Assembly: GCA_902560725.1 (NCBI GenBank)
Contig: CACEMR010000008.1
Coordinates: forward strand, 1 to 61,378
Source of the DNA: an uncultured Alphaproteobacteria bacterium
GTDB taxonomy: Bacteria > Pseudomonadota > Alphaproteobacteria > HIMB59 > GCA-002718135
Direction of reading: 5' to 3'
DNA length: 61,378 nucleotides
The notes beneath the pieces are model-generated. The model had not been told where the DNA came from. It searched no databases and saw nothing but the letters and a program-made list of their open reading frames with translations. Positions 1-61,378 of this stretch are shown piece by piece (within the stretch, counting starts at the first letter, position 1; each line of letters begins with the position of its first letter). A program made the translations under genes and the position numbers.

Positions 1-139
1 GCATTTTAGCATGGGCAATTGAGCCTAAAATATCCTCTTTAAATAAACGCTGATCTACATCTATAGATGCATTTATTTCATCTAAAAGTTTACTAGGACC
101 TTTAGAAAAGTGAACGTTTCTTGACGGATTTTTTTTCAT
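1..139 (-). CDS. argH: Argininosuccinate lyase, N-terminal fragment (runs off left edge)
   Basis: Only the first 46 codons are inside the window. The reverse-strand translation from the ATG at 139 contains NASIDVDQRLFKEDILGSIA followed by HAKM, which matches the conserved start of argininosuccinate lyase (typically FNASIxFDKRLxxQDIxGSxAHAxML). The enzyme splits argininosuccinate into arginine and fumarate in the cytoplasm. The usual MWGGRF opening is replaced by a short lysine-rich lead, so the exact start is not certain. It is transcribed away from the plus-strand operon that begins at 243, and the 103 bases between them should hold both promoters. Confidence 0.8.
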   Translation of the reverse strand, partial: MKKNPSRNVHFSKGPSKLLDEINASIDVDQRLFKEDILGSIAHAKM

Positions 140-242
140 TTTGCGCGCCTATAAGAGATATTTATATTAATTTCCACCCTTATGCTTAAATTATTTTCAT
201 ACTTCAAATTTTTCTTATATAAACCCTGATTTATAGATTGAA

Positions 243-2477
243 ATGAACATCAAAAAAGTAGTTGTAATAGGATCAGGGACTATGGGAAGTGGAATCGCTG
301 CCCAGGTTGCCAATGCTGGAATCGATGTTACTTTATTAGATCTGCCATCTAAAGAAGGATCTAGAAATCAAATAACTGAAAATGCTAAAGAGAAAATTTT
401 AAAATCAAGACCACCACTCTTAGTTGAAAAAGAAAAAGCTAATTTAATCACAACGGGAAATATTGAGGATGATTTTAAAGAAGTTGAAGAAGCTGATTGG
501 GTTGTTGAAGCTGTAGTTGAGAGAATAGATATAAAACATAATATTTATTCTAAAATTCAAGCAGTAAGAAAAAATGAATCAATAATTTCTTCTAACACCT
601 CAACCATACCTCTAAAAATATTATCTGCAAATATGTCTGATGATATGAAAAAAAACTTTTGTATAACACACTTCTTTAATCCTGTTCGTTATATGTCTTT
701 ACTTGAGATTGTTACCGAGCCTATTAATGATGTTAAAAAAATAAATTCTCTTAAGGCATTTTGTGATGAACAACTAGGCAAAGGAGTTATTATTTGTAAT
801 GACACACCTGGCTTTATTGGAAATAGAATTGGTGTTTATGCTATGCAGGTAGCAATGACTGAAGCATTTAAAATGAAAATATCTATAGAGGAAGCAGATG
901 CTATATTTGGAAGACCTATGGGAATTCCCAAAACAGGTATATTTGGTTTGTATGACCTAATTGGTATTGATTTGATGGCAGATGTTTTAAAAAGTTTTAT
1001 TAAAGAATTACCTAAAAGTGATCCATTTCATGAAGTCGCTCAAGAGATTCCGTTAGTTAAAAAATTGATTGATACGGGATATACGGGAAGAAAAGGAAAA
1101 GGTGGTTTTTACAGAATGAATAAAGCTGAAGGGAAAAAAATATTAGAAGCTATAAATTTAGAAACTGGCGAATATCATCAAAGTAAAAAAATTAATCTAG
1201 GATTGGGAGATAAAATAGATATAAAAAAATTAATAGAAAGAGATGATATATATGGCAAATATGCCAATGCAATATTAACTAAAGTTATTCGCTATGCTGC
1301 ATTCCTTATACCCGATGTATCTTCTAAATATATTGATATAGATGATGCACTTAGACTTGGGTTTAATTGGACGGTTGGTCCTTTTGAAATGTTATCAACT
1401 ATTGATGCAAATAGTTTTATTAAAGATAATTTAGATATAAATTATTTTAATAATCTCAAAGACAATTTTATTTTTGAAAAAAGACCAGGTTATCTTGACC
1501 CAAGCATTGATAATTTACGTTCTTTAAAGTTAGAAAAAATATTCAGTAATCCATCTGCTAATGTAAAAAATGCAGGATCCTATCAAATTGTAGAATTTAC
1601 TACAAAAGCTAATGCACTTGATACAGACTCAATGGTTGCATTAAAGGAAGCAACTCAAAATAATAAAAGTACAATTATTATTAATGAAGCAATGCAATTT
1701 TCTGCAGGCGTAAATCTAAATTACGTTATGGATTTTGCTAAAAATAATGAGTGGTCAAAAATTGAAAAATTTATTCTAGATTTCCAACAAACTTGTAAAT
1801 CAATCAAATATGCTGAAAAGCCATTTATATCAGCACCATCTGGTTTAGCAATTGGAGGAGGTTTCGAAGTTGTTCTGCACTGTGATTATTCGGTCTCACA
1901 TACAAATGTTGTTTTAGGTCTTGTTGAGTCTTTAGTAGGATTAATTCCTGCAGGCGGTGGATGTAAAGAAATGTTATGGCGCTGGCTCCAAACACCAGAG
2001 GGCAAAAAAAATTCTGAGTTTGCATCAATGAAAGTTTTTGATCTTATTGGATATGCTATTACCTCTAGCTCACCCAATGAAGCCAAGCCAAACCAATTTT
2101 TTCTTAACAAAGATAAAGTAGTTATTAATAGAGATAGACAGCTTACTACAGCAATTAATTTGATAAACAAAATTGAAAATGATTACACTAAACCAGATCA
2201 GCCAATATTTAGACTTGGTGGAAATTCCGTTAAGGATAAAATGTTTGTAAAACTTGAAAAATTGTACAGTGAAAAGAAAATTATGGAGCATGGTTTAGAA
2301 GTAGGAAAGCAAATAGCTTTTGTTTTGAGCGGCGGTAATACAAATTTAAATTCAGATTTAAGTGAAGATGATCTTTACAATTTGGAACTAGAAGCTTTCA
2401 TGAGACTTATCCAGATGCCTAAGACACAAGAAAGAATAAAACATACATTGGAAACAGGAAAACCATTAGTAAATTAA
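243..2477 (+). CDS. Fused 3-hydroxyacyl-CoA dehydrogenase / enoyl-CoA hydratase (FadN-type)
   Basis: This is a beta-oxidation multienzyme of 744 residues with the dehydrogenase first and the hydratase-fold part last, as in FadN-like proteins and the reverse of FadB/FadJ. The NAD-binding Rossmann loop GSGTMGSGIAA lies at residues 10-20. The dehydrogenase catalytic His is near 143 in THFFNPVRYM, and the C-terminal-domain signature NDTPGFIGNRIG is at 186-197. A crotonase-like stretch near 530-575 includes GLAIGGGFEVVL and LVGLIPAGGG, so the oxyanion-hole region is present. It is the first gene of an operon with an acyl-CoA synthetase (33-base gap), a MetY-type enzyme and a hydrolase. Cytoplasmic. 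The substrate chain cannot be read from sequence. Confidence 0.88.
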   Translation: MNIKKVVVIGSGTMGSGIAAQVANAGIDVTLLDLPSKEGSRNQITENAKEKILKSRPPLLVEKEKANLITTGNIEDDFKEVEEADWVVEAVVERIDIKHNIYSKIQAVRKNESIISSNTSTIPLKILSANMSDDMKKNFCITHFFNPVRYMSLLEIVTEPINDVKKINSLKAFCDEQLGKGVIICNDTPGFIGNRIGVYAMQVAMTEAFKMKISIEEADAIFGRPMGIPKTGIFGLYDLIGIDLMADVLKSFIKELPKSDPFHEVAQEIPLVKKLIDTGYTGRKGKGGFYRMNKAEGKKILEAINLETGEYHQSKKINLGLGDKIDIKKLIERDDIYGKYANAILTKVIRYAAFLIPDVSSKYIDIDDALRLGFNWTVGPFEMLSTIDANSFIKDNLDINYFNNLKDNFIFEKRPGYLDPSIDNLRSLKLEKIFSNPSANVKNAGSYQIVEFTTKANALDTDSMVALKEATQNNKSTIIINEAMQFSAGVNLNYVMDFAKNNEWSKIEKFILDFQQTCKSIKYAEKPFISAPSGLAIGGGFEVVLHCDYSVSHTNVVLGLVESLVGLIPAGGGCKEMLWRWLQTPEGKKNSEFASMKVFDLIGYAITSSSPNEAKPNQFFLNKDKVVINRDRQLTTAINLINKIENDYTKPDQPIFRLGGNSVKDKMFVKLEKLYSEKKIMEHGLEVGKQIAFVLSGGNTNLNSDLSEDDLYNLELEAFMRLIQMPKTQERIKHTLETGKPLVN

Positions 2478-2510
2478 ATTAATTTCTTGTAAGTTAATTG
2501 GAGGTAATAA

Positions 2511-4142
2511 ATGAACAGTTTTGATTCAAATTTAGATAAAAATCCAGCAAATTTTGTACCATTATCACCTTTAAGCTTTATATCTCGTGTTAAAGATATA
2601 TATCCCAATTACGAGTCGCTAATTTATGGTAACAGAAATTATACTTGGATTGAAACTTATAATCGTTGTACAAAGTTTGCAAGTGCATTAACTAAACAAG
2701 GAATAACTAAGGGCAGTACGGTTTCTATTATTGCAGCAAATACACCCGAATTATTTGAAGCACATTATTCAATTCCAATGACAGGTGGTGTTATAAATAC
2801 GATTAATACAAGACTTGATGCTGAAACAATAGCCTATATTTTAGATCATAGTGATGCACAATTATTAATTACAGATACTCAATTTTCACCGACGATGAAA
2901 AAAGCTCTAGAAATATATGGCAAAAAGATTCCAATTATTGATATTCATGATGATCAGGCAGCTTTCAAAGAAGGTGAAGGACAAAGAATTGGTAATTGGA
3001 CATACGAAGAATTTCTTGAATTAGGAGATGATAATTTTAATTGGTCGTTACCCGCAGATGAGTGGCAAGCAATTTCCTTAAGCTATACATCAGGCACAAC
3101 TGGAAAACCTAAAGGTGTTGTTTATCACCATCGTGGTTCCTATTTAATGTCGACAGGTAGTGTTACCGCATGGAATATGCCTAATAAATTAACTTTTCTA
3201 TATACCGTGCCAATGTTTCATTGTAATGGATGGGGATATCCATGGACTGCTGCACTAATACACGCAAAGATTATTTGTTGTCGTTATATCGTTGCAAAAG
3301 ATATTTATAATTTAATTGATAAACATAAAGTTACTCATTTTGGAGGAGCTCCAATAGTATTAAGTTTAATTGCTAACGCAGATGAAAAAGACAAGAAAGA
3401 TATAAAACATAAAGTTTTTGTTTTGACAGCTGGCGCACCTCCAACAAGTGCTATTTTGGAAAAAATGGACAATCTTGGTTTTGAGGTAATGCATGTTTAT
3501 GGTTTAACTGAAACATACGGACATATTCTTCAGTGTGCATGGAATGAAGAATGGAATAATTATACAAATTCTGAAAAAGCTGAGGTCAAGGCGAGGCAAG
3601 GAGTTCGTTATCCAAACACTGAAGAAGTATGTGTAGCTGATCCCGAAACTTATAAACCTGTTCCAATGGATGGAGAGACTATGGGTGAAATTCTTATAAG
3701 AGGAAATATAGTCATGAAGGGTTATTATAAAAATAAGGAATCTACGGAAACTTCAATGAAAGAAGGTTGGTTTCATTCAGGTGATCTGGCAGTTGTTTAC
3801 CCTGATGGATATATTCAGATTAAAGATCGTTCGAAAGATATTATAATTTCTGGTGGTGAAAATATCTCATCAGTAGAAGTTGAAAATGTTGTAGCAAAAC
3901 ATCCAGCAGTCTCATTGGTTGCAGTTGTGGCTAAACCGGATGAAAAATGGGGTGAAACACCATGTGCTTTTGTAGAATTAGCACCGGGTAAAAATGCCAC
4001 AGAGGAGGAAGTTATTCAATTTTGTAAAGAAAATATGGCTGGATTTAAGAGGCCAAAAAATGTAATCTTTGGTGAATTACCAAAAACATCAACAGGAAAG
4101 ATACAAAAATTTGAATTAAGAAAAAAAGCAAAGGAGATTTAA
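2511..4142 (+). CDS. Acyl-CoA synthetase (AMP-forming; DmdB/medium-chain type)
   Basis: An ANL-superfamily adenylating enzyme that activates a carboxylic acid to its CoA thioester with ATP. The P-loop SYTSGTTGKPKGV is at residues 191-203, the YGLTETYG motif is near 330, GWFHSGD is near 425, and the adenylation lysine is K530 in PKTSTGKIQKF. Length (543) and the motif MFHCNGWGYPW place it in the clade with medium-chain acyl-CoA ligases and the methylmercaptopropionate-CoA ligase DmdB. A GGAGG ribosome site precedes the ATG. It ends one base before the MetY-type gene, so the two are co-transcribed. That pairing makes a sulfur-containing acid a reasonable guess for the substrate, but ordinary fatty or aromatic acids are equally possible. 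Confidence 0.85.
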   Translation: MNSFDSNLDKNPANFVPLSPLSFISRVKDIYPNYESLIYGNRNYTWIETYNRCTKFASALTKQGITKGSTVSIIAANTPELFEAHYSIPMTGGVINTINTRLDAETIAYILDHSDAQLLITDTQFSPTMKKALEIYGKKIPIIDIHDDQAAFKEGEGQRIGNWTYEEFLELGDDNFNWSLPADEWQAISLSYTSGTTGKPKGVVYHHRGSYLMSTGSVTAWNMPNKLTFLYTVPMFHCNGWGYPWTAALIHAKIICCRYIVAKDIYNLIDKHKVTHFGGAPIVLSLIANADEKDKKDIKHKVFVLTAGAPPTSAILEKMDNLGFEVMHVYGLTETYGHILQCAWNEEWNNYTNSEKAEVKARQGVRYPNTEEVCVADPETYKPVPMDGETMGEILIRGNIVMKGYYKNKESTETSMKEGWFHSGDLAVVYPDGYIQIKDRSKDIIISGGENISSVEVENVVAKHPAVSLVAVVAKPDEKWGETPCAFVELAPGKNATEEEVIQFCKENMAGFKRPKNVIFGELPKTSTGKIQKFELRKKAKEI

Positions 4143-4143
4143 T

Positions 4144-5454
4144 ATGGACCCAAAAACTTACAAATTTGATACTCTAAGTTTGCATGCTGGATATATGCCG
4201 AGTAAAAATGCAGGCTCAAGACAAGTGCCTATATATCAAACAACATCCTACATGTTTGACGATGTTGATCATGCAGCAGCATTATTTAATTTGGAGCGAG
4301 GTGGGCATATATATAGTCGAATTTCCAATCCAACAGTTCAAGTTTTAGAAGAACGTGTTGCAGCTTTAGAAGGTGGAACAGCTGCATTAGCTACAGCTTC
4401 AGGCATGAGTGCTATCTTTTTAACTATTATGACATTATGTAATGCCGGTGATCATGTAGTCGTATCTTCTCAATTATATGGTGGAACAGTGAATTTATTT
4501 CGTTTAACTCTTCCTAAATTTGGAATTAACGCAACTTTTGTTAAGCCTAGAGATACAGAGGGATTTAAAAAAGCAATTCAGAAAAACACTAAATGTATTT
4601 ATGGAGAATTAGTTGGTAATCCGGGAAATGAATTAATGAATTTACCAGAAATATCGAATATTGCTCATGAAGCTGGAATCCCTGTTGTAATTGATAGTAC
4701 TTATCAAACTCCATATTTATTTAAACCATTGGAAAATGGTGCAGATTTTGTTGTCCACTCTCTTACTAAATGGATGGCAGGTCATGGATCATCAATGGCT
4801 GGGATTTTAGTTGAAGGAGGAAAATTTGACTTTTTAAAGACTGATAAATTTCCCACTATGACTGACCCCTATGAAGGATATCACGGTTTATCTTTTGCAG
4901 AAGAGTTTGGTCCAGTAGCTTTTACAATGAAAGCAAGAGCTGAAGGAATGAGGGACATGGGTCCTTGTTTAAGTCCGCAAAATGCATGGAATGTTTTACA
5001 AGGAATCGAAACTCTTTCAGTAAGAATGGAAAAGCATTGCTCGAATGCATTAAAGATGGTTGAATACTTAAGTAGTCACGAAAGCGTAGCTTGGGTTTCT
5101 CATGCAAGTTTAAAAGACAATCCAGATTACGAATTAGCAAAGAAACTACTACCAAAAGGTACAGGTTCAATGATTGCTTTCGGGATTAAAGGTGGAAAAG
5201 AAGCTGGAGCCGCATTTATTGATAATGTTAAATTAGCCTCTCATTTAGCAAATGTTGGTGATACTAGAACACTAGTTATACATCCAGCATCTGCTACACA
5301 TTCACAAATGGACGAAGCGACTTTAAAATTAGCAAATATGTCTCATGATATGATTAGATTATCTGTCGGAATAGAAGATATTGAAGATATTATAAATGAT
5401 TTTGAGGATGGTTTTCGAGCTGCCAAAAAACCAAGACTTGTCGCTAATAAATGA
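4144..5454 (+). CDS. metY: O-acetylhomoserine sulfhydrylase (Cys/Met metabolism PLP enzyme)
   Basis: A PLP-dependent enzyme that replaces the acetyl group of O-acetylhomoserine with sulfide or methanethiol to give homocysteine or methionine. The N-terminus FDTLSLHAG and the PLP-site segment HSLTKWMAGHGSSMAG (Schiff-base lysine K209; cofactor Asp at 184 in VVIDSTYQTP) are characteristic. Its 436 residues match MetY rather than the shorter MetB/MetC. It starts one base after the acyl-CoA synthetase stop and overlaps the following hydrolase by four bases (ATGA), so translation is probably coupled. Placement inside a beta-oxidation operon instead of a methionine operon suggests that it captures a reduced sulfur compound released there; that is inference. 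Confidence 0.88.
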   Translation: MDPKTYKFDTLSLHAGYMPSKNAGSRQVPIYQTTSYMFDDVDHAAALFNLERGGHIYSRISNPTVQVLEERVAALEGGTAALATASGMSAIFLTIMTLCNAGDHVVVSSQLYGGTVNLFRLTLPKFGINATFVKPRDTEGFKKAIQKNTKCIYGELVGNPGNELMNLPEISNIAHEAGIPVVIDSTYQTPYLFKPLENGADFVVHSLTKWMAGHGSSMAGILVEGGKFDFLKTDKFPTMTDPYEGYHGLSFAEEFGPVAFTMKARAEGMRDMGPCLSPQNAWNVLQGIETLSVRMEKHCSNALKMVEYLSSHESVAWVSHASLKDNPDYELAKKLLPKGTGSMIAFGIKGGKEAGAAFIDNVKLASHLANVGDTRTLVIHPASATHSQMDEATLKLANMSHDMIRLSVGIEDIEDIINDFEDGFRAAKKPRLVANK

Positions 5455-6260
5455 AGTTTAAAGTAAATAATAAAGAGGTTTTTGCTTCTACTGGTGGTAG
5501 GCCTTTTGATAAAAAGAAACCTCTTATTATTTTTATCCATGGAAGTGGATTGAGTCACATCACTTGGGTTTTACAGACTCGATATTTTGCTTTTCATGGT
5601 TATAGTGTTTTAGCAATTGATCTACCGGCTCACGGTTATTCTGAAGGACCTGCTTTAGAGTCTATTGAAGAACAAGGTAAGTGGATTTCAGATGTTATGG
5701 ACTCACTCGAAATGAAAGAAGCATCTTTAGTAGGACACTCACAAGGATGTTTAGTTGTTTTGGAATGTGCATCACAATTCCCAGAAAAAATTAAATCTAT
5801 TGGTTTAATGGGAGGAGCGGGAGCGATTCCTATGAATCCAGAACTTTTGGATTTAGCAGAAAAAGGAGATCCTAAAGCTGTATTGCTAATGATGGATTGG
5901 GCTCATGGCCCGGCTGGACATTTTGGGGGGCATCCGGTACCAGGACTTCATCACATGAATTTAGGAGGATCAATAGTAATTAATGGATCAGTTAAAAACG
6001 CTCTTGGTGTTGATTTTAGAGCATGTGATAATTACAAAAATGGTTTTGAAGCTGCAAAAAAAATACAATGTCCTGCGATAAATATTCTCGGTGATAGAGA
6101 TAAAATGTGTCCTATAAACGAAGGTAAAAAATTAGCGGAAAATATTGAAAATTCTGAAGTAGAAATAATAGAAAATTGTGGACATATGATATTGCTTGAA
6201 GAGGCAGGGCAATCACTGGAAATTTTAAAGAAGTTTATAAGAAAAAATCATCCAGCATAA
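5451..6260 (+). CDS. Alpha/beta hydrolase
   Basis: A 269-residue cytoplasmic hydrolase of the alpha/beta fold. The nucleophile elbow GHSQG places the serine at 97, the acid residue is likely in NILGDRD (residues 211-217), and the catalytic His is near 245 in NCGHMILLEEAG. An HGSG oxyanion-type motif lies at 30-33. The start overlaps the metY stop by four bases, so it belongs to the same operon. It could be a thioesterase or an esterase removing an end product of the pathway, but the fold is too general to name a substrate. No signal peptide is seen. Confidence 0.8.
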   Translation: MKFKVNNKEVFASTGGRPFDKKKPLIIFIHGSGLSHITWVLQTRYFAFHGYSVLAIDLPAHGYSEGPALESIEEQGKWISDVMDSLEMKEASLVGHSQGCLVVLECASQFPEKIKSIGLMGGAGAIPMNPELLDLAEKGDPKAVLLMMDWAHGPAGHFGGHPVPGLHHMNLGGSIVINGSVKNALGVDFRACDNYKNGFEAAKKIQCPAINILGDRDKMCPINEGKKLAENIENSEVEIIENCGHMILLEEAGQSLEILKKFIRKNHPA

Positions 6261-6280
6261 ATTATACTTAAAATACTAAC

Positions 6281-6463
6281 TTATTTATTTACAGGCTTAT
6301 CAGGTCTAGTTAGTTCTTCTAACTTTTTCATCTCTTCTTCTTGCTTTAAACGTTCAAGCTCTTCACGTTTTTTTTTACGTTCTTCCGCTTTCATTTTAAG
6401 CTTTAATTCTTTTTGCATTTTGCGGTCTCCCGCTTTAGATTTATGATTAAAATGAATGCCCAT
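6281..6463 (-). CDS. Small charged hypothetical protein
   Basis: A 60-residue protein made almost entirely of Lys, Glu, Arg and Leu after an opening MGIHFNHKSKAGDRKMQ. The middle (residues 18-50) is predicted to be one long charged helix, possibly a coiled coil. No known domain is recognised. It is convergent with the hydrolase gene and 51 bases downstream of the HIG1-like gene on the same strand. Its regular composition and position between genes favour a real gene over chance. Confidence 0.55.
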   Translation of the reverse strand: MGIHFNHKSKAGDRKMQKELKLKMKAEERKKKREELERLKQEEEMKKLEELTRPDKPVNK

Positions 6464-6514
6464 AACTTAATTCTTATACTAAATATTCAAAGTATTTTCT
6501 AGTATCTAAATCTG

Positions 6515-6709
6515 CTAATTTCTTGCTAACCAGATAATAATCACAAATACGAGCAAAGCAATAGCCTGAAACAAAACCCTTAAACGCATTAGTTTATTAC
6601 TATGATTTTTATTTAATTTACCATTAATAGCCATTGCAACGACGCCAATCACAACAACAGCCAGAGTTGCCGCCATAAAAAGAACTAGAATTATTTGCAT
6701 AGTACCCAT
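6515..6709 (-). CDS. HIG1-domain (twin-helix) small membrane protein
   Basis: A 64-residue protein with two hydrophobic helices (about residues 4-28 and 45-62) separated by a short basic loop. The segment KLMRLRVLFQAIALLVFVII matches the bacterial HIG1_N/hypoxia-induced-protein family, small inner-membrane proteins common in alphaproteobacteria and thought to associate with respiratory complexes. The second methionine (residue 4) is an alternative start. It is divergent from the esterase gene with only 29 bases between them. Confidence 0.7.
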   Translation of the reverse strand: MGTMQIILVLFMAATLAVVVIGVVAMAINGKLNKNHSNKLMRLRVLFQAIALLVFVIIIWLARN

Positions 6710-6738
6710 ATTTATATTGTATATAAAACTTTTCTTGA

Positions 6739-7443
6739 ATGAAGCAAGAATTCATACATAAGGTTTTTATGGATAATCTTTTAACTGGCCCATCAATATC
6801 TAAGCATGATCATCCAAAAAAATTAATGATTATGCTTCATGGATATGGTGATAATGCTGCAAACTTCATACACTTAGCTGAACCTCTAGATTTAGATAAT
6901 TGGGAAATGCATTATGTTGCTTTGAATGCCCCAAGTATTATGCCCGGTAATCCTATGGGTTATCAATGGTTTGATTTATATGTAAATGGTATTTACATTT
7001 CTGATTTAGGTGAAAAAGAATATAATCTTATTAAAAAAATAATTTCAGATAACGTAGCTAAAATTACAAATACAATTTCTTTAATTTTAGAAAATTTGAA
7101 ATTAGAAATGAAAGATTGTTTTGTAATGGGATTTTCTCAAGGTGGTATTATGGCTTTTGAATTAGGAAGATCACTTACAAAAAGTTTAGGTGGTATAGGT
7201 ATTATTTCATCAAGAATAATTAAAAAAAATGAAAAACCTAATCGAATATTTCAACAAACACCAATTTTTATATCACATGGTGGTCAAGATGATGTGTTGC
7301 CAATTTCAAATTTTAATCAGTCATTAGAGATTTTAAATAAAAATAATTTGAATTTTGAGTCTCATCTTATAGAAAAAGATACTCACACAATATCACCAAA
7401 TACAATAAAATTATTTCAAGAATTTATAAAAAAAAATATTTAA
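6739..7443 (+). CDS. Phospholipase/carboxylesterase family alpha/beta hydrolase
   Basis: A 234-residue esterase of the Abhydrolase_2 (YpfH/carboxylesterase) family. It has the opening motif MLHGYGDNAANF near residue 32, the nucleophile elbow GFSQGG with Ser133, an Asp near 185 in HGGQDDVLP, and a His near 216 in DTHTISP, giving a complete catalytic triad. No signal peptide, so probably cytoplasmic. It stands alone between a divergent HIG1-like gene and the HNH gene. The substrate is not indicated by context. Confidence 0.8.
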   Translation: MKQEFIHKVFMDNLLTGPSISKHDHPKKLMIMLHGYGDNAANFIHLAEPLDLDNWEMHYVALNAPSIMPGNPMGYQWFDLYVNGIYISDLGEKEYNLIKKIISDNVAKITNTISLILENLKLEMKDCFVMGFSQGGIMAFELGRSLTKSLGGIGIISSRIIKKNEKPNRIFQQTPIFISHGGQDDVLPISNFNQSLEILNKNNLNFESHLIEKDTHTISPNTIKLFQEFIKKNI

Positions 7444-7507
7444 TGTAATCGAATCATCATATTATAGTATTTATTATATATTATGACTTGGGTGAGTAGA
7501 AAATAAA

Positions 7508-8062
7508 ATGACTGCATTTCAAAATCCAGCACTGGTACTTAATGCGGATTTTCGACCACTTTCCTATTATCCTCTATCACTTTGCTCTTGGCAAGATGCA
7601 ATTAAAGCAGTTTTTTTAGAAAGGGTTTCAGTAATCGAAAGTTATGATAAAGATGTTCATTCTCCAAATTTAACATTTAAACTTCCTAGCGTAATTGCCT
7701 TAAAAGACTATATTACACCACAACGAAGACCTGCTTTTACAAGATTTAATGTTTTTCTTAGAGACAATTTTACATGTCAGTATTGTACCAAACGTTTTCC
7801 TGCTAGTGAGTTAACATTTGATCACTTAGTTCCAAAATGTTTAAATGGAAAAACTACATGGGAAAATGTTGTATCTGCTTGTACAACTTGTAATCTTAAA
7901 AAAGGAAGAAAATTAATTCAAAATACTGACATGAAATTATACAAAAAACCATTAAGACCGTCATCAATGCAACTGCAAAACAATGGTAGAAATTTTCCGC
8001 CCAATTATCTTCACGAAACATGGAGAGATTATTTGTATTGGGATGCAGAACTAGTAAACTAA
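7508..8062 (+). CDS. HNH endonuclease family protein
   Basis: A 184-residue protein with a zinc-ribbon HNH core: C90-x-x-C93 in FTCQYC, the DH pair at 105-106 in LTFDHLVPK, N120 in TWENVV, and C125-x-x-C128. The N-terminal part (NPALVLNADFRPL) matches the stand-alone HNH proteins found as conserved single genes in alphaproteobacteria and cyanobacteria rather than restriction or homing nucleases. Nothing nearby suggests a mobile element. The stop overlaps the convergent coq7 stop by four bases. Confidence 0.82.
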   Translation: MTAFQNPALVLNADFRPLSYYPLSLCSWQDAIKAVFLERVSVIESYDKDVHSPNLTFKLPSVIALKDYITPQRRPAFTRFNVFLRDNFTCQYCTKRFPASELTFDHLVPKCLNGKTTWENVVSACTTCNLKKGRKLIQNTDMKLYKKPLRPSSMQLQNNGRNFPPNYLHETWRDYLYWDAELVN

Positions 8063-8628
8063 ACTTTTTTAGAAATAGCAATTGCTGTTTTACAACCTAG
8101 CTCAATGAATTTTGTCATTATTCTATAACCTGGAGCATTTTCAGCATCATGCTCTATTCCAATATCATGATGCTCTAACTCATCATCTCTAAATTTTGAA
8201 ATAGTTTTTTTTAGCTCTTTGTGATCATCTTCTAATAGCTCTAGTTGTTCTTGATAATGCTCTCCAATTACTTTTTCAACTGCTACAGTGCAAGCCATTG
8301 CAGCTTTCTCACCAATTAGTGCGGTAGATGCTCCAAGTGCAAAACCTGCAATATTCCAAACTGGGAGAAGAGCAGTAGGTCTTACTTTGTGCTCAATAAT
8401 AAGATCATTAAATTTATCTATATGCTCTTGTTCTTGGTCAGCCATATGCTGAATAGTCTTTCCAATTTTGGAGTCTTTTCCAAAAATGGCAATTTGACCA
8501 TCATAAATTTTTGTCGCTCCATATTCACCTGCATGGTCTACTCTAATAATTTCCTCAAGAATTTGACGATTAGTTTTAATTTTACTTTTATTAGTTTTTT
8601 TTGAGCTAGTTTTTTTCTTTTTTGCCAT
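8059..8628 (-). CDS. coq7: Demethoxyubiquinone hydroxylase (Coq7 family)
   Basis: A di-iron hydroxylase for the last hydroxylation of the ubiquinone ring. The ligand motifs appear in order: IRVDHAGEYGA, DQEQEHIDKF, VEKVIGEHYQEQL and DELEHHDIG. The ATG at 8628 (MAKKKKTSSKK) is chosen over an upstream in-frame ATG at 8661, because the longer form adds residues overlapping dsbB and lacks a ribosome site. The lysine-rich N-terminal tail is normal for marine alphaproteobacterial versions. It follows dsbB with a short overlap and is convergent with the HNH gene. Its presence indicates aerobic respiration with ubiquinone. Confidence 0.9.
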   Translation of the reverse strand: MAKKKKTSSKKTNKSKIKTNRQILEEIIRVDHAGEYGATKIYDGQIAIFGKDSKIGKTIQHMADQEQEHIDKFNDLIIEHKVRPTALLPVWNIAGFALGASTALIGEKAAMACTVAVEKVIGEHYQEQLELLEDDHKELKKTISKFRDDELEHHDIGIEHDAENAPGYRIMTKFIELGCKTAIAISKKV

Positions 8629-9094
8629 AGTATTTATAAATATATAGTGCATTAATAACAAATATTAACAATAAAACTATGGTATTAAGTGTAGCAGCAG
8701 ATATGCCAAAAAAAGACCAAATAACTTCATCACAAGCTATTACCTCTTTGTTAAAAATTTGTTTTTTTAATTCATTTGTGTTTGAAGATACAGAAAGGCC
8801 TGAAGAACAGCCAGCTGGACCTTTGAATAATTTGTTTTCAACTCCTACATGCCATACAGAATAAAAAATTCCATATATTGATCCTAATTGTATTAAAAAA
8901 GACAAATACAATCTGTAAAAAGGTAGAATGAACAGAGCTATAAAAGACAATAGAATAAATAAATAATACGGGTGTCTTTGTTTAAGGCATAATTCACAAG
9001 GCTGAAGATTATAAAAAAATTCTGCTATAAGAGCTAAGCTTATTGAAACTATACTTATAGCCAATAAAATATAATGCCATTTTATTAAAATCAT
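8606..9094 (-). CDS. dsbB: Disulfide bond formation protein B
   Basis: A 162-residue inner-membrane protein with about four transmembrane helices that reoxidises DsbA and passes electrons to quinone. The first redox pair is C33/C36 in QPCELCLKQRHPYY; the second periplasmic pair is C96 (GPAGCSSGL) and C121 (EVIACDEV). Its start overlaps the yqaA stop by four bases and its end overlaps the coq7 start, so yqaA-dsbB-coq7 is one transcription unit. Confidence 0.9.
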   Translation of the reverse strand: MILIKWHYILLAISIVSISLALIAEFFYNLQPCELCLKQRHPYYLFILLSFIALFILPFYRLYLSFLIQLGSIYGIFYSVWHVGVENKLFKGPAGCSSGLSVSSNTNELKKQIFNKEVIACDEVIWSFFGISAATLNTIVLLLIFVINALYIYKYYGKKEKN

Positions 9095-9675
9095 AATATT
9101 TTTATTATTAATATACTTCCAATTAATAATACAAAAAATAAAATTGTTAGAATATTAAAGTATTTATCAATAAATATTTTAATTTTTTCTCCAAAAAAAT
9201 AAAGTAATCCTGCAACCAAATAAAATCTTGCTCCTCTTGAAAGAATTGAGCATAAAATAAATATAATAAAGTTTAATTTAAATAGACCACTTGCAATAGT
9301 TATAACCTTAAAAGGGAATGGCGTAAAGCCAGCAATAATAACTATCCAAGCCCCATAGGTATTATAATAATTTTTAAATTCATTTAATGACTCATCTAAA
9401 TGATAAAAATTTACTAAAAAAATCCCAATACTATTAAATAGAAGAAGACCAATTAGGTATCCTAATATTCCTCCAACTACAGAAGATAATGTACATAATG
9501 ATGCATAAATAAAAGCTTTAGCTCTTTTTGCTAAAACCATTGGGATTAAAATTATGTCAGGAGGTATTGGAAAGAAAGAACTTTCTGCGAAAGAAACTAT
9601 ACTAAGAAACCATGGAGCTTCTTTCTTTGATGATTTGTCTAAGGTCCAATTATAAAGTTTTCGAAATATCATCAT
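9091..9675 (-). CDS. yqaA: YqaA-family VTT-domain (DedA-like) membrane protein
   Basis: A 194-residue polytopic membrane protein of the SNARE-associated/VTT (DedA) superfamily, YqaA branch. Recognisable features are the early ESSFFPIPPDIILIPMVLA segment (re-entrant loop) and the later GFTPFPFKVITIASG segment, with helices between and after them. DedA-type proteins are linked to membrane lipid or undecaprenyl-phosphate handling; the role of this branch is not established. The gene starts 14 bases after the 3' end of the tRNA-Leu on the same strand and overlaps dsbB by four bases. Confidence 0.8.
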   Translation of the reverse strand: MMIFRKLYNWTLDKSSKKEAPWFLSIVSFAESSFFPIPPDIILIPMVLAKRAKAFIYASLCTLSSVVGGILGYLIGLLLFNSIGIFLVNFYHLDESLNEFKNYYNTYGAWIVIIAGFTPFPFKVITIASGLFKLNFIIFILCSILSRGARFYLVAGLLYFFGEKIKIFIDKYFNILTILFFVLLIGSILIIKIL

Positions 9676-9689
9676 TACTTAATTCACTT

Positions 9690-9774
9690 TGGTAGGAGTA
9701 GAGGGAATCGAACCCACACCACCGAAGTGACCGGATTTTGAATCCGGCGCGTCTACCAGTTCCGCCATACTCCC
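9690..9774 (-). tRNA. tRNA-Leu (anticodon CAA)
   Basis: The reverse strand gives an 85-nucleotide cloverleaf. The 7-bp acceptor stem starts GGGAGTA and pairs with TACTCCT (closing G-U pair). The D arm is GGCGGAACTGGTAGACGC. The anticodon stem CGGAT/ATCCG holds loop TTCAAAA with anticodon CAA, there is a long class II variable arm, and the T loop is GGTTCGATTCC. The 3' CCA is encoded. The anticodon and long variable arm identify leucine, reading UUG. Confidence 0.95.
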
Positions 9775-9984
9775 AGTTTATTTTTCGCAGTAATACTAGG
9801 TTTTTAATCTTAAGTCTATGAGCATATTTTAAGAAATTGAATTCGAAAAGCGTTGTAAAAGCGTCGCAATTATTTTGGTTAATTTGAGTAAAAAATTTTA
9901 TGATAATCATAATTATCCTGCTGCCAAACACGGAGATTGTTAAGTGTTCTGGTATTCCTGAATTATTTTTGTTAAGAAATACTA
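9775..9984. other. Intergenic stretch between tRNA-Leu and frameshifted secreted-protein gene
   Basis: This stretch holds the start side of the tRNA-Leu (its promoter should lie here on the minus strand) and the first copy of an imperfect repeat at 9789-9823. I see no convincing coding sequence: the reverse-strand reading frame crossing this area runs through the tRNA. With the interval 10275-10453 it frames a small, poorly packed patch that is unusual in this otherwise tightly packed window. Confidence 0.5.
9789..9823 (+). repeat. Imperfect direct repeat, copy A
   Basis: The block begins AGTAATACTAGGTTTTTAAT and ends TTAAGTCTATGAG. It aligns over about 35 bases with copy B at 10316-10350 (AGTATTACTCGGTTTTAAGA ... 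CTAAGTCTATTAAG) with a few mismatches and one or two single-base gaps. Copy A lies about 160 bases upstream of a gene for a small exported protein, and copy B about 100 bases upstream of another. It could be a duplicated regulatory segment or a scar of a duplication; its function is unknown. Confidence 0.45.
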
Positions 9985-10274
9985 ATGAGAAAGCTACTTT
10001 TTATTATTGTATTATTTTTTCCAATAAGTGTACTTGCAGAAGAAAAGTGTAATCTTATTGAAGAAATATTTACAGACAAATGTAAAGTAGAAAAACTAGG
10101 GGGGGGTTTACCATTGTTGAAGAGCCAAAACCAAATCAAAGAATTTTTGCTAATTGTAAAATTGCTAACGTCAAAGAAAATATGACAAAAAATGCTGTTT
10201 TTGGAATCGTTAATGCATGTAGAGAAAAAGCTAAAGACCCTTCTATTATTGATTGGATAAGGTATGGTTGGTAA
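9985..10274 (+). pseudogene. Small exported hypothetical protein, frameshifted at a G8 tract
   Basis: The first frame encodes a signal peptide (MRKLLFIIVLFFPISVLAEE) and reaches a run of eight G residues at 10099-10106, after which it continues in an improbable frame to a stop at 10185. Adding one G (or removing two) joins it to a frame that reads FTIVEEPKPNQRIFANCKIA and continues with NACREKAKDPS to a stop at 10272-10274, ending DWIRYGW. The restored protein would be about 96 residues, periplasmic, with four cysteines in the mature part. The composition on both sides looks coding, so the gene is either inactivated, phase-variable through the G tract, or affected by a sequencing error. No family is recognised. 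Confidence 0.7.
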
Positions 10275-10453
10275 ATGCCAATAACTAGAAAAGACACGAT
10301 CCTTAAATTTTTCTAAGTATTACTCGGTTTTAAGAGCTAAGTCTATTAAGTTATAGGTCATTTTTAGAATGATAGGGAATCTAATAGGAATCTAAAATTC
10401 TATAAAAATATAGTTCCATTCAATAAGAGATTTTTATATTATCTTTTAAAGAT
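10275..10453. other. Intergenic stretch upstream of exported hypothetical protein
   Basis: A+T-rich stretch of about 180 bases holding copy B of the repeat near its start. No open frame or hairpin with a T tract stands out. It presumably carries the promoter of the gene at 10454. Confidence 0.4.
10316..10350 (+). repeat. Imperfect direct repeat, copy B
   Basis: Second copy of the element described at 9789-9823, in the same orientation, 527 bases downstream. The best conserved parts are AGTA-TACT-GGTTTT at the left and TAAGTCTAT at the right. The two copies bracket the frameshifted small gene. Confidence 0.45.
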
Positions 10454-11137
10454 ATGTATTTAAAATTTATATTTATAATATTGTTTTTTATCACTTCAAA
10501 ACTGATGGCTGAAGATACTCTCCAAAGTAACTTTGCAAACTTAAAAAAACTATTAGATAGTAAAACTATTACAATAGAGCAGTTTAATAATGGTATAGAT
10601 AAATTGTTAACTACCTCTGAAGAATATGAAAGTTTAAAAGAATTATTCAAAAACAATGTTATTAACGAAAAAGATTACTTAGATATTTTGGAAAATTTAA
10701 TTTTTGAAGCTGAAGACTTAGTTGAAAAGAGTAATATAGTTTCAGATCAAAAATCTAAAGAAATAACTAAAGAAATTGAATTATCATTAATAATTACCCA
10801 GGTTGGACAGAAAGTTCCCTTATCATTAAATGCAAAAGTTGATAGCGAAGAAATATTATCATTATTGATAAATGAAAACAAAGTTGAAGAAATCATTATA
10901 AAAGAAAATTCAAATAATTTCTTTAGCAATGATAATATTAAATCATTTAAAAATCTTAAGATAAATTTTAATAATCAGAAAAAATTGAAAGGTAAAGGTA
11001 GAATTGCTGTAAAATCTTTTGCTGACGCGAATTTAGTTATGTGGTGGGATATAGATCTTTCGAATGAAAATCCAACAGGTGAAATTGTTATTGAAATTCC
11101 AGGGAAGGGGCCTCAAATAAAATTAAAACCAAACTAG
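10454..11137 (+). CDS. Exported hypothetical protein with two SHOCT-like helical motifs
   Basis: A 227-residue protein with a signal peptide (about residues 1-19, cleavage after LMA). Two consecutive short motifs, LKKLLDSKTITIEQFNNGID (about 30-49) and LKELFKNNVINEKDYLDIL (about 60-78), resemble the SHOCT helical motif (hydrophobic helix, turn, I-T-x-x-x-[FY] helix). The C-terminal half is hydrophilic and beta-rich, ending IVIEIPGKGPQIKLKPN. I do not recognise an overall family. It sits alone between a frameshifted exported-protein gene and an exported rhodanese. Confidence 0.65.
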   Translation: MYLKFIFIILFFITSKLMAEDTLQSNFANLKKLLDSKTITIEQFNNGIDKLLTTSEEYESLKELFKNNVINEKDYLDILENLIFEAEDLVEKSNIVSDQKSKEITKEIELSLIITQVGQKVPLSLNAKVDSEEILSLLINENKVEEIIIKENSNNFFSNDNIKSFKNLKINFNNQKKLKGKGRIAVKSFADANLVMWWDIDLSNENPTGEIVIEIPGKGPQIKLKPN

Positions 11138-11198
11138 AAATAAATTCATATTGATTCATATTTGATTCAGTAGTATTTTTTAATAAAGTAAAAATATA

Positions 11199-11615
11199 AT
11201 GTTAATTAGATTTTGTATAAAATTTTTAGTTTGTTTTTTATCTGTAAAATTTGCATTTGCAGATATTATCAATGTAAATAATGAGCAAATTAAAGAATTA
11301 TTAAAAAATAATATTCCAATTGTGGACATAAGAAGAAGTTCTGAATGGGACCAAACTGGAGTTGTTCCAAAAAGCATTCTGCTAACTTTTTTTGATAAAG
11401 AGGGAAATTATAATTATGATGAATGGTATGAAAAATTGCGTTTAGAAATAGATGAACGTAAACCAATAATCTTAATTTGCAGAACTGGAAGAAGAACTGC
11501 GATAATTGCCAAAATGATGGAAATTAAAAAATTTGATAATATTATTTATAATTCAAAAAGTGGAATAACCTCTTGGATTGATGAAAAATTAATAACCATT
11601 AAACCTCAGTATTAA
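11199..11615 (+). CDS. Exported rhodanese-domain protein
   Basis: A 138-residue protein with an N-terminal hydrophobic signal (about residues 1-21, ending FAFA) and one rhodanese domain. The DIR motif is at 43-45, and the active-site loop ICRTGRRT carries the persulfide cysteine C94. The predicted site of action is the periplasm, where such proteins handle sulfur transfer or bind small thiols. It lies next to, but convergent with, the DMT transporter gene. Confidence 0.82.
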   Translation: MLIRFCIKFLVCFLSVKFAFADIINVNNEQIKELLKNNIPIVDIRRSSEWDQTGVVPKSILLTFFDKEGNYNYDEWYEKLRLEIDERKPIILICRTGRRTAIIAKMMEIKKFDNIIYNSKSGITSWIDEKLITIKPQY

Positions 11616-11621
11616 TTTTTT

Positions 11622-12491
11622 CTATTTATTTCGATTATAAACGGCAATTGAGCCTGAAACTATTATTACAAAAATTCCTAAAATAGACAAATTGCTAATT
11701 TTTTCAGAAAAGAATATAATTCCATATAAAGTACCCCATAATATTTGTAAGAAAATAAAAGGACTTATTACGCTGCTATATTTACCAGCAATATGATAGG
11801 CTGCAGTAAAAGCCCAAGCAGAAATCATTACTGTAATTCCAGAACTAGTAAAAAGTAAAAATTCTTTTCCCGAGGGAATTATTGGGTCTGTAAAAAAAAA
11901 TAAAAAAGAAATAATAATAGGAGGAAGGAACCCATAAAAAGTAAAACCATATGTTGTGGCCATGTATGAATATTTATGCACTGCTGTAAAACTTAGAGCA
12001 TTAGTTATGGCAACCAATAATACAAGAAATATATAAACATTTATAGGCGCATTGGTAGGTTGCAAAACTATTATAACACCAATAAAGCCTATAATAATCG
12101 CAATCCAGCTTATATAATTAAGTTTTTCATTTAAAATAAATTTTGCTAAAATTATAAGAAAGAAAGGAGTTGTCATTAGCAAAGTAGTAAAAATATTTAT
12201 AGGAATATACTTTAATGAATAAAATATAATTGGTGTAATAAAAGCAAAATGAAAACCTCTTATTATAGGTAAAAAATAATATTGCTTTTTTTTTAATATA
12301 ATGTGTTTTTTAATACCACCTTGAAACTTTAAAAATATAAGTAAAATTATAAGTGATGTAGTGAGACCTATAGAATAATAATGATACCAATTATAATTAT
12401 TAAGACTTATAAATTTAGTAATTGTGTCAAAAGTAGATCCAGTAAACCCATTAAGACAAATTAATAAAATACCCAATAATAAAATTTTCAT
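11622..12491 (-). CDS. EamA/DMT-family transporter
   Basis: A 289-residue integral membrane protein with ten predicted helices arranged as two five-helix EamA repeats. The end of repeat one (AKFILNEKLNYISWIAIIIG) and of repeat two (IIFFSEKISNLSILGIFVII) carry the typical NEK/SEK signature before the last helix of each half. Family members export amino acids, nucleobases or other metabolites. Context (next to SufE and gal genes) does not reveal the substrate. Confidence 0.82.
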   Translation of the reverse strand: MKILLLGILLICLNGFTGSTFDTITKFISLNNYNWYHYYSIGLTTSLIILLIFLKFQGGIKKHIILKKKQYYFLPIIRGFHFAFITPIIFYSLKYIPINIFTTLLMTTPFFLIILAKFILNEKLNYISWIAIIIGFIGVIIVLQPTNAPINVYIFLVLLVAITNALSFTAVHKYSYMATTYGFTFYGFLPPIIISFLFFFTDPIIPSGKEFLLFTSSGITVMISAWAFTAAYHIAGKYSSVISPFIFLQILWGTLYGIIFFSEKISNLSILGIFVIIVSGSIAVYNRNK

Positions 12492-12527
12492 TTTACCTAT
12501 AATTTAAAAATACTCTGATATAAATTT

Positions 12528-12941
12528 TTAAGAATAAGAATTTGCATATTCTTTTATTTTCTCTAACATAGAATATACCCCATTTCTTCTTCCAGGAGTC
12601 AAAAGAGTTTCCAGTTTTAAATTATTTAGAAGTGAAAAATCAGAGTTTTGTATTTCCTCTGGACTCCTATCTCCATATATATCGCATAAAATTGTGACCA
12701 TGCCTTTTGATATAAATGCATCAGAATCATAATAAAAAGATAACTTACCTTCATCTACCTTAGGTACCAACCAAACTTGAGCTTGGCAACCTGACACTTT
12801 AAAAGAATCATTTCTGTATTCTTCAGGAAATGTTCTTGCATTTTTTGCTTGATCAATTAAGAATTTATATTTCTCCATTCCATCATCAAACAAATCAAGG
12901 CTTTCTTTGTAATAGTTAATTTTCTCTTCGATAGTTTTCAT
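12528..12941 (-). CDS. sufE: SufE-family cysteine desulfurase activator
   Basis: A 137-residue cytoplasmic protein. The sulfur-accepting cysteine is C52 in the motif VSGCQAQVWL, followed by the conserved FYYDSDAFISKGMV segment. SufE takes a persulfide from the SufS desulfurase and stimulates Fe-S cluster assembly. The start overlaps the galT stop by four bases, so its expression appears coupled to the galactose genes; no other suf gene is in the window. Confidence 0.85.
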   Translation of the reverse strand: MKTIEEKINYYKESLDLFDDGMEKYKFLIDQAKNARTFPEEYRNDSFKVSGCQAQVWLVPKVDEGKLSFYYDSDAFISKGMVTILCDIYGDRSPEEIQNSDFSLLNNLKLETLLTPGRRNGVYSMLEKIKEYANSYS

Positions 12942-13987
12942 GACATATATTTTCTTAAAACTTTTGCTGATTCTTCAGGTAGCACGTCCATTATGAAAAC
13001 CCCAGCCATTGATTCAGAACCAGCTAATATTTTTGGTTTATCACCATGTCTTAAAGGCGGATAAAATTCAACGTGAAAATGAAAATTATTATCATCAAAA
13101 CTTGGTGAGGCATGTAATCCCATTATATATGGACATCTCTTATTAAGGAAAGAATCATAACCATTGACAACTTTTTGAATACATTTTGAAAAATCTTCAA
13201 TTTGACTATCGTTAAATTTCCAAGGACCCTCAATTTGATTTCTTGGTATTATCCATACTTCATATGCATATCTAGCAAAAGGTGGCACAGCAGCAACAAA
13301 ATGTTCGTTTTGATATACATAATATTTTTCTTCTAATTCATTCATAATTTTTGTTAAAAAATTTTCTTTTTTAAATGCTCTAATCTCTGTTTCAATAACA
13401 GGAGGAATAAATGGATATGCATAAATTTGTCCATGTGGATGGTGCAGAGTTACACCGCATTCCTCACCTCTATTTTCAAAAGGAAGTACATATTTGACAT
13501 CTGGATTTTTCTGTAATTCTTTGTATCTATCTATCCAAACTTTAGTTAATAACTCTATTCTCTCCACTGGCATTTCAGAAACAGTACCAAGATGATCTGG
13601 AGAATATACAACAACTTCACATTCACCTTTCGAGGATTTAGTTAAAACTTTCTCTAAAAATATATTTTCTCCCATTGAGTTAAAACTTGCCCATCGATTA
13701 GGAAAGACTGCAACTTCAAAGGTTGAAAAAGGTATCTCTGTTGGATAGTTTAAATTTCCTCCTGGACATAATGGACAATATTCTTTTGGTGGGAATGATG
13801 TTCTATCTTTTCTACCTGCCGAGTATGTAACCCATTCTTCTCTTGAAGGATTCCATCTCATATGAGGTTTTGGAATATCACTTACATCAAGTTCTTGGCT
13901 AGCAGACTCTTTATGTTCTTTATAACCATATAATAGAAGTTCTTTGTTATCATTTCTAACAAAAGTTCTTTTAAGAATTTGACGCAT
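12938..13987 (-). CDS. galT: Galactose-1-phosphate uridylyltransferase
   Basis: A 349-residue Leloir-pathway enzyme exchanging UMP between UDP-glucose and galactose-1-phosphate. The nucleophilic histidine is in the H-P-H motif at 183-185 (TLHHPHGQIYAYPF). A CPLCPGG zinc motif is at 71-77, and HFHVEFYPP near the C-terminus is the second metal/His cluster. It overlaps the end of galE by 17 bases and sufE by four. No galactokinase is seen beside it, so the pathway may instead serve UDP-sugar supply for the cell surface. Confidence 0.9.
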   Translation of the reverse strand: MRQILKRTFVRNDNKELLLYGYKEHKESASQELDVSDIPKPHMRWNPSREEWVTYSAGRKDRTSFPPKEYCPLCPGGNLNYPTEIPFSTFEVAVFPNRWASFNSMGENIFLEKVLTKSSKGECEVVVYSPDHLGTVSEMPVERIELLTKVWIDRYKELQKNPDVKYVLPFENRGEECGVTLHHPHGQIYAYPFIPPVIETEIRAFKKENFLTKIMNELEEKYYVYQNEHFVAAVPPFARYAYEVWIIPRNQIEGPWKFNDSQIEDFSKCIQKVVNGYDSFLNKRCPYIMGLHASPSFDDNNFHFHVEFYPPLRHGDKPKILAGSESMAGVFIMDVLPEESAKVLRKYMS

Positions 13988-14954
13988 TAATTTTTTTTTC
14001 CCATTTAATTGATGAATTAATAATTTCGTTTAGATCATTGTATTTTGGCTTCCAGTCAATATGATTTAGTATTTTTGAAGTATTTGCGATTAATTTTTCT
14101 ACATCCCCACTTCTTCTATTAGAGAATCTAAAAATAACTTTATTTTGATAAATTTTGTTTGCAGTATTTACAACATCTAACACACTATAACCATTTCCAT
14201 AACCACAATTAAACAAATTAGACTTTGACTTTTCTAATAAATATTTTGCTACCTCTAAATGTATATCAGCAAGATCGGAAACATGAATATAATCTCTTAT
14301 AGCAGTTCCATCAGGTGTGTCATAATCATTCCCATAGATTTCAATATGATCTCTTTTACCTACGACAACTTCCGATAATATTTTAATTAAATGAGTAGAG
14401 TGTTTAGATATTTGTCCTGAACGTAAATTTTTATCTGCACCAGCTACATTAAAGTATCGTAAAATTATAAATTTAAAGTCATCTTGATTTTTTAGTAAAA
14501 ATTTTTCAGTCTTAATTTTAGATTCTGCATATGGATTTTGTGGATTTAAATTTGTATCTTCATCTATTAGTTTATTTCCAATTACTGAACCATAAGCTGC
14601 TGCAGTAGAAGAAAATACTATTTTGTTTAAACCATTTTTTTTGCAAATATTAAAAAGTTTGATTGCATTATTAGTATTGTTTTCAAAATACTTTTCGGGA
14701 TTTTGCACTGACTCTTCAACTTGTATAAAACCTGCGAAATGCATAAGTAAATCTAATTTATTTGATTGAATAAGATCAGAAATTACTTTTTCATCATTTA
14801 TATTACAATTCGTGAATTTAGCATTTTTAGGAATTAGTTTTTCATTCCCAGTCGATAAGTCATCAATAATATGAACATAATGACCAGAGTCCAATAATGA
14901 AAGTGCAGCATGACTACCTATATAACCAGCCCCACCTGTTAGTAAAACATTCAT
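13971..14954 (-). CDS. galE: UDP-glucose 4-epimerase
   Basis: A 327-residue extended SDR. The NAD-binding GGAGYIGS is at residues 7-14, the catalytic Ser/Thr is in FSSTAAAYG near 117, and Y142-x-x-x-K146 is in PYAESKIK. The RYFNVAGAD motif and the RDYIHVSDLA segment are typical of bacterial GalE. It interconverts UDP-glucose and UDP-galactose in the cytoplasm. First gene of a galE-galT-sufE minus-strand operon. Confidence 0.92.
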   Translation of the reverse strand: MNVLLTGGAGYIGSHAALSLLDSGHYVHIIDDLSTGNEKLIPKNAKFTNCNINDEKVISDLIQSNKLDLLMHFAGFIQVEESVQNPEKYFENNTNNAIKLFNICKKNGLNKIVFSSTAAAYGSVIGNKLIDEDTNLNPQNPYAESKIKTEKFLLKNQDDFKFIILRYFNVAGADKNLRSGQISKHSTHLIKILSEVVVGKRDHIEIYGNDYDTPDGTAIRDYIHVSDLADIHLEVAKYLLEKSKSNLFNCGYGNGYSVLDVVNTANKIYQNKVIFRFSNRRSGDVEKLIANTSKILNHIDWKPKYNDLNEIINSSIKWEKKINASNS

Positions 14955-15043
14955 TTCTTTGTTTTAAATTATTATTTAACTATTTAAATATGTATTAATA
15001 AATAATAGTTTTATCATGAAAAATAATATGCTAATTATTAATT

Positions 15044-15886
15044 ATGGAACTTATTGATACACACCAACACCTGATGTACCGAGATCAACTAGGATATAGT
15101 TGGGCAAATGAATTTCCTCCTATTGATAAAGGTAATTTTACTCTAGAAAATTATAAAGAACTAACAAAAGGTTTTGATATCAAAGGAACATTATTCATGG
15201 AAACAGGAGTAGATGACTCTGATTACAAAAAAGAAGCTAAATTTATAAAATCTATTATGGATCAACCTGATAGCAATATGAAGGGTTTAATTCTGTCAAT
15301 AAGACCAGAAGAGGAAACTGGTTTTGATGAGTGGCTGGAAGAAACTATTGCGATGAACGTAGTTGGATACAGAAGAATACTTCACGTTATGCCAGATGAA
15401 CTCTCTCAAACAACCGTATTTAGAAATAATGTAAAAAAAATTGGAGCAGCAGGAAAGCCGTTTGATATTTGTTATTTGCCAACACAATTAAAAATTGCTG
15501 CAGAATTTGCAAAAGAATGCGATCAAATGGACCTTGTGCTAAATCATTGTGGAGTTCCACCAATTGCATCTGGAGAAATTGATGAATGGGGTAAAGATAT
15601 AAAGTCTCTATCTGAGTTATCTAATGTTACTTGCAAACTTTCGGGTTTAATGGCTTATTGCGCACCAGGGACATCTTCATATGAAACAATTAAGCCATAT
15701 GTTGACCATGCTTTAGAATGTTTTGGACCTGATAGAATGGTATGGGGAAGTGATTATCCAGTAGTCAATGCTGCTAAAGGAATTCAAGAATGGTTAAAGG
15801 TTACTAACCAAATCTTAGGCAATCTATCTTCTGATGAAGCAACAAAAATTGCTAGTGCAAACGCTGAGAGAATTTATAATATTTAA
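15044..15886 (+). CDS. Amidohydrolase-family sugar lactonase-like protein
   Basis: A 280-residue TIM-barrel metal hydrolase of the Amidohydro_2 (COG3618) family. DTHQHL at residues 4-9 supplies the HxH ligands, NHCGVPP the middle His, and WGSDYPVV the Asp. The family includes L-fuconolactonase and L-rhamnono-lactonase, and such proteins often sit with sugar dehydrogenases and enolase-superfamily dehydratases, as here. The substrate is inferred to be a sugar lactone. A second member is encoded at 54604. Confidence 0.78.
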   Translation: MELIDTHQHLMYRDQLGYSWANEFPPIDKGNFTLENYKELTKGFDIKGTLFMETGVDDSDYKKEAKFIKSIMDQPDSNMKGLILSIRPEEETGFDEWLEETIAMNVVGYRRILHVMPDELSQTTVFRNNVKKIGAAGKPFDICYLPTQLKIAAEFAKECDQMDLVLNHCGVPPIASGEIDEWGKDIKSLSELSNVTCKLSGLMAYCAPGTSSYETIKPYVDHALECFGPDRMVWGSDYPVVNAAKGIQEWLKVTNQILGNLSSDEATKIASANAERIYNI

Positions 15887-15930
15887 ATTATAACTTCAAA
15901 AAGTATATATCAAACATATATTTACAATTA

Positions 15931-16386
15931 ATGAAGCTTTTATTTATAATTATACTTTTATTGTTTTCAAATCTCTCTTTGTCTGCTGATACAGAAAAAT
16001 TAATCAACAAAGCTATAATTTGTAAAGAAATTAATAATAATTTTAAATCAATGTATGGTTTTAATTTTATTGATGAAGATTCTGTTCAAATATTAATAAA
16101 AAACTCAGATACAGTAGACGTGCTTGTAGATAATATTTTACAATATAATACAACTAAGGATATAATTTATATAATAGGTTTGGATAGTAACAATTTGATC
16201 AAATATGGATTTAATATTTTCAGAAATAATTTAAAAGTTTGGGCATTTAATGTAACTGCTTTAGAACCTTTTTTTGATGGTGATCAATGTGAGGTTTTTG
16301 ATAATTTACCTAAAGAATTTAAACCTTTCTTTAAATCTGTTTTTAGAAATGAGATAAAATCTTCATTAAAGATTAAAAAGATTTAA
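15931..16386 (+). CDS. Exported hypothetical protein
   Basis: A 151-residue protein with a clear signal peptide (MKLLFIIILLLFSNLSLSAD). The mature part is mixed alpha/beta with two cysteines (near positions 31 and 119) that could form a disulfide. No family is recognised. It follows the amidohydrolase gene by 44 bases on the same strand and is convergent with another exported hypothetical at 16394. Confidence 0.6.
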   Translation: MKLLFIIILLLFSNLSLSADTEKLINKAIICKEINNNFKSMYGFNFIDEDSVQILIKNSDTVDVLVDNILQYNTTKDIIYIIGLDSNNLIKYGFNIFRNNLKVWAFNVTALEPFFDGDQCEVFDNLPKEFKPFFKSVFRNEIKSSLKIKKI

Positions 16387-16393
16387 ATATAAT

Positions 16394-16795
16394 TTACGAA
16401 CAGTTATAATTTACAGGTCTTACAAATTGTTTTTTTAAATTAGCCCTTAGGTCATTTAACTGTAATTTAAAATATAAACCATTTCTTATGTCCTCATTTG
16501 ATAAAGTTTTTTTATATCCTTTACGTCCTATTTCTATAAATTCTAAATTCTGATTGTTTGAAATTAATTCAAAATCATCAACGACACTATTATCATTCCA
16601 AATATAATCAATTAAATTATTTGTTTTTGAATTATAGGTCAATTGAATCCTTTTAGGAGCAGACATTTCCAGTGGAGAAATGTTTTTTATACTAGAACTT
16701 AAAATAATATTACATTCATATTTTTTAACATGATTTGAAGCATAACTATAATTATTAAAAGAAATCAAAAGTAAAAATAAGAAAAATATTTTCAT
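16394..16795 (-). CDS. Exported hypothetical protein
   Basis: A 133-residue protein with a signal peptide (about residues 1-19, ending YSYA) and a beta-rich mature part with two cysteines, one early (near 28) and one two residues from the end (NYNCS). It starts two bases after the dehydratase stop and is therefore the last gene of the polyamine-type transporter/SDR/dehydratase operon. No family is recognised. Confidence 0.6.
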   Translation of the reverse strand: MKIFFLFLLLISFNNYSYASNHVKKYECNIILSSSIKNISPLEMSAPKRIQLTYNSKTNNLIDYIWNDNSVVDDFELISNNQNLEFIEIGRKGYKKTLSNEDIRNGLYFKLQLNDLRANLKKQFVRPVNYNCS

Positions 16796-16797
16796 TT

Positions 16798-17934
16798 TTA
16801 AGCGTGAACATTGCTTATTTTTTTTCCAGTGTCACAATAAATTGAATGAATAATTTTAGTTTTCATTTTTTCCCAATCAATTTCCATACCTAAGCCATGT
16901 TTTGAGGGTGCATATATATAACCGTCTTTACTTGTTCTTAAAACATCTTTCATACCAAACTCAAAATTATTATATGGAAGTGGTTGTTCATAATAAGAAC
17001 AGTTATTAGAAGACAACATAAGATGTAAATTAGCTACTGATACCAAAGTATAACCCCACGACATTATCTCACAATCGAGACCTCCAGCTGATGATAAATC
17101 CATTGCTTTCTTACAATTGGTAATTCCTCCCATCATAGCCATATCAGTTCTTGTAGCAGACCATACCTTATTATTAATCGCTTCAGAGAATCTTTGTAGG
17201 TCTAATATCCAGTTTCCTGATGGTATAATTTTTATTCCAACACTCTCTGTTATTTTTTTATATCCTGCAAAATCATAATCAGGTAAAGGGGCTTCAAACC
17301 AAGTAAATTCTAATTTTTCTAATTTCTTTGCCACTATTAGAGAGCTCTCCAAATCATAATTATTTTCAGCATCAATCATAAAAGACATTGATGGAAAAGC
17401 TTTTCTTGCTGCTTCAGCTAACTCTAGATCTTTTTTTGGAATACAATATGTATGAAACTTAACAGCAGAAAAACCTTCATCTATCATTTCACTTACAACT
17501 TTTAAGTACTCATCAATAGTATCGTACATTACTGTGCTAGCATATGATTTAATTTTATTCCTTCTCCCACCTAATATCTTATAAATTGGTGCTTTACATT
17601 TCTTGCCAAGAATGTCCCACAAAGCATTGTCTATTAGCGCTTGAGCGCCAGGTGGCTGAGGAAAAACTCTTGGTCTAATTTCATAGAGAATTTCTTCTCT
17701 ATTTAAAGGATCTTTTCCAATTAATATAGGTAATAAATGTCTTAAAGATTCTGCAGTGTACTTATCATACTCAAAATATGTAGCATTCCAAACTGCAGCT
17801 TCACCAACTATATCTTCATCGGTAAAAATTCTAATAATGGTATTACTTTGATATACCTCTTCAATATCTTCTGACCACGTGTAACGTTCATCCTCTGGAC
17901 CTACAACATGTACTTCTATTTTTGTGATTTCCAT
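16798..17934 (-). CDS. Enolase-superfamily (MR/MLE) sugar-acid dehydratase-like protein
   Basis: A 378-residue protein with the capping domain plus TIM barrel of the mandelate racemase subgroup. Residues visible are K159-F-H161 in AVKFHTY and metal ligands D188 (FMIDAENNYD) and E214 (WFEAPLPDYD). N241 in IPSGNW sits where the third ligand is usually Glu (Asn is known there in glucarate dehydratase). The position that usually holds the catalytic His before the SWG motif is Met (EIMSWGYT). The active site therefore differs from standard members. It sits in one operon with an SDR and a PotABC-like transporter, so a sugar acid or related hydroxy acid is the likely substrate. Confidence 0.78.
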   Translation of the reverse strand: MEITKIEVHVVGPEDERYTWSEDIEEVYQSNTIIRIFTDEDIVGEAAVWNATYFEYDKYTAESLRHLLPILIGKDPLNREEILYEIRPRVFPQPPGAQALIDNALWDILGKKCKAPIYKILGGRRNKIKSYASTVMYDTIDEYLKVVSEMIDEGFSAVKFHTYCIPKKDLELAEAARKAFPSMSFMIDAENNYDLESSLIVAKKLEKLEFTWFEAPLPDYDFAGYKKITESVGIKIIPSGNWILDLQRFSEAINNKVWSATRTDMAMMGGITNCKKAMDLSSAGGLDCEIMSWGYTLVSVANLHLMLSSNNCSYYEQPLPYNNFEFGMKDVLRTSKDGYIYAPSKHGLGMEIDWEKMKTKIIHSIYCDTGKKISNVHA

Positions 17935-17936
17935 AG

Positions 17937-18710
17937 TTAAAAAGTAACGGAAACTCCTCCATCAACAAGCAATGTTTGCCCAGTAACATATTTACTATCT
18001 TCTGAGCAAAAGAAATAGACAGCTCCAGCAATATCATCGGGATGACCATATCTTCCCATAGGTAACTTTTCATATTTTAAATATACATCTTTAAACCAAT
18101 CTGTATCCCATTCTAAATTTCCATCTTTCATTACAGACATTGGTGTATTAATAAATCCTGGAGCAACAGAATTTACAAGTATATTTTTTTCAGCTAATTC
18201 AACAGCTAATACTCTTGTCATATTAATTAATCCACCTTTAGCAGTGTTGTAAGATATATTTCCCTTGTAACCTCTGACTCCTTGAATTGATGAAATCATA
18301 ATTATTCTTCCTGACTGAGATTTTTCTAATAATGGAAGAGCATATTTTGAACATAAAAAAGGAGCATCTAAATTTACTCTCATAGTTTTTCTATATTTTT
18401 CATATGATTGATCTGACAACATGAAACCATCTTCTATTCCAGCATTATTAATTAAAATATCTAATGCCCCCCATTTATTTTTTGCAAAATCTATTAAGTT
18501 AATTATTTCTTCCTCTTTAGATAAATCAGTATGAACAAAATTTATTTTTTCTGAGTCAAGGTTTTCCATTAATTTAGCAGCCAAATCCTCTTTAATGTCT
18601 GCTATTATTATTTCAGCACCTTCATTGAAGAGTCTTTTTACAATTCCAGCTCCAATTCCTCTTGAGCCACCGGTAACAATTACTTTTTTATTTAATAATC
18701 TTTTTTCCAT
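17937..18710 (-). CDS. Short-chain dehydrogenase/reductase
   Basis: A 257-residue classical SDR. The NAD(P) site TGGSRGIG is at residues 14-21, the NNAG motif is in LINNAGIED, and the catalytic Tyr-x-x-x-Lys is in SYNTAKGG. The C-terminal YVTGQTLLVDGG is typical. An acidic residue after strand 2 (IIADIKED) favours NAD+ over NADP+. It lies two bases upstream of the MR/MLE gene and four bases after the permease stop, so it probably oxidises the imported compound or a downstream intermediate. Confidence 0.85.
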   Translation of the reverse strand: MEKRLLNKKVIVTGGSRGIGAGIVKRLFNEGAEIIIADIKEDLAAKLMENLDSEKINFVHTDLSKEEEIINLIDFAKNKWGALDILINNAGIEDGFMLSDQSYEKYRKTMRVNLDAPFLCSKYALPLLEKSQSGRIIMISSIQGVRGYKGNISYNTAKGGLINMTRVLAVELAEKNILVNSVAPGFINTPMSVMKDGNLEWDTDWFKDVYLKYEKLPMGRYGHPDDIAGAVYFFCSEDSKYVTGQTLLVDGGVSVTF

Positions 18711-18714
18711 TATA

Positions 18715-19515
18715 TCAATACATTATTTTTTTTTCAGACCTTGATATTATACTTGCTATTAATAGTACTAGTAAAGATGTAAGTATTAATATCAATGTTA
18801 CAGAAGCATTTACTTGTTTTGAAAAACCAACCCTCATTTTTGCCCAGAGCTTTATTGGCCAAGTTGTATCATTTCCAATTAAAAATAGAGTAATAAGAGT
18901 TTCGTCTAAAGAAATTGTAAAAGCTAATAGCCCTGCAATTATTAGAGATAATTTAATATTTGGTAACAAAACATAATAGAATGCCTGCCATTTACTAGCC
19001 CCTAAATCATATGCAGACTCCATTAAGGAAGGTTTAAGTGTTTCAAGTTTATTTAAAATAATTTTAAAAACTATAGCTAATACAAATATTGTATGACCAA
19101 TTACAACAGTATTTAAGGATCTTGGAAGATTTATTTCTCTAAAAAATATCAAAAGAGATAATCCAGTTATAATTGGAGGTAATAAAAAAGGTAGAAAAAT
19201 AATAAACTGTAAAAATTCTTTCATTTTACTTTTACTGGTATGGTAATAATTTGCAAAATAAAAACCAATGATTACAGAGCATATTACTGTAACTACTCCA
19301 ACATAAATTGAATTCATTAATGATTCTAATATTTGCCTTTCATAAATTAACTTTGTGTAAGGTTCATATGAAAATGAATTCCAGTCAACCTTTCCTTTTC
19401 TTGATTTATAAAACGAATAAAAAATTGTTAGTACAATTGGAGCATATAGAGCTGCAACAATTAAACCAGTTAAGCCAGCTAGAAGATATTTAGTATAATT
19501 TTCTAATCTGGTCAT
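18715..19515 (-). CDS. ABC transporter permease (PotC-type)
   Basis: A 266-residue inner-membrane permease with six predicted helices. The EAA loop is visible in ESAYDLGASKWQAFYYVLLP near residue 170. It pairs with the permease at 19512, whose gene it overlaps by four bases. The type is that of spermidine/putrescine and related (Fe3+, thiamine, sugar-acid) transporters. Followed closely by the SDR gene. Confidence 0.85.
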   Translation of the reverse strand: MTRLENYTKYLLAGLTGLIVAALYAPIVLTIFYSFYKSRKGKVDWNSFSYEPYTKLIYERQILESLMNSIYVGVVTVICSVIIGFYFANYYHTSKSKMKEFLQFIIFLPFLLPPIITGLSLLIFFREINLPRSLNTVVIGHTIFVLAIVFKIILNKLETLKPSLMESAYDLGASKWQAFYYVLLPNIKLSLIIAGLLAFTISLDETLITLFLIGNDTTWPIKLWAKMRVGFSKQVNASVTLILILTSLLVLLIASIISRSEKKIMY

Positions 19516-20363
19516 GTTTTCAATTTATTTGTTAGATAGTTCGTAAGTAAAATAATAATTACTGAAACAAATAATAAAATACTTGCTAGTGCAGCACCAA
19601 AAGGCCAATTAAATGCCATTCCAAAATTACTATAAATTATTTTACCATATGTGAAACCTGATGTACCACCAACTAATTGAGGTGTAACAAAATCCCCTAA
19701 AGCTAAAATAAAAACAAAAATACTACCAACTATTAGTCCAGGAAAACTTATAGGGAAAATAATATACCTAAAAGCTTGAAAAGGTTTACAACCTAAATCA
19801 AAAGATGCCTCAACAATATTTTTTGGAATTTTGTCTAATGAAGTAAATGTTGGTATTATTATTAAAGGAAGTAAAATTACAACAAGAGTTATAATCACAG
19901 AATTTTGGTTCCATAAAAAAAATTCCAAAGGCTTTTCTATAAAACCCATCATAGCCAGAACTTTATTGATTAATCCTGAGTATCCTAAAATAGATCTCAT
20001 CATGTAAATTTTAATTATGTAACTCATAAAAAGTGGAATAATGAGCATTAAAAGAATTACATATTTATATCTGCCAGCATATCTAGCAAGAAAAAATGCA
20101 ACAGGGTAACCAAGCATAATACAACATGACATAACTATTATTGCAAGAAAAATAGTTCTCACAAAAGTTCTTATATATATTTCATCAATAAAAAATTCTT
20201 TAAAATTAAATAAACTAAATTCATGAATAATATCAGTGCCATCAACGGTAAAAAAAGAGTATGATAAAAATGAAAAAAGTGGAATTAAAATTAAAAAGAT
20301 AACTAATATAAAACTCACTATCGTCCAAATAGAAGTACTAAAATAATTTAATACACTATTCAT
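19512..20363 (-). CDS. ABC transporter permease (PotB-type)
   Basis: A 283-residue inner-membrane permease with six predicted helices and the EAA loop EASFDLGCKPFQAFRYIIFP near residue 187. It overlaps the ATPase gene upstream and the second permease downstream by four bases each, giving a tight PotABC order. The first helix starts near residue 12, and a long periplasmic segment precedes helix 2, as in PotB. Confidence 0.85.
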   Translation of the reverse strand: MNSVLNYFSTSIWTIVSFILVIFLILIPLFSFLSYSFFTVDGTDIIHEFSLFNFKEFFIDEIYIRTFVRTIFLAIIVMSCCIMLGYPVAFFLARYAGRYKYVILLMLIIPLFMSYIIKIYMMRSILGYSGLINKVLAMMGFIEKPLEFFLWNQNSVIITLVVILLPLIIIPTFTSLDKIPKNIVEASFDLGCKPFQAFRYIIFPISFPGLIVGSIFVFILALGDFVTPQLVGGTSGFTYGKIIYSNFGMAFNWPFGAALASILLFVSVIIILLTNYLTNKLKT

Positions 20364-21427
20364 TCAATAAAAATACTTCCTAAATCTGTATTAAATTCTA
20401 TGTCAATACTATCGTTTATTGATAAAGATTTTGAAATATTTGTACTAATATTTTGAATTTTTATTAAACTATCACCATTATCATTAGTTGCATTTATTGT
20501 TGATGTTGATCCTCTAAAATTTATATCTTTTATTTTTACTTTAATACTTTTTTCACTTTGCCTAACAAGTTTTACCTCCTCAGGTCTAATTCCATAAATA
20601 AACTCAGATTCATTATTTAAATTTTTATTCTTAGGTATATTAAAGCTGCCAAACGCAGATGAAACTTTAATTGATTCTGAGTCATAATTTGTAACACGAC
20701 ATTTTATTAAATTACATTCTCCAAAAAATTTAGCCATATAGGTAGTTTTTGGTGAGTAATATAAATCTTTTGGTGAACCTATTTGCTCAAATTTATGATT
20801 GTTAAGTACAGCAATTCTATCTGATAAAAATATAGCCTCTTCTTGGTCATGAGTAATAAAAATAAATGAAATTTGGATTTTTTTTTGAATCTCTTTTAGA
20901 AATAATTGCATTTGTTTTCTTAATTCAGCATCTAGAGCACCAAGTGGTTCATCTAATAAAATTATTTCAGGCTCACAAATAATTGCTCTTGCAAGAGCTA
21001 CTCTTTGCTGCTGGCCTCCTGATAATTCTTGAGGCATTCTATTTGAGAAGTGCTCAAGTCCTACTACAGTTAAAACATTTAACACATTTTTTTTTATTTC
21101 TTCTTTACTTTTGTTTTTTATTTTTAAACCAAAACCTACATTGTCAAAAACATTCATGTTTGGAAATAATGCATAATCTTGAAAAACAGTATTGAATGGT
21201 CTTTTAAATATTGGTTCATCGTTAATATTCTTGTTCGCAAAAATTATTTCACCCGAAGAAGGTTTTGTAAACCCTCCTATCATTCGTATTATTGTAGATT
21301 TACCCGATCCACTTGATCCTAAAATTGTAAAGAATTCGTTATTATTAATTTTAAAACTTATATTCTCTAATACTGTTGTAGATCCATAGCTTTTGGAAAT
21401 GTTTTTTAATTCTAAAATTTCGCTCAT
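20360..21427 (-). CDS. ABC transporter ATP-binding protein (PotA-type)
   Basis: A 355-residue ATPase. Walker A GSSGSGKST is at 38-46, the Q loop is in VFQDYALFP, the signature LSGGQQQ is at 135-141, Walker B ILLDEP is at 156-161, and the switch His is in FITHDQEEA. A C-terminal TOBE-like regulatory domain follows after about residue 240. It heads the minus-strand operon and is divergent from its binding-protein gene at 21605 across 177 bases. Confidence 0.9.
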   Translation of the reverse strand: MSEILELKNISKSYGSTTVLENISFKINNNEFFTILGSSGSGKSTIIRMIGGFTKPSSGEIIFANKNINDEPIFKRPFNTVFQDYALFPNMNVFDNVGFGLKIKNKSKEEIKKNVLNVLTVVGLEHFSNRMPQELSGGQQQRVALARAIICEPEIILLDEPLGALDAELRKQMQLFLKEIQKKIQISFIFITHDQEEAIFLSDRIAVLNNHKFEQIGSPKDLYYSPKTTYMAKFFGECNLIKCRVTNYDSESIKVSSAFGSFNIPKNKNLNNESEFIYGIRPEEVKLVRQSEKSIKVKIKDINFRGSTSTINATNDNGDSLIKIQNISTNISKSLSINDSIDIEFNTDLGSIFIE

Positions 21428-21554
21428 AAATCAAATAAAAACCTAATAATTTTCTTCCAATTTACATACTTATATATTTAAATAAACTAAAAAACTTAAT
21501 AATTACCTTAATTTATGAATAAATATTAATTTTATATTTAAAGAGTTATTAAAT

Positions 21555-21604
21555 TTGACTTCAATTTAAAATACTGCTTTAGTAGTTATATATATGGAGG
21601 AAAA
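21555..21604 (+). promoter_or_regulatory. Putative promoter and ribosome site of the PotD-type binding protein
   Basis: A -35-like TTGACT at 21555-21560 is followed after 17 bases by TTTAGT at 21578-21583 as a weak -10, and then a strong GGAGG at 21596-21600 four bases before the ATG. The call rests on consensus matching in A+T-rich DNA, so the -10 in particular is tentative. The divergent promoter for the potABC-like operon must lie in 21428-21550. Confidence 0.35.
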
Positions 21605-22612
21605 ATGAGAAAATTAATTTATTCTATTTTATCATTTATCTTTATTTTTTCGTTTGCTTTTTCTGCAAATGCTGCAAGAGAATTAAGTCTTGGATGTTTT
21701 GAAGGATATGCTGAACAAGAATGGATAGATGAATTTGAAGTCAAATATGATGCTAAAGTAAAAGTAAAATATGTTGGAAGTGTTGATGAATTGTTTGCTT
21801 TAACACAAGCAAGTAAAGGGGAAGATTTTGATCTTGTTTCTATCGATACAAGTTTATTCCCAAGATATCATGGAGCAGGATTACTTAAACCTTACGATAA
21901 AAGCAAATTAAGTAATTTCAGCAACTTAATGTCAGCTTTTCAAAGTGTTAAAGAAGTTGAAATAGATGGCGGATATTATGGTGTTCCAATTTCATGGGGT
22001 TCATTAGGATTAATTTATGATGTTGACGAATTTGGAGAAGGTGGAGTTGACTCATGGTCAGTTATGCATGATCCAGCTAATTCAGGAAAAATGATTGTAC
22101 TAGATGATACGAATAATAATATTGTTAATACTGCAATTTATTTGGGTATGGATAATCCTTACAATTTATCTGAAGCTGAAATGGAAAGTGTAAAACAAAC
22201 ACTAATCGATCAAAAAAAATTAGTTGTAACGTACTTTGCTGGTTTTGACGAAGGTAATCAAATATGGGACAGTGGAGGAATTTCACTAATGTTCTCAATG
22301 GGTGAATTCCAAGAAGTGGCTTTAAGAGATATGGGACACAATGTTAAATATATTATTCCTAAAGAAGGCGGAATTGGCTGGCTTGATACTTGGGCAATGA
22401 CTTCAGGTGCGGACGAAGAGCTTGCACATGCTTGGGCAAACTTTTTTATAGAAAAATCTACTCAAGAGGTAATGAATGAGAGATATGGATATGGAACTGT
22501 TACTCATGAGTCTCCCGGTCTAGATTATGCAGGTAGATTAAATTGGCTACAACCAGCTGAAGATTTCGAATGGCGTAATAGAGTTTGGAACGAAGTAAAA
22601 GCTTCAAACTAA
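21605..22612 (+). CDS. Periplasmic binding protein of PotD type
   Basis: A 335-residue protein with a signal peptide (about residues 1-23, ending FSANA) and the two-lobed fold of family 1 extracellular binding proteins, PotD/spermidine branch (ELSLGCFEGYAEQEWIDEFE near the mature N-terminus; VPISWGSLGLIYD in the middle). It delivers its ligand to the divergent PotABC-like system. The transporter operon also carries an SDR and a sugar-acid-type dehydratase, so the ligand may be a hydroxy acid rather than a polyamine. It is followed by a strong terminator. Confidence 0.85.
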   Translation: MRKLIYSILSFIFIFSFAFSANAARELSLGCFEGYAEQEWIDEFEVKYDAKVKVKYVGSVDELFALTQASKGEDFDLVSIDTSLFPRYHGAGLLKPYDKSKLSNFSNLMSAFQSVKEVEIDGGYYGVPISWGSLGLIYDVDEFGEGGVDSWSVMHDPANSGKMIVLDDTNNNIVNTAIYLGMDNPYNLSEAEMESVKQTLIDQKKLVVTYFAGFDEGNQIWDSGGISLMFSMGEFQEVALRDMGHNVKYIIPKEGGIGWLDTWAMTSGADEELAHAWANFFIEKSTQEVMNERYGYGTVTHESPGLDYAGRLNWLQPAEDFEWRNRVWNEVKASN

Positions 22613-22627
22613 AATTATTATCTAATT

Positions 22628-22657
22628 AAGAGGGCGCTAATTTAACGCCCTCTTTTT
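22628..22657 (+). terminator. Intrinsic terminator after binding-protein gene
   Basis: The hairpin AGAGGGCG / CGCCCTCT (8 bp, GC-rich by the standard of this genome, loop of about 9 bases) is followed directly by TTTTT. It lies 15 bases after the binding-protein stop and separates that gene from the SMP-30 gene at 22674. Confidence 0.85.
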
Positions 22658-22673
22658 ATTTTGAATTTGTAAT

Positions 22674-23546
22674 ATGTTTGATTTTGACGTTATTGAAACT
22701 AATACTGTTTTGGGAGAAAGTGGTTTTTATCTTTACAAAACTAATGAGATCGTTTTTTTAGATCTTTTAAAACCTTCAATTTTTTTTTATTCAATTAGAA
22801 ATAGAAAATTAATTCAACACAAACTTGATTTACCAAAACCTCTAGGTAATGTTTACCCACATCTTAATGGATCATTTATAATAAGCGCTTTTGATGGATT
22901 ATATATATTTAATAGAAAAACTAAAAAAGTTAAAAAATTTATTGATGTTAGAAAAAATAATGAATTAAAAAACATTTCTTACAATGATGGGTTAATTTCA
23001 AATAAAAAATTGTGGATCGGTTTGTCTCATCTTAAAGAAAATAAAAATTTAGGATATTTTGGATATTTACATAAGAAAGAATTTATAACTATTGACAGGG
23101 GATTTAAAGTATCAAATGGACCAGCATTAGATAAACTTGAGAGAAATTTATATTTTTCAGACTCGTTAAGTTTAAAAATTTTAAATTATAATTTAAAAAC
23201 TAACAAAAAAAATATTTTGTTTAAGTATAAAAAAGATCAAGGATTACCTGATGGAATAGCTCTTGATAATAATAATGGATTATGGGTAGCCCATTGGTCT
23301 GGTGCAAAGATTACAAGAATTAATTTAAAAACTAAAAAAATTGATAAAGAAATAAAATTACCAGCATATAATATAACTAGTATTACATTTTTTGGTAAAG
23401 ATTTAAATTATCTATTTATTACTAGTGCAAAATTGGGAACTTCAAAAATTTTAGAAAAAAAATATAAATATTCAGGACAAAGTTTAATAATAAAAACAAA
23501 TTATAAAGGATTGAAAATCCCTTATAGCAATTTTAAACTATCTTAA
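22674..23546 (+). CDS. SMP-30/gluconolactonase-family protein
   Basis: A 290-residue six-bladed beta-propeller of the SMP-30/LRE family, cytoplasmic (no signal). Visible metal-site and family segments are an early glutamate in NTVLGESGFY (residue 13-14 region), an Asn/Asp pair in ISYNDGLIS, and GLPDGIALDNNNGLWVAHW near 195-215. Members hydrolyse sugar lactones. It overlaps the aldose epimerase gene by one base, so the two act together, probably on an oxidised sugar. Confidence 0.8.
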   Translation: MFDFDVIETNTVLGESGFYLYKTNEIVFLDLLKPSIFFYSIRNRKLIQHKLDLPKPLGNVYPHLNGSFIISAFDGLYIFNRKTKKVKKFIDVRKNNELKNISYNDGLISNKKLWIGLSHLKENKNLGYFGYLHKKEFITIDRGFKVSNGPALDKLERNLYFSDSLSLKILNYNLKTNKKNILFKYKKDQGLPDGIALDNNNGLWVAHWSGAKITRINLKTKKIDKEIKLPAYNITSITFFGKDLNYLFITSAKLGTSKILEKKYKYSGQSLIIKTNYKGLKIPYSNFKLS

Positions 23547-24418
23547 TGTCTCAAAAAATTTTAGAAAATAAAAAACTACTTCTGGAAGTGTCACCAAATA
23601 TGGGAGCAAGCATATTAAGATTTATTGATAAAGAAAATAAAAAAAATATTTTTAGAAGATTTCCAGTTAAAAAGAGACAAGGAAAATATAATTGTTATTT
23701 TTCTGGTTATTTTGCAACCATCCCTTATTTTGGCGCAATTCATAAAAACACTTTTTTTTATAAAAACAAATATATTAATTTACCTAGAACACACATACTT
23801 GAACCTGATACAATACATGGTGAAGGTTGGATTAATAAATGGAAAGTAAAAAAATATACTAAAAATATTTTAGTCTTAGAATTCTTACATAATGGTAAAA
23901 ATAGTTTTCCTTACAAGTATAAATCTATACAAACTTTTAATATTACTAAGGACTCATTAATAATTAGATTAAAAATTATCAATATAGATAAATCAAAATT
24001 TCATTGCGGAATCGGATTTCATCCCTGGTTTACTATTAGTAAAGATTCAAAAATATTTTCAAATACATTTTATTATTTAAATCAATCAAATGTAAATAAA
24101 TTTAATATTAAAAAAATGATTAATGGTAAGAGTCTCGATTTGAATAAAACTAAAATTGATGAAACTTTTCTTAAATGGAATGGAAGGTCAAAATTGATTT
24201 TGAATAAAGATGTTAAATTAGAAATTATTAATAAAAAAAATGTTGGAAATCTGCACGTATATTCTCCACCTAAAGAAAATTTTTTTTGTATTGAGCCTGT
24301 TACTAACATTAGAGACTCGTTCTTAGTCATGAAAAATAGTAAAGCTTATCACGGATTAAAAATCTTAAATCCGAAGAAATCTTTTGAAGCATCAGTTGAA
24401 TTTAAAATTTTAAATTAA
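23546..24418 (+). CDS. Aldose 1-epimerase family protein
   Basis: A 290-residue galactose-mutarotase-fold protein. Catalytic-type residues are His in DTIHGEGW (about 90-97), His in GIGFHPWF (about 152-159), and Glu in FFCIEPVTN near 250. It interconverts alpha and beta anomers of a sugar in the cytoplasm and is coupled by a one-base overlap to the SMP-30 lactonase gene. Its stop overlaps by four bases the stop of the convergent enolase-superfamily gene. Confidence 0.8.
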   Translation: MSQKILENKKLLLEVSPNMGASILRFIDKENKKNIFRRFPVKKRQGKYNCYFSGYFATIPYFGAIHKNTFFYKNKYINLPRTHILEPDTIHGEGWINKWKVKKYTKNILVLEFLHNGKNSFPYKYKSIQTFNITKDSLIIRLKIINIDKSKFHCGIGFHPWFTISKDSKIFSNTFYYLNQSNVNKFNIKKMINGKSLDLNKTKIDETFLKWNGRSKLILNKDVKLEIINKKNVGNLHVYSPPKENFFCIEPVTNIRDSFLVMKNSKAYHGLKILNPKKSFEASVEFKILN

Positions 24419-25584
24419 GCAACCTGATATTTTTTTATAGCATCTCTATTAAGCTCTATGCCTAGACCTGGTTTTGTTGGAGGCTTTATTTTTCCGTCAA
24501 TAAAATCAAAACCCTCTGTAGCCAATTCTTTTCTTAAAATTTCAACACATAATTGAGGTGGCAAATATTCTATAAAAGCACAATTAGGCGTATTAAAAGC
24601 AAAATGTGCTGTAGCTGATATTGATACGGAAGTTTTCCAGCAATGAGGAACTATAATTCTATTATGTTCTTGGGAAAACTTAGCTATTTTTATTGACTCA
24701 GTTAATCCACCACATCTTCCTACATCTGGCTGTGCAACATCTATTTTTCCATTTACAATTAAATCTTCAAATTCATAGCGTGTACTTAACCATTCTCCCG
24801 CAGCAATTTTCATTGGTGCCTCATCATGCATTCTTGCATAGCTTTTTATATCATCTGTCCAAACTGGAGTTTCAAGAAAATAAATATCAAATTCAGCCCA
24901 GTCTTTAACTGTTCGTAGAGCTTCTTCGGCATTTTTCCATCTATATTGTACATCAATCATTAATTTTATTTCTGGACCTAAAGCTTTTCTTACTGCAGCT
25001 ACAACTTCAGTAGTTTTATCATCTTCTTCATGAAGACCACTATGTGCGTAAGGTCCATTGAGAGTTACTTCTGATTTTACAGCCTTAAAACCTAAACTTT
25101 TTGCTTTTTCAGCCCAAGCAACTAATGAATCTTTATATTCTTGAAAAGAGTGTCCAATAGGTTGAAGTGAAGCATAAGGAATTACTTCTTCTTGTTTTTT
25201 TCCACCTAATAATTCAAAAACAGGTTTATTTTTAGCTTTTCCTTTTATATCCCAAAGTGCCATATCAATAGCACTAATAGCGTTGACACCAGCACCTCTT
25301 CTGCCTGTCATTGCTGATCCTACATAAATTTTTTCCCACAATGTATCTATATCAAGAGGATCTGAGCCAATCAAAATTTCTTTTACACATTGATCCATCG
25401 TATGAGTGCCTGGAGATTCAATAAAAGCTTTTGCAACCCAGGGACTGGTATCACATTCACCATAACCTTCTACACCTTCATCTGTTTTTATAATTACCAA
25501 ACATGTATCTTGAGCTGAAGATGTTAGACTTGGATCATAGTTATCCGCTAAAAGAACATATGTTTCTACATCAGTAATTTTCAT
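24415..25584 (-). CDS. Enolase-superfamily (MR/MLE) sugar-acid dehydratase
   Basis: A 389-residue mandelate-racemase-subgroup protein with a complete active-site set: K170-S-E172 in AVKSEVT, metal ligands D211 (LMIDVQYRW), E238 (YFLETPVW) and E264 (IAAGEWL), then D287 (QPDVGRCGG) and the general-base H314 (IVPHCWKTS). It would dehydrate an aldonic or uronic acid to a 2-keto-3-deoxy acid. It is transcribed alone toward the lactonase/epimerase pair and divergent from the SelA-like gene. The exact substrate cannot be assigned without comparison to characterised members. Confidence 0.85.
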   Translation of the reverse strand: MKITDVETYVLLADNYDPSLTSSAQDTCLVIIKTDEGVEGYGECDTSPWVAKAFIESPGTHTMDQCVKEILIGSDPLDIDTLWEKIYVGSAMTGRRGAGVNAISAIDMALWDIKGKAKNKPVFELLGGKKQEEVIPYASLQPIGHSFQEYKDSLVAWAEKAKSLGFKAVKSEVTLNGPYAHSGLHEEDDKTTEVVAAVRKALGPEIKLMIDVQYRWKNAEEALRTVKDWAEFDIYFLETPVWTDDIKSYARMHDEAPMKIAAGEWLSTRYEFEDLIVNGKIDVAQPDVGRCGGLTESIKIAKFSQEHNRIIVPHCWKTSVSISATAHFAFNTPNCAFIEYLPPQLCVEILRKELATEGFDFIDGKIKPPTKPGLGIELNRDAIKKYQVA

Positions 25585-25638
25585 ATTTAATTATATATAA
25601 TGTATTATAAGCTGATATTGCATATTTAAAATAATAAA

Positions 25639-26847
25639 GTGAAAAATTTTTATAATAAAAATAATCTTACACCTATTATCAATGTCAGCGGATTCATGAC
25701 AAAAATTGGTGCCTCAATTACCAATAAAAAATCGATTAAAGCTGCTAATGATATTTTCGAATATTTTGTTAATATAGATGAATTACAAGCTTTAGCATCA
25801 AAAAGAATTTCTAAATTACTTAAGACAGAAGCTGCAGCCATTACTGCTTCTGCAGCTGGGGGGTTAACAGAAAGTGTAGCCAGTATGATGACTGGTAAAG
25901 ATCTAAAGAAAGTTTTTAAACTTCCAGATACCACAAACATGGTTAATAAAGTTTTAATCCAAAGAGGCCATCTTACAAATTATGGAGCGGAAGTAGAGCA
26001 GGGAATTAAACTTTCTGGCGCAAAGATACTGAAATGTGGTTTAAAAAAATTTTGTACAAAAGAAAATATTGAAAAAACTATTTCAAAAAATAAAAAACAA
26101 ATTGCTTGTGCCATGTACGTTGTATCGCATCATTGCTCCGATTATGGTTCACTAGAATTAAATTCTTTCATTAAAATTTGCAAAAAAAATAAAATACCTG
26201 TTATTGTTGATGCAGCTTCAGAGGAGTATATGGAAGATTTTTTTAAAATTGGTGCTGATGTTGCAATTTTTAGTGCACATAAATTTATGGGATCTTTAAC
26301 AGCTGGAATAATTGCAGGTAAGAAAAAATTTATCAAAAACGTTTATCTTCAAAATTTAGGTATTGGTAGAGGTATGAAAGTAGGTAAAGAATCTATTTAT
26401 TCTGCAATCATTGGTGTTGAAAATTGGTATAATAGAAATTGGCATTTAGAAATAAATAATCAAAATAATATTTTACAATATTGGTTAAAATTTTTGTCTA
26501 AAGAAAAATTTAAAGGTATCTCTTTTGAGGTTGTTGCTGATCCAACAGGTAATAAAATTAATAGACTTAGAATTTATGTTGATTCAAAGAAATCCCAATA
26601 CACGATACAATCTTTGGCATTTCATTTAGAAAAAAATGATCCAGCAATTTTTGTTCGTGATGATTTGATACACTTCAATCACTTTGAGCTGGATACATGT
26701 AACCTAAAAAAAGGTCAGGAAAAAATTGTAATGTTAGAATTGAAAAAAATTATTAATAAGCTAATTTTAAAAAAAATTAAAAATAATATATCTTTGGATG
26801 AGTATCTTGCTAAATCAAAAAAAGAATGGCTTAGTTGGTTAGACTAA
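25639..26847 (+). CDS. SelA-like PLP-dependent enzyme (putative ammonia lyase/aldolase)
   Basis: A 402-residue PLP enzyme in the SelA/D-glucosaminate-6-phosphate ammonia-lyase branch of fold type I. The PLP lysine is K215 in FSAHKFMGS and the cofactor Asp is D191 in VIVDAASEE. The N-terminal TPIINVSGFMTKIGAS is typical of SelA-like proteins. The start codon is GTG at 25639. True selenium transferase is unlikely: no selD, selB or tRNA-Sec is seen and the neighbours are sugar genes. A convergent RidA gene overlaps its 3' end by nine bases; RidA removes reactive enamine/imine intermediates of PLP lyases, which suits an amino-sugar-acid ammonia lyase (inference). Confidence 0.75.
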   Translation: MKNFYNKNNLTPIINVSGFMTKIGASITNKKSIKAANDIFEYFVNIDELQALASKRISKLLKTEAAAITASAAGGLTESVASMMTGKDLKKVFKLPDTTNMVNKVLIQRGHLTNYGAEVEQGIKLSGAKILKCGLKKFCTKENIEKTISKNKKQIACAMYVVSHHCSDYGSLELNSFIKICKKNKIPVIVDAASEEYMEDFFKIGADVAIFSAHKFMGSLTAGIIAGKKKFIKNVYLQNLGIGRGMKVGKESIYSAIIGVENWYNRNWHLEINNQNNILQYWLKFLSKEKFKGISFEVVADPTGNKINRLRIYVDSKKSQYTIQSLAFHLEKNDPAIFVRDDLIHFNHFELDTCNLKKGQEKIVMLELKKIINKLILKKIKNNISLDEYLAKSKKEWLSWLD

Positions 26848-27270
26848 TTCTATAATTGCTTCAATTTCTACTGGTATATTATTGGGTAAAACATAGACAC
26901 CCATAGCACTTCTTGCGTGCATACCCTTTTCTTTACCAAAAAATTCAACCAATAAATCAGAACATCCATTTATAACTTTTGGTTGAGTTAAAAAATCAAC
27001 TGTACAATTCACCAGTCCAAGTATTTTGACAACTTTTTTTACTTTTTCAAAACCAATATCATTTTTAATTACTGAGAGAATAGTAATCCCAACTCTTCTT
27101 GCTGCATCATATGCCTCATCTTGTGTTAAGTCTTTGCCAACTTTTCCAGTAATTAAATTTCCATTATCATCAAACGGTCCTTGACCCGATATATAAGCAT
27201 ATTTTCCACTTAATCTTACATTAACAAAATTTCCAATTGGACTTGGCGTTTCAATAAATTTTATATCCAT
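26839..27270 (-). CDS. RidA/YjgF-family enamine-imine deaminase
   Basis: A 143-residue protein of the Rid family. The family segments are YAYISGQGPFD near 30 and the active-site Arg in MHARSAMGVYVLP near 120, followed by the conserved PVEIEAIIEL tail. Rid proteins hydrolyse 2-aminoacrylate-type enamines released by PLP dehydratases. It lies three bases downstream of an enolase-superfamily gene in the rhaM-dehydratase-ridA operon and is convergent with the SelA-like PLP gene. Confidence 0.85.
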   Translation of the reverse strand: MDIKFIETPSPIGNFVNVRLSGKYAYISGQGPFDDNGNLITGKVGKDLTQDEAYDAARRVGITILSVIKNDIGFEKVKKVVKILGLVNCTVDFLTQPKVINGCSDLLVEFFGKEKGMHARSAMGVYVLPNNIPVEIEAIIELV

Positions 27271-27273
27271 AGC

Positions 27274-28449
27274 CTATTTTAAACCGATATCTTCATCATT
27301 AGTTAAAATCATTGTATTAATTTTATCTTTATATGGAAACTCATTTGTAAGACTTTCATCAAATTTTATACCAAGACCATATGTATCTGGAGGCTCAATA
27401 TACCCATCTGAAATGTCTATTTTTTCATTTTCAAATAAGCTTTTATTTATTGGATGATCCATAAAACAATATTCAGTAAATGCTGCATTTGGAATTGATA
27501 AGCTAAAATGTAAGCCAGCCATTATACTGATAGCACTTCCCCATGAATGTATTGCTAAAGGCTTGTTATATACATATGCCATATCGGCAATTCTTCTTCC
27601 TTCAGTAAATCCAGATGTTGCAATGTCAAATTGCACTATATCAAAAACATTATTTTCAAAATAAGGTTTGAATGCTCTTGCTGTAGGTATACTTTCGGCA
27701 CCAGCAATATTTAAATTTGTACTATTTTTAATTTCTTTATAACCATTTAAATTTTCAACTCTACAAGGTTCTTCAAAAAATAATATTTGATATTCTTCAA
27801 GTTTTTTAGCTATATTTATAGATACTTTTGTCGCCCATGGATTAGAGGTGGATCCCTGTACAGCATCTACTATTAGATCCATTCTACTTTTAAATTCTTT
27901 TTTAAATGCTCTTACTAATTCAATAATTAAAGCGGGCTCAACTACTCTCATTTTGTAAACTCGAAATCCTAAGTCATAAGCCTTTTGAGCATCTGCTATT
28001 AATTGTTCTTTATTATCAAAGAGTCCATTACTTGCATAAATTCTTATTCTTTTTTTATTTAATCCACCTATCAATTGATAAACAGGTAGTTTTAAATTTT
28101 TACCTAACAAGTCGTATAAGGCTATATTTATTCCACCCATGACTCCGATACCAATACCTTGTCTATTCCAAAAAACACTCGATCCATACATTTTTTCCCA
28201 TATTTGATTTATGTTATCAGCTTCTGTTCCAATAAGCATATCTCTAAAATGTTTTGTAAGACCAATAATTGGCTGGTGAGTAAATTGACCATGAGTCACT
28301 TCTCCTATTCCATAATTATTATTAGAGTCAGTGACTTTAATAATAGCCACAATCATATTTTCTACAAGTCCGCCACTATATTTATAGTTTAATTCTTTTG
28401 GGAACGGATACTCTAAAAAAAATACCTCAATATTTTTAATCTTAGACAT
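27274..28449 (-). CDS. Enolase-superfamily (MR/MLE) dehydratase/racemase
   Basis: A 391-residue mandelate-racemase-subgroup protein. Visible residues are K166-M-R168 in VYKMRVV, metal ligands D195 (LIVDAVQGS), E226/E227 (FFEEPCR) and E252 (IAGAESIP), D275 (QFDIATSG) and H301 in LAIHSWGSA. The K-x-R motif differs from the K-x-E and K-x-H of the two other members in this window, so the three are not recent duplicates and probably take different substrates. It lies in an operon behind a rhamnose-mutarotase-type gene. Confidence 0.83.
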   Translation of the reverse strand: MSKIKNIEVFFLEYPFPKELNYKYSGGLVENMIVAIIKVTDSNNNYGIGEVTHGQFTHQPIIGLTKHFRDMLIGTEADNINQIWEKMYGSSVFWNRQGIGIGVMGGINIALYDLLGKNLKLPVYQLIGGLNKKRIRIYASNGLFDNKEQLIADAQKAYDLGFRVYKMRVVEPALIIELVRAFKKEFKSRMDLIVDAVQGSTSNPWATKVSINIAKKLEEYQILFFEEPCRVENLNGYKEIKNSTNLNIAGAESIPTARAFKPYFENNVFDIVQFDIATSGFTEGRRIADMAYVYNKPLAIHSWGSAISIMAGLHFSLSIPNAAFTEYCFMDHPINKSLFENEKIDISDGYIEPPDTYGLGIKFDESLTNEFPYKDKINTMILTNDEDIGLK

Positions 28450-28461
28450 TAATTTTATAAA

Positions 28462-28788
28462 TTAATCTAAATGAAATATTTCATCCATCATTACCCAGGA
28501 ATTATTATTTTCATTATTAGGAAAAGGATTAAAACAATCAATCATTAATTTAGTCCATTTATCAACTATTGGAATTTTTTGCATTGTTGCCATGTCCTCG
28601 TCTAAGTTATTTCCATCATATTCTAAATATCCAAACATAAAATCTTCTTTTAAATATATGCTGTAATTTTTTACTTTTATCTTTTTTAATTCACTTAAAA
28701 CTTCTGGCCATACATTAGCATGATTTTTTAGATAAAAATCTCTTTTTTCATCCTTTAATCTTACGGCCATTGCATATCTTTCTGTCAT
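28462..28788 (-). CDS. rhaM: L-rhamnose mutarotase family protein
   Basis: The start is taken at the ATG at 28788 (MTERYAMAVRLKDEKRDFY) because GAGG lies just upstream and the RhaM fold begins there; an in-frame ATG at 28851 would add 21 unrelated residues. The 108-residue ferredoxin-like protein has the RhaM-type active-site segments FGYLEYDGNN and VDKWTKLMIDCF. RhaM interconverts anomers of L-rhamnose (related proteins act on L-fucose). Being first in an operon with an enolase-superfamily dehydratase suggests a 6-deoxysugar or its acid as substrate. Confidence 0.82.
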   Translation of the reverse strand: MTERYAMAVRLKDEKRDFYLKNHANVWPEVLSELKKIKVKNYSIYLKEDFMFGYLEYDGNNLDEDMATMQKIPIVDKWTKLMIDCFNPFPNNENNNSWVMMDEIFHLD

Positions 28789-28970
28789 AGTTTCCTCACT
28801 AGAAATTTTTAATTCATACTCAAATAAATTTAATCTTTGCGCATAAATCAACTTAAAATTGTTAATTTTTAATAATTTATTTGTGAATTTAGTTATTTTT
28901 TAAAAAAGTTGCAATTTCTCTTTTAAAAATGGAGTTTGCGTGTAGTATTATTATATAAATTGGAGGAAAT

Positions 28971-30320
28971 ATGAAATTTTTAAAGTCTATTTTAGTTGTT
29001 TCATTATTATCTCTACCTTTTAGTGCCTTTGCAGTAGATGAAAATTTTTCTAATGACAAAGTAACTATGTGGGGAGACTATAGCGGAATTACTTTGGATG
29101 TTAAACTTATAGGTGGAGCACCTTATGATCCACTTTATGAGGTAATGATTCCTATTTGGGAAGCAAAAACTGGCGGTAAGGTTTCAATCTTATCAAAGAA
29201 AAGTCACTTTGAGTTAGATAAAGAAATTAAACAAGATATTGCAGCTGGTAACATAAGTTATTGTGTTGTTTCAAATCATACAAGTTTTGCTACACAGTAT
29301 GGAGATATATACAGAGATCTTAATGGCATTGTGCCAGGAGATTTTCTAGCTGAATTTGTTCCATTAGTTCTTGATCACTCAACTGTAGATGGACGTCTCG
29401 TTCAACTTCCACAACATAGTGATGTTAGTAATCTTTGGTACATTAAAAGTATTTATGAAGATGCTGATAATCAAAAAAGATTTAAAGATAAATATGGCTA
29501 TGATTTAGCGCCACCTGAAACTTTAGAACAGTGGAAAGAACAAGCAATTTTTTGGTCTGACCCTCCTAACTTTTATGGAACACAGTATGTTGGTAAAGAA
29601 GAAGCTATTACAGGCCGTTTCTATGAATTAGTTATTGCTGAAGGCGGTGCTTTATTTGATGAAAATTGGAAACCAACATTTAATGATGAAGCTGGTCAAA
29701 GAGCTCTTCAGTGGTTTGTTGATCTTTATAATGCTCAAGCAGTTCCTGCAGGTGTTTTAAACTATCTATGGGATGAAACTGGTCTTGGATTTGCAAGTGG
29801 AACAGTCGCTCTTAATCTTGATTGGGGTGGTTGGGGAGCTTACTTCAACAGTGAAGATTCTAAAATTGGCGGAGATGTAGGTTTAGTTAGATTTCCAATG
29901 GGATCTGGTGGAAAAAGAGGAGGCTGGTCAGGCTCACACACTTATTCTATCCTAAACGGTTGCCCTGAGGAAAACTTAGAGGCTGCAGCTTCATTAATAT
30001 GGATTTTAACAAATCATGAAGCACAAATGCATGAAGCAAGAGGTGGTAAACTTCCAACTATGACAAGAGTTTGGAATGATATTGCTTCAGAAATGGATGC
30101 AGCAGGTAATGAATTTATGAGTAATTTATTCTCTACTTTCTCTGCTTCTATGGCTGAAGATGCATTTACGCCTCCACTTATTCCTGAGTGGATTCCTTTT
30201 TCAAATATTATCTTCCCTGAATTGCAAGCTGCAATTGTTGGTGATAAATCTGTAAAGGAAGCTTTGGATGATGCAGCCAAAGAAACTGATTATTTAATGC
30301 AGGACGCTGGTTACTACTAA
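28971..30320 (+). CDS. ABC sugar-type extracellular substrate-binding protein
   Basis: A 449-residue family 1 binding protein with a signal peptide (about residues 1-21, ending FSAFA) and a strong GGAGG ribosome site. Segments such as PLYEVMIPIWEAKTGGKV and LNLDWGGWGAYFN mark the two-lobed sugar-binding fold, with many aromatic residues available for stacking on sugars. It is followed by a terminator and then by a Gfo/Idh gene and the permease/ATPase genes of the same system. Confidence 0.85.
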   Translation: MKFLKSILVVSLLSLPFSAFAVDENFSNDKVTMWGDYSGITLDVKLIGGAPYDPLYEVMIPIWEAKTGGKVSILSKKSHFELDKEIKQDIAAGNISYCVVSNHTSFATQYGDIYRDLNGIVPGDFLAEFVPLVLDHSTVDGRLVQLPQHSDVSNLWYIKSIYEDADNQKRFKDKYGYDLAPPETLEQWKEQAIFWSDPPNFYGTQYVGKEEAITGRFYELVIAEGGALFDENWKPTFNDEAGQRALQWFVDLYNAQAVPAGVLNYLWDETGLGFASGTVALNLDWGGWGAYFNSEDSKIGGDVGLVRFPMGSGGKRGGWSGSHTYSILNGCPEENLEAAASLIWILTNHEAQMHEARGGKLPTMTRVWNDIASEMDAAGNEFMSNLFSTFSASMAEDAFTPPLIPEWIPFSNIIFPELQAAIVGDKSVKEALDDAAKETDYLMQDAGYY

Positions 30321-30330
30321 GCAACTGTAA

Positions 30331-30369
30331 GACTACTCCTTATTAAATTAAGGAGTAGTCATTTTTTTT
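30331..30369 (+). terminator. Strong intrinsic terminator after binding-protein gene
   Basis: A perfect 12-bp stem (GACTACTCCTTA / TAAGGAGTAGTC, arms 30331-30342 and 30349-30360) with a 6-base loop is followed by A and eight T residues. It sits ten bases after the binding-protein stop and 24 bases before the next gene, so it probably keeps the binding-protein message more abundant than the downstream transporter genes. Confidence 0.92.
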
Positions 30370-30392
30370 ATCAGAAAATAAATTTAAATATT

Positions 30393-31472
30393 ATGAGTGA
30401 TCAAGAATTACAAATTAAAAGCTTTAGTCAAACTTGGCCCAAACCATCAAAAAACAACCCTATTATAATAATAGGTACAGGGGGAATTGTTAAAGATGCT
30501 CATTTACCAGCATACACAAAGGCAGGTTTTGATGTTCATGGATTATATGATGTTGATAAGAAAAAAGCAGAGGAGTTAGCTAAAGAATATAAAATCGAAA
30601 ATGTTTATGATTCTTTAGAAGCTGCATTTGAAAATGAAAACTGTATTTTTGATTTAGCATTGCCACCAGCCATTCTATTAGAGGTTGTTGAAAAACTTCC
30701 TAAAAATATTTATGCAATTTTTCAAAAACCTCTTGGTAGATCATTAGAAGAAGGAAATAAAATTAGAAAAATTTGTCACCAAAAAAATATAAAGGCTTGT
30801 ATGAATTTTCAATTAAGATTTAGCCCAATTATGTTGCCTGTTTATGAGGCAATAAAAAATGATTTGTTAGGTGATTTAGTTGAGTTGGAAGTTCATTTAA
30901 ATGTTCACACACCATGGGAATTATGGCCTTTTTTAAAAACTTTAGATCGCGTTGAAGTTCCCTTGCATTCAATTCATTATATTGACTGGATACGTTCAGT
31001 TTTAGGTAATCCTAAAAGTTTATATTGTCAGTCTGTAAAACATCCAAAAGTAAACGAATTAGCTGATTGTAGAACAAGTGCAATTTTTAATTATGGTGAT
31101 CAAATAAGATGTTGCATGACAATAAACCATTGTCACTCTTTTGGGCGAAAAAATCAAGACGCATATATTAGATTAGAAGGAACAAAAGGTGCAGCAAAAA
31201 TGACTTTAGGTCTTTTACTTGATTACCCAAATGGTGAACCAGAAGAATTAGAAATTAAATCAGAAAATACTGATTGGGTTAAACTTGATATAAAAGGAAA
31301 GTGGTTCCCTGATGCTTTTATCGGCGTAATGTCTAACATGCAAAGGTTTAAAAATGGCGAAGATGAAAAACTAATTACATCTATTGACGACTCTATTGAC
31401 ACAATGGCCGTTGTTGATTCATGTGGAATATCCAGTGAGTCTGGAGGATTAAAAGTAGATTACGCTGATTAA
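30393..31472 (+). CDS. Gfo/Idh/MocA-family oxidoreductase
   Basis: A 359-residue NAD(P)-dependent sugar or inositol-type oxidoreductase. The Rossmann motif IIIGTGGIVKDAHLPAY is near 25-41. The usual catalytic EKP is QKP here (IFQKPLGRS near 115), with the Lys kept. A C-terminal beta-sheet domain includes DRVEVPLHSIHYIDWIR. It lies between the binding-protein terminator and the permeases, with no gap before the first permease. A paralogue with the same QKP change is encoded at 53432. Confidence 0.83.
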   Translation: MSDQELQIKSFSQTWPKPSKNNPIIIIGTGGIVKDAHLPAYTKAGFDVHGLYDVDKKKAEELAKEYKIENVYDSLEAAFENENCIFDLALPPAILLEVVEKLPKNIYAIFQKPLGRSLEEGNKIRKICHQKNIKACMNFQLRFSPIMLPVYEAIKNDLLGDLVELEVHLNVHTPWELWPFLKTLDRVEVPLHSIHYIDWIRSVLGNPKSLYCQSVKHPKVNELADCRTSAIFNYGDQIRCCMTINHCHSFGRKNQDAYIRLEGTKGAAKMTLGLLLDYPNGEPEELEIKSENTDWVKLDIKGKWFPDAFIGVMSNMQRFKNGEDEKLITSIDDSIDTMAVVDSCGISSESGGLKVDYAD

Positions 31473-32363
31473 ATGAGTAGAAAATTTTTTAGTGGACCTT
31501 TTATTTTAATTTTACCATCAATTTTAGCAATAGGTTTTGTAATTATTATTCCACTAATCTTTTCGTTTTATACTAGTTTTACTTCATACAAACTTACAAG
31601 ACCTGATAGCCTTTTCAATTTTGTAGGATTACGTAATTACGAAAGATTAATTGATAATACTAAGTTTTGGTATGCTTTTGGAAGAACAATTTTGTTTTTA
31701 GCAGTGGTTTTAAATTTAGAATTATTATTTGGACTGGGAATCGCATTATTGATAAACAAAATTACATGGGGTCAAAGAACATTAAGAACTATAATGATGT
31801 TTCCAATGATGTTTTCTCCAATTTTAGTTGGCTTTCAGTGGAAATATATTTTTAATGATAACATTGGTTTATTAAATAATTTTTTATACTTATTTGGTTA
31901 TGAGTCAGCTATTCCATGGTTAATTGATAAATATTTAGCAATGGGATCTATAATGGTCGCTGAAATATGGGCTAACACATCAATATTTGCAATATTATTA
32001 TTGGCCGGTCTATTAGGAATTCCCAGAGACCCTATTGAAGCAGCAAGAGTTGATGGGTGTAACAGTTGGCAAGTATTTAAAAATATTACACTTCCTTTTT
32101 TAATGCCATTTATTTTTATTGCTTTAACAATTAGATCTTTAGATGTTGGAAGGGCTTATGATATTGTCCATATCATGACTGGCGGAGGGCCAGCCATGAG
32201 AACTGAATTACTTTGGACTATGATTGCGCGAATTGGATATAAAGATGCAAATATGGGTTTTGCAAATGCAATGTCATATGTATCAATTATTTTATCTATA
32301 GCATTTACATATTATTTTTTTACTAAACTTGTTCAAGCTAGAAGAGATTTGGGACAGCAATAA
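31473..32363 (+). CDS. ABC sugar transporter permease (MalF/UgpA-type)
   Basis: A 296-residue inner-membrane permease with six predicted helices. The EAA loop is EAARVDGCNSWQVFKNITLP near 189-208. The start codon immediately follows the Gfo/Idh stop, and the end overlaps the next permease by one base. It forms the pore with the permease at 32363 for the binding protein at 28971. Confidence 0.88.
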   Translation: MSRKFFSGPFILILPSILAIGFVIIIPLIFSFYTSFTSYKLTRPDSLFNFVGLRNYERLIDNTKFWYAFGRTILFLAVVLNLELLFGLGIALLINKITWGQRTLRTIMMFPMMFSPILVGFQWKYIFNDNIGLLNNFLYLFGYESAIPWLIDKYLAMGSIMVAEIWANTSIFAILLLAGLLGIPRDPIEAARVDGCNSWQVFKNITLPFLMPFIFIALTIRSLDVGRAYDIVHIMTGGGPAMRTELLWTMIARIGYKDANMGFANAMSYVSIILSIAFTYYFFTKLVQARRDLGQQ

Positions 32364-33202
32364 TGAAACAAATAAGAAAAATTGGTTTTTGGTTTTTAGT
32401 ACTTTTTCTTCTAATATTAATTTGTTTACCAGGAATATGGATATTTGTTAGTGCTTTTCGCCCTAATCCAGAAATATTATCAAAACCTGCTAATTGGATT
32501 CCAGACAGATGGACAATTCATCAATTTACCCAAATGTTTAGTATAAATGGATACGTATCCGTTCCAGCATTTAAATATTTAATGAATTCAGTTATTATTT
32601 CATCTGTAAGTACAGTAATAGCTATTACAATTGGAATGATGGGTGGTTATGCTTTTGCCCGATTTAACTTTAGAGGAAAAAATTCAATTTTTCTAAGTTT
32701 AATGCTTGCAAGAGCAGTACCTGGTATTTCATTAAGTCTACCTTTATTTATATTATTTGCCAAACTTGGTATTATTAACACATCCTTTGGAGTTATTTTA
32801 GTTTATGTAGCAATGAATGTACCGTTTACGATTTGGTTAACTGATGGGTTTTTTAGACAGATACCAAAAGAGATGTCAGAAGTTGCAAGAACTGATGGAT
32901 GTACGAGACTCCAAGCTTTCTGGAATGTAGAATTACCTCTTGCTGGACCTGGTATAGGTGCAGCTGCAATTTTTGCATTTCTACTTTCATGGAACGAATA
33001 TGCATTAGCATCAATAATAACAAGAACAGTCCATTCTAAAACATTACCAATTGGTATGATGGATTATTTAGATGAATTTACAATTAATTGGGCCGGCATG
33101 TGTGCTATAGCAGTTGTAATGATTGTTCCAGCTTTAGTATTAACATTTATTGTTCAAAAACATTTGGTTTCGGGATTAACTTTTGGAGGAGTGAAAGGTT
33201 AA
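32363..33202 (+). CDS. ABC sugar transporter permease (MalG/UgpE-type)
   Basis: A 279-residue inner-membrane permease with the EAA loop EVARTDGCTRLQAFWNVELP near 172-191 and the typical C-terminus KHLVSGLTFGGVKG. It partners the preceding permease and is followed by the ATPase gene with a one-base gap. Confidence 0.88.
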   Translation: MKQIRKIGFWFLVLFLLILICLPGIWIFVSAFRPNPEILSKPANWIPDRWTIHQFTQMFSINGYVSVPAFKYLMNSVIISSVSTVIAITIGMMGGYAFARFNFRGKNSIFLSLMLARAVPGISLSLPLFILFAKLGIINTSFGVILVYVAMNVPFTIWLTDGFFRQIPKEMSEVARTDGCTRLQAFWNVELPLAGPGIGAAAIFAFLLSWNEYALASIITRTVHSKTLPIGMMDYLDEFTINWAGMCAIAVVMIVPALVLTFIVQKHLVSGLTFGGVKG

Positions 33203-33203
33203 T

Positions 33204-34301
33204 ATGGCTAAAGTTGAATTAAAAAATATTACTAAGAAATATGGGGAAGTTATAGCTGTACAAAATATGAACTTAACAATTTCAGATAATGAGTTTTTAG
33301 TTTTGGTAGGACCATCAGGTTGTGGAAAATCTACTACACTTAGAATGATTGCTGGATTAGAAGATATTAGCGGCGGTGATATTTATATCGGAGATCAATT
33401 GGTTAATGATAAAGATCCTAAAGATAGAAATGTATCAATGGTTTTTCAAAATTACGCACTTTATCCTCATATGACTGTTGAAGAAAATTTAGGATTTAGT
33501 TTAAAGATCGCGAAAGTTGAAAAAGAAGAAATTGAAAAAAGAGTAAAAGATGCAGTTTTAATACTCGGCTTAGATGATTTAAGAAAAAGAAAACCATCTC
33601 AATTATCTGGAGGACAAAGACAAAGAGTAGCAATGGGAAGGGCTATTGTTAGACGTCCTGATGCGTTTTTATTTGATGAACCTTTATCAAATTTAGATGC
33701 TAAACTTCGTACTCAAATGAGAACAGAAATTAAAAAACTTCATCAAACACTTAAAACAACAATTATATATGTTACCCACGATCAAGTTGAAGCTATGACA
33801 TTAGCTGATAGAATCATAATTATGAAAGATGGATATATTGAGCAAATTGGATCACCAATTGAAGTTTTTACTAAGCCTGCAAATATATTTGTTGCCACCT
33901 TTATAGGTAGCCCGCCTATGAACATCATTGAGGGAGATTTGATAAAAAAGGAAAATAAATTAATTATAAAAATAGATGATGAAATTAATTTAGAATGTCC
34001 TCAAAAAATTCAAAGTTCATTAGATAATAAAAATAAAATTTATTTAGGTATAAGAGCTGAAGATATTATGCCTAAAGAATCAAATGACAATCCAAGTAAT
34101 AATTGGTGTTTTCAAAAATCTATTAATTTAGCAGAGCCATTAGGTACAGAGACTCAATTATTTTTTACAATAAAAAACAAAGAAATAATTAGCAGAATGT
34201 ACAACCCTAAAGATGTAAAAGTAGGAGATAAGATTGATTTTCAAATTGACCCAAATAAAGTACATTTTTTTGATGCGGAGACTGAAAAAGCAATTTTTTA
34301 G
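33204..34301 (+). CDS. ABC sugar transporter ATP-binding protein (MalK/UgpC-type)
   Basis: A 365-residue ATPase. Walker A GPSGCGKST is at 36-44, signature LSGGQRQ at 134-140, Walker B FLFDEP at 155-160, switch His in YVTHDQVEAMTL, and a C-terminal OB/TOBE-type domain after about residue 235 (LGIRAEDIMP). It belongs to the transporter of the preceding genes. Because the second MalFG-like system at 49-52 kb has no ATPase beside it, this protein could also energise that system, as MalK/MsmK-type ATPases are known to do in other bacteria. Confidence 0.9.
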   Translation: MAKVELKNITKKYGEVIAVQNMNLTISDNEFLVLVGPSGCGKSTTLRMIAGLEDISGGDIYIGDQLVNDKDPKDRNVSMVFQNYALYPHMTVEENLGFSLKIAKVEKEEIEKRVKDAVLILGLDDLRKRKPSQLSGGQRQRVAMGRAIVRRPDAFLFDEPLSNLDAKLRTQMRTEIKKLHQTLKTTIIYVTHDQVEAMTLADRIIIMKDGYIEQIGSPIEVFTKPANIFVATFIGSPPMNIIEGDLIKKENKLIIKIDDEINLECPQKIQSSLDNKNKIYLGIRAEDIMPKESNDNPSNNWCFQKSINLAEPLGTETQLFFTIKNKEIISRMYNPKDVKVGDKIDFQIDPNKVHFFDAETEKAIF

Positions 34302-34309
34302 AGATTTTT

Positions 34310-35305
34310 ATGAAAGCGCTCGTCTTTTCTTCTACAAAAAAACTCATTTACAAAACAGTTCCAAAACCAAAGCTTAAAAAAAATGAAACTCTTATTAAAG
34401 TTCTAGCTACTGGAATTTGTGGTTCAGACATGCATGCTTTTAATGGTTTAGATAAAGTTAAAAAAAAACCACCTATAATTCTTGGTCACGAAGTGATTGG
34501 AATAAATTTACAAAAAAATAAATATTGTGCCATAAACCCAATAATTTCATGTAGCAAATGTGAATATTGTAAGAAAAATATGGAACATTTATGTTCTAAA
34601 CTTTCGATGATTGGAATGACCAAACCAATAAAAAAAAATGGTGGCTTTGCAGAATTTTTATCTATTCCTAAAAGTAATGTCTTAAATATACCAAAAAATA
34701 AAAATCTTTATAATTTTACTTTAATAGAACCTACAGCTGTTGCTCTTCATGCTATTAATTTATCAAAAAAGCACATCGATAAAGATCTTTCAAAATTAAA
34801 TATATTAATTATTGGTGCTGGCTCTATTGGTTTATTGATAGCTTTGATATTAAAATCAAAAAAAATTAATAAATTGAATATGGTTGATTTTAATTTTAAA
34901 AAACTTGAAATAGCTAAAAAACATACAAACACATCTATATTCCAACCACATCAAAAAAAATTATTACAACAAAGTTTTGATATTATTTATGATGCTGTCG
35001 GAACAAATAACTCAAGAGAGCAGGCACTAAATTTAATAAAATCAGGTGGGTTAATAATGCACATTGGTTTATCTGAGATAAATAAAGGTATAAATTTTTT
35101 AAAACTTACCAGAAATGAAGTAAAATTAATCGGATCTTATGCCTACACGAATAAAGAATTCAAAAATTCTTTAACAATGATAAGTAAAAATAAATTAGGA
35201 AATTTGTCTTGGAAAAGTTTTACAAATTTAAAAAATGGACAAAAAATTTTTGAATCTATTAATACAGGCAAATCAATTTCACCAAAAATTATTTTAACAC
35301 CATAA
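34310..35305 (+). CDS. Zinc-dependent alcohol/polyol dehydrogenase
   Basis: A 331-residue medium-chain dehydrogenase. Catalytic zinc ligands are C37 (TGICGSDMH) and H60-E61 (GHEVIG). The structural zinc cysteines are C81, C84, C87 and C95. The Rossmann motif GAGSIGLLIAL lies in the C-terminal half. Family members oxidise polyols, sugar acids or threonine. It is the last gene of the MalFGK-type operon and ends next to a convergent MetE-like gene with no spacer. Confidence 0.83.
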   Translation: MKALVFSSTKKLIYKTVPKPKLKKNETLIKVLATGICGSDMHAFNGLDKVKKKPPIILGHEVIGINLQKNKYCAINPIISCSKCEYCKKNMEHLCSKLSMIGMTKPIKKNGGFAEFLSIPKSNVLNIPKNKNLYNFTLIEPTAVALHAINLSKKHIDKDLSKLNILIIGAGSIGLLIALILKSKKINKLNMVDFNFKKLEIAKKHTNTSIFQPHQKKLLQQSFDIIYDAVGTNNSREQALNLIKSGGLIMHIGLSEINKGINFLKLTRNEVKLIGSYAYTNKEFKNSLTMISKNKLGNLSWKSFTNLKNGQKIFESINTGKSISPKIILTP

Positions 35306-36343
35306 TTAATATTTTTTTCCTGCTTCAACTAATCGTGATAATTTTGCTCGTGTAATTTCAAGAGGAACGTGCCCAAAGCCACATTCACTAGATAAAATAA
35401 TTCTATCAGCACCAAACTTTTCAATAACAGGCTTAATTCTCTGATGCACTTCTTCTACACTTTCAAGTTCATCAGTTCGTTGATCAACAACCCCAAAAGA
35501 TAGATTTCCTTTAAAGTCATATTTTTCAAAAACATCCAACATACTATAATGAAGAGTACAATGTTCTAAATGTAATTCTTGAACTTTAAGTTTTTTAAGA
35601 CCATCTACCATATCATCATATTTTCCAAAATAACCTCGTTTTCTATGTGCGTTTCCCCCACAAATATGAAGGCTGAAATACATATTTGGAAATGTATCAA
35701 CAATATCATTAATTACATCAGCAGCCCATACACATTCATCCGGAGATTCAGTAAGAACAGGTTCATCAAATTGAATTCTCTCACAACCTAATTGTTGTAA
35801 TTGATCAATTTCATCTTTTATACATTTACCATAAGCATAAGCCAATTCAGTATCATTTTTATATAAATCAGTTCTTTCGTTAACAGAAAATCTTGATAGC
35901 ATATGAGGTCCAGTAATTGTTTGTTTCACAACAGCTCTGTCACCAGCAGTATCTTGAGCCCTCTTCCATTTTGAAGCTAAATTCCATTTCTGATTTTTTA
36001 TTTCATCATTTACAACTGCACACTCTATACCAAATCCACCTTTTTCTTTTACTAAAGGATGAGCTTTTGATAAATCAACATTTTCAGTTGATCCCCCGAC
36101 TGTAAATTGTTTATACTTTTTATTTTTACTATCTACCCCATCAATTCTTAATTGATAGAACCAATACATATTTTCCCTATATGATTCACCATCGGTAATA
36201 TAATCCAAACCAATATTACATTGATCTTCAACAGCCCATTGAACCATATCTAAAGCTTCTTCCTCACTAACTGTAGGCTTTCTTAATGTATCTTTTGGTT
36301 TATCTTTTCGTGGATAGCTTCCAACAGTTGTAGTTTTTAACAT
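35306..36343 (-). CDS. MetE-like (cobalamin-independent methionine synthase C-terminal domain) protein
   Basis: A 345-residue stand-alone TIM barrel matching the catalytic C-terminal half of MetE. The likely zinc ligands are H226-x-C228 in SLHICGG, Glu near 260 in LHLEHC, and C321 in SSECGFGHVP; the substrate Asp is D193 in QFDEPVL. The N-terminal half of true MetE, which helps bind polyglutamyl folate, is absent, so the methyl donor or even the reaction may differ. It forms a minus-strand operon behind an NAD-dependent epimerase (11-base gap), in a sugar-catabolism setting. Confidence 0.75.
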   Translation of the reverse strand: MLKTTTVGSYPRKDKPKDTLRKPTVSEEEALDMVQWAVEDQCNIGLDYITDGESYRENMYWFYQLRIDGVDSKNKKYKQFTVGGSTENVDLSKAHPLVKEKGGFGIECAVVNDEIKNQKWNLASKWKRAQDTAGDRAVVKQTITGPHMLSRFSVNERTDLYKNDTELAYAYGKCIKDEIDQLQQLGCERIQFDEPVLTESPDECVWAADVINDIVDTFPNMYFSLHICGGNAHRKRGYFGKYDDMVDGLKKLKVQELHLEHCTLHYSMLDVFEKYDFKGNLSFGVVDQRTDELESVEEVHQRIKPVIEKFGADRIILSSECGFGHVPLEITRAKLSRLVEAGKKY

Positions 36344-36354
36344 ATTCTTCCTTT

Positions 36355-37329
36355 TTATATTGGGTTTAAATCATTAGCAATTCTAGCCTCATTCATGTGA
36401 GCTCTAATTCCTTCTTTAAGACTTTTTGGAACAAATGACAATTCTTCTCGAATGCGTTGATCATTTTGATCATCAATAAAAGGAGTTGGTTTTCCATTTT
36501 CGTCAAAAGTTATTTCTGCATTTGGAATCAATTCATTAATTATTTGTTTTAATTCAGTTCCTGAAGCAGTTTCTGAACCGGTATTATAAACAAAATGATT
36601 CAATTTTTCTTTTAAACTCAATTCAATAAATTGCTCTGCACAATCTTCTACGTAAATATAATTATCTTTATTTGATTCAGGAAAAGGAAGATGAACTGGC
36701 ATTTCTAATGCAGGATTTGTAGCAAATTCTTCAGCCCACATTAATGAACTGCGTTTTCTGCCATAACCAAATACAACTGATGGTCTTGTGCACGCAATGC
36801 TAACGTTATGCATTGAGACATATTTTTTAGCCATAAACTCGTTTAATAATTTCATAACTGCATATGTAAATAATTGATGTTGCAGTCCACAATAATCATC
36901 TTCATGTATAGGTTTATCATTAAACAGTTTTGACGATTTGCCATAAACACTTTGACTACTTGGAAAAACCATTCTATGTATTTTGTTATCTACAACAGCC
37001 TGGAATAGATTTGTCATTCCAACTATATTAACTTCAGTTCCTTTAATTGGGTTATTATCAATAAGATTACTCATTTGATATCCACAAGCAATAATGTTCG
37101 AGATTTTATAATTTTTAAAAATCTTACTTAAATTCTCTTTGGAAGAAATATCTAATTCTAATAACTCTAAATCTTTAATTGAAACACCCTTAGTAGATAA
37201 ATATTTTTCAAAACTATCCTTTTCATTGTCTGTGTTAATATCTGTAGCTATCACTTTAATATTCTTTGATAATAACTGTGCAACTACTCTTTTGCCAATA
37301 AATCCCGTTCCACCAGTTACCAAAAACAT
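36355..37329 (-). CDS. NAD-dependent epimerase/dehydratase
   Basis: A 324-residue extended SDR with the nucleotide-binding GGTGFIGKR at residues 6-14, Ser residues in VFPSSQSVYG near 132, and a Tyr-x-x-x-Lys in FTYAVMKLLNE. It acts on a nucleotide sugar or, like uronate dehydrogenase-type members, on a free sugar acid; the sequence alone does not decide. First gene of a minus-strand operon with the MetE-like gene, divergent from the ribose-type binding protein across an operator-rich gap. Confidence 0.78.
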   Translation of the reverse strand: MFLVTGGTGFIGKRVVAQLLSKNIKVIATDINTDNEKDSFEKYLSTKGVSIKDLELLELDISSKENLSKIFKNYKISNIIACGYQMSNLIDNNPIKGTEVNIVGMTNLFQAVVDNKIHRMVFPSSQSVYGKSSKLFNDKPIHEDDYCGLQHQLFTYAVMKLLNEFMAKKYVSMHNVSIACTRPSVVFGYGRKRSSLMWAEEFATNPALEMPVHLPFPESNKDNYIYVEDCAEQFIELSLKEKLNHFVYNTGSETASGTELKQIINELIPNAEITFDENGKPTPFIDDQNDQRIREELSFVPKSLKEGIRAHMNEARIANDLNPI

Positions 37330-37360
37330 ATTAATATTTCTTAATTATTTGATAATATTG

Positions 37361-37450
37361 TTACATATAAACACTAATAAAACAAGTAACTAATATGTAA
37401 ATAATTCAAATATGAACATTTTGTTTATATGTAAAAATAGGGTTTACATA
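37361..37450. promoter_or_regulatory. Inverted-repeat operator array in a divergent promoter region
   Basis: TTACATATAAACA at 37361-37373 has an exact reverse complement, TGTTTATATGTAA, at 37422-37434. Two more half-site-like copies, ATATGTAAAT near 37393 and TTTACATA at 37443-37450, lie in the same gap. Spacing between the exact arms is 48 bases, compatible with a looping repressor or two dimers. The gap separates the minus-strand epimerase/MetE-like operon from the ribose-type transporter operon, so one regulator may control both. The regulator itself is not adjacent. Confidence 0.5.
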
Positions 37451-37497
37451 TCCAGATAATATCATAATATAATATAAAATATAAAAGGGAGGATTTA

Positions 37498-38517
37498 ATG
37501 AAAATAGTTAGTTGGTTCTTAGCAGCTATTATTACTTTATCTTTAGCTATGTCAGTTTCAGCTAATCCAAAAAGGATTGGTTATATTGTAAACTATGGTA
37601 CTCACGAGTGGTATCAAAACGTTATATTTGGATTACAATCTAGAGCTGATGAATTAGGTATTGAGTTAGAAGTAATGGATGCGAATTTAGATATTAATAA
37701 ACAAACTCAACAAGCTGAAGATTTCATGACTAAAGGAGTTGATGTTTTAATCATGACACCAGTTAATGAGGAAGGGGTTGTTCCAATTTTAAGAAAAGCA
37801 AAGGCAGAAGGAATGCCAACTGTTCTTGAAGGAAACCCTGCAAAAGGTATGACAACCTTGTTTGCAATTTGCGATTATGATGCTGGTTATAAAGCTGGAG
37901 ATGCTGTTGGAAGAATCCTTGTATCAAGAGGTGAGTCTGAAGCAAGAGTAATGGATGTAGGATTACCGTTACTGTCTGCAACTCTTTTAAGATCTCTTGG
38001 TTTCATGGAAGCAATAGCTAAACATGTAGATGCAGTAAAAGTACATGAACTAGATGGTTCCGGTATGATTGATAGTTCAGTTGAAGTTGCTTCTGCTGCA
38101 CTAGCTGCTGATTCAAACATTAATGTTATTTATGGTATTAATGATGGATCTGCTCTTGGTGGATTACAAGCTTGGAGAGCTGCTGGTTTACCAGAAGATG
38201 ATCTTATTGTTGCTGGAACAGGAGCAGAAGGTTTAGCATTTTTGAATGAAATGACTAAAGAAGGAACTCCATATCTAGTTGAAGCTGCTATGTTTCCAGA
38301 AGGTGTAGGATACACAGGTATGAATCTTGCTGTTGATTTATTTAATGGTGTAGATGTACCAGAACATAAAGTAACTCCAACTTTAGCATTAACAGTTCAT
38401 AACTATGCTAAGTACTATGACTTTGACAAAGCTGGACAAAAAAGAGCTATTAATTTTGCAAATGTAGCTAATATTCCAACGGAAACAAAGTGTACTAAAT
38501 ACGCTTCTGATCTGTAA
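37498..38517 (+). CDS. Ribose-type (Peripla_BP_4) substrate-binding protein
   Basis: A 339-residue periplasmic protein with a signal peptide (about residues 1-22, ending SVSA) and the RbsB/LacI-like two-lobed fold: KRIGYIVNYGTHEWYQNVI at the mature N-terminus, GVDVLIMTPVNEEG near 80, and NVIYGINDGSALGGLQAW near 205. A GGGAGG ribosome site precedes the ATG. It feeds the RbsCAC-like genes downstream. The ligand is probably a monosaccharide or sugar acid. Confidence 0.88.
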   Translation: MKIVSWFLAAIITLSLAMSVSANPKRIGYIVNYGTHEWYQNVIFGLQSRADELGIELEVMDANLDINKQTQQAEDFMTKGVDVLIMTPVNEEGVVPILRKAKAEGMPTVLEGNPAKGMTTLFAICDYDAGYKAGDAVGRILVSRGESEARVMDVGLPLLSATLLRSLGFMEAIAKHVDAVKVHELDGSGMIDSSVEVASAALAADSNINVIYGINDGSALGGLQAWRAAGLPEDDLIVAGTGAEGLAFLNEMTKEGTPYLVEAAMFPEGVGYTGMNLAVDLFNGVDVPEHKVTPTLALTVHNYAKYYDFDKAGQKRAINFANVANIPTETKCTKYASDL

Positions 38518-38527
38518 TTATATAATT

Positions 38528-38558
38528 AATTAAGCCTCCTTTTATGGAGGCTTAATTT
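38528..38558 (+). terminator. Hairpin between binding-protein and permease genes
   Basis: An 11-12-bp perfect stem (ATTAAGCCTCC / GGAGGCTTAAT) with a 6-base loop starts 11 bases after the binding-protein stop. The following T run is short, so partial termination or protection of the upstream message from 3' decay is more likely than full termination. Confidence 0.7.
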
Positions 38559-38578
38559 GAATATAAATCTCAAGTGTA

Positions 38579-39514
38579 ATGAAATATTTTCAAACAAATG
38601 AATCAATACTTTTTGGTTTACTAGTATTGCTATGTATATTTTTATCTTTTTACAATCCGCAATTTTATAGTATTCAAAATATTCATAGTATACTGCGTTC
38701 AAGCTCTACAGTCATGATAGTTGCATTTGGAATGACTATTCTTTTAACAAGTGGCGAAGTTGATTTGTCAGTTGGGGCTTTAATGTCATTTGTTACTGTA
38801 ATTGTAATGGATGTTATAAATATAACAGGAAGTATTTCTCTTGGATTAATAGCAGTTTTTGGATTTTGTCTTTTAATTGGTTTAATCAATGGACTAGTTA
38901 GAACAGTTTTAAATGTAAATTCTTTGATAGCAACATTAGCAATGATGCTAATACTTCAAGGCAGTGTATATGTTTATTCTATGGCTGCTATATACAATAC
39001 ACATTTGATTCCATTATTTAGTTTTATTGGACAAGGTTTTTTCTTAAATATTCCAATGCCAGTTGTTATAATGTTATTTATTTTACCTTTTTTTGTAGTT
39101 TTACTAAATTACACTAGATACGGAAGATATTTCTCTTCAATTGGTAGTAATCCTGATGCTGCTAAATTATCAGGCATTAATAATAATAGGTATAAGGTTT
39201 TAGGTTTTGTTATTACTTCTCTTTTAGTTGGAGTGTCTGGAGTAATTCTTGCTTCTTTAATGGATACGGGTCAGCAAGGATCAGCAAAGGGTTTTGAACT
39301 AATAGTAATTGCTGCTGTTCTTTTAGGTGGTACAAGTTTTATGGGAGGTAAAGGAACAATTATTGGAACTATTTTAGGAATATTAATTTTAAAAATTATT
39401 GATAATGGAATAATTTTAATGAGAATACCTCAAGAATTTCAACTCATTGTGCCAGGCTTTATATTAATATTAGCAGTTTATTTTGATGGTATCAGGAAAA
39501 AAAATAGTGGTTGA
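38579..39514 (+). CDS. Ribose-type ABC permease, first copy (RbsC-like)
   Basis: A 311-residue inner-membrane permease of the BPD_transp_2 family with many helices. Typical segments are ILLTSGEVDLSVGALMSF near 55-72 and LLGGTSFMGGKGTIIGTILG near 248. It is followed by the ATPase gene with an overlap of about 30 bases and then by a second permease of the same family, so the pore is probably a heterodimer. Confidence 0.87.
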   Translation: MKYFQTNESILFGLLVLLCIFLSFYNPQFYSIQNIHSILRSSSTVMIVAFGMTILLTSGEVDLSVGALMSFVTVIVMDVINITGSISLGLIAVFGFCLLIGLINGLVRTVLNVNSLIATLAMMLILQGSVYVYSMAAIYNTHLIPLFSFIGQGFFLNIPMPVVIMLFILPFFVVLLNYTRYGRYFSSIGSNPDAAKLSGINNNRYKVLGFVITSLLVGVSGVILASLMDTGQQGSAKGFELIVIAAVLLGGTSFMGGKGTIIGTILGILILKIIDNGIILMRIPQEFQLIVPGFILILAVYFDGIRKKNSG

Positions 39515-41003
39515 TATAAATTTTAAAGAATTAAAGATTGAATCAGTCAGTAAATCTTTTCCCGGTGTGCAAGCTTTAGATAATGTAAGTATGAAAATTT
39601 CTGCTGGAAAAGTTCACGCACTTATGGGAGAAAATGGTGCTGGTAAGTCAACTCTAATTAAAATTTTAGCAGGAGCTTATTCAAAAGATACAGGTAATAT
39701 TTTATTTGATGAAAATAAGTTAAATATCAGAAATCCAAATGATAGTTTAAATTATGGAATTAAAGTTGTTTATCAAGAAATCTCACTCATCTCTGAATTT
39801 TCTGTAGCTGAAAATATATTCTTAGATAATTTTCCTACAAATAGTTTGGGTGTGATGAATTGGAATAAACTTTATAAAGATACAGAAGAGCTATTTAACA
39901 GAGTCGGTTTTAATTTAAATCCAAAATCTAAAATTGCAGATTTATCTATTTCTCAACAACAAATGGTTGAAATTGCAAGAGCTGTTTTTAAAAATGCTTC
40001 TGTAGTTATAATGGATGAACCAACTTCTTCTCTAACTCCTAATGAAATTGAAAAATTATTTACCGTTATAAAAAATTTAAAGCAGAACAATATAGCAATT
40101 TTATATGTAACTCATAAAATTGATGAAATTTTTAAAATAGCTGATGAAGTTACAGTACTAAGAGACGGACAACATATTTCAAATAAATTAATATCTGAAA
40201 CTAATGAAGAGCTCATTATTAAGGATATGGTTGGCAGAACTGTAAATGCAACATTTGAAAGACCTAAAGATATTTTAAATGCAAAAACAGTCATGAAGGT
40301 TAACAAAATTAGTTCTAAGAATAAAATTAAAAATGTTTCATTTGATTTACATGAAGGTGAGATTTTAGGCTTTTTTGGACTTATGGGCGCAGGAAGAACT
40401 GAATTAGCAAAAGCTGTTTTTGGTTATGATAAAATTACTGACGGACAAATAGAAGTTAATAATAATATTTATAAAAGCTTTAATACATCAACAATGGTTA
40501 ACAATGGTATTGGTTATATTACTGAGGATAGAAAAGGTGAGGGTATTGTTAAAGATATGAATTTAAGAGAAAATATGAGTCTACCTAGTCTTAAAATATT
40601 TGAGGATTTATTTATTATTAATCAGAAAAAAGAAAAGAAGGCAGCAGATGAATATATTAAAAAATTTTCAGTAAAAACACCTTCCTCTGAGAGATTAATA
40701 ACCCTTTTAAGTGGTGGCAATCAACAAAAGGTTTTAGTTAGTAGATGGCTAATAAGAGAATTAAAAATAATAATCCTCGACGAACCAACACGTGGTGTTG
40801 ATATAGGAGCTAAAACAGAAGTATTAAGTTTAATTAATGATCTTGCTAAACAAGGACTGTCAGTACTCCTTATGACTTCAGAAATGAATGATCTTTTAAG
40901 TCTTAGTGATAGAATATTAGTAATGGCTGATGGTAAAATTAGTAAAGAATTTTATCGAGGCAAAGTTACACAAGAAGAAATATTTAAGGCATCAGTAAAC
41001 TAA
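39486..41003 (+). CDS. Ribose-type ABC transporter ATPase (RbsA-like, tandem domains)
   Basis: A roughly 505-residue protein with two ABC ATPase domains, as in RbsA/MglA. Domain one has Walker A GENGAGKST near 48-56 and Walker B VVIMDEP. Domain two has the usual degenerate P-loop (GLMGAGRTELA), the signature LLSGGNQQKV and the Walker B IIILDEPTRGVD. The ATG at 39486 is chosen over a TTG three bases upstream. Either start lies inside the permease gene, so translation is coupled. Confidence 0.88.
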   Translation: MVSGKKIVVDINFKELKIESVSKSFPGVQALDNVSMKISAGKVHALMGENGAGKSTLIKILAGAYSKDTGNILFDENKLNIRNPNDSLNYGIKVVYQEISLISEFSVAENIFLDNFPTNSLGVMNWNKLYKDTEELFNRVGFNLNPKSKIADLSISQQQMVEIARAVFKNASVVIMDEPTSSLTPNEIEKLFTVIKNLKQNNIAILYVTHKIDEIFKIADEVTVLRDGQHISNKLISETNEELIIKDMVGRTVNATFERPKDILNAKTVMKVNKISSKNKIKNVSFDLHEGEILGFFGLMGAGRTELAKAVFGYDKITDGQIEVNNNIYKSFNTSTMVNNGIGYITEDRKGEGIVKDMNLRENMSLPSLKIFEDLFIINQKKEKKAADEYIKKFSVKTPSSERLITLLSGGNQQKVLVSRWLIRELKIIILDEPTRGVDIGAKTEVLSLINDLAKQGLSVLLMTSEMNDLLSLSDRILVMADGKISKEFYRGKVTQEEIFKASVN

Positions 41004-41004
41004 A

Positions 41005-41952
41005 ATGAATAATATTTTGAAATATTTAAGAAAAGGTGAATTAGCATTATTTATAATTTTTTTAATTGTTTTTATAATTTTTTCTTTTAGTTCGGAATAT
41101 TTTTTTACCTTGCGTAACATTATGAATGTTTCAGGTCAGTTGTCTATTATTCTAATTGCTGCAATTGGTTTTTCAGTTTTACTAATTGCTGGTGAAGTAG
41201 ATATTTCAATTGGATCTCTTCTAGCATTTGTATCACTGCCACTAATAGAAATTATGAATATTACTGGAAGTGTTCCTTTAGGAATAATTTTATGTTTAAT
41301 ATTTGGAATTATTATTGGTCTTATCAACGGATATTTATCTGTCTATCTAGGTGTAAGCTCCTTAATTGTAACACTAGGTATGTTATTTATCCTTAGGGGT
41401 GCTGTATATCTTTATACCGGTCAAAGAGCTATTCCAGATGAATTAATGTCAGATTTCTTTTTTTATATTGGTAATGGTAAATTTATGGGAACCATCCCTT
41501 ATGCAGCTATAATAGGATTGGTTATTTTATTAATATTTATATTTGTAATGCGAAACACCAGTTATGGAAGAAAATTATATGCTGTTGGTGGTAATCAAGA
41601 AGTTGCTCGATTAGCTGGATATAACATAAAACTTTTAAAATTAAGTGCATTTGTTATTTGCTCTTTTCTTAGTTCTATAAGTGCAATAATTCTTGCATCA
41701 AGAATTGGATCTGCAAATCATGTTGCAGGAGATTTATTTGAATTTCAAGTGGTTGCAGCAGTAGTATTAGGCGGTGTTAGTCTAGCAGGCGGTATTGGAT
41801 CTTTAACTGGAGCAGCAATTGGCGTATTGATTTTATCAGTAATTTCTAATGGATTAGGATTATTAAATATTGATACACAATGGCAATTAGTTGTTAATGG
41901 CGTAATAATAATTATTGCTGTAGGATTTGATGAATTAAAACGAAATAGATAA
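41005..41952 (+). CDS. Ribose-type ABC permease, second copy (RbsC-like)
   Basis: A 315-residue inner-membrane permease homologous to the one at 38579 (shared LLIAGEVDISIGSLLAFVSL and VVLGGVSLAGGIGSLTGA segments) but clearly diverged from it. It begins one base after the ATPase stop. Two different permeases around one ATPase are seen in several sugar systems of this class. Confidence 0.87.
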   Translation: MNNILKYLRKGELALFIIFLIVFIIFSFSSEYFFTLRNIMNVSGQLSIILIAAIGFSVLLIAGEVDISIGSLLAFVSLPLIEIMNITGSVPLGIILCLIFGIIIGLINGYLSVYLGVSSLIVTLGMLFILRGAVYLYTGQRAIPDELMSDFFFYIGNGKFMGTIPYAAIIGLVILLIFIFVMRNTSYGRKLYAVGGNQEVARLAGYNIKLLKLSAFVICSFLSSISAIILASRIGSANHVAGDLFEFQVVAAVVLGGVSLAGGIGSLTGAAIGVLILSVISNGLGLLNIDTQWQLVVNGVIIIIAVGFDELKRNR

Positions 41953-41975
41953 TTATAGAGATAAAGGAGAAAAAT

Positions 41976-42776
41976 ATGACTGATTTAAAAAATAAAGTTG
42001 CAGTTGTTACTGGAACAGCATCAGGAATAGGAAAAGCTATAGCAACTAGTTTCGTTAACTCTGGAGCTAATGTTGTATTATCAGATGTGAATGTAGAACT
42101 AGGTGAACAAGTTTGCGCAGACTTACAGAAAATCAATTCAAGTGTTACATTTGTTAAAGCTGATGTTTCTAAAGAAGAAGAAGTAAAAAATGTTATCCAA
42201 ACTGCTGAAAAAAAATTTAATACCCTTAATGTTATAGTAAATAACGCGGCAAGAGCAATTGGTGGTTACCCTGTGACGGATATGTCAAACGAAGATTGGC
42301 ATGCAGTAATCGGTTCCAATTTATCAAGTGTATTTTATGGGTGTAAACACTCAATACCAATTTTTAAAAAAATAGGCGGAGGTTCAATAATAAATATAGC
42401 TTCTGCACAAGCTCATACCCCTCTTCCAGGTTGGGCAGCATATGCCGCAACTAAAGGAGGAATAATATCCATGACAAGACAGCTCGCAACAGAGTTTGGT
42501 CCTTATAATATAAGAACTAATTCTATATCTCCAGGAACTATAAATACTGAGATGGTAAAACAAGTTGTTGCTGAAGATGGAACAGGAAAACTATTTGAAG
42601 AACAATTAGGTATGCATCCCATTGGAAGAATTGGTGAACCAAAAGAAATAGGAGCTACAGCAGTATTTCTAGCATCTGATGGAGGCGCTTTCGCTAATGG
42701 TGCTGATTTTAGAGTAGATGGAGGACTTACAATTACACCAAGAATGAAACCTGGAGCAGGCTCACGTAGTAAATAA
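41976..42776 (+). CDS. Short-chain dehydrogenase/reductase
   Basis: A 266-residue classical SDR with TGTASGIG at residues 13-20, NNAARAIGG, the catalytic Ser in IINIASAQAH and YAATKGG, and an Asp after strand 2 (VVLSDVNVEL) pointing to NAD+. An AAGGAG ribosome site precedes the ATG. It is the first catabolic gene after the ribose-type transporter and probably performs the first oxidation of the imported sugar or sugar acid. Confidence 0.85.
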   Translation: MTDLKNKVAVVTGTASGIGKAIATSFVNSGANVVLSDVNVELGEQVCADLQKINSSVTFVKADVSKEEEVKNVIQTAEKKFNTLNVIVNNAARAIGGYPVTDMSNEDWHAVIGSNLSSVFYGCKHSIPIFKKIGGGSIINIASAQAHTPLPGWAAYAATKGGIISMTRQLATEFGPYNIRTNSISPGTINTEMVKQVVAEDGTGKLFEEQLGMHPIGRIGEPKEIGATAVFLASDGGAFANGADFRVDGGLTITPRMKPGAGSRSK

Positions 42777-42781
42777 TTTTT

Positions 42782-44014
42782 ATGGAAGATAAATCAGCAT
42801 TAAGTGGATTAAAGGTTTTAGATTTTAGTCATCTTTTGGCTGGACCCTTTGCTACACAAATTTTAGGAGATTACGGAGCAACTATTTACAAGATTGAAAG
42901 AGCTGAAGTAGGAGATGATTATAGGCGCTGGCATTTTTTCAATAAAAAAGTTGGAGGAACACAAGCAGCTACATTTTTATCGTGGAATAGAAATAAAAGA
43001 TCTTTAGCCATAGATATGAAAAGTACTAAAGGTAAAGATATTTTATATAAGATGGTTAAAGATTGTGATGTTGTAATCCAAAATTTCAGACCGGGAGTAA
43101 TGAGCAAACTTGGTTTTGGATTTGAGGATTTGAAAAAAATAAATCCAAAAATAATTTATTGTAATGGATCTGGCTATGGAAGAACAGGTCCGTATGCGAA
43201 GAGACCAGGGCAAGATATTTTAATACAAGGAATGTCTGGACTTACGTATAACACTGGAAGAGCTGATGGACCTCCAGTAACTGTAGGAGCAGGAATGGCA
43301 GATCAATTAGGATCTTACAATATGGTAATTAGTATTTTATCTGCAGTTTATTACAGGGACAGAACTGGAAAAGGCCAGGAAATACAGATAGATTTATTAA
43401 GTGCTCTTTTACAGCATGAACTTCAAGAATTTGTTGCTGTTCTTAACCTAAATCAAGAATTTGAAAGAGCAAATTCTGGTATTGGTCATCCAGGAACTGC
43501 AGCACCTTTTGGAGTTTATAAAACCAAAGATAAATATATAAGTATCGCAATTGCATCACTTGAACTTTTAGCTGAGGTGTTAGAAGATGAAACAATATCG
43601 ACTAATTATAAAGATGATGGTCCTAAAGGAGCGTTTGGATCTCAAATCCAATTTACTAAAAGAGATGAAATATTTAATCATATAGAAAAAAGAACAATTG
43701 AGTATACGAGTGAATATTTACTCAATACCTTGTTAGACAAAGGTGCTTGGGTTGCTCCTGTTTATAAACATTTAGAAGTTTTAGATGATCCTCAGGTTCA
43801 ACATATGAAAATGTTTACTAGCTATAGTCATGAAAAATATGGCACTGTTCATACTGTATCTCCAGCAGCAAAGATGAGTGAAACTCCTCCTAAAATTTCT
43901 AAACCTGCCCCTTTAGTGGGAGAGCATAGCTATGAAATATTGCAAGAATTCGGTTATTCTATTGATGAAATTAAACAATATGAAGAAGAAAAAATAATAA
44001 CTGTAGAAAGTTAA
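42782..44014 (+). CDS. Family III CoA-transferase (CaiB/BaiF)
   Basis: A 410-residue family III CoA-transferase. The N-terminal motif KVLDFSHLLAGPFATQILGD and the catalytic Asp D174 in GAGMADQLGSY are conserved, as is the YCNGSGYGRTGP segment. Such enzymes move CoA between carboxylic acids such as oxalate, carnitine, succinate or mesaconate. It lies six bases after an SDR gene and six before a mutarotase-fold gene within a sugar-acid operon, an unexpected place for a CoA-transferase. Confidence 0.87.
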   Translation: MEDKSALSGLKVLDFSHLLAGPFATQILGDYGATIYKIERAEVGDDYRRWHFFNKKVGGTQAATFLSWNRNKRSLAIDMKSTKGKDILYKMVKDCDVVIQNFRPGVMSKLGFGFEDLKKINPKIIYCNGSGYGRTGPYAKRPGQDILIQGMSGLTYNTGRADGPPVTVGAGMADQLGSYNMVISILSAVYYRDRTGKGQEIQIDLLSALLQHELQEFVAVLNLNQEFERANSGIGHPGTAAPFGVYKTKDKYISIAIASLELLAEVLEDETISTNYKDDGPKGAFGSQIQFTKRDEIFNHIEKRTIEYTSEYLLNTLLDKGAWVAPVYKHLEVLDDPQVQHMKMFTSYSHEKYGTVHTVSPAAKMSETPPKISKPAPLVGEHSYEILQEFGYSIDEIKQYEEEKIITVES

Positions 44015-44019
44015 TATTT

Positions 44020-45036
44020 ATGAGTGAAAAAATTTTACTTAATTGGAAAGGTGGAGAAGTTGAAGTTGATACATTGGGATGTAAAATGATTCCCATATTC
44101 AATTTTGATGGAAAAAAAATTAAACCACTCCATGAGCCTGATTGGCTTGAAGATAACTCAGAAGATTTTAATTCACTTCCAGGTATACTTCAAAACCTTA
44201 AAGGGGAATTTCCATGTGTTCCTTTTGGGATTAATTCTCCTGTTGAAGCACTTACGAAAGAATGGGAAAAATCATATTCTGAAGAACCATACATTGTAAA
44301 TGAACCACATGGTTATAGCTCAAATAAAGATTGGGAATTAATAGAAAAAAAATCAAATAAACTAGAATTTAAAATACATTATCCTGAAAACGATTTAGTT
44401 GATTTTCTAGTAAGAACTATTCAAGTTCAGGATGATGACCCTAACAAAATATTTTGCACACTTCAAATACATGTAAAAGAGGATTGTGAATTACCAATTG
44501 GCTTGCATCCGATGCTACGCATACCAAAAAACATGTCAAAAATAAAAATAAATCCAGGTAATTTTAAATTTGGACTTAACTATCCAGGATTAGTTTTAAA
44601 AGATAAAACATTAGGAGCTATAGGGAAAGAGTTTTCTACATTAGAAAAAGTTGAGGGATTTAATGGAAATATCATAGATATCTCAAAACCACCATTTGAA
44701 GGAAACTTTGAAGACCTCTTTCAGCTTTGTGGTATTGATGGCAATATGTCATTTGAGAATTTTGAAGATAATTACAAATTTAATTTTTCATGGAACCCAG
44801 ATCATTTTTCTTCAGTCCTTATGTGGGTTAGTAATAAAGGCAGAACAGAATATCCATGGAATAGCAATCATGTAACAGTTGGTTTTGAACCAATTTCATC
44901 TGCTTTTGGACTATCAACGCATATATCTTTGAATAAAGAAAATCCGATATCTAAAAGAAATGTAGCAACTAGTATAAAACTTTTTAAAGATAAACCTCTT
45001 TATTCAGATTATTCATTTTCTGTAAGCAATCTATAA
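44020..45036 (+). CDS. Galactose-mutarotase-fold (aldose epimerase-like) protein
   Basis: A 338-residue protein resembling aldose 1-epimerases by the order of likely active-site segments: an early EPHGYSSNKDW, then LPIGLHPMLRIP near 155-166, and TVGFEPISSAFG near 285. It is longer and more diverged than the family member at 23546. It may be a mutarotase for the sugar brought in by the upstream ribose-type transporter. No signal peptide. Confidence 0.68.
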   Translation: MSEKILLNWKGGEVEVDTLGCKMIPIFNFDGKKIKPLHEPDWLEDNSEDFNSLPGILQNLKGEFPCVPFGINSPVEALTKEWEKSYSEEPYIVNEPHGYSSNKDWELIEKKSNKLEFKIHYPENDLVDFLVRTIQVQDDDPNKIFCTLQIHVKEDCELPIGLHPMLRIPKNMSKIKINPGNFKFGLNYPGLVLKDKTLGAIGKEFSTLEKVEGFNGNIIDISKPPFEGNFEDLFQLCGIDGNMSFENFEDNYKFNFSWNPDHFSSVLMWVSNKGRTEYPWNSNHVTVGFEPISSAFGLSTHISLNKENPISKRNVATSIKLFKDKPLYSDYSFSVSNL

Positions 45037-46767
45037 ATGAAACTTTCATCTAAATTTAAATCTTTAAATCATCTATCTGGTCTTATTAAAAATAATACTT
45101 CTATAGGAATAGGAGGTCATCACTTTGCGAGATTGCCAATTGCATTGATAAATAATTTATTAAAAAATAAACCAAAAAATTTAGAATTTATTAGCTGGTC
45201 AGGAGGTTTAGCATTAGAACTTTTTCTACAAAAAAATTCAGTTAAAAAAATTCAAATTTGTTTTTCAAGCTTGGATATTTTTGGACTTGCACCTTTGTTT
45301 AGAAAAACTTGTGAAAATAAAAAAATTGAAGTTATAGATTGGTCTGCTCTTGGATTAATCAAGGCATTACGTGCAGGACAACAAAATATAGACTCTGAAA
45401 TATTTCAATACCCCTGGGGATCTGATTTACCCATAAAAACAAAATTTTGTAAAAAGTTTAAAGACCCTATTTCAAAAAATCAGTTTGCAATTGTCCCATC
45501 TTTAAAAATTGATAATTTTCTCCTTCATGCAAGTAGAGCTGATGAAGATGGAAATGTAGAAATTCTAGGTCCTCGTGCTTTAGATACTATTATGGCTGGT
45601 GCTAGCAAGCAAGTGATTGTAACAGTTGATGAAGTTGTATCTAGAGATATTTTAGCACGTGAAAAGAAAGGAAGTCTTATTTCTAAAAACTTTATCAAAG
45701 CGATTGCCCATATCCCTTACGGTGCGTATCCAACTTCCTCAGTACCTTACTATATAACCGATTACGAAGATCTTAAAAATGCTTTTTTAAAGACACCACT
45801 TAAAATTGGAACAAGTTTTAAAAAAAATAAACAATTTGTAACTAAGTCAAACAAATTAGGTTCTAAATTTTTTAAAACCTATCTAGCTAAAAATTACAAG
45901 AATAAAAAATCTAAAGAAAAAATAACAAGTGATGAAATAATGGCCTTTGCATTAGCAAATGAATATAATAATAATAGTTTATGCAGTTCTGGTGCTGTAT
46001 CTCCATTAGCAAACGTTTCTTATTTTCTCGCAAAAAAACTTCACGCTCCTAAATTAATACTTACAACGATGACATATGGACATCATGATGTGAGTTTCAG
46101 ACCAATGACTTTGTCTTTTAGTGAAGTTTTAGATAGAGAAACATGTATAAATTATTGGGGAGGTGATGACTCATATAGTATTTATTATCAAAATGGTCAA
46201 ATAACTCACGAAGTTATAGGAGCGGCACAAATTGATAAATATGGAGATGTTAATAATATTGAGATTAAGAAAAAAAGTGGAGGCGTTCTCAGATTACCAG
46301 GTCAAGGCGGTATGGCAGATGTATGTAATCTTCATCAACATTTTGTTGGTTATGTCACTAAACATTCTAAATTAAGTTTTGTTGAAAAAGTAGATTATGT
46401 TAGTGCTGGTAGAGGCTTATTCAAAGATAAAGATAGATTAAGAGCAGGCTTAAAACCAGGTGACGTTAAAATATTTACGAATTTGTGTATTTTTGAAAAA
46501 AATAAAAAAACTGGTTTATTAGAAGTTACTAGTATTCATAAAGGTGTTACAAAAAAAGATATTGAGCAGAATACATCGTTTAAAGTGAAATATAAAAAAG
46601 GTTGTAAGATAACTAAAATGCCAACAACAAGTCAATTAAATGTATTAAGATATATAGTTGACCCACTTAATATTAGAAAGTTAGAGTTTACAAGTGGAGA
46701 AGAAAGAATAAAATTACTTGAAGAAATAATTAGAAAAGAAAAAAAGTTAATTAAAAACTTAAACTAA
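45037..46767 (+). CDS. Family I CoA-transferase, fused alpha and beta subunits (GctAB/IpdAB-like)
   Basis: A 576-residue protein in which two normally separate subunits are joined. Residues 1 to about 270 resemble the alpha subunit (IGIGGHHFARLPIALINNLL; FLLHASRADEDGNVEILG), and about 300 to 576 resemble the beta subunit (GAAQIDKYGDVNNIEI; VLRLPGQGGMADVCNLHQHF; KVDYVSAGRG). Relatives include glutaconate CoA-transferase and the ring-opening hydrolase IpdAB. It begins directly after the mutarotase-like gene stop. Whether it transfers CoA or hydrolyses a CoA ester of a cyclic diketone cannot be decided here. Confidence 0.78.
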   Translation: MKLSSKFKSLNHLSGLIKNNTSIGIGGHHFARLPIALINNLLKNKPKNLEFISWSGGLALELFLQKNSVKKIQICFSSLDIFGLAPLFRKTCENKKIEVIDWSALGLIKALRAGQQNIDSEIFQYPWGSDLPIKTKFCKKFKDPISKNQFAIVPSLKIDNFLLHASRADEDGNVEILGPRALDTIMAGASKQVIVTVDEVVSRDILAREKKGSLISKNFIKAIAHIPYGAYPTSSVPYYITDYEDLKNAFLKTPLKIGTSFKKNKQFVTKSNKLGSKFFKTYLAKNYKNKKSKEKITSDEIMAFALANEYNNNSLCSSGAVSPLANVSYFLAKKLHAPKLILTTMTYGHHDVSFRPMTLSFSEVLDRETCINYWGGDDSYSIYYQNGQITHEVIGAAQIDKYGDVNNIEIKKKSGGVLRLPGQGGMADVCNLHQHFVGYVTKHSKLSFVEKVDYVSAGRGLFKDKDRLRAGLKPGDVKIFTNLCIFEKNKKTGLLEVTSIHKGVTKKDIEQNTSFKVKYKKGCKITKMPTTSQLNVLRYIVDPLNIRKLEFTSGEERIKLLEEIIRKEKKLIKNLN

Positions 46768-46779
46768 AAGGAGGAATTA

Positions 46780-47619
46780 ATGGAGCCAATTTTAGATTCA
46801 GATAAAGCAAAAGTTTATTTTGATGGAATATTTTCTAATCCAAGATTGCAACATCCTGAAGGTGTTGCTCTAGACAATGAGGGTTATGTATATTGTGGAA
46901 CAGAAAATGGAGAAATAATGAAAATTGAAAAAGATAAATCTAAAATGGAATGCTTAGCTAGTAGTGGTGGATTTATCTTAGGTATAGCAATCGATAAAAA
47001 AAATAATGTTTTTGCTTGTGAAATGAAAGAAGCTGCACTTTACAAGTATGATAGTAGTAATAAATCTTTTAAAGAATTTGCAAAAGGTCCTAAAATTCCA
47101 AATTATCCTGTAATTGATCAAAATCGAAATTGCGTTTATGTTTCTGATAGTTTTGGATTTAATGAAAAGGGCATTGGTTTATATAGATTCGATTTATCAA
47201 CTGGAGAAGGCGGCCCATGCTCTGAAGAGTTATTTAATTTTGCAAATGGTATGTGTTTATCTCCCGATGGTTCTTTTTTATATGTTGTAGAGTCATTCCA
47301 TCCTTGTGTTTCTCGATTACCAATTAATGATGATGGTTCTTTTGGGAAAAAAGAAATTTTTACAGAGGATATTGCTGTAGTTCCAGATGGTTTGGCATTT
47401 GATAAAGAAAATAATTTATTTATTAGTTGTTATGAGCCATCTAGAATTTATATGGCTGATACAAAAGGCAATACTAAACTTCTGATAGAGGATAAAATTT
47501 GTACCACAATGGCCCATCCTACAAATATAGTGATTTCGGAAGATGGGAATACTATGTATACTGCAAATTTAGGTAGATGGCATATTACCGAAATAGATAT
47601 TTCTAGTTTATACAAATAA
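46780..47619 (+). CDS. SMP-30/gluconolactonase-family protein
   Basis: A 279-residue beta-propeller lactonase. Visible family segments are HPEGVALDNEGYVYCG (Glu metal ligand, about 25-40), FANGMCLSPDGSFLYVVES near 150-168 and VPDGLAFDKENNLFISCYEP near 195-214, with the Asn/Asp residues of the calcium/zinc site. A GGAGG site precedes the ATG. It lies between the fused CoA-transferase and KDG kinase genes; a sugar-lactone substrate is expected. Confidence 0.85.
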   Translation: MEPILDSDKAKVYFDGIFSNPRLQHPEGVALDNEGYVYCGTENGEIMKIEKDKSKMECLASSGGFILGIAIDKKNNVFACEMKEAALYKYDSSNKSFKEFAKGPKIPNYPVIDQNRNCVYVSDSFGFNEKGIGLYRFDLSTGEGGPCSEELFNFANGMCLSPDGSFLYVVESFHPCVSRLPINDDGSFGKKEIFTEDIAVVPDGLAFDKENNLFISCYEPSRIYMADTKGNTKLLIEDKICTTMAHPTNIVISEDGNTMYTANLGRWHITEIDISSLYK

Positions 47620-47624
47620 AATAA

Positions 47625-48536
47625 ATGCGCATCTGTTCGATAGGTGAATGTATGATTGAGTTATCGAATATTGATGAAAATACTTATAAACTTAGTTACG
47701 CAGGAGATACTGCTAATTCGGCAATTTATCTTTCAAGATTGGGCGCTAAATCATCTTATATTACTTCTGTTGGGAATGATCTTCTTAGCAAGAAAATGGT
47801 TAATTTTTTAAAACAAGAAAAAGTAAAGATCCACAATATTCATTATAATAAAAATAAGACTATAGGTTTATACGTTATTAAAAATAATAACAAAGGTGAA
47901 AGAAATTTTTTTTATTGGAGATCTGATTCAGCTGCTAAAAGTTTATTTGAAAATGTAAATCTTAATATATTGTTAAATAAACTTTCTCAATATGAAGCAA
48001 TTTATTTTTCTGGCATTACTTTATCAATATACGATCAAAAAAGTATTAATAGATTTTATAAACTCTTAAGATTATTAAAAAAGAGTGGAATAAAAATTTA
48101 TTTTGATTTTAATGTTCGAATAAAAAATTGGAGTAATAAAAAAAATGCTCAAGAGTCTATAATTAAATTTAGTCAGATTTCTGATATTATTTTTATGACA
48201 ACTGAAGATTTAAAAAATTTGGGTTTAAGAAAATCTAAATATATTACACCAATAAATACTAAGAACAAAATTATTGTATTCAGATTAGGTAATGGAAATG
48301 TGAATGTATATAATACGAATAAAATAGAAAAATATAAATTTTATTTAAATAAAAATGTTAAAGATACTACCGGATGTGGAGATGCATTCAATGCTTGCTT
48401 TCTTTTTAATTATTTTAAAAATAAAAAAATTGAAGAGTGTTTGAAATTATCACATAATCTTGGAAAAACTGTTGCAAATTTTAAAGGAGCGATTATTCAC
48501 AAAGATTATTTCAAAGTAAAAAATTATGTCAAATAA
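47625..48536 (+). CDS. kdgK: 2-keto-3-deoxygluconate kinase (PfkB family)
   Basis: A 303-residue PfkB sugar kinase. The sugar-binding YAGDTANSAI is at 26-35, the FYWRSDSAAK segment near 97-105 is typical of KDG kinases, and the catalytic Asp is D253 in DTTGCGDAFNACF. It phosphorylates 2-keto-3-deoxy-D-gluconate to KDPG. Its end overlaps the aldolase gene by 11 bases, which agrees with consecutive steps. Confidence 0.87.
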   Translation: MRICSIGECMIELSNIDENTYKLSYAGDTANSAIYLSRLGAKSSYITSVGNDLLSKKMVNFLKQEKVKIHNIHYNKNKTIGLYVIKNNNKGERNFFYWRSDSAAKSLFENVNLNILLNKLSQYEAIYFSGITLSIYDQKSINRFYKLLRLLKKSGIKIYFDFNVRIKNWSNKKNAQESIIKFSQISDIIFMTTEDLKNLGLRKSKYITPINTKNKIIVFRLGNGNVNVYNTNKIEKYKFYLNKNVKDTTGCGDAFNACFLFNYFKNKKIEECLKLSHNLGKTVANFKGAIIHKDYFKVKNYVK

Positions 48537-49077
48537 ACTAATTCAAACTATAAAGTTGCAAAAAGTTATACCAATTATTGGTAAAGGTACTGAAAGACAA
48601 ATCACAAATAAATTTAATAGACTTGTTTCAGAAAGTTATAATTTAATCGAAATAACATTAAGAAGTGATGAAGCTTTAAAAACGGCAGTTAAACTTAAGG
48701 AACAAAATCCAAATATCAATATTGGAATTGGTTCAATAAAGTCCTTATCTGTTCTTGAAGAAGTAATTAAATTGAAATTTGATTTTTATGTTTCACCAGG
48801 TATTAGTCAAAAAATGTTAGAAATCTCAAAAAAAAATAATATTTTTTATATACCAGGAGTATCTACTCCATCTGAAATTTTAACAGCATTAGAGTATGGT
48901 TTTAAAATTTTAAAATATTTTCATGCTGAACAAAATGGAGGAGTACATTCACTTAAAGTTTTAGATGATATTTATAATGAAATTCTTTTCATACCGACTG
49001 GCGGCATTAATAAAGATAATATGAAAAATTATTTTAACCTGAATAATGTCATAGCAGTAGGGTCAACTAATATTTAG
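48526..49077 (+). CDS. eda: KDPG (2-keto-3-deoxy-6-phosphogluconate) aldolase
   Basis: A 183-residue class I aldolase. The catalytic Glu is E42 in IEITLRSDEA, and the Schiff-base Lys is K130 in ILKYFHAE, matching LKFFPAE of known enzymes. PTGGINKDN near 157 is the phosphate site. The C-terminus stops at AVGSTNI, about 20-25 residues shorter than usual, losing the last helix. With the kinase it yields pyruvate and glyceraldehyde-3-phosphate, completing the Entner-Doudoroff-type route for sugar acids. Confidence 0.87.
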   Translation: MSNKLIQTIKLQKVIPIIGKGTERQITNKFNRLVSESYNLIEITLRSDEALKTAVKLKEQNPNINIGIGSIKSLSVLEEVIKLKFDFYVSPGISQKMLEISKKNNIFYIPGVSTPSEILTALEYGFKILKYFHAEQNGGVHSLKVLDDIYNEILFIPTGGINKDNMKNYFNLNNVIAVGSTNI

Positions 49078-49122
49078 AGATTAAAATATAATTTAATAAA
49101 AAAAGCACAAACTAAATAAAGG

Positions 49123-49950
49123 TTATTTTACTGCTCCTAATGTTAATCCTCTAACGAGATTCTTTTGAAAAATTATTAAAAGTATCATAGGTAAGATAGA
49201 GGCTAAAGTTGCACCAGCTGTTATATATCCCCACAATATTTGTCTTTCTGTAATAAACCTTGCTACTCCAACTGGAGCTGTAATCGCTTCTTTTCTTGTA
49301 AAAATATAAGCAATTAAAAACTCATTCCATGACATAATAAAGCAAAAAACTAAAGTGGCAAAAATTCCTGGTCTGATTAATGGTACAATTATTTTAAAAA
49401 TAACACCAGTGGTAGAGCAACCTTCAACATAAGCGCTTTCATCTATTTCTTTTGGTATCTCATCCATAAATGATTTTATCATCCAAATAGCAAATGGGAG
49501 ATTAATGATTATGTATAAAATTGGTAAGGCTATAAATGTATCAACTAAACCTAACTTAGAAAAAATTATAAACAAAGGTATGGCACCAACAATTGGCGGA
49601 ATCATTCTAATGCTTAAAAACCACATTAGTAAATTTATACCTCCAGTTTTATATCTAGACATACTGTATGCAGCTGGAAATGCTAACAATAATGTAAACA
49701 AAGCATTAAGGGTTGATGCTATTGCAGAGTTTAATATTTTTTTTAAAAAACCAGAGTCATCACTCATAATGTACCAGTAATTTTCAAAAGAAATAGAAAA
49801 AAACCATTTTGGAGGAATGGCAAAAATATCAACAGTATTTTTTAATGAAGTTACAACCATCCAATATATAGGAAACATAAAAAAAAGAAAAAATATTACG
49901 AGTAATGAAACTCTTAATATAAGTTCAGTTCTTGAGATTCTTCCTATCAT
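49123..49950 (-). CDS. ABC sugar transporter permease (MalG-type)
   Basis: A 275-residue inner-membrane permease with six predicted helices, the EAA loop ESAYVEGCSTTGVIFKIIVP near 173-192, and the C-terminus KNLVRGLTLGAVK. It overlaps the partner permease gene by four bases. Last gene of a three-gene operon that has no ATPase gene. Confidence 0.87.
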   Translation of the reverse strand: MIGRISRTELILRVSLLVIFFLFFMFPIYWMVVTSLKNTVDIFAIPPKWFFSISFENYWYIMSDDSGFLKKILNSAIASTLNALFTLLLAFPAAYSMSRYKTGGINLLMWFLSIRMIPPIVGAIPLFIIFSKLGLVDTFIALPILYIIINLPFAIWMIKSFMDEIPKEIDESAYVEGCSTTGVIFKIIVPLIRPGIFATLVFCFIMSWNEFLIAYIFTRKEAITAPVGVARFITERQILWGYITAGATLASILPMILLIIFQKNLVRGLTLGAVK

Positions 49951-50849
49951 TCTCTTTCTAATAATCCTTTCATAATTCTAACTAAAATAAAAGCCAATAC
50001 TGTTGCAATAATAATCATTATTACAGACATAGCTGCTGCTAATCCTAACTGATTTTGATAAAATGCGGTTTTCCAAATATTATAACCCAAGACGTAGGTG
50101 CTTCCACCAGGTCCACCTCTAGTTACGATGTAAATAATATCAAAAGCTTTAAAAGCATCCAATGTTCTAAAGAGAAGGGCAACTGTAAATATTGGAGCTA
50201 TCGAGGGAAAGGTTACATGCCTAAAAATTTGAAATCTGCTAGCACCATCAACTGTTGCCGCTTCAACAGGTGTTGGATCAACACTATCAAGACCTGCTTT
50301 TATTATTAATGTTGTAAAGGGTGTCCATTGCCATGTATCTATTATAACTACTGACCAGAAGGCATTTTGAGGAGTGCCCAGCCAATTGACTGCTCCTATA
50401 CCTACAATTTCAAATAAATAATTTAAAATTCCTAAATCATAGTTGAACATAAATTTCCAAATTAAACCTACAACAACCGGAGAAATAAAAACTGGTATCA
50501 TGAATGGTAAGGTAAAATAACTTGTGACTCTAGTTTTTGTAGAAAGTAAAATAGCTAAAAGTGTTCCAAGTGCAATTTGTATAGTTACACCAACAACCAT
50601 AAGTTTTATGGTAACTTGTAGTGACTCTATAAATGTAGGATCTTGCAATAAATATGTAAACTGACCAAAACCCAAAAATATTCTTGGCAATGTTGGAGAT
50701 ATTGGCCAGATATGAGAACTAACAAATATTAAATATATAAATGGATAAATTGTGAGAAGAAGCAGAATAAATACTGCTGGTATAACCATATAAAGCGGGT
50801 AATTTTTAACCCGCTTTATATCTAAGATTTTTGTTAATTTATTAGACAC
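49947..50849 (-). CDS. ABC sugar transporter permease (MalF-type)
   Basis: A 300-residue inner-membrane permease with the EAA loop EAATVDGASRFQIFRHVTFP near 197-216. The start is given as GTG at 50849, which leaves a normal short cytoplasmic tail (TKILDIKRVKNYPLY) before helix 1. An ATG at 50789 is possible but would begin inside the first helix. A strong hairpin (50789-50820) lies within the first 20 codons, so initiation may be affected by mRNA structure. Confidence 0.85.
   Translation of the reverse strand: MSNKLTKILDIKRVKNYPLYMVIPAVFILLLLTIYPFIYLIFVSSHIWPISPTLPRIFLGFGQFTYLLQDPTFIESLQVTIKLMVVGVTIQIALGTLLAILLSTKTRVTSYFTLPFMIPVFISPVVVGLIWKFMFNYDLGILNYLFEIVGIGAVNWLGTPQNAFWSVVIIDTWQWTPFTTLIIKAGLDSVDPTPVEAATVDGASRFQIFRHVTFPSIAPIFTVALLFRTLDAFKAFDIIYIVTRGGPGGSTYVLGYNIWKTAFYQNQLGLAAAMSVIMIIIATVLAFILVRIMKGLLERE
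50789..50820 (-). terminator. Strong hairpin at the start of the MalF-type permease gene
   Basis: A perfect 12-bp stem (TATAAAGCGGGT / ACCCGCTTTATA) with an 8-base loop and a GC-rich core. There is no long T tract on the minus strand, so it is more likely an RNA stability or partial attenuation element between the binding-protein and permease messages than a full terminator. It lies inside the permease reading frame as annotated. Confidence 0.6.
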
Positions 50850-50852
50850 TTA

Positions 50853-50876
50853 AAAACCAAATATTAATTTGGTTTT
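50853..50876 (-). terminator. A+T-rich hairpin overlapping the binding-protein stop codon
   Basis: A 10-bp stem AAAACCAAAT / ATTTGGTTTT with a 4-base loop is followed on the minus strand by T residues. It covers the last codons and stop of the binding-protein gene. It is a weak terminator-like structure that acts just before the stronger hairpin at 50789-50820. Confidence 0.5.
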
Positions 50877-52234
50877 GGTCCTGTTGCTCCTGGGTTATAA
50901 CCACCTCTTTGAGCTTGAACATAAACTTGTTGAGCACCTTTTAACAAAGTTGACTCTGGATCTTCTCCAAGCATAACTTTATGAAAATATGTCTCCATAG
51001 TTTTTTCAATTTCAGGCCATGGTCTGTAAACACCAAAACCAGTATAACCTTTTAGTATATCCATAAGTAATGGATAAAAAGGATATTTTTCAACTACTGC
51101 AGAATCATTTGCTGTTGAGAATCTTGCAACTGAACCACCGTTCATTGCAAAATCAACACCTCTGTCTTTTCCAGAAATATACTGAATTAACTGAAATGCA
51201 GCGTCTTTATTTTCTGATTGAGATGATATACCCTGAACCCAACCACCAAGTGCTGAGTAACGACCTTCTGGCCCTCCAGGTGTTGCACAAAATGCAACTT
51301 TATCACTTACAGCAGAAGAGTCTGGATCAAGAACATAAGGCATATAAGCATTCCAGTTAACTGTAAATGCAGCATTACCTTGCGCAAAAGCTGTGTTTGC
51401 TTTGTCAAAGTCATAGTCCAAAGCATCAGCTGGCATATATTCCATTAACTTTTTCATCATTTTAGCAGCAGCCACGGTAGGTGGTTGGTGCATCTTTGGA
51501 AATAAATTACCATCAGTCCATGAGTCAGGAGTACCTGCACCATAACCAGAATTCATAGCCATAAAACTTGACAAAAAGTTACCACCCATTGCCATAGGAA
51601 ATGCAAGTGGATCCATTTCAGGATGATTTGCTTTAATTTTAGCTGCAGCTTCATATAGTTCTTCATATGTCGCTGGACAGCTATCATAGCCTGCTTCTTC
51701 AAATAGATCTGTTCTGTACATCGCTAGATATACATCGAACTTATAAGGTAATGCCCATAAGCCTTCAGTATTTGGAGAACTTGCAAGCCTGTATCTACCA
51801 TACACTTCTTGAACAGCCATAGGTATATCAGCCATATCATAATTTGGATCAGCAAGCTCACTACTCATATAAGGTTCCATGTCATCAACAAGGCCACCTT
51901 CTACATAGTTACCACCCCAAAGATAAGCCCAAGTTACAACATCATAACTTCCATTACCTGCAGCATAGTCTGCTTGGTGCTTTGCTAAAAGATCAGTCCA
52001 AGACTCATCAATTACTTCAACTTTAGCACCAGTTATTTCTTCAAATTCCTTTGCCATTACTTTAGCAGCATCAGTTGTTGGTCCTGTATGCGAAGTAAGA
52101 ACTAATGTTGTTCCACTCCAATCTCTTAACCAATCTGAACCAGATGCAAGTGGAGGCAAAGCGTTTGCAATACTAAAAGGTATTAACAAACTAATGCTAA
52201 CGGCACCTAATAATATTCTTTTAAGATTTTTCAT
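50864..52234 (-). CDS. ABC sugar-type extracellular substrate-binding protein
   Basis: A 456-residue family 1 binding protein with a signal peptide (about residues 1-26, ending SIANA) and a GGAGG ribosome site. Segments such as TTLVLTSHTGPTTDAAKVMA, SYDVVTWAYLWGGNYVEGG and ALPYKFDVYLAMYRTDLFEE show the sugar-binding two-lobed fold. First gene of the ATPase-less operon. It is divergent from a polyol dehydrogenase gene across a gap with a long palindrome. Confidence 0.87.
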   Translation of the reverse strand: MKNLKRILLGAVSISLLIPFSIANALPPLASGSDWLRDWSGTTLVLTSHTGPTTDAAKVMAKEFEEITGAKVEVIDESWTDLLAKHQADYAAGNGSYDVVTWAYLWGGNYVEGGLVDDMEPYMSSELADPNYDMADIPMAVQEVYGRYRLASSPNTEGLWALPYKFDVYLAMYRTDLFEEAGYDSCPATYEELYEAAAKIKANHPEMDPLAFPMAMGGNFLSSFMAMNSGYGAGTPDSWTDGNLFPKMHQPPTVAAAKMMKKLMEYMPADALDYDFDKANTAFAQGNAAFTVNWNAYMPYVLDPDSSAVSDKVAFCATPGGPEGRYSALGGWVQGISSQSENKDAAFQLIQYISGKDRGVDFAMNGGSVARFSTANDSAVVEKYPFYPLLMDILKGYTGFGVYRPWPEIEKTMETYFHKVMLGEDPESTLLKGAQQVYVQAQRGGYNPGATGPKPN

Positions 52235-52347
52235 TACAACCTCCCTATTTTAATGAAATTATGAAATATTCTATTAGACTTCTATTTTAGGTTCAATGTT
52301 TATTTACTAATAAATCCATTATTCACATTTGAAAAACATTATATTTC

Positions 52348-52381
52348 AACGAATATTTTGTAATATTTACAAAATATCGTT
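52348..52381. promoter_or_regulatory. Long palindromic operator upstream of the polyol dehydrogenase gene
   Basis: The core ATATTTTGTAA-TAT-TTACAAAATAT (52353-52377) is a perfect 25-base inverted repeat. It extends to AACGA on the left and TCGTT on the right with one extra A, making arms of about 15 bases. The TTTTGTAA/TTACAAAA arms resemble sites of GntR-type or similar dimeric repressors. The element ends 15 bases before the ATG at 52396 and also lies in the promoter region of the divergent transporter operon. Confidence 0.65.
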
Positions 52382-52395
52382 ATATTTAAATAATA

Positions 52396-53430
52396 ATGAA
52401 AAAATATTATTTTAATTCTAATTTAAAGTTTTCTGTTACGGACGAAAAAAGCAATGAAAACTTACTTCCAAATCAATTAAGAATTAATATGAAAAACTGC
52501 GGTATTTGTGGCTCTGATATTCATTACTTCTTACACGGTGAAAATGGTGGTAGAAAAATTAAAGAACCACTAATGTTAGGTCATGAAACGGTTGGAGAAA
52601 TTATAGAGGTTGGTAAAGAAGTAAGTAAATTTAAAATTGATGATCGTATTGCTGTAAATCCAGCCTTATATTGCTATGACTGTAAGTATTGTAAAACAAA
52701 AAACTTTAACCTGTGTGAGAATGTATTATTTTTAGGTAGTGCAGCTAAAACTCCACATACACAAGGAGCATTTAGGGAACAATTAATTATTGATCAAAGT
52801 CAATGTCATATTATAAATGATAGTGTAACGTATGAAGAAGCAGCTTTTGCTGAACCTTTCGCTGTAGCACTTCACGCTTCATCATTTACCAAGTATAATG
52901 ATAATCAAAAAATAGTGATAGCAGGATGTGGTCCTATTGGATTATTATTATTAAAAATACTACTTCAAACAGTTGAGCAAGAAAAAATATTTGTTTTAGA
53001 TGTTAATCATAATGTATTAGATACTGCAAAAAAAATTGGAAATATAAATACAATTAATATCAAAGATAATTTAAATTTTATAAATGATTACAGAAATTTT
53101 TTTGATATTGGTTTTGAAGCATCAGGTAATGTTAATTCTATAAATAATTTGATTGAAATCTGTAGAAGAGGTTCAAATATTATTCAAATAGGCAACATGC
53201 CAGGTGGTTTAATCAAAATTAATTATAATAAAGTTATGATCAAAGAATTAAAGTTGCAGGGCTCATATAGATTTATAAATGAGTTTGATGATGCAGTTAA
53301 TAAAATCAATAATAAAGAGTATATTTTTAGTGATATGTTAACACACAAATTTAAGCTTCAAGATTGCGAAGAAGCTATGAAAATTGCAAGTGATAAAAAT
53401 AAATCAATTAAAGTTCAAGTATATAACTAG
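52396..53430 (+). CDS. Zinc-dependent dehydrogenase, L-idonate 5-dehydrogenase-like
   Basis: A 344-residue medium-chain dehydrogenase. Catalytic zinc ligands are C38 (CGICGSDIHYF) and H63-E64 (LGHETVG). Structural zinc cysteines are C93, C96, C99 and C107. The Rossmann motif AGCGPIGLLLL is near 175. The HYFLHGENGGRKIKEPLMLG segment is typical of L-idonate 5-dehydrogenase and close sorbitol dehydrogenases. The leader between operator and ATG is very short and lacks a clear ribosome site. It probably oxidises the compound imported by the divergent transporter. Confidence 0.82.
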   Translation: MKKYYFNSNLKFSVTDEKSNENLLPNQLRINMKNCGICGSDIHYFLHGENGGRKIKEPLMLGHETVGEIIEVGKEVSKFKIDDRIAVNPALYCYDCKYCKTKNFNLCENVLFLGSAAKTPHTQGAFREQLIIDQSQCHIINDSVTYEEAAFAEPFAVALHASSFTKYNDNQKIVIAGCGPIGLLLLKILLQTVEQEKIFVLDVNHNVLDTAKKIGNINTINIKDNLNFINDYRNFFDIGFEASGNVNSINNLIEICRRGSNIIQIGNMPGGLIKINYNKVMIKELKLQGSYRFINEFDDAVNKINNKEYIFSDMLTHKFKLQDCEEAMKIASDKNKSIKVQVYN

Positions 53431-53431
53431 T

Positions 53432-54481
53432 TTATAATTTTAAGAAATTTTCTTGAGATTTCATTAAGGCATCGATAAGTCTCATTGTATCAATAGTATC
53501 TTCAACTGAAGTTTCTAAAACTTCATCTTCTTTAAAAATAAATCTCTGTAAATTTGACATTGTGCCCTCAAATGCTTCAGGAAACCAATTTCCTCCTAAT
53601 TCAATTTCTTTCCAATCACTATTGTTAGTTTTAATTTCAAATTTATCTTTTTCAAAGTTTGGATAGTTTAAAGTAGATCCAAGTGTAATAAAAACCACAC
53701 CATCTGTACCTTCAACTTTTAGATTGGCATTTTGATTTTTATTACCAAACTGATAACAATGGTTCAAAGACAAAGCGCAACGAAGATCTTTTCTATATTT
53801 AAGTATAGCTGTTGTTTTTGTATCTGAAAGTTTAGGATATTTTGGATGAGTATTAGAGTATGCAAATACTCCTTCAGGCATACCAAATAGTGATCTTATT
53901 AAATCAAATAAGTGAATAGAATTGTATGGTATTTCAACTCTGTCAATTTTTTCTAAAAATGGCCAGAGGTGCCAAGGTAAATAATAAGAGTAGTGGAATT
54001 CAACATCAACTATTTTTCCCAAAAGATTTTTATTAAGTGCATCTTTAAGACAAAGCATCATCGGACTGAAACGAAGTTGAAAATTTAGAGCTGCAGTTAT
54101 ATTTCGTTCTTTGCATGTTTTAAGTATTTCTTCAGCCTCTTGAACGTTTGACCCCATTGGTTTTTGTAAAAGAGCATATGAATTTAATGGTAATTTTTGA
54201 ACTATGGATAATAATTGATCAGCAGGCACTGCAATATCAAATACTACATCTTCATTATTAAGCGCATCATCTAAATTCTCGTATATATTTTTAATATTAA
54301 AATCCTTAGCAAGGTTTTTTGCAGTCTCTGAATTTAAATCATAAACTCCATCAATATTTAAATCTAATTTATTATATGAAGGTAAATGAGCATTTCTGAT
54401 TATTCCTCCCGCTCCAATAAAAATTATTGGTAAACTTTTTGATGGTTGATCCCATTTATTCTTTAACTCAAAATCATTCAT
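53432..54481 (-). CDS. Gfo/Idh/MocA-family oxidoreductase (paralogue of the 30393 gene)
   Basis: A 349-residue NAD(P)-dependent oxidoreductase with IIFIGAGGIIRNAHLPSY near the N-terminus. It is similar along its whole length to the protein encoded at 30393 (shared PSK..PII.IG.GGI...AHLP.Y, NFQLRFSPMML and DTIDTM segments). Like it, the EKP motif is QKP (LLQKPMGSN). The two form a subfamily whose members sit beside two different MalFG-type transporters. It is convergent with the polyol dehydrogenase gene, with one base between the stops. Confidence 0.83.
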   Translation of the reverse strand: MNDFELKNKWDQPSKSLPIIFIGAGGIIRNAHLPSYNKLDLNIDGVYDLNSETAKNLAKDFNIKNIYENLDDALNNEDVVFDIAVPADQLLSIVQKLPLNSYALLQKPMGSNVQEAEEILKTCKERNITAALNFQLRFSPMMLCLKDALNKNLLGKIVDVEFHYSYYLPWHLWPFLEKIDRVEIPYNSIHLFDLIRSLFGMPEGVFAYSNTHPKYPKLSDTKTTAILKYRKDLRCALSLNHCYQFGNKNQNANLKVEGTDGVVFITLGSTLNYPNFEKDKFEIKTNNSDWKEIELGGNWFPEAFEGTMSNLQRFIFKEDEVLETSVEDTIDTMRLIDALMKSQENFLKL

Positions 54482-54603
54482 TGAATTATTTTCACATAAA
54501 TCTCATAATTTCTCAACACTCATTGAATAATTTTTTGTATATAAATATTAATTTTATCTACAAATATATTGAAAGGTATGAGGAAGAGTGTAAGATATTT
54601 GAT

Positions 54604-55509
54604 ATGTATAGTGGCCCTATAACAGATCCTCATCAACATCTATGGGATTATCAATATAAGTATTCCCATGGTTGGTTACAAATGGACGGTCATCCATGGA
54701 CTGGTGATTGGACGATGCTTGCAAAAAACTATTTAATTGATGATTATTTTGACGATATAAAAAATCAGAATATTACAAAAAGTGTCCATGTTGAAGCCGA
54801 ATGGAATGATGAACCAGGTGCATGGGGTGAAACACAATGGCTTCATGAAATAAATAAAAAACATAACTTTCCTAACTCTATTGTGGGACATGTAAATTTA
54901 TCAAATGATAATGCGGAACATGTCATTAACAAACATTTAGAAACATCCAATCTATTTGTTGGAATACGTCATAACCAGTTCAATCATGATAAAGACAAAG
55001 ATTTTATTTTTTCTGATGTAAATAATATGCAGTCTAATTTATGGTTAGAAAATTTCAAATTGCTTGAAAAATATAATTTATCCTTTGATCTTGGTTGTTT
55101 TTATAATCAACTTTTAGATGGCGCTAACGTAGCAAAAAATAATCCTAATGTTTCAATTATTTTAAATCATGTTGGTCAGCCAATTAAAAGAGAAGAAGAA
55201 GAATTTGAAAGATGGAAAAATGGTATCAAAGTTATTGCGGAAAATCAAAATGTAAATTGTAAACTTTCTGGCGTAACCATGACTGATCATAACTGGACAA
55301 ATAAAAGTATAAAAGAAATATTTGATTATGTAATTGATTGTTTTGGTATAGATAGATGTATTGTTGCCAGCAATTTTCCAGTAGATAAACTTTTTGGAAG
55401 CTATGATAAAATCTATAATGCTTATAAAGAAGTACTAAGTCAGTATTCAGAAGATGAAAATAAAAAACTTTTTCAATTAAACGCTGACAGGATTTACAAA
55501 ATAAAATAA
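54604..55509 (+). CDS. Amidohydrolase-family sugar lactonase-like protein
   Basis: The ATG at 54604 gives a 301-residue protein starting MYSGPITDPHQHLWD, where the HxH metal motif sits close to the N-terminus as in the family. The open frame extends upstream, but that part is low-complexity and overlaps the divergent gene's promoter. NHVGQP supplies the middle His and VASNFPVD the Asp. It belongs to the L-fuconolactonase/COG3618 family and starts the plus-strand group with two SDR genes. No strong ribosome site is seen. Confidence 0.78.
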   Translation: MYSGPITDPHQHLWDYQYKYSHGWLQMDGHPWTGDWTMLAKNYLIDDYFDDIKNQNITKSVHVEAEWNDEPGAWGETQWLHEINKKHNFPNSIVGHVNLSNDNAEHVINKHLETSNLFVGIRHNQFNHDKDKDFIFSDVNNMQSNLWLENFKLLEKYNLSFDLGCFYNQLLDGANVAKNNPNVSIILNHVGQPIKREEEEFERWKNGIKVIAENQNVNCKLSGVTMTDHNWTNKSIKEIFDYVIDCFGIDRCIVASNFPVDKLFGSYDKIYNAYKEVLSQYSEDENKKLFQLNADRIYKIK

Positions 55510-55513
55510 TTAT

Positions 55514-56257
55514 ATGGCTAAAAAAGAAGTGGCATTAATTACAGGTGGGGGTACGGGTATTGGTTTTTCAATAGCAAAAAAATTACATTCTATGAATAAA
55601 ACTGTTGTTTTAACAGGTCGCAGAAAAGAAAAATTACTAAATGCAAAAAAAATATTAAAAACAAGATGTCATATAATTGAGCATGATGTTTCTAAATTAG
55701 ATTCAATTCCAAGCTTAATACTTGAGATTGAAAAAAATATAGGACCAATCAATTTCTTAATTAACAATGCTGGTATGCATTTACGAAAAATTGCTTTAGA
55801 GACTACCGATGATGAGTGGAGAGATGTAATTGATACAAATTTAAACTCAGTTTTTAGCCTTTCAAGGGAATGTGCAAAAAAAATGATCCGAAGGAAAAAA
55901 GGTAATATTATTCTAGTAGGATCTGTTACAACATTAATGGCTCTTCCTGATGTAACAGCATATGCTACATCTAAGACGGCTTTATCTGGTTTAGCAAGAA
56001 CACTTGCTATCGAACTAGGGAAATATTCTATAAATGTAAATTGTATTTGTCCTGGTTTTATTCAAACTGATATTTTTAAACGAGTAAGAAAAAAAGACCC
56101 AAATCGTTTTAAAAAAATTTTATCCAGAACTCCTCTTGATCGTTTTGGTAAAGTAGAAGATATTTCAAATGTTGTTGGTTTTCTTTGTTCACCAGAAGCT
56201 AAATTTATTACTGGATCAACATTGCCTGTTGATGGAGGCTTTCATAGTAGTTTTTAG
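55514..56257 (+). CDS. Short-chain dehydrogenase/reductase
   Basis: A 247-residue classical SDR with TGGGTGIG at residues 11-18, NNAGMHLRK, the Ser in ILVGSVTTLM and YATSKTALSG, and the C-terminal TGSTLPVDGG. The Arg-Arg after strand 2 (LTGRRKEKL) suggests NADP(H). It lies four bases after the lactonase gene and five before another SDR, so the three probably act on one pathway. Confidence 0.85.
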   Translation: MAKKEVALITGGGTGIGFSIAKKLHSMNKTVVLTGRRKEKLLNAKKILKTRCHIIEHDVSKLDSIPSLILEIEKNIGPINFLINNAGMHLRKIALETTDDEWRDVIDTNLNSVFSLSRECAKKMIRRKKGNIILVGSVTTLMALPDVTAYATSKTALSGLARTLAIELGKYSINVNCICPGFIQTDIFKRVRKKDPNRFKKILSRTPLDRFGKVEDISNVVGFLCSPEAKFITGSTLPVDGGFHSSF

Positions 56258-56262
56258 ACTCA

Positions 56263-57009
56263 ATGAATAAGAGATACAAAACTGCTCTTATTACTGGTGC
56301 AGCAAGTGGTATTGGTTACAGTATTTTAAAAAAACTTTCTAATTATAAATTCAAAATTTATGCTCTAGATAAAAATAAAATTAAACTTAAAAAAATTTGT
56401 AATGAAACTGGTGCTTATCCCATTAATCTAGATATCGCTAATACTGATGCATTATACTCAAAATTATCTAAGTTAAATATCGATATTCTTGTTAGTAATG
56501 CAGGTATCGCTAATGGAATCGAAGGTTTATTAAAGGCATCAAAAAATGATATTCTTGAATCAACGAAAGTAAATTATGAGTCGATTTTGCATATCATAAA
56601 AATTTTAGTTCCAAAAATGGTAAAAAAAAGAAATGGCCATATTTTTTTAATTGGATCAATAGCTGGATTATACCCAACAGACTCAGCAATCTATAGTAGT
56701 CAGAAGACAGCTATTCATAAAATTGCTCAAAGTTTACGTATAGAACTTAGTGGATCAAGAGTTAAATTAACAGAAATATCTCCAGGTAGAACAAAAACAT
56801 CATTTGGTAATAATGTTTTTTCTACAAGTAAGATGAAAAAAAATTTTATGTCTGGTTTTCAAGTATTAGACCCAGATGATATATCTAATGCTTTATTGTT
56901 TGCACTTAACACCAAATGGAAAACGAATGTTAGTTTAATAGAGATCTCACCCACAGAACAATCACCTGGTGGTATTCCAATTATACCTGTTAAAGATCCA
57001 ATATTATAA
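56263..57009 (+). CDS. Short-chain dehydrogenase/reductase
   Basis: A 248-residue SDR with TGAASGIG at residues 11-18, SNAGIANG in place of NNAG, catalytic Ser in LIGSIAGLYP and YSSQKTAIH. The C-terminus (SPGGIPIIPVKDPIL) lacks the usual VDGG ending, so it belongs to a different SDR branch from the preceding gene. It ends immediately before the convergent UxuA-type gene. Confidence 0.82.
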   Translation: MNKRYKTALITGAASGIGYSILKKLSNYKFKIYALDKNKIKLKKICNETGAYPINLDIANTDALYSKLSKLNIDILVSNAGIANGIEGLLKASKNDILESTKVNYESILHIIKILVPKMVKKRNGHIFLIGSIAGLYPTDSAIYSSQKTAIHKIAQSLRIELSGSRVKLTEISPGRTKTSFGNNVFSTSKMKKNFMSGFQVLDPDDISNALLFALNTKWKTNVSLIEISPTEQSPGGIPIIPVKDPIL

Positions 57010-58065
57010 TTAAAGACTGTTAATTAATCCCTTTATATATCCCACCGCATAAGCCATACCTGAATGCCAAGGAGCTGAACAGTTTAAAGCTGGTGTATGA
57101 TCAGGAATTATCACTCCATCATAATTGTTTCTTTTTAAGATTTTAATTACATTAACCATATTTATATCGCCATCATCCACAAATGCTTCAACATAATTAG
57201 GAACTTTACCATTAACATTTCTAAAATGAATATAACCAATGCGTTTATCTTTAGAATATTTATCCAAGTAATACTCAAGACCATTTTCTTCCATTTCTTG
57301 AATTGACCCAAGGCACATTTCAATTTTATTACTAGTGCTCTTATTAATATCAATAAGTCTATCATATTCACTTGGATTTTTTAAAACTCTACCCGTTCTT
57401 CTTAATACAGCAAGAGGAGGGTCATTTGGATGTGCTGCAAGTGCAACATTATTTTCCTCTGCAATTGGAAGTAATTGATTTAGAAAAAATTCTAATCTTT
57501 CCCAAACTTCATTCTCATTTGTTTCTGGAACAAATTTATTAGGCTCACCTACTCTGTAACGCATATTCCAAATCATTCCATCTGGTATTGGTTCTTGAAA
57601 ATCTCTGCTTCCTTCAACTAAAGCAACAGACTCAGCTTTGCCTCTGGCATATTGACCTCTTTCCCATCCCCAAACTCCAGCTAAACTAAAACAATAACCC
57701 ATAATAGGAATTCCTACTTTACCCATATTTTGTAAAAGACGTTTTAATCCCTCTATTTGTTCAATTTTTTTTGGACCATCGAGTAATATGTCATGCCAGT
57801 GTAAAGGATTAAAATTTTCAATTGCTTCAAATACTAAATTATGCTCCTGCATTTCTTTTTTTAAACCACTTAAAAATTCAATATCCCAAATTGGTTCTTT
57901 ATCACAAATACCCCAGCCATTATTGCCGCCTGATGAAATTTCAGGGTTAGACCCTGAAAAATAATTTGTTAAATGAGCAACTATGTGTGTAGCTCCTATT
58001 TGATTAACAAATCTATAATTATCAACAGTTAATGAATTTCTATAAAGTCCAAAGCCTAGTTTCAT
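57010..58065 (-). CDS. uxuA: Mannonate dehydratase (UxuA family)
   Basis: A 351-residue TIM-barrel enzyme. The metal ligand motifs appear in order: His in AAHPNDPP, Cys in EMCLGSIQE, His in YIHFRNVNG, and Asp in VIIPDHTPAL. This is the UxuA pattern for dehydration of D-mannonate to 2-keto-3-deoxygluconate, which the kdgK/eda pair at 47.6 kb could process. The ATG at 58065 is preferred to an in-frame TTG at 58071. It is divergent from the IclR regulator gene and is a likely regulatory target. The slightly unusual sequence around the substrate site leaves room for another aldonate. Confidence 0.85.
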   Translation of the reverse strand: MKLGFGLYRNSLTVDNYRFVNQIGATHIVAHLTNYFSGSNPEISSGGNNGWGICDKEPIWDIEFLSGLKKEMQEHNLVFEAIENFNPLHWHDILLDGPKKIEQIEGLKRLLQNMGKVGIPIMGYCFSLAGVWGWERGQYARGKAESVALVEGSRDFQEPIPDGMIWNMRYRVGEPNKFVPETNENEVWERLEFFLNQLLPIAEENNVALAAHPNDPPLAVLRRTGRVLKNPSEYDRLIDINKSTSNKIEMCLGSIQEMEENGLEYYLDKYSKDKRIGYIHFRNVNGKVPNYVEAFVDDGDINMVNVIKILKRNNYDGVIIPDHTPALNCSAPWHSGMAYAVGYIKGLINSL

Positions 58066-58104
58066 AAACAAACAAATACACCATCTTCTTGAATAATCAA
58101 TTTA

Positions 58105-58116
58105 TTCATATATGAA
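58105..58116. promoter_or_regulatory. Palindrome between uxuA and the IclR regulator gene
   Basis: TTCATATATGAA is a perfect 12-base palindrome in the 62-base gap between the two divergent genes. IclR-family regulators such as KdgR often bind short palindromes of the type GAAA...TTTC and repress both their own gene and the divergent one. The site is short and the region A+T-rich, so chance cannot be excluded. Confidence 0.4.
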
Positions 58117-58127
58117 ATCTTATATTT

Positions 58128-58934
58128 ATGGACAAAAAAAATTATAGCGCACCTGCATTAGATAAAGGATTAGATATTCTTGAACTTCTTGCAGTATCTG
58201 CCTCAGGTTTGACTCAGGCTGAAATCGCTGAACACTTGAATAAATCAGTTAATGAAATTTATAGAATGTTAAACACTTTAAAAGTACGTAATTATCTAGA
58301 ATTTGATAGTTCGACAGATAGTTATAAACTTTCATATAAATTATTAAATTTATCTGCTTCTTTTAATCCCACAAAAACTTTACTTCAAAAAGCAACTCCT
58401 ATAATGCGAGAAATGACTACTCTAATAGGACAATCAATTCATCTGTCTATTTACACTGCTGGAAAGCTGCTTGTGATAGCACAAAATGATAGCGGCTCTA
58501 AATTTAATTATCATGTTACTGTAGGATCTACATTTGATTTATTAGAAACATCATCGGGAAGAGTTATTTTGACTTTTCAATCTGATAAAGAAAGAGAAAG
58601 AAGATTAGAAAGAAGAAAAACTTTTATATCATTTGATAAAAAATCTAATCTTCCAAAAACAACAATAAAAGAACTTGAAAAAAAATATACTAAACAAACT
58701 ATCCATAAAATAAAAAAAGATGGTTGTGAAATTGTAAAGAGTTTACAAATTTCAGGTATTACAAATATTTCTTTTCCTATTTTTGATTACTCCGGATATG
58801 CAATTGCAGCATTAACTACTCCTTTTTTGAATAGATTACATGGAAATAAAGTAAATATTAATAAAGCAAGTTCAATAATGTCAAAATACACTATTAAAAT
58901 ATCAAATGAATTAGGTTATGAAAGTAAATATTAA
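58128..58934 (+). CDS. IclR-family transcriptional regulator
   Basis: A 268-residue regulator with an N-terminal winged helix-turn-helix (ALDKGLDILELLAVSASGLT, then AEIAEHLNKSVNEIYRMLNT, about residues 10-55) and a C-terminal IclR effector-binding domain (SSGRVILTFQ; GCEIVKSLQISGITNISFPI). It is divergent from uxuA, followed by an RraA-like aldolase, and is the only recognisable transcription factor in the window. It probably senses a sugar acid such as 2-keto-3-deoxygluconate (by analogy to KdgR) and controls nearby catabolic genes. Confidence 0.87.
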   Translation: MDKKNYSAPALDKGLDILELLAVSASGLTQAEIAEHLNKSVNEIYRMLNTLKVRNYLEFDSSTDSYKLSYKLLNLSASFNPTKTLLQKATPIMREMTTLIGQSIHLSIYTAGKLLVIAQNDSGSKFNYHVTVGSTFDLLETSSGRVILTFQSDKERERRLERRKTFISFDKKSNLPKTTIKELEKKYTKQTIHKIKKDGCEIVKSLQISGITNISFPIFDYSGYAIAALTTPFLNRLHGNKVNINKASSIMSKYTIKISNELGYESKY

Positions 58935-58942
58935 TTAGATCT

Positions 58943-59590
58943 ATGCCAAATTTTACAGAAAGATTATCTAAATGTTATACAGGAGTAGTGCATGATATAA
59001 TGCGTGATATGGAATATAAAAATTTTACATTATCTCCTGACATTAAACCTTGTAAAAATAATCATGTTCTAGCAGGTCAAATCTTTACTATTGAGGGTCA
59101 AGTCGATCAAAATCAAACCCATCACGAATCATTATTAGCATGGACAGGTTTTTTATCAAAAGCTCCAAATGATAAAGTTATAATTTGTCAGCCAAACACA
59201 AATGAGGTTGCCCTAATGGGTGAACTATCAGCAGAGACTCTTCAATTGCGAGGAATAAGGGGCTATATTGTTGATGGCGGTTCAAGAGATATGGATTTTA
59301 TTCTAAAAATTGATTTTCCAGTTTGGAGTAAATTTTTTACACCTCGTGATGTAGTAAAATTCTGGAAGCCTACAAAATTTGAACAAAAAATTCGCATTGG
59401 AGATGTTGAAATAAATAATAATGATTATGTTTTGGCAGATATTGATGGGGTTGTCATTATTCCTCAAAATAATATTGAGGAAATAATTATTAAATCGGAA
59501 GAAAAAATAAATTCTGAAAATTTAGTAAGAAAAGCAATCAAAGAAGGAACAGATCCTCAAGAAGCTTATAAAAAATACAGTGCTTTTTAA
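58943..59590 (+). CDS. RraA-like aldolase/decarboxylase family protein
   Basis: A 215-residue protein of the RraA/HMG-CHA aldolase fold. The metal/substrate signature GYIVDGGSRDMD has Arg115 and Asp116, and VLADIDGVVIIPQ near 150 is conserved. Members include 4-hydroxy-4-methyl-2-oxoglutarate aldolase and oxaloacetate decarboxylases as well as the RNase E inhibitor RraA. The catalytic Arg-Asp pair and the sugar-acid neighbourhood favour an aldolase cleaving a 2-oxo acid to pyruvate. It lies eight bases after the iclR-type gene, in its operon. Confidence 0.8.
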   Translation: MPNFTERLSKCYTGVVHDIMRDMEYKNFTLSPDIKPCKNNHVLAGQIFTIEGQVDQNQTHHESLLAWTGFLSKAPNDKVIICQPNTNEVALMGELSAETLQLRGIRGYIVDGGSRDMDFILKIDFPVWSKFFTPRDVVKFWKPTKFEQKIRIGDVEINNNDYVLADIDGVVIIPQNNIEEIIIKSEEKINSENLVRKAIKEGTDPQEAYKKYSAF

Positions 59591-59593
59591 TTA

Positions 59594-60046
59594 TTATTTT
59601 TGTTCTTTTCTCTCAACTAATAATATGTGCTCTGAATAACTCACGCATTTTTTATTTTGATTTTGCACATCACAGGCTTCGACAACAATTCCGAATTTAG
59701 GTCTTTTCGGATCATCTTTTTTTTCCTTTATTGTTACAATTGTTGTAATCGTATCACCAATAAATACTGGATTGGGAAATCTTAATCTATCAAAACCATA
59801 AGTAAATGCTCTCGGATTTATTTGACCTGCTGTCAGAGCTATACCTATAGAGTGAGTTAGACTAAATTGTGCAACTCTTTGTCCAAATGGTCCTTTCTTC
59901 GCAAATTCTGCATCTACATGATGTGGAAAGAAATCACCTGAATGCATTGCATGCATGACTATATCAGTCTCAGTTATTGTTCTACCAGGAGTTGTTCTTT
60001 GATCACCTACGCTGTAATCTTCAAAATATTGTTCAACTTCTATCAT
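59594..60046 (-). CDS. MaoC-family hot-dog dehydratase
   Basis: A 150-residue single hot-dog domain of the MaoC/(R)-specific enoyl-CoA hydratase family. The motif MHSGDFFPHHVDAEFA carries the likely catalytic Asp38 and His43, followed by ALTAGQINPRAFTYGF. Enzymes of this type hydrate or dehydrate CoA esters such as mesaconyl- or crotonyl-type CoA. It is convergent with the RraA-like gene and divergent from the PanB-like gene. An acyl-CoA substrate would connect it with the CoA-transferases at 42.8 and 45.0 kb (inference). Confidence 0.8.
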   Translation of the reverse strand: MIEVEQYFEDYSVGDQRTTPGRTITETDIVMHAMHSGDFFPHHVDAEFAKKGPFGQRVAQFSLTHSIGIALTAGQINPRAFTYGFDRLRFPNPVFIGDTITTIVTIKEKKDDPKRPKFGIVVEACDVQNQNKKCVSYSEHILLVERKEQK

Positions 60047-60130
60047 AGATAGTTTTTAATAATTCATTCCGTTAATGTCTATCATTCTAAATTAAAAAGG
60101 GTATATTACCTGTGAATATAATTTTTAAAT

Positions 60131-60982
60131 ATGAATAAAAAATACAAAAGAGTCTTTTCAATAAATCTTCAACCTGGATATAGAAATTATACAGTAAAAG
60201 ATTTACAAGATTTAAAAGGAAAGAAAAAATTAACTCAAATTTTAGTTTCTAATGCCTCAGAAGCAAGTGCAGCTGAAGAAGCGGGTATAGATTTGATTTT
60301 AGCCAAGCCAGATGAAAACGTTCCTTTAATTAGAAAAGCTGCATCAAAAACTTTTATGACTGTTGCTATTCCTTTTATTAAATATTCTTCCAAAGAAAAA
60401 ATAGTTAAAAAAGCACTTGAGCTTGTTGAGCTTGGTGCGGACTCAATTCATTGTGGCTCATGGAATTTAAATTTTATGAAGTATTTAAATGAGTTTAAAA
60501 TTCCTTTTCAAGGTCATGCCGGACTTGTTCCTAGAAGATCCACCTGGATTGGTGGTGTTCGAGCATTTGGAAAAAATTCAAGTGAAGCATTGAAACTATT
60601 AAGTGATATTAAAGATATTGAAGATACTGGAGCTTGGGGGGTAGAGGTAGAATGTGTGCCTGAAGATATTTTAGGAGAAATTACTAAAGAAACAAAATTA
60701 TTAACACTATCAATAGGGTCAGGAAAAAGAAGTGATGTTCAATTTTTATTTGCAGAAGATATTTTAGGTTGTAGCTCCATAGACACACCTAGACATGCTA
60801 AGATGTATGCCAATTTTAACAAATTAAATGCTGAGATTCAGAAAGAGAGAATAAAAGCATTTAAAAAATTTGCCTCTGAAGTTAAAAATGGCACTTTTCC
60901 ATCAAAAAAACACTCAATACCAATAGAAAACAAAGAATTAAATAATTTTAAAAAATTATTGAGAAGTAAAAAATATAATTGA
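60131..60982 (+). CDS. PanB-like (ketopantoate hydroxymethyltransferase superfamily) protein
   Basis: A 283-residue TIM barrel with the PanB pattern: ASAAEEAGIDLILAKPDENV, IPFQGHAGLVPRRSTWIGG near 124-142, and WGVEVECVPEDILGEITKE near 169-187 (catalytic-type E174). Two features of true PanB appear absent. The Mg-binding Asp of the ADLPFM motif is Ala (VAIPFIKY, about residue 79), and the Glu of the KLEGG motif is missing (SIHCGSWN). It is probably not the pantothenate enzyme but a relative, perhaps another aldolase or lyase acting on a 2-oxo acid. It starts 84 bases from the divergent MaoC gene. Confidence 0.72.
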   Translation: MNKKYKRVFSINLQPGYRNYTVKDLQDLKGKKKLTQILVSNASEASAAEEAGIDLILAKPDENVPLIRKAASKTFMTVAIPFIKYSSKEKIVKKALELVELGADSIHCGSWNLNFMKYLNEFKIPFQGHAGLVPRRSTWIGGVRAFGKNSSEALKLLSDIKDIEDTGAWGVEVECVPEDILGEITKETKLLTLSIGSGKRSDVQFLFAEDILGCSSIDTPRHAKMYANFNKLNAEIQKERIKAFKKFASEVKNGTFPSKKHSIPIENKELNNFKKLLRSKKYN

Positions 60983-61014
60983 AATTGGTTTAAAAATTGC
61001 TATTTTTATAAGTA

Positions 61015-61378
61015 ATGGAAAATGAACAATTAGTAAATGCTCGGGGTGGATGGGCACCTGGAAAACTAGAGTACAAGCCATTATTTGCTTTTCCACCTAA
61101 ACCTATTGCTCTTTTAAAATGGCTTTTCAATTATCCTGATGGATTTATTTTTCCATGGGCGGCTATTCATTTTGCAATAGCATTTTTGTGTTATTATTTT
61201 TTTATACCCTCTTTTGAAAATTTAAGTAAATTTAATTTTAATTGGATATCAATAGTTTTTATTAAAAACTTTTTTGTATTATTAATTTATACCAGTCTTT
61301 GGCACTGGCATTTACATATTAAACATGCTCAAGGTGATAAATTTAGATATAACTTAAGACCACTTAGTAAGGGTAAAA
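61015..61378 (+). CDS. Sterol desaturase/fatty acid hydroxylase family protein, N-terminal part (runs off right edge)
   Basis: The 121 codons in the window start MENEQLVNARGGWAPGKLEY and contain PLFAFPPKPIALLKWLF, two hydrophobic segments, and WHWHLHIKHAQGDKFRYNLR. This arrangement (tryptophan-rich opening, short membrane helices, then AQG-x-x-F-x-YN) matches the N-terminus of bacterial sterol-desaturase-family membrane di-iron enzymes. The histidine clusters that would confirm it lie beyond the edge. Confidence 0.65.
   Translation, partial: MENEQLVNARGGWAPGKLEYKPLFAFPPKPIALLKWLFNYPDGFIFPWAAIHFAIAFLCYYFFIPSFENLSKFNFNWISIVFIKNFFVLLIYTSLWHWHLHIKHAQGDKFRYNLRPLSKGK

Follow-up and report, generated by a model that had tools for sequence, protein, structure and literature searches.

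We put at about even the chance that an 11-gene operon from an uncultured HIMB59 alphaproteobacterium is an accessory system for a sugar-like compound, one that would convert the sugar to an acid and degrade that acid as a CoA thioester. A CoA-ester step in sugar catabolism as such is well supported on genomic grounds. The operon lies in a contig of 61,378 nucleotides, analysed whole (the window), and literature searches on this theme did not find it described.

From CaiB to Eda all genes are on the forward strand (Table 1), with intergenic distances of 5, 0, 12, 5 and −11 bases along CaiB, mutarotase, GctAB, lactonase, KdgK and Eda; the coordinates, single strand and gaps of at most 12 bases given by an earlier, sequence-only reading of the window are exact. 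That reading placed the genes in a KDG kinase/aldolase operon. A KdgK-like kinase and Eda are present here, but both fall outside the conserved core, are absent from the rhizobial operons described below and are the fastest-evolving genes.

Table 1 Genes of the operon and a possible partner in the window
Feature	Coordinates	Strand	Basis or remark
ABC binding protein, RbsB type, periplasmic	37498..38517	+	Peripla_BP_4
ABC permease 1	38579..39514	+	BPD_transp_2
ABC ATPase	39483..41003	+	TTG start as listed; L054 ortholog is 498 aa
ABC permease 2	41005..41952	+	ORF list; rhizobial operon comparison
SDR dehydrogenase	41976..42776	+	Pfam; solved relatives
CaiB-type (family III) CoA-transferase	42782..44014	+	CoA_transf_3; catalytic Asp174 kept
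Galactose-mutarotase-fold protein	44020..45036	+	AlphaFold2 model; H97, H163, E290 conserved
Fused GctA-GctB-like protein, 576 aa	45037..46767	+	CoA_trans (PF01144) x2; catalytic Glu absent
SMP-30/gluconolactonase-type lactonase	46780..47619	+	Pfam SGL
PfkB kinase, KdgK-like	47625..48536	+	PfkB; HIMB59 operons only
KDPG/KHG aldolase (Eda)	48526..49077	+	PF01081
UxuA-like protein, possible operon partner	57010..58071	-	Similarity to protein near rhizobial operon

The order SBP–permease–ATPase–permease–SDR–CaiB–mutarotase–GctAB–lactonase–KdgK–Eda recurs at five loci in other HIMB59/AEGEAN-169 genomes of the genus, four of them complete and the fifth truncated. GctAB and the mutarotase are present in the identical six of about 90 genomes, and a peptide-pattern scan of the genome contigs, using narrow patterns, returns the same five loci only. 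GctAB is among the operon's most conserved proteins (pN/pS 0.03–0.17, with 0.03–0.38 for CaiB); KdgK and Eda are the least conserved. In G081 the genes neighbouring the operon probably include two for GH38 mannosidases and one for an AGE-type epimerase, on families assigned by eye.

An orthologous operon occurs in four of 13 sampled genomes (6–7 Mb, 64% GC), probably of a rhizobial genus from another family. Identities across it are 42–59% (binding protein 58%, CaiB 54%, SDR 51%, lactonase 47–50%), with the mutarotase at ~35%. Two separate alphaproteobacterial lineages thus share one operon, bearing out the proposed co-occurrence of the transferases with the SDR and mutarotase across genomes, and the gene order kept in both rules out chance proximity. 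KdgK and Eda are absent from the rhizobial version, and a mannonate dehydratase (UxuA, 509 bits against a cut-off of 199.6) is encoded nearby. Between CaiB and the mutarotase it carries an extra enoyl-CoA hydratase (crotonase), whose two catalytic glutamates are both present by motif; this enzyme is a separate line of evidence for CoA-ester chemistry.

Other gene clusters share parts of this set. Three rhizobial plasmids, from Shinella HZN7, Sinorhizobium mexicanum and S. chiapasense, hold a cousin operon of CaiB, crotonase, SDR, mutarotase-like, lactonase and SBP-like genes without GctAB, the Shinella copy sitting beside a different sugar transporter; CaiB from the rhizobial operon is 68–71% identical to the Shinella/Sinorhizobium proteins. 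In S. medicae a single run of genes encodes an aldose epimerase, SDR, CoA-transferase, SBP-like protein, crotonase and sugar transporter, and the CaiB relatives of haloarchaea (43–46%) are found in sugar clusters that also contain MaoC or crotonase. Searching plasmids with the rhizobial GctAB returned only 26–32% relatives; those with an annotation are described as CoA-transferase subunits encoded separately. The homologues in steroid, pca and similar clusters are all distant (≤35% identity, separate subunits), so an aromatic, carnitine or steroid operon is ruled out. The sequence-only reading had named a placement mostly in aromatic or carnitine operons of relatives as the sign that the transferases sit here by chance, and the close relatives are not of that kind.

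CaiB has a full-length CoA_transf_3 domain (PF02515, 336 bits, residues 7–383). D174 aligns with the catalytic Asp of SUGCT and is invariant in every alignment row; in family III enzymes this residue forms the acyl anhydride. An AMACR-type racemase is ruled out, as Gln144 occupies the position of the racemase His of MCR. CaiB shares its domain and Asp with SUGCT, formyl-CoA transferase and YfdE, but differs in its sugar operon and in reaching no named equivalog cut-off: against curated models with known substrates its best score is 229.9 bits for a cut-off of 750. None of the SDR, CaiB and hydratase passes a curated model that would fix its substrate.

In the fused GctAB a single ORF matches PF01144 twice, in separate stretches, and the predicted structure of the protein matches SCOT (Foldseek E 3.5e-23), with AibA the best solved match for the N-terminal half. 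The model has pLDDT 69 overall, falls below 50 at residues 345–381 and is weak around the active site. GAAQID and RLPGQGG motifs are retained; the IYESG of class I CoA-transferases is replaced by TTMTYGHHD in HIMB59 and ATMSCGHLD in rhizobia. The nucleophilic Glu (Glu54 of GctB) is absent near this site in any register in all members checked, and without it the glutamyl-CoA intermediate of transferases cannot form. GctAB is therefore probably not a CoA-transferase. Of the two CoA-transferases proposed earlier, CaiB stands by its domain and Asp; the fused protein has the CoA_trans fold and lacks the Glu, as IpdAB does.

Two members of this family show what such a fold can do. IpdAB, a COCHEA-CoA ring-opening hydrolase, combines a GCT-family fold with a missing β-subunit Glu, showed no CoA-transferase activity and acts on a CoA thioester, as we propose for GctAB (PMC5380842). 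It differs in having two separate subunits, a place in steroid operons and IpdA Glu105, the equivalent of which in the fused chain is Ala104 (E105A mutant chain compared with wild type). In AibAB, a 3-methylglutaconyl-CoA decarboxylase, the Glu is replaced by Cys56B and the chemistry is likewise not that of a transferase (PMC7756340), which resembles the Glu-less GctAB. The Cys56 position, however, is Thr346 in the window and Ser in the rhizobial homologues, and GctAB is one fused chain in a sugar context. As both IpdA Glu105 and AibB Cys56 are missing, neither known mechanism carries over.

The mutarotase-like ORF has no Pfam match and no PDB sequence match; its AlphaFold2 model (pLDDT 80, pTM 0.82) resembles aldose-1-epimerases and galactose mutarotases (Foldseek E ~1e-13), with a His/His/Glu site (H97, H163 and E290) invariant among homologues. 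The best solved relatives of the SDR include glucose 1-dehydrogenases. In the binding protein, aligned with a ribose-binding protein, the Asp-Arg, Asp and Gln sugar contacts of RbsB are replaced, which makes a plain pentose or hexose an improbable ligand. KdgK scores 227 bits with its best NCBIfam model, 2-dehydro-3-deoxygluconokinase, below the 400-bit cut-off. Eda reaches 155.7 bits with TIGR01182 (cut-off 156.05) and passes the cut-off of PF01081, of which no other member was found in this genome, itself 90% complete. The UxuA-like protein is 53–55% identical to the one near the rhizobial operon, and in G036 a UxuA-like gene adjoins the operon. UxuA near the rhizobial operon and KdgK/Eda here link the system to KDG from both sides.

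From the observed gene content, order, families, folds and catalytic residues we infer a substrate, a set of reactions and their order. The ABC system would import the compound, the mutarotase supply the right anomer, the SDR oxidize it to a lactone and the SMP-30 protein open this to a sugar acid, to which CaiB would transfer CoA, with succinyl-CoA, for example, as the donor. The thioester acidifies the neighbouring carbon, so that a hydratase-type enzyme could remove water from the sugar-acyl-CoA: in rhizobia this would be the crotonase, and in HIMB59 either GctAB itself or an enzyme acting in trans, such as a MaoC. GctAB would then act on the thioester as a hydrolase or lyase, probably yielding a 2-keto-3-deoxy sugar acid for phosphorylation by KdgK and cleavage by Eda. 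A point against this scheme is that the HIMB59 operon contains no crotonase, which leaves one of the proposed steps without a gene in cis. The MaoC at 59594, earlier suggested to act in the pathway, lies outside the inserted stretch in a separate, genus-wide CaiB2/fuconate-type cluster; this position, and the fact that genomes lacking the operon also have it beside CaiB2, rule it out as an operon member, and a role as helper in trans is possible.

Tentatively, and at somewhat less than even probability, we read these genes as part of a widespread, undescribed route in which CaiB activates sugar acids with CoA and crotonase or MaoC dehydrates them, in place of direct dehydration by enolase- or IlvD-type enzymes. 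The operon here would be the GctAB branch of this route, and its fused, Glu-less enzyme would have a new specificity. Counting against a CoA route, UxuA or UxuA-like and IlvD-type dehydratases are available, so dehydration could do without CoA. The compound might instead join a sugar to an organic acid, with the sugar taking a CoA-free oxidative path (SDR, lactonase, mannonate or similar dehydratase, KdgK, Eda) and CaiB, crotonase and GctAB degrading the acid as a CoA ester in a β-oxidation-like manner. SDR, lactonase, UxuA, KdgK and Eda do make a complete CoA-free hexose route, the altered contacts of the binding protein suit an unusual ligand, and the likely mannosidases and epimerase in G081 agree with it. 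Yet the operon shows no evident enzyme for splitting the acid from the sugar, and the set of CaiB, crotonase, SDR, mutarotase and lactonase is found again with unrelated transporters, which fits common sugar-acid chemistry better than a special side group; we consider this alternative rather unlikely.

A uronic acid is a more doubtful substrate. CaiB would form uronoyl-CoA, water would be lost across C4–C5, GctAB would free the unsaturated uronate to give DEH, and the SDR would convert DEH to KDG for KdgK and Eda. Every enzyme class present then has a use and the missing aldonate dehydratase is explained; DEH reductases are, moreover, SDRs acting ahead of KdgK and Eda in alginate use. Against this, the SDR relatives include glucose 1-dehydrogenases, no DEH reductase is named among its matches at E ≤ 1e-40, and UxuA beside the rhizobial operon suggests mannonate. 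The alginate/uronate and semi-phosphorylative Entner-Doudoroff routes share an SDR, lactonase, KdgK-like and Eda end with the operon but are without a CoA-transferase, crotonase or GctAB. A plain semi-phosphorylative Entner-Doudoroff operon, with CaiB and GctAB as passengers or their CoA chemistry lost, seems very improbable. GctAB does lack the transferase Glu, KdgK, Eda, SDR and lactonase would suffice with a dehydratase elsewhere, and some genomes of Ca. Indicimonas, an AEGEAN-169 genus, are already reported to hold part of this pathway (PMC11366302). But GctAB is more conserved than KdgK and Eda, and the rhizobial operons retain CaiB and GctAB, gain crotonase and omit KdgK and Eda.

In textbook sugar-acid catabolism the free or phosphorylated acid is dehydrated, and attachment of CoA to sugar-derived acids is, to our knowledge, chemistry rarely seen for sugars. 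If the CoA route is right, it would be a second general logic for sugar-acid catabolism, shared by rhizobia and marine bacteria and with similar clusters in haloarchaea. Many CaiB and crotonase genes that are currently misread as belonging to fatty-acid, carnitine or aromatic metabolism would then gain a function. The culturable rhizobial carriers make this route practical to test. For HIMB59/AEGEAN-169, in which sugar use is genome-predicted and poorly understood (PMC10308909), the operon also points to a carbon source that can be tested. The earlier statement that the established routes for sugar acids do without CoA esters is not supported, as glyceryl-CoA and deoxyribonyl-CoA intermediates are proposed for deoxyribonate routes (PMC6365646). 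The deoxyribose/deoxyribonate cluster of Klebsiella michiganensis resembles the operon in converting a sugar to a lactone and acid, in its proposed CoA-bound intermediates and in having a lactonase and a CoA-transferase (PMC6365646). Its CoA-synthetase, 3-hydroxyacyl-CoA dehydrogenase, thiolase or BKACE, and glycerate kinase have no counterpart among the 11 genes here, which instead include CaiB, the Glu-less GctAB, the mutarotase and KdgK/Eda.

The open reading frames (ORFs) coincide exactly with those of the sequence-only reading, all on the forward strand; the intergenic distances from CaiB to Eda are 5, 0, 12, 5 and -11 bases. The operon extends beyond the region first singled out, beginning with an RbsB-type periplasmic binding protein (SBP), whose usual sugar contacts are replaced, and ending with Eda (position 49077). 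KdgK and Eda match their expected families, but score below or just below curated equivalog or subfamily cut-offs. Neither Pfam nor the PDB gives a sequence match for the mutarotase-like ORF; its AlphaFold2 model (pLDDT 80) matches aldose 1-epimerases, and the His/His/Glu mutarotase residues are invariant among its homologues.

Coordinates of features in the window and in other contig stretches examined (L-numbers)
Feature	Location	Strand	Remark
MetE-like protein (345 aa) and NAD-dependent epimerase	window 35306-37329		divergent pair
Insertion relative to G060	window 37332-58082		20.75 kb
RbsB-type binding protein, two permeases, ATPase	window 37498-41952	+	operon start
SDR	window from 41976	+	after transporter genes
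Homologue of rhizobial-type UxuA-like protein	window 57010-58071		
Second CaiB cluster	window 58128-60046		also L104, L105, L107
SBP-fold protein, ~380 aa	L134:1518-2657		
SBP-fold protein, ~380 aa	L105:9448-10590		
SBP-fold protein, ~380 aa	L144:9188-10339		
SBP-fold protein, ~380 aa	L137:10821-11966		
SBP-fold protein, ~380 aa	L147:9188-10336		
Ensifer adhaerens plasmid cluster	L139:315-11658		

Of the two CoA-transferases proposed for this operon, CaiB (family III) stands, keeping its catalytic Asp (the racemase His is absent), but the fused GctA-GctB-like protein (GctAB) lacks the nucleophile Glu and, judged by its residues, is probably not a CoA-transferase. Each half matches relatives of glutaconate CoA-transferase, and the AlphaFold2 model, weak in the active-site loop, matches SCOT. 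At the nucleophile site, PcaJ- and GctB-type sequences have IYESG, LFEGG or MFEAG, the HIMB59 proteins TTMTYGHHD and the rhizobial homologues ATMSCGHLD, with no Glu nearby in any register in the latter two. IpdAB, without this Glu, showed no CoA-transferase activity and hydrolyses a CoA ester (PMC5380842); AibAB, with Cys at the Glu position, decarboxylates (PMC7756340). GctAB resembles IpdAB in the missing nucleophile, but IpdA Glu105 aligns with Ala, so neither mechanism transfers directly.

Four genomes of one genus (6-7 Mb, 64% GC; probably rhizobial, a name we infer) hold full-length fused GctAB homologues (42-44% identity), which came from profile searches run first across the phylum and then within a genus. 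The operon order there is IclR-SBP-permease-ATPase-permease-SDR-CaiB-crotonase-mutarotase-GctAB-lactonase, the mutarotase reading frame being confirmed in three of the four. The crotonase is an enoyl-CoA hydratase (ECH_1, 174-184 bits) whose motifs contain both crotonase glutamates. This operon contains neither KdgK nor Eda. In the three genomes examined for neighbours, its surroundings include UxuA, which in G563 scores 509 bits against a cut-off of 199.6, and a second UxuA-like protein with 53-55% identity to the window's 57010-58071 product, together with an SDR, an RraA-like protein and a cytosolic SBP-like protein.

CaiB and a hydratase in sugar operons point to CoA thioesters as the form in which sugar acids are processed. 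The most parsimonious sequence of steps would run from aldose through lactone and acid to acyl-CoA, then dehydration and hydrolysis or cleavage, and would end in a 2-keto-3-deoxy acid taken by KdgK and Eda. The operon's Eda is the sole one found in the window's genome; streamlined HIMB59 has both enzymes inside the operon, and rhizobia could encode them elsewhere. Weak points of this thioester reading are that the HIMB59 operon has no crotonase, that CoA-free dehydratases are available and that the binding protein's usual sugar contacts are replaced. Its main rival is that the CoA enzymes may act on an acid joined to the sugar.

The earlier premise of CoA-free sugar-acid routes does not hold, deoxyribonate catabolism being proposed to proceed through glyceryl-CoA and, in Klebsiella, deoxyribonyl-CoA (PMC6365646); the cleavage enzymes defining that route are all missing from the operon. 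We found no description of the operon in the literature searched, which covers few subscription journals. It may represent a novel general route.

The host is most likely HIMB59/AEGEAN-169, a group that recent studies set apart from SAR11 and credit with richer sugar use (PMC10308909, PMC11366302). KdgK and Eda in the operon fit the parts of a semiphosphorylative Entner-Doudoroff pathway reported in some members of Ca. Indicimonas (PMC11366302). Among about 90 genomes of the genus, GctAB and the mutarotase share the same six, and operon-type CaiB is present in all six loci. Besides the window, four complete loci and a truncated fifth show the identical gene order. Downstream neighbours differ, so the conserved unit runs from SBP to Eda: in genome G036 a UxuA-like gene follows, and in G081 the operon adjoins two large ORFs resembling GH38 and one resembling an AGE-type epimerase (families judged by eye), which suggest a mannoside source in that genome. 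In every complete locus the MetE-like/epimerase pair borders the operon, and it occurs in operon-less genomes as well.

In the operon-less genome G060, 13 bases separate the positions to which the window's two flanks align, versus 20.75 kb in the window; the operon is therefore part of an insertion. This variable genomic island also holds a second sugar transporter. GctAB has low pN/pS (0.03-0.17), KdgK and Eda the highest (up to 0.43), and SDR and CaiB each exist in two divergent versions, which vary in step with one another.

On plasmids of Shinella sp. HZN7, Sinorhizobium chiapasense and S. mexicanum, a CaiB with 68-71% identity to the rhizobial one is neighboured by a crotonase, SDR, mutarotase-like protein (25-29%), lactonase (50%) and SBP-like protein; in none of them was a GctAB seen, and Shinella has a sugar transporter of a different kind annotated. 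A single run of genes in S. medicae encodes aldose 1-epimerase, SDR, CoA-transferase, SBP-like protein, crotonase and sugar transporter. Haloarchaeal CaiB relatives (43-46%) lie in sugar clusters with MaoC or crotonase, one including GH88 and L-rhamnose mutarotase. The pattern is not universal within the CaiB family, since one Thioclava relative neighbours acyl-CoA dehydrogenase, MaoC and AMP-binding genes. HIMB59-group genomes have another CaiB, clustered with MaoC, the SBP-like protein, enolase-type dehydratases and an FAH protein. In the genus-wide cluster of the table, this second CaiB (35% identical) lies with two MaoC proteins, enolase-type dehydratases, an SDR and RraA-like, FAH and LldD-like proteins, which gives the genus one more CoA-transferase set among sugar-acid genes.

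An SBP-fold protein of ~380 aa, starting LRGLAWDHRRG or similar, recurs beside CaiB and crotonase/MaoC in the sugar clusters both of rhizobia and of the HIMB59 group; by eye it has no evident signal peptide and is probably cytosolic. An Ensifer adhaerens plasmid clusters mutarotase (53%), UxuA (68%), UxuA-like (74%), SDR and FAH genes without CaiB, linking the mutarotase family to mannonate-type genes independently of CoA. In genome G091, a CaiB-family match adjoins a gene that by eye resembles the oxalyl-CoA decarboxylase type (L116).
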